Part shown: positions 1-21,459 of the stretch, piece after piece
How the letters are laid out: each line of letters begins with the position of its first letter
Position numbering within the stretch: the stretch's first letter is position 1
From: a virus
Reading direction: 5' to 3' (one strand)
IMG/VR virus record: IMGVR_UViG_3300013094_000325
Coordinates: 1 to 21,459 of that record
Length of the DNA: 21,459 bases
Program-made: the position numbers and the translations under genes
Notes under the pieces: model-generated
The model's database searches: none
The model's input: only the letters and a program-made list of their open reading frames with translations
Told to the model about the DNA's origin: nothing

Positions 1-566
1 AATCAAAATTCCAAAAATTGTACGAGGACGCAATCAATGCTGGTCCTTTCCAAAATGTAAATGAAGAAGAAGAAGCAATGACTCCAGTAGAGCCAGCAGC
101 TGATGCAGGCGCTGAAGAAATCGATGCTGAACCTGAAGTAGGCGGCGAAGAAGAGTGCTGCACTCATGAAGAAGCAATCGAGATGGTTGAAAAACTTCTA
201 CAGTTCCTCAAAAAGGACACAGCTTATGATAAAGCTCATGGTGATTTAGGCGACGAAGATCAAGCTTTCACACATGGTGGCGAAGAAGACGGTGAAGAAT
301 CCCCAATCGCTGAAGATGTTGAAGCAGAAGATATGGGACATACATTAGTTAATGCAAAGTCTGAAGAACTTAAAGACGGTCACAAGATTCATAAAGTTGG
401 TTCCTTAAAACAAAAAGGAAAAGCTTCATTTGAAGGCGGTCCTAAAGGTCAAGACGGTGCAGTAGCAAAAGCTCCTGAATCTTCACACCTTAAAGACGGT
501 CACAAGCTTCACACAGCTGGCGACTTAAAGGTTGACAAAGGTCAGAGCAACGCTTTCGAGCAATAA
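1..566 (+). CDS. Acidic phage protein with duplicated C-terminal motif (5'-truncated by window edge)
   Basis: The frame is open to the left edge (codons read from base 3), so the N-terminus is cut off. The TTG at 18 is an internal Leu codon and not the start; the visible protein begins SKFQKLYEDAINAG. The codon before S ends in AA, so the true start lies at least two codons further left. 187 residues are visible. The middle is very acidic (runs of E and D, about residues 20-110). The C-terminal half carries a duplicated motif, LKDGHKIHKVGSLK and LKDGHKLHTAGDLK, each followed by a K/G-rich stretch and a Phe-Glu pair. There are no membrane segments and no recognised catalytic motif. An amphipathic N-terminus containing L-Y-E followed by an acidic body recalls T4 prohead-core or internal proteins cut by the gp21 protease at (L/I)-x-E, but this is inference only. 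The gene ends at a strong terminator, so it closes a + strand unit entering from the left. Function unknown. Confidence 0.75.
   Translation, partial: SKFQKLYEDAINAGPFQNVNEEEEAMTPVEPAADAGAEEIDAEPEVGGEEECCTHEEAIEMVEKLLQFLKKDTAYDKAHGDLGDEDQAFTHGGEEDGEESPIAEDVEAEDMGHTLVNAKSEELKDGHKIHKVGSLKQKGKASFEGGPKGQDGAVAKAPESSHLKDGHKLHTAGDLKVDKGQSNAFEQ
369..506 (+). repeat. Two direct copies of an 18-nt coding repeat
   Basis: The 18 bases CTTAAAGACGGTCACAAG occur at 369-386 and again at 489-506, exactly 120 nt (40 codons) apart and in the same reading frame, encoding LKDGHK twice. The surrounding residues are similar but diverged. This is the conserved core of a protein-level duplication and not a mobile repeat. 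Confidence 0.8.
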
Positions 567-588
567 TATTTCTGGCATAGACACTTCA

Positions 589-615
589 AAGCCCTTAGCA
601 ATAAGGGCTTTTTTT
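589..615 (+). terminator. Rho-independent terminator after the acidic protein
   Basis: A perfect 9-bp stem (AAGCCCTTA / TAAGGGCTT) encloses a GCAA tetraloop and is followed by an unbroken T run through 615. It lies 22 nt after the stop of the left-hand gene and touches the stop codon of the convergent terminase gene. Read on the minus strand the stem is followed only by a short T-poor tail, so termination there should be weaker. Confidence 0.9.
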
Positions 616-2392
616 ATGGGCTGTAGAAACGAGTGCCTATCATACCAGCAGCTGGACTACCATGAGGCAATCTCCAGCCCTGAGCAAACAAATCATCTAA
701 ATCACTATTACCAGTGCTCTTTGGATTAGAAAATATAACAGGGGTATGTGGTGTAATATTGTTATTATCATCCTTACTACCCGGACGTCTATACATTTCA
801 GATGGTTTTGGGAAGCTTACTACAAATGGGTCCCAGTTATTAGGTAACATCTTTAACGGTTTACCATTAGCATCTTGCTGGGTTACTTCATAAAACTGTT
901 CGACTACTTTAGGTTCTAGTATAAACATTGCCCATATAAGAGCTTCTACCCTATCATCTAGGTACTTGTCTGATTGTTTCTTCCATACGCCGTTATCTTG
1001 ACGTATATATGTTTTGAACTCCTCTATAGTTGGTTTGTCATATATTTTAAGGCATCTTAACACGTTCATCCAGTATCTAAAGTTAGACATGGAGTTAAAC
1101 TTACTATTAGTATGAGCATACACACCTAAACGGTTATCCTTCTCTACTTTTTCAGTGAATGTACCCATACTTGGAGTGTACTTTACTATATTAGGATACT
1201 GATGGGTATTAACTAAAGCATCTATAACTGATGCACCGCAGTTATTACGTTCTATTAGTAATGGAGGATTACCCCATTGACCGGCTATTTCAAATAACTT
1301 CCCAGCAAAGTTAAAAGGGTCTAGTTTATTATTAGCGTACGTAGCGACTTGTTCTATGTTAGTTAAATCTGTTACATCCACTATTTGTATAACTGAGTTA
1401 GCTCTACCAATACCCTCTCCGACGTCAACCCCTATACTATAGAAATGTCCATCAATATGATCCTTGTATATTTTAAATGTACCGTCATCATCTACAAGAA
1501 TAGGTTCGGGTGCATTGGTTATTAGCTCATCTAGCTGATCCTTATCAAATAAGTTTTCACCAGCCGCTCTAAACTCATTACCATACTCTTGGTTAAAAGC
1601 CTCCACTGAACCTAATGCTCTAGCAGTCATTTCTTTCCATGCTTCATCTCTACCAGGCACCTCCCACCAGTCTACTCTCTCACTGTGCCAACCGTTTTTT
1701 CCAGCTACAGCATCTGTGTATGTATTAAAAAATAAGTTGCCCACACCATTAGGTGTTGATAGCATAAATATTTTTGACTTTTTAGAAGACGAAATAACCG
1801 GAAATACTGATTCCCAGAAATCGTCCATAAACTCAGGCGGAATAAATGCAGCTTCGTCAATGAGTAGACAGTTAATGGACTCACCTCTGGCAGCATCAGA
1901 CGTTGTAGTGCTAATACCAATAGAGCTACCATTAGCTAGTACTAAACCTGTTTTAGCGTACTCTATTACACCAGGCTTCATATAGTTGGGTAACATTTCA
2001 TATGCTAACCTAATACGTTTAAAAATGTTAATAGCTGTTGTTTCTTTATTTGCAATTAACAGTACTCGAAAGTCATCATGAAAGCAAACCATCCACAATG
2101 CAAATATAGTTAAGATAGTCGTTTTACCGATCTGTCTAGAAGCCAATACAACGTTAAATCTGTTTTCTACCAGTGCTTTTAATATGCGCTTTTGATAGGG
2201 ATAAAGCTTAATCGGTTGCTTGCCTTCGTCTAGATTAACAATGTAAAAGAAACGAGCAAAATGTAATATAGACTTGCGTGCACGCTCTAAGTCTTCCACC
2301 ATTTCTGGTGTCCATTCAAAGTTGGTTTCCGGAACAGGTAAGTTCTTATTACCTAAGTAAAATGATACCTGATCTTTTTTAGCTTTTGCCAT
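614..2392 (-). CDS. Terminase large subunit (T4 gp17-like packaging ATPase/nuclease)
   Basis: This 592-aa protein would be the motor that pumps DNA into the prohead and cuts the concatemer. The N-terminal ATPase shows a Q-like motif YPYQKRIL (64-71), Walker A SRQIGKTT (85-92, nearly identical to the T4 gp17 form), Walker B LLIDEAAF with D179-E180, and the coupling motif LSTPNG (211-216). The C-terminal RNase-H-fold nuclease shows the expected acidic residues: D323 in GVDVGEG, E381 in LLIERN, and D479/D480 in YLDDRVEALIWA. Length matches gp17 (about 610 aa). The ATG start fits the sequence beginning MAKAKKDQ and is preceded on its own strand by TAAGTA with a 6-nt spacer and no Shine-Dalgarno. 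The gene is alone on the minus strand, unlike T4, where gene 17 is co-oriented with 18 and 19. No small terminase subunit is visible in the window. Confidence 0.96.
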   Translation of the reverse strand: MAKAKKDQVSFYLGNKNLPVPETNFEWTPEMVEDLERARKSILHFARFFYIVNLDEGKQPIKLYPYQKRILKALVENRFNVVLASRQIGKTTILTIFALWMVCFHDDFRVLLIANKETTAINIFKRIRLAYEMLPNYMKPGVIEYAKTGLVLANGSSIGISTTTSDAARGESINCLLIDEAAFIPPEFMDDFWESVFPVISSSKKSKIFMLSTPNGVGNLFFNTYTDAVAGKNGWHSERVDWWEVPGRDEAWKEMTARALGSVEAFNQEYGNEFRAAGENLFDKDQLDELITNAPEPILVDDDGTFKIYKDHIDGHFYSIGVDVGEGIGRANSVIQIVDVTDLTNIEQVATYANNKLDPFNFAGKLFEIAGQWGNPPLLIERNNCGASVIDALVNTHQYPNIVKYTPSMGTFTEKVEKDNRLGVYAHTNSKFNSMSNFRYWMNVLRCLKIYDKPTIEEFKTYIRQDNGVWKKQSDKYLDDRVEALIWAMFILEPKVVEQFYEVTQQDANGKPLKMLPNNWDPFVVSFPKPSEMYRRPGSKDDNNNITPHTPVIFSNPKSTGNSDLDDLFAQGWRLPHGSPAAGMIGTRFYSP

Positions 2393-2398
2393 TACACA

Positions 2399-2404
2399 TA
2401 CTTA
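2399..2404 (-). promoter_or_regulatory. Late-promoter-like motif of the terminase gene
   Basis: On the minus strand the sequence reads AGTAAGTA, then 6 nt, then the terminase ATG. It is the same element found before the tail genes on the other strand, which shows that the motif follows gene starts and not strand. It shares a 46-bp divergent gap with the motif of the gene at 2439. Confidence 0.6.
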
Positions 2405-2429
2405 CTATGGATATTTCAAAATATACGTA

Positions 2430-2435
2430 TAAGTC
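2430..2435 (+). promoter_or_regulatory. Late-promoter-like motif, variant TATAAGTC
   Basis: TATAAGTC lies 3 nt before the first ATG and 6 nt before the second ATG of the downstream gene. The 5-6 nt spacing seen elsewhere favours the second ATG (2442) as the start. The last base differs from the usual TAAGTA. Confidence 0.45.
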
Positions 2436-2438
2436 TAT

Positions 2439-3116
2439 ATGATGAATAGTTTAACTCTTACTGACAACAAGTTTAATGCGGATAACTACTGGACAAAATC
2501 TTTAAGAGCGTTTGTAGAGTTTCCTACAGCGGGTGGGCAGGTGGTTTACCCCGGTCCTGAGCTTTTAGAGTTATTTGATCAAGAAGGATATGTTATGACT
2601 GATTTAGAAGTTTCTTATGCAGAAGAAGCTAAAGTAACGTTGGATGAACACTATAGAACGCAAAACTGTATTAGAAGACCTTGGTTTAAACAAGAGGAAC
2701 TAGTGTATGAAGGTGCTAACCTTAATCATAGCTTGTTGTTTGAGAGAAGAGGGTTTTCTGGTGCTGCTTTAGAGCAACTATTACCTTGGGCTCAATGGAA
2801 CTCTCAAATATATAAACTTATTAAGTTAAAACCAAAATGGGGTGTAGACTTTTCTGTAGACTATACAGATAAAGAAGGTAACTGTATAGAGGTTATACAT
2901 TATGAACATGATGAGTTTGATTTCGATAAAATTAACGAAAGAAAAGCATTATTAGAACCTTTATTCTTAAACACAGACTGGAATGACTTTGCTAAGCAAA
3001 TACTAAAACGAAAAGATGAATGGATTAACTTAGATTTATTTGCTCAAGGTGACTGGAAATGCGCTTATATAGGTATTCCAACAGATAGTCAAAAAATGAT
3101 ATCCTGGACGGATTAA
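2439..3116 (+). CDS. Hypothetical protein, 225 aa
   Basis: I do not recognise this protein. It is soluble, acidic and rich in aromatic residues, with no signal peptide or membrane segment. Notable stretches are WGVDFSVDYTDKEG (about 134-147) and a following HYEHDEFDFDKINERK, with D/E and H clusters of the kind seen in metal-binding or enzyme-like folds, but no named catalytic signature. Two ATG codons stand in tandem (2439 and 2442); spacing from the upstream TATAAGTC motif favours the second. It is divergent from the terminase and separated by 39 nt from the nucleotidyltransferase. The position suggests a late or virion-assembly role, but this is weak inference. Confidence 0.8.
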   Translation: MMNSLTLTDNKFNADNYWTKSLRAFVEFPTAGGQVVYPGPELLELFDQEGYVMTDLEVSYAEEAKVTLDEHYRTQNCIRRPWFKQEELVYEGANLNHSLLFERRGFSGAALEQLLPWAQWNSQIYKLIKLKPKWGVDFSVDYTDKEGNCIEVIHYEHDEFDFDKINERKALLEPLFLNTDWNDFAKQILKRKDEWINLDLFAQGDWKCAYIGIPTDSQKMISWTD

Positions 3117-3136
3117 AGTTTCAAATAGACTGGTAT

Positions 3137-3154
3137 TATGTAAATATTTGCATA
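3137..3154 (+). promoter_or_regulatory. Near-palindrome containing a TAAATA promoter-like motif
   Basis: The 18 bases TATGTAAATATTTGCATA are an inverted repeat with a single mismatched pair, lying just before the nucleotidyltransferase ATG at 3156. TAAATA (3141-3146) sits inside it, with a 9-nt spacer to the ATG, longer than the usual 5. It could be an operator over a late-type promoter, or a chance AT-rich dyad. Confidence 0.4.
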
Positions 3155-3155
3155 C

Positions 3156-4217
3156 ATGTTACCGGCTGCTAATAAACTAACTTTTGAATACCATGATAAG
3201 CTTAACCCAGAAATATGGGAGCATGGTAAGCTTAGACCTGAAGTAAAGGAAAAGCTATTAGAAGTTGCAGAAGCGTTTTTAGAGTTTATTGAAATAGATG
3301 TAGATGTTGAAGATATACTGTTTACAGGTTCTTTAGCTAACTACAACTACACACCTTATAGTGATATTGATCTACACATATTAACAGATTATAAGGATTA
3401 TGACGTAGACACGAATCTACTTAAAGATTATTTTAAAGCTAAAAAGACGGTTTGGAATAGCTCTCATACTATAAAGATTAAGAGCTACGACGTTGAAGCA
3501 TATGTACAAGATAAAAATGAAAAACATTATGCTACTGGTATATACTCTATAAAGAATGATAGCTGGTTGGTAGCACCAAGTAAAGTTAAGCCTATCAATA
3601 AAGAAGAGGTAGCTGCTAAAGTAGCTGCAATGCGTGCTACTATTGAACATGCTTTAAGTAATGATTGTGATTTAGAGTGCGCAGAAACAGCTAAAGAAAA
3701 GATACTAAAGACACGTGCAGCTGGTTTAGAGAGAGCTGGTGAGTTCTCAGTGGAAAACCTAGCGTTTAAAGAGTTAAGACGCGCCGGGGATATAGACAGA
3801 CTTATAAAGGGTGTGTTGGCTAAAAAAGATAGTGAGCTATCCTTAAAGCACGAAACGTTTAAAATGTTCAGTAATATGTTCGGTATAGAGAAGGGTGGAA
3901 AGGGTAGTAGAGGTCGTAGAGATCAAGGTATGACAGCCGGTGCTTCAAAGTTAACTAAAACTGATACTAAAAACGTTAACATCGTGGCAGCTGTACATAG
4001 AGAGATGGAAACCCCTTTTCACGAGATTGAAAACTTAAAGAAAAAAGAAAAAGGTAAAACATATCTCACCCCTCAAATAGCTAGCAGTATTGCACGTTGG
4101 TATAATATGAACTTTGAAAAGGTATTAACTGAACCACGTGGTTTAAGTACTTCAGGTATTGTGCTTGGTTATGATCCTTCGGTAAAAAAATACTATCTAC
4201 ATAAAGGTAAAAAATAA
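3156..4217 (+). CDS. Nucleotidyltransferase-fold protein (DNA polymerase beta superfamily)
   Basis: 353 aa. Residues 54-76 contain the superfamily signature: strand ILFTGSLAN, then SDIDLHIL, giving G58-S59 and the metal-binding D70-x-D72. The probable third carboxylate is in strand KSYDVEAYVQ (D112 or E114). Members of this fold transfer nucleotides to RNA, proteins or small molecules; the substrate cannot be read here. Residues about 150-260 are helical and lysine-rich, and the C-terminal part (about 268-353) is a separate segment ending in a basic tail. No antitoxin-like partner adjoins it, so a toxin-antitoxin reading is unsupported. Its stop codon overlaps the next ATG by one base (TAATG), so it is translationally linked to a tube-fold-like tail protein and probably made late. 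The role in virion production is unknown. Confidence 0.8.
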   Translation: MLPAANKLTFEYHDKLNPEIWEHGKLRPEVKEKLLEVAEAFLEFIEIDVDVEDILFTGSLANYNYTPYSDIDLHILTDYKDYDVDTNLLKDYFKAKKTVWNSSHTIKIKSYDVEAYVQDKNEKHYATGIYSIKNDSWLVAPSKVKPINKEEVAAKVAAMRATIEHALSNDCDLECAETAKEKILKTRAAGLERAGEFSVENLAFKELRRAGDIDRLIKGVLAKKDSELSLKHETFKMFSNMFGIEKGGKGSRGRRDQGMTAGASKLTKTDTKNVNIVAAVHREMETPFHEIENLKKKEKGKTYLTPQIASSIARWYNMNFEKVLTEPRGLSTSGIVLGYDPSVKKYYLHKGKK

Positions 4218-4825
4218 TGAGCGATCAAATTACACAACAGGCAGTTCTTAATAAAAGTAGAAAAGATAAATTTAGGTTAATACTAGATTTACCTGATGCT
4301 CTTAAAGGTATTAACGTTACTGATCAAAGTGCTCGAGATAACGAAAACGTTATTCTTAGCTCATTACAATACTCAGTTTATGGTACTGTTGTACCGGTTA
4401 CTACTATAAACCCGACAGTTTTACCGTTTGCTGGTCAGACTTTAAATGTTACATCTGGTAAAAGAGAGAAGTATGAAGATATAACAGTGAACTTTACTGT
4501 TGATAACGGCTTTAATAACTGGTGGGTGCTTTGGAAGTGGTTGGATTATATAAACAGTGCAACAACTGGCTTATTAGATCCGAATAACCTCACCACTCTA
4601 CCTTCTAGCCCAGAACTGTACTCAGGTACTGCAAACTTACAACCTTATCAAACCAATATTACTGTTTACGGGTTAGATGAATACAATAATAACAAAATCC
4701 GTTTTAACTATAGCAAAGCTTTTATTACTAATCTGACAGGAATAACGTACAACTATAGAGACGCAGAGCAAATGGAAGCCTCTTTCACCTTCTCATTCAG
4801 TCAGTTTACCTCAGAATTACTTTAA
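4217..4825 (+). CDS. Tail-tube-fold-like virion protein (putative)
   Basis: 202 aa. The protein looks beta-rich, with no membrane segment. Features are an N-terminal strand FRLILDLP, a central YSVYGTVVP, then YEDITVNFTVDNGFNNWWVLWKWL (about 88-111; helix rich in Trp), and a C-terminal strand pattern ending FTFSFSQFTSELL. This strand-helix-strand order, with ITVNFTVDN before an aromatic helix, resembles the gp19/gp54 tube family, but similarity is weaker than for the proteins at 7254-9093. The start overlaps the nucleotidyltransferase stop by one base, with a purine-rich AAAGG about 8 nt upstream, so it uses translational coupling and lacks the TAAGTA element. It lies directly before the sheath gene. 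It could be a tube initiator, tube terminator or neck-side protein. Confidence 0.5.
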   Translation: MSDQITQQAVLNKSRKDKFRLILDLPDALKGINVTDQSARDNENVILSSLQYSVYGTVVPVTTINPTVLPFAGQTLNVTSGKREKYEDITVNFTVDNGFNNWWVLWKWLDYINSATTGLLDPNNLTTLPSSPELYSGTANLQPYQTNITVYGLDEYNNNKIRFNYSKAFITNLTGITYNYRDAEQMEASFTFSFSQFTSELL

Positions 4826-4857
4826 TTCCACGGGTTTTCCTTTCAAAGAAAGCCTAA

Positions 4858-4877
4858 ATAATAGTAAATACTATTAT
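4858..4877 (+). promoter_or_regulatory. Perfect inverted repeat spanning the sheath promoter-like motif and start codon
   Basis: ATAATAGTA (4858-4866) and TACTATTAT (4869-4877) are exact reverse complements separated by AA. The dyad contains the promoter-like TAAATA (4865-4870), which sits 5 nt before the ATG at 4876, and its right arm runs into the start codon. It could be an operator, or an RNA hairpin hiding the start codon in read-through transcripts. Confidence 0.5.
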
Positions 4878-7233
4878 GGCTACTTTACGTCAAATACAAT
4901 CACCTGGGGTACAAATCAACGAAGTCGATCTATCGCAAACATCTACTACGCCAAACGGAACAAGCGTGTTTATGGTAGGGTATGCCGCGCAAGGTCCTGC
5001 TTCAGAAGTCGTAAATCTTACAACTAATCAAGATTTTCAAAATATTTTCGGTACTCCAACAACTGCCGCTGAACGTTATCTTTATTATTCCGTACAACAA
5101 GTTTTTAATGCAGGTACAAACGCACAAGTAAGCGTCGTACGTTTACCTTATGGTGAAAGTTTAGGCGATGGTTATAACTCAAATGTATATAGCGCATTAG
5201 TTTATCCAGTTATTCCCACTAACTACGCTCCATTACCATTAAGTGCTTCTTCATTAGTAGTACTTGCTTCTGCAGCTGGTTCGATTAATGCTTCTATTAA
5301 TGGTTCACCTACAGCATTATCTGCTGCAGTTTCATATTTCTTTGGTGCTCCAACACTTATTGAGTTATCACAACAAGATTACATTTCATTAAAACAGAAC
5401 GGTGTATATTGGTCATCTCACGGTGGCGGTACCTGCCCTGCTATTACAGGCTTAACTAGCTTATCTGCTACTGGTATTGGTATGATCGTTATTAACGAAG
5501 CTCAAACCACTATCAACGAAAAGTTTGAAGGTTATTATCTTAACTTAGCTGATAATACTAACATCAATCCTAATACTGACTTTACTGCAGCTCAAAAACT
5601 ATTCAGTGTTGCACAAGACCTTGGTTTAGGTGTTGCTGCTTCATATGTACCAGTACCAAATAGCCGCTTAACATTTGAGTTAAGTGCAGTATTTACAGAT
5701 CAAACTGGCAGCGTTTCACAAACAGTCGAAAACATTCCTACGTATGACATCTCGACATTCGGTCTAGGTGGTTTCAGTGATTTAGGTATCTTATCGTTGT
5801 TTAAAGTTAAGACTTCGCCTTTCGGTAATAATCCTTTAGCTCTTAACTACACTCTACAAGAAGGGTATGCTGCTTCATTCTATGTAAACCGTACAATACA
5901 AGACGTAAACGGTGGTGCACCTGTAAACGATTTCATGCAGAACGTTGTTAACGATGCATCAACTCAGATTTCAGTATTAATCAACCCACATATTTCAAAC
6001 AACTTAGGTTGGTTAGATTCATCCGGCAATGCTACAAAGTGTGCAAGAGTATTTACAACAGACTTAGCTAACTATATCCTAACTAACTTTAGTAACTTAG
6101 AAGGCTATGCAGCTGGTGATGCTCTATTCCCATTAGGTGTATATGCTCCTTCCTTAAACACTACAGCTAACAAACAAATCGGTGACGTAGCTGGTAAGTT
6201 AGAAACAGTAATAAACACTGTAGCTAATAAAGATCTTTATAACATCGATGTTATTTGCGATGCTGGTCTTTCAACTATTGCTGGTTACGCTGGCGTAAAT
6301 GTAACAGGTATATTTGATGATACATTGTTTAACTCTACTATTACTAATAGTATTAGCGGTTTAACATTATCAAACGGTACATATCAACCAGATGCGGTTG
6401 TTCAGTATTGGTCACAAGTAACTAACCAGTTCGTTGAACTTGCTGGTAGTATTCGTAAGGATTGTATCTTTATATCTGACCCACTACGTGGTATATTTGT
6501 ACAAGGTACAAACTTTAAGACTCTAAACAATAAGAGTCTTAACTTCTCGTCTAACATTTACTGGCCATTAAATAACCTTTATACGCCAATTAATACAAGT
6601 TATGCAGCTGCTTATGCAAACTGGGTATCAATAATCGATCAGTTTACAAATAACCCAGTCTGGATGCCATTCTCAGCATACGCTGCAGCAGCTTATACAA
6701 ATAACGATGCAGTAGCTTATCCTTGGGGTGCACCTGCTGGTTTAACACGTGGTGCTATTACAGGTGTAACAGACATTGCGATTAACCCACAACAAAGCCA
6801 ACGCGATCTGCTTTATAAAGCATCTATTAACCCTGTAGTAAACTTCCCAAATGAAGGTGTTTCTATATACGGTCAAAAGACGTTATTAGCAGTACCAAGT
6901 GCATTTGATCGTATTAACGTACGTCGTTTATTCTTATTCTTAGAAAAATCAGTATTAAATACTTCAAAGTATTTCGTATTTGAACCAAACACAACGTTTA
7001 CACAAAACCGTTTAGTAAGCACTATTAAGCCAGTGTTTGAACTAGCTAAGAATACTCAAGGCATTTACGACTACTTAATCGTATGTAACTCAACTAACAA
7101 TACACCAAGTGTTGTTGATGATAACTCGCTTGTTGTAGACATCTACATTAAGCCAGTACGTACAGCAGAGTTTATCTTAATAAACTTCTATTGCACTAAG
7201 ACATCACAAGACTTCAACGAGTTACTACAATAA
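4876..7233 (+). CDS. Tail sheath protein (T4 gp18-like)
   Basis: 785 aa; forms the contractile outer sheath of the tail. The N-terminus has the sheath hallmark SPGVQINEVDLSQT (9-22), followed by a GTSVFMVGYAAQGP strand and the QDFQNIFGTP motif that begins the conserved sheath core. The C-terminus matches the gp18 end domain very well: YDYLIVCNSTNNTPSVVD, then DIYIKPVRTAEFILINF, closing with DFNELLQ. T4 gp18 is about 659 aa, so the extra 120 or so residues probably sit in the variable surface domains (roughly residues 110-450). Codon use favours CGT and other codons of highly expressed genes, more than in the neighbouring terminase. The start is set by TAAATA plus 5 nt and lies within a dyad; there is no Shine-Dalgarno. 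Confidence 0.95.
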   Translation: MATLRQIQSPGVQINEVDLSQTSTTPNGTSVFMVGYAAQGPASEVVNLTTNQDFQNIFGTPTTAAERYLYYSVQQVFNAGTNAQVSVVRLPYGESLGDGYNSNVYSALVYPVIPTNYAPLPLSASSLVVLASAAGSINASINGSPTALSAAVSYFFGAPTLIELSQQDYISLKQNGVYWSSHGGGTCPAITGLTSLSATGIGMIVINEAQTTINEKFEGYYLNLADNTNINPNTDFTAAQKLFSVAQDLGLGVAASYVPVPNSRLTFELSAVFTDQTGSVSQTVENIPTYDISTFGLGGFSDLGILSLFKVKTSPFGNNPLALNYTLQEGYAASFYVNRTIQDVNGGAPVNDFMQNVVNDASTQISVLINPHISNNLGWLDSSGNATKCARVFTTDLANYILTNFSNLEGYAAGDALFPLGVYAPSLNTTANKQIGDVAGKLETVINTVANKDLYNIDVICDAGLSTIAGYAGVNVTGIFDDTLFNSTITNSISGLTLSNGTYQPDAVVQYWSQVTNQFVELAGSIRKDCIFISDPLRGIFVQGTNFKTLNNKSLNFSSNIYWPLNNLYTPINTSYAAAYANWVSIIDQFTNNPVWMPFSAYAAAAYTNNDAVAYPWGAPAGLTRGAITGVTDIAINPQQSQRDLLYKASINPVVNFPNEGVSIYGQKTLLAVPSAFDRINVRRLFLFLEKSVLNTSKYFVFEPNTTFTQNRLVSTIKPVFELAKNTQGIYDYLIVCNSTNNTPSVVDDNSLVVDIYIKPVRTAEFILINFYCTKTSQDFNELLQ

Positions 7234-7241
7234 CCTTAACA

Positions 7242-7247
7242 TAAGTA
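7242..7247 (+). promoter_or_regulatory. Late-promoter-like motif of the tail tube gene
   Basis: CATAAGTA precedes the tube ATG at 7254 with a 6-nt spacer (TTTAAT). There is no purine-rich ribosome binding site between it and the ATG. The element fills most of the 20-nt gap after the sheath stop codon. Confidence 0.6.
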
Positions 7248-7253
7248 TTTAAT

Positions 7254-7787
7254 ATGTCACAAACAATACAAGACTTCTACAGAGTAGCACAGCAAAGAGA
7301 TTTCGCAAGGGATTACATGCTTCGTGTTGTCTCTATCGGTAATAATACATTTAATGAAGATGACTTCGTGTATATTACTACTGCTACCTTACCTGACAGA
7401 GCTATTACAAATCAGAACGCTACATATATGGGGTTAAAGTTTAACTTCCCTGGCACAGTAACATATCCTGGCAGTGAAAAGTGGGATATTACTTTCCGTG
7501 CTGATAAAGCTGGTTTGATTCGTAATAAACTCGAAACATGGCAAAGAAGCTTAATATTCGATGATCAAACAAGTACAGGTGACTTGTCTGTAAGAGGTAC
7601 AAATAGCGTTATTCAACTTAATCAGATTGATGATAAGCTAAATGTGCTTAATACATACACCCTTTACGGAGCTTACCTACAATCTTTAGGTGCTATCAAG
7701 TATGACATTACAGGTACTGGTAAAGTACAAGAGTTTACTGCAAGCTTAGCTTACCATTTCTGGACAGATTCAGTAGTAGGTACTTAA
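7254..7787 (+). CDS. Major tail tube protein (T4 gp19-like)
   Basis: 177 aa, close to T4 gp19 (163 aa); polymerises into the inner tube inside the sheath. Family features in order: N-terminal helix IQDFYRVAQQRDFARDY, a LPDRAIT turn, the strand EKWDITFRAD (77-86), a helix LETWQRSLIFD, and the C-terminal hairpin TYTLYGAYLQSLG followed by YDITGTGKVQEF. It directly follows the sheath gene, as in T4, and is the shortest and most canonical of the tube-like proteins here. It is the only one closed by its own terminator, which fits the high copy number of a major tube subunit. Confidence 0.92.
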   Translation: MSQTIQDFYRVAQQRDFARDYMLRVVSIGNNTFNEDDFVYITTATLPDRAITNQNATYMGLKFNFPGTVTYPGSEKWDITFRADKAGLIRNKLETWQRSLIFDDQTSTGDLSVRGTNSVIQLNQIDDKLNVLNTYTLYGAYLQSLGAIKYDITGTGKVQEFTASLAYHFWTDSVVGT

Positions 7788-7809
7788 TAGTTTAAAGTTA
7801 TTATAAATG

Positions 7810-7834
7810 ACCCGGCTGAAAAGTCGGGTTTTTT
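7810..7834 (+). terminator. Rho-independent terminator after the tail tube gene
   Basis: A 7-bp stem ACCCGGC / GTCGGGT (one G-T pair) with the loop TGAAAA is followed by six T residues (7829-7834). It lies 22 nt after the tube stop and before the promoter-like motif of the next gene, so sheath and tube form a separate transcription unit or are terminated in part here. Confidence 0.9.
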
Positions 7835-7847
7835 ATTGTTTAAAGCT

Positions 7848-7853
7848 TAAGTA
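7848..7853 (+). promoter_or_regulatory. Late-promoter-like motif, restart after the terminator
   Basis: CTTAAGTA with a 5-nt spacer (TTAGT) to the ATG at 7859. It stands only 14 nt after a terminator T run, which is good positional support for real promoter activity. Confidence 0.68.
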
Positions 7854-7858
7854 TTAGT

Positions 7859-8452
7859 ATGGCTGATTTACCTAGTATAACGGATTTTTACTCCCAAGCA
7901 CAAAAGATTGGCTTCGGTAAAAAGTACAATTTTAAGGTAACTAGCATAGATTATATACCAAACGATCCAGGTGTAGGTTACGATAAAAATTACCTATTAT
8001 ATGTTGAATCGCTTAATATACCATCACGTAATATAGCTACAACCACAGTTCCGTACAAATCATTTGACTTTGTAGCACCAACAGTAGCAACGTTTCCTGA
8101 TAAACAGAACTGGAAGATAAACTTCTTTTCTGATGATAAACTACTAATAAGAAAAATGTTTGAAGGTTGGAGCGAAGCTTTATACGATAATCAAACAAAT
8201 AGCACTTATTATGATAAAGGATCTATTAGTACTAACGCTGCTTCTCGTACTAATGACGGTATTGGTTTTGGTTACTGCAATATAAAGCTACAAATAGTAA
8301 GCGAAACAGAAGAAGAAGCAGCATCTACATACACCTTATATGGTGCCTTCCCAACTCAAGTGGGTAGCATGGATTACAGTATATCCGACAATGGTAGCAC
8401 AGTAGCTAAGTTGCCAGTTACAATAGCTTTTCAATATTTTGACGTAACTTAA
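7859..8452 (+). CDS. Tail tube paralogue (gp19 family)
   Basis: 197 aa. It shares the gp19-family order with the protein at 7254: ITDFYSQAQKIGFGKKY at the N-terminus, the turn IPSRNIATT, the strand QNWKINFFSDD, and the C-terminal STYTLYGAFPTQVGSMDYSI. The last TGTGKVQ-type turn is altered to SDNGSTVAKL, and there is an extra loop of about 20 residues near position 110-135 (Ser/Asn/Thr rich). It has its own promoter-like motif downstream of a terminator. It is probably a minor tube-like ring at the baseplate or tail end and not the main tube; this is inference from gene order and divergence. Confidence 0.8.
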   Translation: MADLPSITDFYSQAQKIGFGKKYNFKVTSIDYIPNDPGVGYDKNYLLYVESLNIPSRNIATTTVPYKSFDFVAPTVATFPDKQNWKINFFSDDKLLIRKMFEGWSEALYDNQTNSTYYDKGSISTNAASRTNDGIGFGYCNIKLQIVSETEEEAASTYTLYGAFPTQVGSMDYSISDNGSTVAKLPVTIAFQYFDVT

Positions 8453-8455
8453 CTA

Positions 8456-8461
8456 TAAGTA
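8456..8461 (+). promoter_or_regulatory. Late-promoter-like motif, closest match TATAAGTA
   Basis: TATAAGTA with spacer TTAAT before the ATG at 8467. This is the copy nearest to the T4 late promoter TATAAATA, differing only by A to G at position 6. Confidence 0.68.
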
Positions 8462-8466
8462 TTAAT

Positions 8467-9093
8467 ATGCCTTCACAGCAAACATTAACTTCATTTTACA
8501 ACTCTATACAAAAGTATGGGTTTACAAGAGATTTTCAGGCCAGGGTAGATAATCTTGTCATTAACGGCACACCATTCGATATATCTGGGGAAGATAGTTT
8601 GCTTTATATTAAAAATTTTTCATTACCTAGCATGAAGAAAGCTATAACCACAGTAAAGTACTTTGGTGTAGATGTACATTCAGTAGGTACTAGAGATTTC
8701 GGTAGTAGCAAAGATTGGGATGTTACTTTCTACTTGGATGGTAACTCTCAGTTTAAGTACTGGCTAGAAAGACGTTTAGTTGAAACATCTTCAAATAATA
8801 TTTCTAACTCGTTAAACAGTATTGAATCATCTAACATAGCTACTCAACTAGCTAACTTTAACCCAATACCTAATGCAGAAGATAACTACGCATTAATATC
8901 TGTTTATGATGATCAACTAAACCCAGTTACTTCTTACGAAATAAACGGCTTGTTTATTATTGATATTCCTAGTGTGGGTTACAGCTTAGATGGTACAGGT
9001 AAGATACAAGAGATTAAAGTAAAGTTCGGTTATCAAAACTGGAACTATGCTACAGGTACTACACCAGAACTATTACCTGGTGATCAACAATAA
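8467..9093 (+). CDS. Tail tube paralogue (gp19 family)
   Basis: 208 aa. N-terminal LTSFYNSIQKYGFTRDFQARV, then LPSMKKAITT, strand KDWDVTFYLDG, and C-terminal TSYEINGLFIIDIPSVGYSL followed by DGTGKIQEI align feature by feature with the tube proteins at 7254 and 7859. A variable Asn/Ser-rich insert lies at about 118-145. A 14-residue tail after the last conserved strand is absent from the major tube protein. It lies 14 nt after the previous paralogue, in the same orientation. Likely a baseplate-proximal or terminal ring of the tube. Confidence 0.8.
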   Translation: MPSQQTLTSFYNSIQKYGFTRDFQARVDNLVINGTPFDISGEDSLLYIKNFSLPSMKKAITTVKYFGVDVHSVGTRDFGSSKDWDVTFYLDGNSQFKYWLERRLVETSSNNISNSLNSIESSNIATQLANFNPIPNAEDNYALISVYDDQLNPVTSYEINGLFIIDIPSVGYSLDGTGKIQEIKVKFGYQNWNYATGTTPELLPGDQQ

Positions 9094-9098
9094 AATAA

Positions 9099-9797
9099 AT
9101 GGCTCTTAACGTAAAGAACAATAGTACGTTTCTACAAAATGTACTCTCTAACCCTGACTTTCATATACCAGTCGAGGCAAACTTTATTGTTTCTTTTTCT
9201 AACTTAAACGGCACTATTGGTACACCAGGTATATTAGACAACTTAAGTTACAACTATAACGGTGGTGCTAATGGTTCTCTCAATACTATACTTGATAAGA
9301 TAAACATTGATAACCAGTACTGGACTACGTTAACAAATGATGACATATTTTTTGCTAATGGAGTAACACTACCTGGAGAATCAGTAAAAGCTTCTCGTGC
9401 TGGTTACTCTCATGCAGATACTTCATCCTTGGCAGGTGGGTTTCTTTCTGCTCCTGTTTTAAATGGTAGGTCTGATACAACTAACTTTGAGATAACATTT
9501 CTCGAAACAAACGTATCATTTGTGGATTACGTAATAAGGCCTTGGATTATAGCTGCTTCTCATTTCGGTTTATTTGCACGTAACGGTGGTACTCAAAACT
9601 TTAAGTCAGATGTAACTATAAACTTCTTGAACAAGACTTCTCCAGAAGCAGATCTAGACTTACGTAAAGTGTTTCAGTTTAGAGGTGCTGTACCTTTATC
9701 TGTTGAAGCAGCAAATATAGGTTATGGCAGTACTAAGAACACTGGAATGCGTAGTATTAGAACTACATGGACATATTCCACGTACGAAGTAATTTAA
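9099..9797 (+). CDS. Putative tube-fold or baseplate protein, 232 aa
   Basis: It follows the tube paralogues after 5 nt and keeps a similar outline: a VEANFIVSFSNL strand at the N-terminus, FFANGVTLPGESV (about 85-97) in the place of the tube LPxR turn, the strand NFEITFLETN, then a helix VSFVDYVIRPWIIAASHFG, and a C-terminal beta hairpin ending WTYSTYEVI. The usual FYxxAQ helix and TGTGK motif are missing, so it is a remote member of the fold or a different baseplate protein such as a gp54-like initiator. There is no TAAGTA element; the ATG is preceded by an AT-rich stretch, TAAAATAA, without a clear Shine-Dalgarno. Confidence 0.6.
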   Translation: MALNVKNNSTFLQNVLSNPDFHIPVEANFIVSFSNLNGTIGTPGILDNLSYNYNGGANGSLNTILDKINIDNQYWTTLTNDDIFFANGVTLPGESVKASRAGYSHADTSSLAGGFLSAPVLNGRSDTTNFEITFLETNVSFVDYVIRPWIIAASHFGLFARNGGTQNFKSDVTINFLNKTSPEADLDLRKVFQFRGAVPLSVEAANIGYGSTKNTGMRSIRTTWTYSTYEVI

Positions 9798-9802
9798 TAT
9801 AA

Positions 9803-10720
9803 ATGCCATTCAAGTTAAATGCTTATCTGCCTAGCAAAAAGCTAGAAACGCAGATAAAAGAGCTTTATTACAAGCAGTATAGAGAGTTGGTTAAAAGTTT
9901 ATATAACGTAGACAAAAAAGAAACCATACAACAATACAACTCTATACTGGAGGACTTATGTCCAGAGGTAGCAGGCAAGGATATAACATTTGAAGATAAG
10001 CTCTCCCTACTATTAACTGTAAGAAACTATTGTGTAAGTCCTGATTTGAGATTAAAATGTACGTTGCCAGATGGTGGCGGGTTTACTATTTCCATTCTCG
10101 TTGAAAGCTTGATAGAATCGGTAAAAAAGATCGATAAATCCGGTACTGTTGAGTATAACGATGTAACTGTAACTTACTCGTCTTATAAAATAAGAGATGA
10201 GTATGTTTTCCTTAGTAATAACAAAGATAAATTTGATATCTTAGCCTCGTACATAGATACTATTAAAATAGGAGAACAAAGCGTAGATTTTAAGGATTTA
10301 ACGTTTAATGATAGGTTAAACATTGTTACAGAGTTGCCATTAGAACTAACTAATATGTTATACCAAAATATACAAGTATTAGAACAAAAATACGAAGCTT
10401 TGGATTTTATAACAGTAAAAAGCCCGGTAGACAATAGCGTTGTATTAAGGTTATCATGTAACATAACGGCAAGCACGTTACAACAAACAATATCTTTCCT
10501 GTTTACAGAAAACTTAAACAATGTGTACAAAGCGTTTTATAACATTGTGAGACATGCAGGGTTTAGTGCGGATTATGTAGACAGTATTACTCCAGTTGAA
10601 CTACAAGTATATTGGATGTATTATATGCAAGATGTAGAGAAGGTTAATGCACAACAAGCAGAAAACAAGCAATCTACAGGCGGATTACCAGTTACTAATA
10701 ACTCAGAGCTAGGCTTTTAA
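9803..10720 (+). CDS. gp26-like tail assembly protein, long copy (putative)
   Basis: 305 aa, soluble and helical. Its second half contains LTFNDRLNIVTELPLELTNML (about 164-184), which matches in pattern LLYKDRLTVIESLPANTLLEI of the next protein; both are preceded by a beta segment and an acidic stretch. This DRL-x-I/V-V-x-x-LP motif and the place just upstream of the tape measure fit the T4 baseplate protein family around gp26, which acts in hub assembly. An N-terminal repeat of the theme, ITFEDKLSLLLTVRN (about 60-74), suggests internal duplication. It starts 6 nt after the previous stop with no clear Shine-Dalgarno. A tail-assembly chaperone role is inferred from position. Confidence 0.6.
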   Translation: MPFKLNAYLPSKKLETQIKELYYKQYRELVKSLYNVDKKETIQQYNSILEDLCPEVAGKDITFEDKLSLLLTVRNYCVSPDLRLKCTLPDGGGFTISILVESLIESVKKIDKSGTVEYNDVTVTYSSYKIRDEYVFLSNNKDKFDILASYIDTIKIGEQSVDFKDLTFNDRLNIVTELPLELTNMLYQNIQVLEQKYEALDFITVKSPVDNSVVLRLSCNITASTLQQTISFLFTENLNNVYKAFYNIVRHAGFSADYVDSITPVELQVYWMYYMQDVEKVNAQQAENKQSTGGLPVTNNSELGF

Positions 10721-10730
10721 GATCTCCCGG

Positions 10731-10736
10731 TAAGTA
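10731..10736 (+). promoter_or_regulatory. Late-promoter-like motif
   Basis: GGTAAGTA followed by TTTTT and the ATG at 10742. The whole 21-nt intergenic gap is taken up by this element and a short GC-rich leader (TCCCGG). Confidence 0.65.
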
Positions 10737-10741
10737 TTTTT

Positions 10742-11491
10742 ATGGCTAATGTAAACGATTTTTTGGCAGCTCTTAATAGCTTATCAGAGAAAAACTCTGT
10801 AGAAGTATTCTTACCTGCTGTACAGAGAACGGTAAAGTTTAAACCTCTTAGTGCTAAACAGCAAAAGAGTTTTTATAACTGTATTAAAGATAATATTCTT
10901 TTTAATACAAAGTTTACTTTAACTTCTTATACTATTATTAAGGATAACTGCTTAGAACAAGAAGTAGTAGATAAACTAACCATAATAGACCGTGTCATTG
11001 TATTACTTGCATTACGTAAGGCATCTTTAGGTTCCAAGTTAAATGTAGCTGGTTACGATGTCACACTCGATGATTGCTTACAGCAAGTAACTAACATTAC
11101 AGTACCTACTAATAAGACTGTTACAATAGAAAACATACAGATTGAGATAGGGGTACCTTTAGCAGCAGAGCAATATTTAATGGAAAAGCAGTTAAGAGAG
11201 AACCTACAAAGCGAGTCTCGTACTATACATGAAGCTGCTGGTGATTTAATACTAAATGGTATTTGTTTGTATATTAAAAAGCTCTGGATAAACGGTGTAG
11301 CTCTAAACTATGAAGAGTTGCTATATAAAGACCGTTTAACAGTTATAGAAAGCTTACCAGCTAATACACTTCTTGAAATACAAGAGTATGCTAGTGTGGT
11401 TACAAACACTATTAATAGTATACTTGAAATAGAAGTTGAACCTAACACTAAGGTAGCTGTTGCGATTACATCGGATTTGTTTTTAAACTAA
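10742..11491 (+). CDS. gp26-like baseplate/tail assembly protein
   Basis: 249 aa. The opening VEVFLPAVQRTVKFKPLSAKQQKSFY (about 20-45) is typical of the T4 gp26 family (T4 base plate protein), in which a short beta hairpin leads into FKPL and a Lys/Gln-rich helix. The C-terminal part has the LLYKDRLTVIESLPANTLLEIQEY segment (about 196-219). There are no membrane segments. T4 gp26 is about 208 aa. With the preceding protein it forms a pair of probable diverged copies directly before the tape-measure-like gene, the position of tail assembly chaperones in many phages. No slippery site joins the two; each has its own start. Confidence 0.72.
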   Translation: MANVNDFLAALNSLSEKNSVEVFLPAVQRTVKFKPLSAKQQKSFYNCIKDNILFNTKFTLTSYTIIKDNCLEQEVVDKLTIIDRVIVLLALRKASLGSKLNVAGYDVTLDDCLQQVTNITVPTNKTVTIENIQIEIGVPLAAEQYLMEKQLRENLQSESRTIHEAAGDLILNGICLYIKKLWINGVALNYEELLYKDRLTVIESLPANTLLEIQEYASVVTNTINSILEIEVEPNTKVAVAITSDLFLN

Positions 11492-11515
11492 CAGTGTAAA
11501 AAATACTTTGATCCC

Positions 11516-11521
11516 TAAGTA
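11516..11521 (+). promoter_or_regulatory. Late-promoter-like motif of the tape-measure-like gene
   Basis: CCTAAGTA followed by TTTTC and the ATG at 11527. It is preceded by a 24-nt intergenic stretch with no other visible feature, and no ribosome binding site intervenes. Confidence 0.66.
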
Positions 11522-11526
11522 TTTTC

Positions 11527-13620
11527 ATGTCCGATTTAACTGAATCAATAAAAGCCCTCGGTGAAAAAACTGAAGGTGTATCTGATTCTATAAAAAACCT
11601 ACCAGAGCAGATATCCGCTACCTTAAATAAGAGCATTGGTAGTAATATTAAGAAAGCTCTAGAAGAAGGTAAGCTGCTTACAGCTTTAAATAAACTACCT
11701 GATACTCTTAGTCAAGCAATAGATAAAAGCACTTTAACTACAAAGTTAACAGAGTTTTCAGCTGAGTTAAACGGACAACAACAGCAAACTGAACTGTATT
11801 ATAGTCAGTTACAGGAAGTGGTTGAAGATAATAAAAAGCTTTTAACGATTACTGAAAGTTCTTTAAAAAAATCAGATGAAACTGCGGCTGCTCTTAAACA
11901 GTTAGCAGCTAACGATACTACTCGTCTGCAAATGGAAAAGGAAAAGGCTAAAGCTGCAGGTACTGAAAAGAAAGATGAAGCAGCTGCTCAGTTACCTGTC
12001 ACTGAAGGCAATAAAGGAGACACTTTAAATCAAAGACGTGCTGAGTTTGCTCGTAATGCTCAAGCAAGTAGGTTAGATTTAAAAATAAAAGAGTTTGAAC
12101 AAAGTGATGAAGGGAAAGCTTATTTAGCTAAAAAAGCTGAAGCAGAAAATGTAGGCAAACAGTTCAACTTTAATGAAATGGACATGTTTGATCGCGGTCC
12201 ATTAGGCAATCTTTTAGTGTCACTCGGTAAGGGTAATGTTTTTGGAGATGTTTTAAAGAAGCAAACTATGGAAGAGTTTGCAAAGAATAACAAAGACGAA
12301 AAGGCTAAAGAATACGAGAAGAATAAAGCTGCTAAAGAAGCACTAGAGAAAAAAACGGAAAAAGATAAAGAAGCTGAACAACTCAAAGAACTTGGGCTCA
12401 CACCAGATGAAGCTGAAAAGCTTATAGCTGGAGAAGTTAAGCCAGAAAACATTTTAAGTAAAACTGCTTCGGATGTTGAAAAGAAAAATAAAGAAAAGAC
12501 TATCTTTGAAGAAGATAGAGAAGAAAAACTCAAAGAAGAAGCAGCTCAAGCTAAAGTCAAAGAAGAAGAAAAAGAAGAAGGTATAGAAGAAGACGAAGAA
12601 GGTAATGAAGTAAATGAAGATATAACTAAAACAATAAAAGTCGATATTGTAGATATTGATGATGATCTTATTGTAAAAATCGGTAAAATACTTAAAGACA
12701 TTTTAAGCAGTGAGCCAGAAGAGACTGAAAATGAAGCTGAAGCAAGTACAGGTGAGGTTGCACCTGTAGAAAAAGAACTTGCACCTGGCGTAGAAAAAGT
12801 AATAAACAAAAAAGGCGTCACTCAGTATAGAGATAAGAGTTCGAAAAAGTTTGTAAGTAAAGAAACTGCATATAAGACCGAAAAAGAAGAAGAGGAAAAA
12901 GAAGCGCCAGAACAAAAACCAGTAGTAGCAGAGACGTTACCTACCTCAGAACCAAAACCAGTCACCCCAAGTGCAGCTGCAGATGTTGCTAAAGCAGGTA
13001 AATCTGGTTCCGGTCTGTCAAGTTTTGTAGAAGGCTTCGGTGGTCTATTTGAAACTATAGGCGGTTTATTTTTAGCTGATGGCGGTGATATTGATGCAAA
13101 CCAGCCTGCAATCGTAGGGGAAAGAGGTCCTGAGCTATTTACACCTGCTTCTAAGGGTAGTATCACTTCAAATAGTAACTTAAAGAATAGTGAAATAAGG
13201 GGTTATAGTCGTGGTAAAGTAACTGGAGACTCTCCAACTCAAAGACCTGCAAACGGTATAACCAATAATACTACTAATAACGTAGGCGGGGAATCTGCTA
13301 CAGAAAATATAGCTAATAGTAATACTAATGTAACAGCTGTTCACTCTACTGCTTTAGAAACCATATCTAAGACTGAAACTATAAAAGAAAGTTCTAGTGA
13401 TATGTTAAAGACTATTAATCAATCTTTGCAAGAGATTAGCAATAAGCTATCTAATAACAATACATCAACAGCTAATAATAGTAATAGTAGCATAAGCAAT
13501 AGTAACACTATAGGTAGCGCGCAAAGTACTACTATTAATGTACAGGCTACAGGAAATCCTATTACTAACTCACGGCTTAAAACCGATAATATGATGTATA
13601 ATAGAAGGGCCGCAACTTAA
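11527..13620 (+). CDS. Tape-measure-like / gp29-like central tail protein
   Basis: 697 aa. The C-terminal third has the signature common near the end of many phage tape measure proteins: ADGG (517-520), then IVGERGPELFTPASKG (529-544). The first 150 residues are helical. Residues about 190-400 are strongly charged K/E-rich coiled coil, and a very acidic stretch follows near 340-360. After residue 560 the sequence turns into Asn/Ser/Thr-rich low complexity. There are no hydrophobic transmembrane stretches, unusual for tape measures of siphophages but closer to T4 gp29, the hub protein that sets tail length. It follows the gp26-like pair and precedes the tube-cap-like protein, consistent with gp29. 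At about 0.15 nm per residue the length would suggest a tail near 100 nm; that is a rule of thumb. Confidence 0.78.
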   Translation: MSDLTESIKALGEKTEGVSDSIKNLPEQISATLNKSIGSNIKKALEEGKLLTALNKLPDTLSQAIDKSTLTTKLTEFSAELNGQQQQTELYYSQLQEVVEDNKKLLTITESSLKKSDETAAALKQLAANDTTRLQMEKEKAKAAGTEKKDEAAAQLPVTEGNKGDTLNQRRAEFARNAQASRLDLKIKEFEQSDEGKAYLAKKAEAENVGKQFNFNEMDMFDRGPLGNLLVSLGKGNVFGDVLKKQTMEEFAKNNKDEKAKEYEKNKAAKEALEKKTEKDKEAEQLKELGLTPDEAEKLIAGEVKPENILSKTASDVEKKNKEKTIFEEDREEKLKEEAAQAKVKEEEKEEGIEEDEEGNEVNEDITKTIKVDIVDIDDDLIVKIGKILKDILSSEPEETENEAEASTGEVAPVEKELAPGVEKVINKKGVTQYRDKSSKKFVSKETAYKTEKEEEEKEAPEQKPVVAETLPTSEPKPVTPSAAADVAKAGKSGSGLSSFVEGFGGLFETIGGLFLADGGDIDANQPAIVGERGPELFTPASKGSITSNSNLKNSEIRGYSRGKVTGDSPTQRPANGITNNTTNNVGGESATENIANSNTNVTAVHSTALETISKTETIKESSSDMLKTINQSLQEISNKLSNNNTSTANNSNSSISNSNTIGSAQSTTINVQATGNPITNSRLKTDNMMYNRRAAT

Positions 13621-13623
13621 GTA
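13618..13623 (+). promoter_or_regulatory. Late-promoter-like motif overlapping a stop codon
   Basis: TAAGTA here begins with the TAA stop codon of the tape-measure-like gene and is followed by TATAT and the ATG at 13629. The same sharing of TAA between stop codon and motif is seen at 16842. Confidence 0.62.
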
Positions 13624-13628
13624 TATAT

Positions 13629-14891
13629 ATGTCGGTTTATAATCCAGGCGGTACAGCTCCTTCTTCTACACCACCACCAATAGGGTTTGGTGGTTATAGA
13701 ACCTGTTCTACCCCCACAAGAGGTGGTGCGCCTATATTAAATGCTGATAGTCAAGGAAATCCAGATCAACCAGTAGCGTTTAATGTGCATGATACATATG
13801 CTTGGGCTTTAAATGGTTCAGCTGCATTAAAGAGTTATGTGCCGAAAATAGAGTTAACAGAGTTTAAACTTACTAGTTCGAGTGTTGCTCAAGCCTTACA
13901 ACTGAGTATAGCTCAAAATACTACTAATCCTGTTGCAAGGGCAGCGTTTGGTGCAAATGCAGGTCAAGCTATCGGTGCAATTGGTGGTGCAGCAGCTGGG
14001 TTAGTAACAGGCGGTCCTTTAGGTGCTGTAGCAGGTGCAACTGCTGGTGCGGCTGGTGGTGGAATATTAGGTGCAGGTCTTGCAACAGCAACAGATTTTA
14101 CAAGTTTATTTGGTTTTTCTGCTAATAACCCATATAAAGGTTTATATGTGGGTAACCCAACAAAGTTTACATACACTTTACCTTACTTAAGCCCAGACAA
14201 CATGGTAGCAACCAGTATAGGTACATGGTCAGCGGTTGAAGAGGGTAAAGGCGCTGCTTTGATTACTAATGCAGCTAAAGCCGCTGGACACGCAGCATTT
14301 GGTAAGCTAGGTTCAGCACTTGCAGGTAAAGTTGCTGGAGGGCTTGAAGAAGGCTTAAAAGACGCTACTGCTATAAACGATGCTATATTAATGTTATCTG
14401 AGCCAGGTGTGTCAAAAGAAAAGATTAAGATCTTTACACCTAGCGAACAAGGTGATTCAGTTACAACAACGTTTTATTTGTTTAATACAGAAAGCGTGCA
14501 AGATATTGTCAACAACTGGTACTTTCTCTTTACTTTAACTTATCAGAACTTACCTAATAGAAGATCTATTAACTTGATGGATCCGCCTTGCATGTACACA
14601 GTAACTGTACCAGGTTATAAGTACCTTCCTGTTGCGTACATAGATAGTATGAAAGTACAGAACATAGGTACTACTCGTTTAGTAGATATAACTACAGGTA
14701 ATGTTTCAACAGTTTCAGATGCTGCTGTTAATAGCAACGTGAAGATTATTCCAGAAGCTTATAAAGTCACAATAAAACTACAGAGCGTGTTTATGAACTC
14801 ACAAAATCTGTTCTATTATGCAGCTAATCAGTCTATTTCTAAAGTAAGCGTATTTGAACCTACTCCAGGAACAGGAATACAAGGATTATAA
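13629..14891 (+). CDS. Baseplate tube-cap-like protein (gp48/gp54-like) with glycine zipper
   Basis: 420 aa. The C-terminal half (about 265-410) has a tube-cap outline: TTTFYLFNTESVQDIVNNWYFLF, a PPCMYTVTVPGYKYLP strand, MKVQNIGTTRLVD, and IPEAYKVTIKLQSVFMNSQNLFY. The last pattern is typical of gp48/gp54-type proteins that close the tube at the baseplate. Residues 108-152 are an Ala/Gly-rich glycine zipper with repeated GxxxG and GAAAG spacing, and a second Ala-rich helix lies near 210-246. Such zippers are normally membrane-inserting helices and are unexpected in a cap protein. T4 gp48 is about 364 aa; the zipper region would account for the extra length. The stop is 1 nt before the next gene's ATG. 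Confidence 0.65.
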   Translation: MSVYNPGGTAPSSTPPPIGFGGYRTCSTPTRGGAPILNADSQGNPDQPVAFNVHDTYAWALNGSAALKSYVPKIELTEFKLTSSSVAQALQLSIAQNTTNPVARAAFGANAGQAIGAIGGAAAGLVTGGPLGAVAGATAGAAGGGILGAGLATATDFTSLFGFSANNPYKGLYVGNPTKFTYTLPYLSPDNMVATSIGTWSAVEEGKGAALITNAAKAAGHAAFGKLGSALAGKVAGGLEEGLKDATAINDAILMLSEPGVSKEKIKIFTPSEQGDSVTTTFYLFNTESVQDIVNNWYFLFTLTYQNLPNRRSINLMDPPCMYTVTVPGYKYLPVAYIDSMKVQNIGTTRLVDITTGNVSTVSDAAVNSNVKIIPEAYKVTIKLQSVFMNSQNLFYYAANQSISKVSVFEPTPGTGIQGL

Positions 14892-14892
14892 T

Positions 14893-15273
14893 ATGAACGC
14901 AGAACCATTAAAACAAAACAATATATCGGTTTTACCTACTTTAAGTTTACTTAACTTTGAAAACCTGTTTAATGTGTATAGTGAAAATGTTTATGGTACT
15001 CAGCAGAACTTTTTCTATAACTTAATTAGTACAGTAAACATACCAAATAACTTAGACCAGAGTACATACACCACTTATACAGTTACTAGTGATAACTTAC
15101 CGTGGACTCTTATTTCTCAAAAATGCTATAACACACCGCAGTTATGGTGGCTTATATGCTGTGTTAATAATATACAAAACCCGATCAACTTTCCAAAAGC
15201 AGGTACAGTTTTAAAAGTGCTAACACCAAGTTACGTGTCTAGCATATTACAACAAATAAACCAAGTGGTATAA
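14893..15273 (+). CDS. Baseplate wedge protein (gp53-like, LysM-like)
   Basis: 126 aa counted from the ATG at 14893 (MNAEPLKQNN). A longer reading from TTG at 14854 would overlap the previous gene, whereas the ATG has AAGGA (14881-14885) 7 nt upstream, a good Shine-Dalgarno. The second half holds a LysM-like unit: YTVTSDNLPWTLISQKCYNTPQLWWLICCVNN, then a Pro/Gly turn and VLKVLTPSYV. This combination is typical of the T4 gp53 wedge family; gp53 (196 aa) is longer, so this is a compact form. It is tightly packed between the cap-like protein (1 nt gap) and the hub (1 nt overlap), so the three are probably translated together. Confidence 0.72.
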   Translation: MNAEPLKQNNISVLPTLSLLNFENLFNVYSENVYGTQQNFFYNLISTVNIPNNLDQSTYTTYTVTSDNLPWTLISQKCYNTPQLWWLICCVNNIQNPINFPKAGTVLKVLTPSYVSSILQQINQVV

Positions 15274-16844
15274 TGCTAGTTTCAAATCTAACAGTACAAA
15301 ACATCCCCACTTCTGAAAACAATACCAAGCTATATAACGGTCAAAAATATCAAATAGATATTATTTTTGATAACTTGCAAGGTAATAAGTTTCAGCTGAA
15401 CCTGGCTAGTATGGTGTCTTTAGATATTGAGGAAGATAGTAGAACTTGGTATAAAAGAGCTAGTTTAGTAATAAAGAACCCTGATAATGTATTTGAACAG
15501 AAAATAGTATCTACTGCTTTACCAACTCAGTATTACAAGTTCCGTAATGATGGTAGAGACGTTGTTTATATAACTGTTAAGATTGTAAATGATAGTACTT
15601 TAGGTCAAGTTGATGCAAATGTTGATTATAATGTATGGGGTATGTCTTATGCTTTTGCAATATATGATAGAGAAGAGATACCTGGTGATAATACAAAACT
15701 TAAACAGTTAAAGCTTTATTTGTGGGAGTTTGAACAGCAAGTACTAAGTGAAACTACACTGCAGTGGTCAACAAATAACCTATTACCATCAAACGTAATA
15801 CCAGCCTCTGCATCTGATACACAAAAATATGTTAAGACTGGTAATGCTATTAAAAACTTGTTAACTACTGCTTTAGCAAACTATGTTACACCTGTATTTA
15901 CTAGTACGTGGGATATAGGTTCAAGTAATACATTTTATAGCTCTCCTTCAAACTGGACAGCAGATGATAACTTAAACTATTTGTTAAAAAAGCATGTAAG
16001 TGCACCTGTTGGTACTGATGGTGGCCAGGACCCTTGTATCCTTACCCGTAATCGTTATGATAATAACTGGAAGCTTATTTCATATACTACTTTATTTAAC
16101 CAAGCTGTAAACTCTAGTTCAAATGGTATAGGAATATCTATTCCAACAGCTGGTTCATTACAAAGAGAAATCATAACCTTGTCTATGCAGGGTGGTGTGG
16201 ATCAAAACGAGTATTTGTTTAACTTACCGCAATCGCCTTTTAACTCTAATACATCTAACACAAACTTTAACAGCCCTATTACAAGTGTTATAAAGAATAT
16301 AAACTTTGTAGATATGTCTCCTATAGACAGTTCACGAGACATGATTAGCACTCCTTGTTATAGTAATGATATAAAGAATAAACTGTTTAATGTAGACTTT
16401 GCAAGCAATGACATACAAAATGTAAAAACGTTTGTAAAGAACAACTACGCAAACAAGCTCAAGTTGTATTCTGCACCAGATACATTAATAACTTTAAATA
16501 AGACTAAAACAGATACTCTAGCTGTTAATCACGTTTATTCTTATAGTCCAGATAAAGTAAGTCAGTTAGCTGAAGGTAGAAACTTTTTATTAGCATCTGC
16601 TTTGTATTATAATACATCTGTAAGTTTTACCACACTTGGGGTACCTATTAGAGAGGCTAACACATTTATTAGTATTGAAAAAGGGCAAGGCGGTGTAATA
16701 GATGAGTTCTTTAACAAGTTACTTGGACAGTGGTTAATATGCAATGTGGTGCACCGTTTTACACAAGGTAACTACATTAATGATGTTACCGCTCTTAGAG
16801 TACACGCTAACGATAACATTGATATAAAGAGTAATATAACTTAA
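15273..16844 (+). CDS. Baseplate hub protein (gp27-like)
   Basis: 523 aa. The start overlaps the wedge stop by one base (TAATG). Features: an N-terminal beta-rich domain with VSLDIEEDSRTWYKRASLVIKNP; a middle region of the hub type with KTGNAIKNLLTTAL; and an ending GQWLICNVVHRFTQGNYINDVTALRVH, the strand-turn-strand pattern of gp27/gpD-family hubs, in which the last beta hairpin packs on the spike. T4 gp27 is about 391 aa, so this version carries extra sequence, most likely Asn/Ser-rich loops in residues 200-350. It is followed by a promoter-like element and lies two genes from the gp5-like spike, its expected partner. Confidence 0.68.
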   Translation: MLVSNLTVQNIPTSENNTKLYNGQKYQIDIIFDNLQGNKFQLNLASMVSLDIEEDSRTWYKRASLVIKNPDNVFEQKIVSTALPTQYYKFRNDGRDVVYITVKIVNDSTLGQVDANVDYNVWGMSYAFAIYDREEIPGDNTKLKQLKLYLWEFEQQVLSETTLQWSTNNLLPSNVIPASASDTQKYVKTGNAIKNLLTTALANYVTPVFTSTWDIGSSNTFYSSPSNWTADDNLNYLLKKHVSAPVGTDGGQDPCILTRNRYDNNWKLISYTTLFNQAVNSSSNGIGISIPTAGSLQREIITLSMQGGVDQNEYLFNLPQSPFNSNTSNTNFNSPITSVIKNINFVDMSPIDSSRDMISTPCYSNDIKNKLFNVDFASNDIQNVKTFVKNNYANKLKLYSAPDTLITLNKTKTDTLAVNHVYSYSPDKVSQLAEGRNFLLASALYYNTSVSFTTLGVPIREANTFISIEKGQGGVIDEFFNKLLGQWLICNVVHRFTQGNYINDVTALRVHANDNIDIKSNIT

Positions 16845-16847
16845 GTA
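16842..16847 (+). promoter_or_regulatory. Late-promoter-like motif overlapping the hub stop codon
   Basis: The TAA of the hub stop (16842-16844) forms the first half of TAAGTA, followed by TTAAT and the ATG at 16853. The spacer is identical to that at 8456. Confidence 0.64.
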
Positions 16848-16852
16848 TTAAT

Positions 16853-18109
16853 ATGGCATTAAACCCAACAACAGTAATAAAAACCTACGATTACTACAAT
16901 ACGTTGACGTTGGTGCCTGGTTATTCTGCTCAAGGTTATCCAGAGGAAAACAATATAGCTAGAGCACAATATAGTACAAATTTTTCGTCCAACCCTATTG
17001 GTTCAAAGATAGATTTCTTTACACATTTAAATGATCCGTGTATTGCTATAATAGCGCCACAGCCGGTATTCACTATTACTAAACCGTTATCAGCTTTAAG
17101 CCCTCAGTGGTTTAACGGTTATTGGGATCAGGCAATGTTCTACTCTCATCCATTAGTTACTCAGGAGATTAGCGCTAACTATCCTAATGTATATCAGAAC
17201 TTTTCAGATTCGGTAGGTACTATAACCTATACCCCTACAGTTACCGACCCTACCAGTCCTTCATACGGTAATGACCCGTTTTCTCCTGCTTTAAACTTTA
17301 AGATACCGTCAAGTTTAGCTAGTGGTTTGTATAAACTAAACAATGATTTAAATAACTTACAATCAGGTTTAGATGGTTATCTCCCTAAAGTCGGTGGATT
17401 GTCTAAAGCTGTATTTTTATCTCAAGTACTAGCACATCAACAGTCTTCTGGTTCGTTACAGGTACAGCTAGCAGGCAAGTATGGTAGTCTTGCAGTAAAG
17501 TTACCATTTAACACAAACTTAACCGGCAACTTACAAACACCACCAGCTTGGAGCACCACCCAAGCAATAGAAGGCATTAACTCTACTGTCAACACTATTA
17601 ATGATGCTATCAAGACACCAGGGCGTTTACTCTCTGAAGCACTTATAAAGATTAAGAGTCTTATTCCTAAGATTACATTACCTTCTATTAGTAAGTTAAC
17701 AGGTCTTAATATACCTAACCCAGTAGCTATTACAAATGTTATTAGCCAAATAACACAATATGCTACTGCTGCTAAATCTGCAATAACTCAGGCTCAGGCA
17801 GTTGTAGCAGCTGCTCAGCAAGGTGTTGCAAGTATACAAAACACTATTAACTCTGAAACATCTCAAATAACTAGTGTGGTTAATACAGTTAGTCGTGTAG
17901 CTGCTTCTCCCCAAAGCTTTAATGCGGTTGTAGATGTTGGTGGTACTACAGTCGGTTTACAATATCAAAGTCCAAGCACTCTCAGTGGATTAACCAATAA
18001 CAAGGCCATAATTATACCAGGCAATACAGTTAATGCTGCTGGCAACCCCTCAGTAATATCTGTAACCACACTACAAAATACAACAGTACCTAACCCAGGA
18101 AAATCATAA
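16853..18109 (+). CDS. Hypothetical baseplate-region protein with coiled coil, 418 aa
   Basis: I do not recognise the family. Residues 1-140 are rich in aromatics and Pro, with PQPVFTITKP and QAMFYSHPLVTQEI; the middle contains Asn/Leu heptad-like stretches such as LYKLNNDLNNLQSGL. Residues about 225-355 are long Ala/Ile/Thr/Gln helices (for example YATAAKSAITQAQAVVAAAQ) consistent with a coiled coil or a trimeric stalk. The C-terminus is a Val/Thr/Asn-rich beta segment. There is no signal peptide. It sits between the hub and the spike, overlaps the spike start by one base (TAATG), and carries AGGAAAA near its end that would serve as the spike's ribosome binding site. A hub-spike linker or short fibre is possible; this is inference from context. 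Confidence 0.7.
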   Translation: MALNPTTVIKTYDYYNTLTLVPGYSAQGYPEENNIARAQYSTNFSSNPIGSKIDFFTHLNDPCIAIIAPQPVFTITKPLSALSPQWFNGYWDQAMFYSHPLVTQEISANYPNVYQNFSDSVGTITYTPTVTDPTSPSYGNDPFSPALNFKIPSSLASGLYKLNNDLNNLQSGLDGYLPKVGGLSKAVFLSQVLAHQQSSGSLQVQLAGKYGSLAVKLPFNTNLTGNLQTPPAWSTTQAIEGINSTVNTINDAIKTPGRLLSEALIKIKSLIPKITLPSISKLTGLNIPNPVAITNVISQITQYATAAKSAITQAQAVVAAAQQGVASIQNTINSETSQITSVVNTVSRVAASPQSFNAVVDVGGTTVGLQYQSPSTLSGLTNNKAIIIPGNTVNAAGNPSVISVTTLQNTTVPNPGKS

Positions 18110-20325
18110 TGGAAAAATATAACAGTATTTATTTAGGTATATGCGTACAAAACAATGACCCCGATCATAGAGGCAGAGTTAAGGTGTGGGTGCCGCATGT
18201 TAATGCTAACATTTATAATAAGTGGAATCAGTTAAAGCAAAATCAAACGTTTGCATTTCCAGGTTCTCCTAATGGAGAGAACTTAAGTCAAATAATGCCT
18301 CAGTTACAGGACTCGTTGCCATGGGCTGAGTATGCTGGTCCATTAGGGGGTTCATCTACTGGTGGTTACTATAATGCTTATTCAGATACAAACTCAGTAT
18401 CTGATGCTCCTGTAATGTTTGGACAACCTGGTACTAACTTTCCTAATGCTTCTGCAGGCAACCTAGTAGATCCAGAAAATAAAGGTGGTAAACCTGGTGC
18501 TGTATATGAATCTAACCCAGTAAGCGATGCTTTCGGTAATACTGCTAAGATAAACGCTCAACAGTTTAATCAGTTCTCTAATAACTATAAACCTTCTACC
18601 TATTCTAACTCAGCTAAAGGTGTATTCGCTATACCTAACGTAGGCGCTCATTTATGGGTATTTTTCAGAGAAGGTAGTCCCTTAAACCCTGTTTATATTG
18701 GTGCTGCTTTCGGTCAAGAAGACTTTAGCAGTATATTTAAAAACGGAGATGGGGCTTGGCCAGACTATCCAGGTGCTTATGAAAATAAGGATAAACGTTA
18801 TGGCGGAGCTACCAACGATAATGTAACTTTCCGTAACAAAATGGTAGTCAACCAGCGCGGTGCTGCTATTGAAATCATTAACACTACTGATAGAGAGTCT
18901 TATAAAGTGACTCACTTTGGTGGCGGGTTCTACGAACTTAACAACAAGTATACCTCTTTATTTAATCCTAAAAATCTACAACTACTAACGTTAGCTGATA
19001 AGTTTGAGACAGTTAACGGGTATAATAGTACTTTTGTGGGTAGAGATAATGATTATATTGTACAAGGTGATCATTGGCTGAAGGTAGGTAACTTTAATAA
19101 CAACGCAGCTGAACAATGGAACGCTTTATATGCACAGTTAGCTGGAGTAAGTGGTACACCAGCTGATCCTTCTACTATTTCATCTTCATTAAATGCTTTA
19201 ATAGGCCCTATGTCTGATGCTGAAACTCAAATGGGTTTTGGTGGTAATAGCTTTGAGTTTGTAACAAAACATAAAGTAATAACTGTTGGTTTAACGCAAA
19301 ATACTAACCCAGCTTACTATTATGATATATTATCAGAAGTAGCGGGTACGGGGCAGAGTATTGTTACTGGAGTTAACAGTATTGGTTCCGGAGCATTTCA
19401 GCCTATATCTTCTAACTTTGGTGTTTATAAACAGTTGTACGTGCCAGATATGCCTGGTGGTAACTTAGATATATTCGCAATGAGTAGGTTTAAAGTGCAA
19501 TCTGGTACAGGTGGTGCCACGATTCAAACCACTGGTAATATGAACTTACAAGGTGGTACGGTTACAATGACCGGTGATTTAGTTACAGTAGGCTCAGCTA
19601 ACGGACAAGTAAATGTAAATGGTAGCTTAGTAACTATTGGTGGTGATTCTCTTGTATTAAAGAGTAATATACCAACTAATCAAGTTGTAGTTGATAGTTC
19701 TTTAGGTGTATCTAAAAACGTTATTATTGGTGGTGGTGCTTATGTAGAAGGTGAGTTATTTGTTAATCACATTACCGCGCCTATAGAATACCAAGTAACT
19801 GAAAATACACAGATCATGGCTATCGGGCCTGTAGTTAACCCAGAAGGTGCACCAGGTGAAGTAGCCTCTGGCTGGGGTGTAATAGGTACTAGTGTAGAAG
19901 GTTCAATGGTAGTAGCTTTACCACCACTCAAAACTGCTGGTGGCGATGAAACATTAGCTGTAACTATACCTTTACGTGTTAATAGCGGCTTAATAAACCT
20001 TAACACCTTTGGTGGTGGTATACTACAAATAGCTCAACCACACTCTCACGTATTTAAGAATATACCTCTTACTCTTAAGAACAAGCCTGCATTTGAAGGT
20101 ATTACATTACCTGGACCTAATGAGTTTAATCTTTATGCTACTAGTGTAATCGGTGTATCAAATGATACAGCAATAGGTTCTGAAGCTAGATTTGACGGTA
20201 GAGAATCTACTGTTGGTGTGCCTCCACCTTCTATATATTCAGTAGGAGATGAAGGCTTGCCTGTTAATACACCAAACGGTCCTGGATCTGATCTCGCAGG
20301 ACCGGCGATTGTACCACTAACTTAA
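18109..20325 (+). CDS. Baseplate central spike (gp5/VgrG-like) without lysozyme domain
   Basis: 738 aa. An OB fold opens the protein: YLGICVQNNDPDHRGRVKVWVPHV (9-32), completed after a long insert by IPNVGAHLWVFFREGSPLNPVYIGAAF (about 174-200); this is the gp5/VgrG pattern. A central beta-rich region follows. From about 467 to 560 come short repeats with alternating T/V and G (TGNMNLQGGTVTMTGDLV), the look of the triple-stranded beta-helix of the spike. QPHSHVF gives an H645-x-H647 motif of the kind that binds iron at the tip of P2 gpV-type spikes. T4 gp5 (575 aa) carries a lysozyme domain between OB fold and helix; I see none here. The start overlaps the upstream stop, with AGGAAAA about 8 nt before the ATG. 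The stop overlaps that of the minus-strand gene. Confidence 0.82.
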   Translation: MEKYNSIYLGICVQNNDPDHRGRVKVWVPHVNANIYNKWNQLKQNQTFAFPGSPNGENLSQIMPQLQDSLPWAEYAGPLGGSSTGGYYNAYSDTNSVSDAPVMFGQPGTNFPNASAGNLVDPENKGGKPGAVYESNPVSDAFGNTAKINAQQFNQFSNNYKPSTYSNSAKGVFAIPNVGAHLWVFFREGSPLNPVYIGAAFGQEDFSSIFKNGDGAWPDYPGAYENKDKRYGGATNDNVTFRNKMVVNQRGAAIEIINTTDRESYKVTHFGGGFYELNNKYTSLFNPKNLQLLTLADKFETVNGYNSTFVGRDNDYIVQGDHWLKVGNFNNNAAEQWNALYAQLAGVSGTPADPSTISSSLNALIGPMSDAETQMGFGGNSFEFVTKHKVITVGLTQNTNPAYYYDILSEVAGTGQSIVTGVNSIGSGAFQPISSNFGVYKQLYVPDMPGGNLDIFAMSRFKVQSGTGGATIQTTGNMNLQGGTVTMTGDLVTVGSANGQVNVNGSLVTIGGDSLVLKSNIPTNQVVVDSSLGVSKNVIIGGGAYVEGELFVNHITAPIEYQVTENTQIMAIGPVVNPEGAPGEVASGWGVIGTSVEGSMVVALPPLKTAGGDETLAVTIPLRVNSGLINLNTFGGGILQIAQPHSHVFKNIPLTLKNKPAFEGITLPGPNEFNLYATSVIGVSNDTAIGSEARFDGRESTVGVPPPSIYSVGDEGLPVNTPNGPGSDLAGPAIVPLT

Positions 20326-20813
20326 GAACGTGGTAATACGTTATTAGTAGTGATAATCTGAACAGGCTCTTTAGTCTTAATCTTAAGATTATTTGTCTTA
20401 AAGAACTTGTTTGGTACATTAGCAATAGCTTGACCAATAGATGATACTGGGTACTTTTGACCCTTCTTAGAAGCATTAAAGTTATATGCTCCGTTCTTAA
20501 TAGAGTCAATAACAGTAGCTACATCATCATCTTCTGGAATCTGCAGTACCCAACCTACTAAATCCTTAGTGATGATCTTGTTAGTATCAGATACGAGCAT
20601 AACGTATTGCTGTTTTGGCTTTGGTTCGCCTTCTTCATCATTACCAGTTTCTTCAGAAGCATCTACTGCTTCTTCTGCTTGAGCTGCTTCATCAACAGCT
20701 ACAGTATTACTGCTTAAGAGATCAAGAATTTCGTTAATCTTTTCTTGATCTTCAATAGTTTCTTGTAAAGCTGCAACAACAGCTTGTAGTTTGATATATT
20801 CTTCCTTACTCAT
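20322..20813 (-). CDS. Acidic hypothetical phage protein, 163 aa
   Basis: The N-terminal 30 residues form an amphipathic helix (EEYIKLQAVVAALQETIEDQEKI), followed by an acidic linker (about 45-65) and a C-terminal domain beginning QQYVMLVSDTNKIITKDLVGWVLQIPED and continuing as a small alpha/beta unit with QAIANVPNKFFKTN. There are no membrane segments or catalytic signature, and I do not recognise the family. It converges on the spike gene: both stops are TAA, sharing CTTAAG, with a 4-nt overlap. The upstream region on its strand has only a poor match to the promoter-like motif (ATAGTA, 8 nt from the ATG) but contains a palindrome at 20825-20838. The acidic, coiled-coil build would fit a scaffold or accessory protein, which is only a suggestion. 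Confidence 0.75.
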   Translation of the reverse strand: MSKEEYIKLQAVVAALQETIEDQEKINEILDLLSSNTVAVDEAAQAEEAVDASEETGNDEEGEPKPKQQYVMLVSDTNKIITKDLVGWVLQIPEDDDVATVIDSIKNGAYNFNASKKGQKYPVSSIGQAIANVPNKFFKTNNLKIKTKEPVQIITTNNVLPRS

Positions 20814-20824
20814 AGGTGTAATAC

Positions 20825-20838
20825 TATGTTATAACATA
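20825..20838. promoter_or_regulatory. Perfect 14-bp palindrome in the divergent intergenic region
   Basis: TATGTTATAACATA reads the same on both strands. It lies 12 nt upstream of the minus-strand start (20813) and 75 nt upstream of the plus-strand start (20913), within a 99-bp AT-rich gap. A binding site for a dimeric repressor is possible; the gap otherwise holds only the TAAATA motif at 20896. Confidence 0.4.
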
Positions 20839-20895
20839 TTTTTACTTTATCAAGTATAATCTTTGGATATTTCTTGTTTAAATAGGGCATATACA

Positions 20896-20901
20896 TAAAT
20901 A
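20896..20901 (+). promoter_or_regulatory. Promoter-like TAAATA element of the 74-aa gene
   Basis: ACATAAATA is 11 nt before the ATG at 20913. It matches the T4 late hexamer core better than TAAGTA does, but the spacing differs from the 5-6 nt rule, so this mRNA would have a leader of about 5-6 nt. Confidence 0.45.
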
Positions 20902-20912
20902 TATTAACTAAT

Positions 20913-21137
20913 ATGAAGTTTCAGCAACTCTTAGAACAATACGGTATGATAAAGAAAGAACAGCGCATGTTCTACCCTAAAAACTTTAACTTATCTGAAG
21001 GATTTCTAAAAGCACTTAAAGCTGAGATTGCTTTGCAAGAAAAACAAGGCATTACACCTGAAAAATTTTCTCACAAGTTAAATAGAGCGCTTCAGTTCCA
21101 TATTTCGGAACATAAAAAAACCCCTGCACCGAAGTGA
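20913..21137 (+). CDS. Small hypothetical phage protein, 74 aa
   Basis: The sequence MKFQQLLEQYGMIK followed by helical, Lys-rich segments makes a small basic protein with no membrane segment. The opening is similar in outline to SKFQKLYEDAI of the protein at the left edge: K-F-Q, two or three residues, then L-x-E. Short N-terminal stretches of this kind, with (L/I)-x-E cleavage sites, mark internal head proteins in T4, so a packaged internal protein is one possibility, held with low confidence. The last codons and the TGA stop lie inside a terminator hairpin that works for the opposite strand. The ATG has an upstream TAAATA element. The coding assignment rests on its plausible amino acid composition and the promoter-like element. 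Confidence 0.62.
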   Translation: MKFQQLLEQYGMIKKEQRMFYPKNFNLSEGFLKALKAEIALQEKQGITPEKFSHKLNRALQFHISEHKKTPAPK

Positions 21138-21143
21138 GGGGTT
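21114..21143 (-). terminator. Rho-independent terminator of the minus-strand beta-barrel gene
   Basis: Read on the minus strand, AACCCCT and CAC pair with GTG and AGGGGTT around a TTCG loop, with one bulged base (21126), and a run of seven T follows (A run 21114-21120 on the + strand). It lies 24 nt after the beta-barrel stop. On the + strand the hairpin is followed only by AGTTGTTTG, so it is much weaker in that direction. Confidence 0.88.
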
Positions 21144-21167
21144 AGTTGTTTGTGGGTGTGACTCAGA

Positions 21168-21459
21168 TTAGAACTTGTAGGAATAGCCTACTGTATAACC
21201 TGTTACTTGAGTTGCTGAACTTGTAATGTCGCCACGTTGGACGAATAAGTCAGCTTCTAAACCTTTCCAAGCAAGACCAAGACCTGCATCTGCATACTTC
21301 TTGTCTAACTTAAGAGCGGTAATTGTAGCTGCGCCTGGGTCATTGAAACCAAGACCTACAGCAGGTACAACTTTTAAGCCATAACCAACACCTATTGGAA
21401 GGCGTAGATTTGCTTCGTAGTTGTTGCTACGGTTCTTAGTATCGTTAAGCGCAATACCA
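21168..21459 (-). CDS. Outer-membrane beta-barrel-like protein, C-terminal part (truncated by window edge)
   Basis: The minus-strand frame is open from the right edge to a TAA at 21168-21170, giving 96 visible residues; its start is outside the window. The sequence alternates hydrophobic and polar residues in strand-length units with Gly and Asn turns: ANLRLPIGVGYGLKVVPAVG, YADAGLGLAWKGLEADLFVQ, and a final TQVTGYTVGYSYKF. The terminal aromatic Phe with alternating Tyr/Val is the classic C-terminal signature read by the BAM machinery for outer membrane barrels. Arg codons seen are CGT/CGC only, unlike the AGA-rich tail genes, which may mean high expression or acquisition from a host. It is followed by a strong terminator. 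A porin or OmpA/OmpX-like small barrel is plausible; a virion beta-sheet protein is the alternative. Confidence 0.6.
   Translation of the reverse strand, partial: GIALNDTKNRSNNYEANLRLPIGVGYGLKVVPAVGLGFNDPGAATITALKLDKKYADAGLGLAWKGLEADLFVQRGDITSSATQVTGYTVGYSYKF

Follow-up and report, generated by a model that had tools for sequence, protein, structure and literature searches.

In a deep, uncultivated lineage of T4-related freshwater phages, the sequence TAARTATT ahead of start codons is, with a probability of roughly 85%, a late promoter of the gp55 type that yields leaderless or nearly leaderless mRNAs. As read from the genome sequences, the RNA polymerase of the host, equipped with the late sigma factor gp55 of the phage, would recognise TAARTATT, presumably tied to the sliding clamp as in T4, and transcription would start 5-6 nt past the element, on the A of the start codon or 1 nt before it. 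Most late transcription units would then give mRNAs with leaders of 0-5 nt, on which ribosomes would engage the 5'-terminal AUG without a Shine-Dalgarno (SD) sequence. Genes that abut or overlap the upstream gene would have no promoter, would lie on the same mRNA and would probably be translated mainly by coupling or reinitiation. Early genes of the lineage would be treated likewise, by means of host sigma70-type promoters.

The window analysed, 21,459 bases long, is an entire IMG/VR record from a T4-related phage and encodes the terminase large subunit (TerL), four tail tube-like proteins, a sheath, a baseplate hub-like protein and other tail proteins. The original prediction placed TAAGTA or TAAATA at a fixed distance from nine start codons, and all nine elements are found where it put them, with a gap of 5 nt in seven genes and of 6 nt in two (Table 1). 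The sheath, tube and terminase have phrog matches, and 11527-13620 is only a candidate tape-measure gene. Three more starts are preceded by related forms, namely TAAGTC before 2442 and TAAATA before 3156 and 20913. The coupled starts at 9099, 9803, 14893, 15273 and 18109, like the one at 4217, have no element. The four tail tube-like genes (4217-4825, 7254-7787, 7859-8452 and 8467-9093) are gp19-like paralogues, all matching phrog_45, within one tail cluster.

Table 1. Putative late promoter elements and associated features in the window; the gap is the number of nucleotides between element and ATG.
Feature	Position	Strand	Remarks
TerL gene	614..2392	-	phrog_5989/phrog_2, E ~2e-50
Putative late promoter element TAAGTA, gap 6, for terminase	2399..2404	-	orthologue gaps 6 or 5
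Near-match TAAGTC, 6 nt ahead of the second ATG (2442) of ATGATG at 2439/2442	2430..2435	+	
TAAATA, 9 nt ahead of gene 3156	3141..3146	+	leader would be ~4 nt
Tail tube-like gene, coupled, without element	4217..4825	+	
Putative late promoter element TAAATA, gap 5, for tail sheath 4876-7233	4865..4870	+	sheath phrog_23, E=3e-69
Putative late promoter element TAAGTA, gap 6, for tail tube-like gene 7254-7787	7242..7247	+	phrog_45
Terminator-like inverted repeat and T run, directly upstream of the next putative late promoter	7809..7834	+	read from sequence
Putative late promoter element TAAGTA, gap 5, for tail tube-like gene 7859-8452	7848..7853	+	
Putative late promoter element TAAGTA, gap 5, for tail tube-like gene 8467-9093	8456..8461	+	
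Putative late promoter element TAAGTA, gap 5, for baseplate hub-like gene 10742-11491	10731..10736	+	phrog_150, E=3e-6
Putative late promoter element TAAGTA, gap 5, for 11527-13620 (697 aa)	11516..11521	+	gap 5 kept in G001-G004
Putative late promoter element TAAGTA, gap 5, for 13629-14891	13618..13623	+	TAA is the upstream gene's stop codon
Putative late promoter element TAAGTA, gap 5, for 16853-18109	16842..16847	+	TAA also ends 15273-16844 as its stop codon
TAAATA, 11 nt ahead of small gene 20913-21137	20896..20901	+	weak candidate

TAARTA stands at gap 5-6 before 9 of the 19 gene starts of the window, against a mean of 0.233 (maximum 4) in 20,000 rounds of shuffling of the 40-nt upstream regions with dinucleotides kept (Poisson P ~5e-12). 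Window-wide there is no over-representation of TAARTA, with 47 occurrences found and 85 expected by shuffling. An equal frequency at other spacings was looked for and not seen. Such words are, it is true, made more likely by TAA stop codons and by spacers rich in AT, but the probability that the pattern arose by chance or from the composition of AT-rich intergenic DNA is practically negligible in view of the shuffled counts, of a reversed control pattern that is rarer in relatives, of the retention of the element in orthologues and of the repetition of the pattern in held-out contigs. Among the 29 distinct TerL starts the gap is 6 in 12 and 5 in 7, toggling between these values while the surrounding sequence turns over. 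The site corresponding to 2430..2435 reads TAAGTT in relatives, with a gap of 5 or 6, and orthologues of gene 3156 keep a gap of 9-10 at 17 of 20 starts.

A TerL search found 78 loci on IMG/VR contigs, most of them at 74-100% identity, and the nearest cultured phages reach only ~36%. In the TerL tree the lineage lies on a long branch, separate from T4, phiM12 and the cyanophage/HTVC008M group, and the DNA polymerase tree unites it with C48C1, via another long branch and away from HTVC008M. TAARTA was counted at each distance from ATG starts, taken as longest-ORF calls except for hand-checked ones, in nine contigs and control phages, with the pooled set later comprising 11 contigs. Of 761 ATG starts in this set, 131 (spanning 50 protein families) have the element at gap 5-6, 79 at gap 7-10, which would give leaders of 2-5 nt, and 10 at gap 0-4. 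These contigs have orthologues in common and their counts are not independent, which is countered by the family counts and by two contigs (G021 and G022) fetched once the pattern was fixed, in which 26 of 237 starts bear the element with the same spacing pattern. Within the lineage the element precedes 126 of 467 uncoupled starts vs 5 of 294 coupled ones. In 22 cases, including 13618 and 16842 of the window, the preceding gene has its stop codon in the TAA of the element, so that stop, putative promoter and start fit in 14-15 nt.

The element is specific to late genes, being present at 55 of 98 uncoupled late-gene starts and at 2 of 34 uncoupled replication-gene starts (Fisher P=7e-8). The original prediction of a T4-type late promoter is supported, at the level of sequence, in this respect and by the proteins of close relatives: contig G004, whose TerL is 90% identical to that of the window, encodes a gp55 homologue (phrog_234, E=4e-17), with many other homologues among viral contigs, and a gp45-like clamp (phrog_223, E=2.7e-10; Pfam PF02916 not reached), both of which come from relatives and not from the window's own 21-kb record. 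In keeping with that class of promoter, the family-weighted profile has no conserved hexamer near -35. The coactivator gp33 (phrog_254) had no match in 17 contigs, in a search where the controls were also silent, and by synteny a 100-aa gene near gp32 in G004 has no resemblance to gp33. The lineage consensus is TAARTATT, in which the TAARTA core is present but the leading TA of T4's TATAAATA is not conserved over the 50 families; known late-promoter variants include CTAAATA of Aeh1 (PMC1524935). The T4 element ends at -6 (PMC1524935), so that a gap of 5 would put +1 on the A of the ATG, as originally proposed, and a gap of 6 would give a 1-nt leader; by the T4 rule, the fixed spacing thus leaves at most 1 nt between the likely start of transcription and the ATG.

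SD sequences are found at 1 of 131 element-bearing starts and at 5 of 250 other uncoupled starts in the lineage, both below a control stretch, and at 50-71% of uncoupled starts in T4, phiM12 and HTVC008M and 35% in Syn9. The statement that no SD lies between motif and ATG is correct but trivial, since there is no room for one; the figure of 1 in 131 covers the sequence farther upstream as well. The SD strings noted at the coupled starts 4217, 14893 and 18109 are real, but in the lineage such strings are barely above background (33 of 280 coupled starts vs 20 of 280 in the control stretch, P=0.08; in held-out contigs 6 of 94 vs 11 of 94), which leaves the proposal of ordinary ribosome binding sites for coupled genes a weak one. 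With no clear use of SD at internal genes, coupling or reinitiation is more likely.

The fixed distance to the ATG and the general lack of SD would also suit a translation signal in the mRNA, that is, a non-SD ribosome site whose UAAG pairs with the CUUA end of 16S rRNA, with the true promoters elsewhere; the complement of UAAG is indeed present at the 3' end of 16S rRNA. This explanation is improbable. The pairing is broken in TAAATA, which makes up about half of the family weight, the element is missing from the replication genes of the same phages, and those genes have sigma70-like boxes at equal distance. TAARTA is avoided inside genes, as judged by codon shuffles, and on their antisense strand too; the avoidance is modest and supports a promoter without being decisive, given that AATT-containing words are avoided more. 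The major capsid gene provides independent evidence. Its TAARTA lies 61-71 nt upstream, in most cases preceded by a terminator, and the leader downstream of it holds a conserved, covarying six-pair hairpin (GTTGAAGNNN-loop-NNNCTTGAG) with compensatory changes (L293:925-1003, L296, L301, L303, L312, L332 and others): three pairs are changed on both sides, all cells are paired, and no slid version is comparable. An element so far upstream, ahead of a hairpin leader, behaves as a DNA promoter and not as a ribosome signal, and the capsid gene, as the leadered exception, argues for the promoter nature of the element. In Rfam, the window has no hit above threshold and the capsid leader has no match. 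More distant T4-like capsid genes have a different structured-looking leader (TGAGGC..GCCTGA..GGTCGA..AAGGAG).

The leader of the major capsid gene and the tail of gaps at 7-10 could be taken to mean that the promoters are real but that transcription starts farther upstream, or that the mRNAs are processed, leaving a short functional leader. Such an arrangement is quite improbable: the family-weighted composition reveals no upstream enrichment of a further promoter-like element, the frames of TerL and the divergent 2442 gene are ~46 nt apart and both promoters must fit within that gap, and the 22 elements mentioned above overlap the stop codon of the preceding gene.

Promoters fused to the start codon, as proposed here for late genes, appear not to be confined to them. 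Replication and early genes have promoters resembling TTGAnn-16-TATAAT that end 5-8 nt ahead of the ATG, with 9 vs 0.31 in shuffles for contig G001, 15 vs 0.46 for the held-out contigs, and none at this gap in T4. Two distinct promoter types at one distance are what leaderless transcription predicts, and the equal closeness of the early promoters to the ATG suggests that late genes are not alone in being leaderless. TA-like boxes ~10-12 bp upstream of starts are the mark of leaderless bacterial genes (PMC3160421), and a -10 box at this distance is present in the lineage. In some relatives TATAAT-ACTACT-ATG replaces the late element at the sheath gene: the starts in L033, L042, L026 and L080 read TATAATACTACT-ATG (sigma70-like) and that of the window reads TAAATACTATT-ATG (late type), possibly a switch of promoter class.

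Several known systems resemble this arrangement in part. The late system of T4 is the textbook case of a sigma/clamp promoter, with mRNAs that normally have SD leaders. Late promoters of T4 (TATAAATA at -13 to -6, served by gp55, gp33 and gp45) have, like those proposed here, a short -10-like box without a -35 element ahead of late structural genes, and the lineage likewise encodes a gp55 sigma and a gp45-like clamp; it differs in the box itself (TAARTATT), in the lack of SD and in that gp33 was not detected. Moreover, in T4, Syn9, phiM12 and C48C1 the element is mostly 16-35 nt upstream of the start, as against 5-6 nt in the lineage. In Actinobacteria and Deinococcus-Thermus, leaderless genes carry TANNNT ~12 bp before the start and share with the lineage a -10 box fixed ~11-12 bp ahead of the ATG and first genes without SD, whereas the lineage is a phage in which host sigma70-type promoters and late promoters of the phage both follow the rule. 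AG-345-L05, a single-cell marine virus related through its sheath, was considered as sharing the arrangement and rejected, because its spacing is ordinary, mostly 17-34 nt, and it has SD sequences.

A parallel in culture is Pelagibacter phage HTVC008M (Kyanoviridae), with ten TAAATA-5-ATG starts, several of them TATAAATA-N5-ATG, at late genes that include gp2, gp4, gp48 and the tape measure. HTVC008M differs in that SD is kept at 71% of its other uncoupled starts, and it groups with cyanophages, far from the lineage; the late element of cyanophages being distant from the start, the fusion of promoter and start probably arose twice. The failure of a late-promoter search in pelagimyophages by the cyanophage method (PMC7029224) fits the start-adjacent elements of HTVC008M. 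In this phage the divergent gp2 and gp4 genes (18392-18916, minus strand, and 18943-19440, plus strand) have start codons 26 nt apart, with the gap filled by two back-to-back late elements. It is reasonably likely that nearly every transcription unit of the freshwater lineage, early and late, is leaderless through host sigma70-type and gp55 promoters fused to the start, with a single long structured leader at the capsid gene and SD almost abandoned, and that HTVC008M evolved the late half separately.

Within the collection of papers searched, there was no report of leaderless late transcripts in T4-like phages. If the proposed reading is correct, transcription and translation start signals can be fused genome-wide, making promoter and start codon one unit, and a host with efficient leaderless translation is predicted. 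Searches for that host, with an exact 52-nt piece of a phage tRNA-Gly gene, matched no genome, and the alignment of the lineage's TerL against a collection of 84,980 genomes gave no relative. No WhiB and no bS21 came up when looked for, so that an actinobacterial host and a Bacteroidia host both lack support. The element would also tell annotators the true start ATG and may account for the failure, in other T4-like groups, of late-promoter searches designed around cyanophages, and the cultured HTVC008M makes the fusion idea directly testable.

Two minor observations concern the genomes of the relatives. AATT-containing hexamers (GAATTT, AATTCA and others) occur at ~0.55-0.65 of the codon-shuffled expectation in the coding sequences of G001, G002, G005, G006, G011 and G015, which is perhaps restriction avoidance. 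In G004, several glycosyltransferase-like genes adjoin gp46 and stand between gp46 and gp47 (L121:3160-4323 and L121:7906-11195), which suggests DNA or surface modification.
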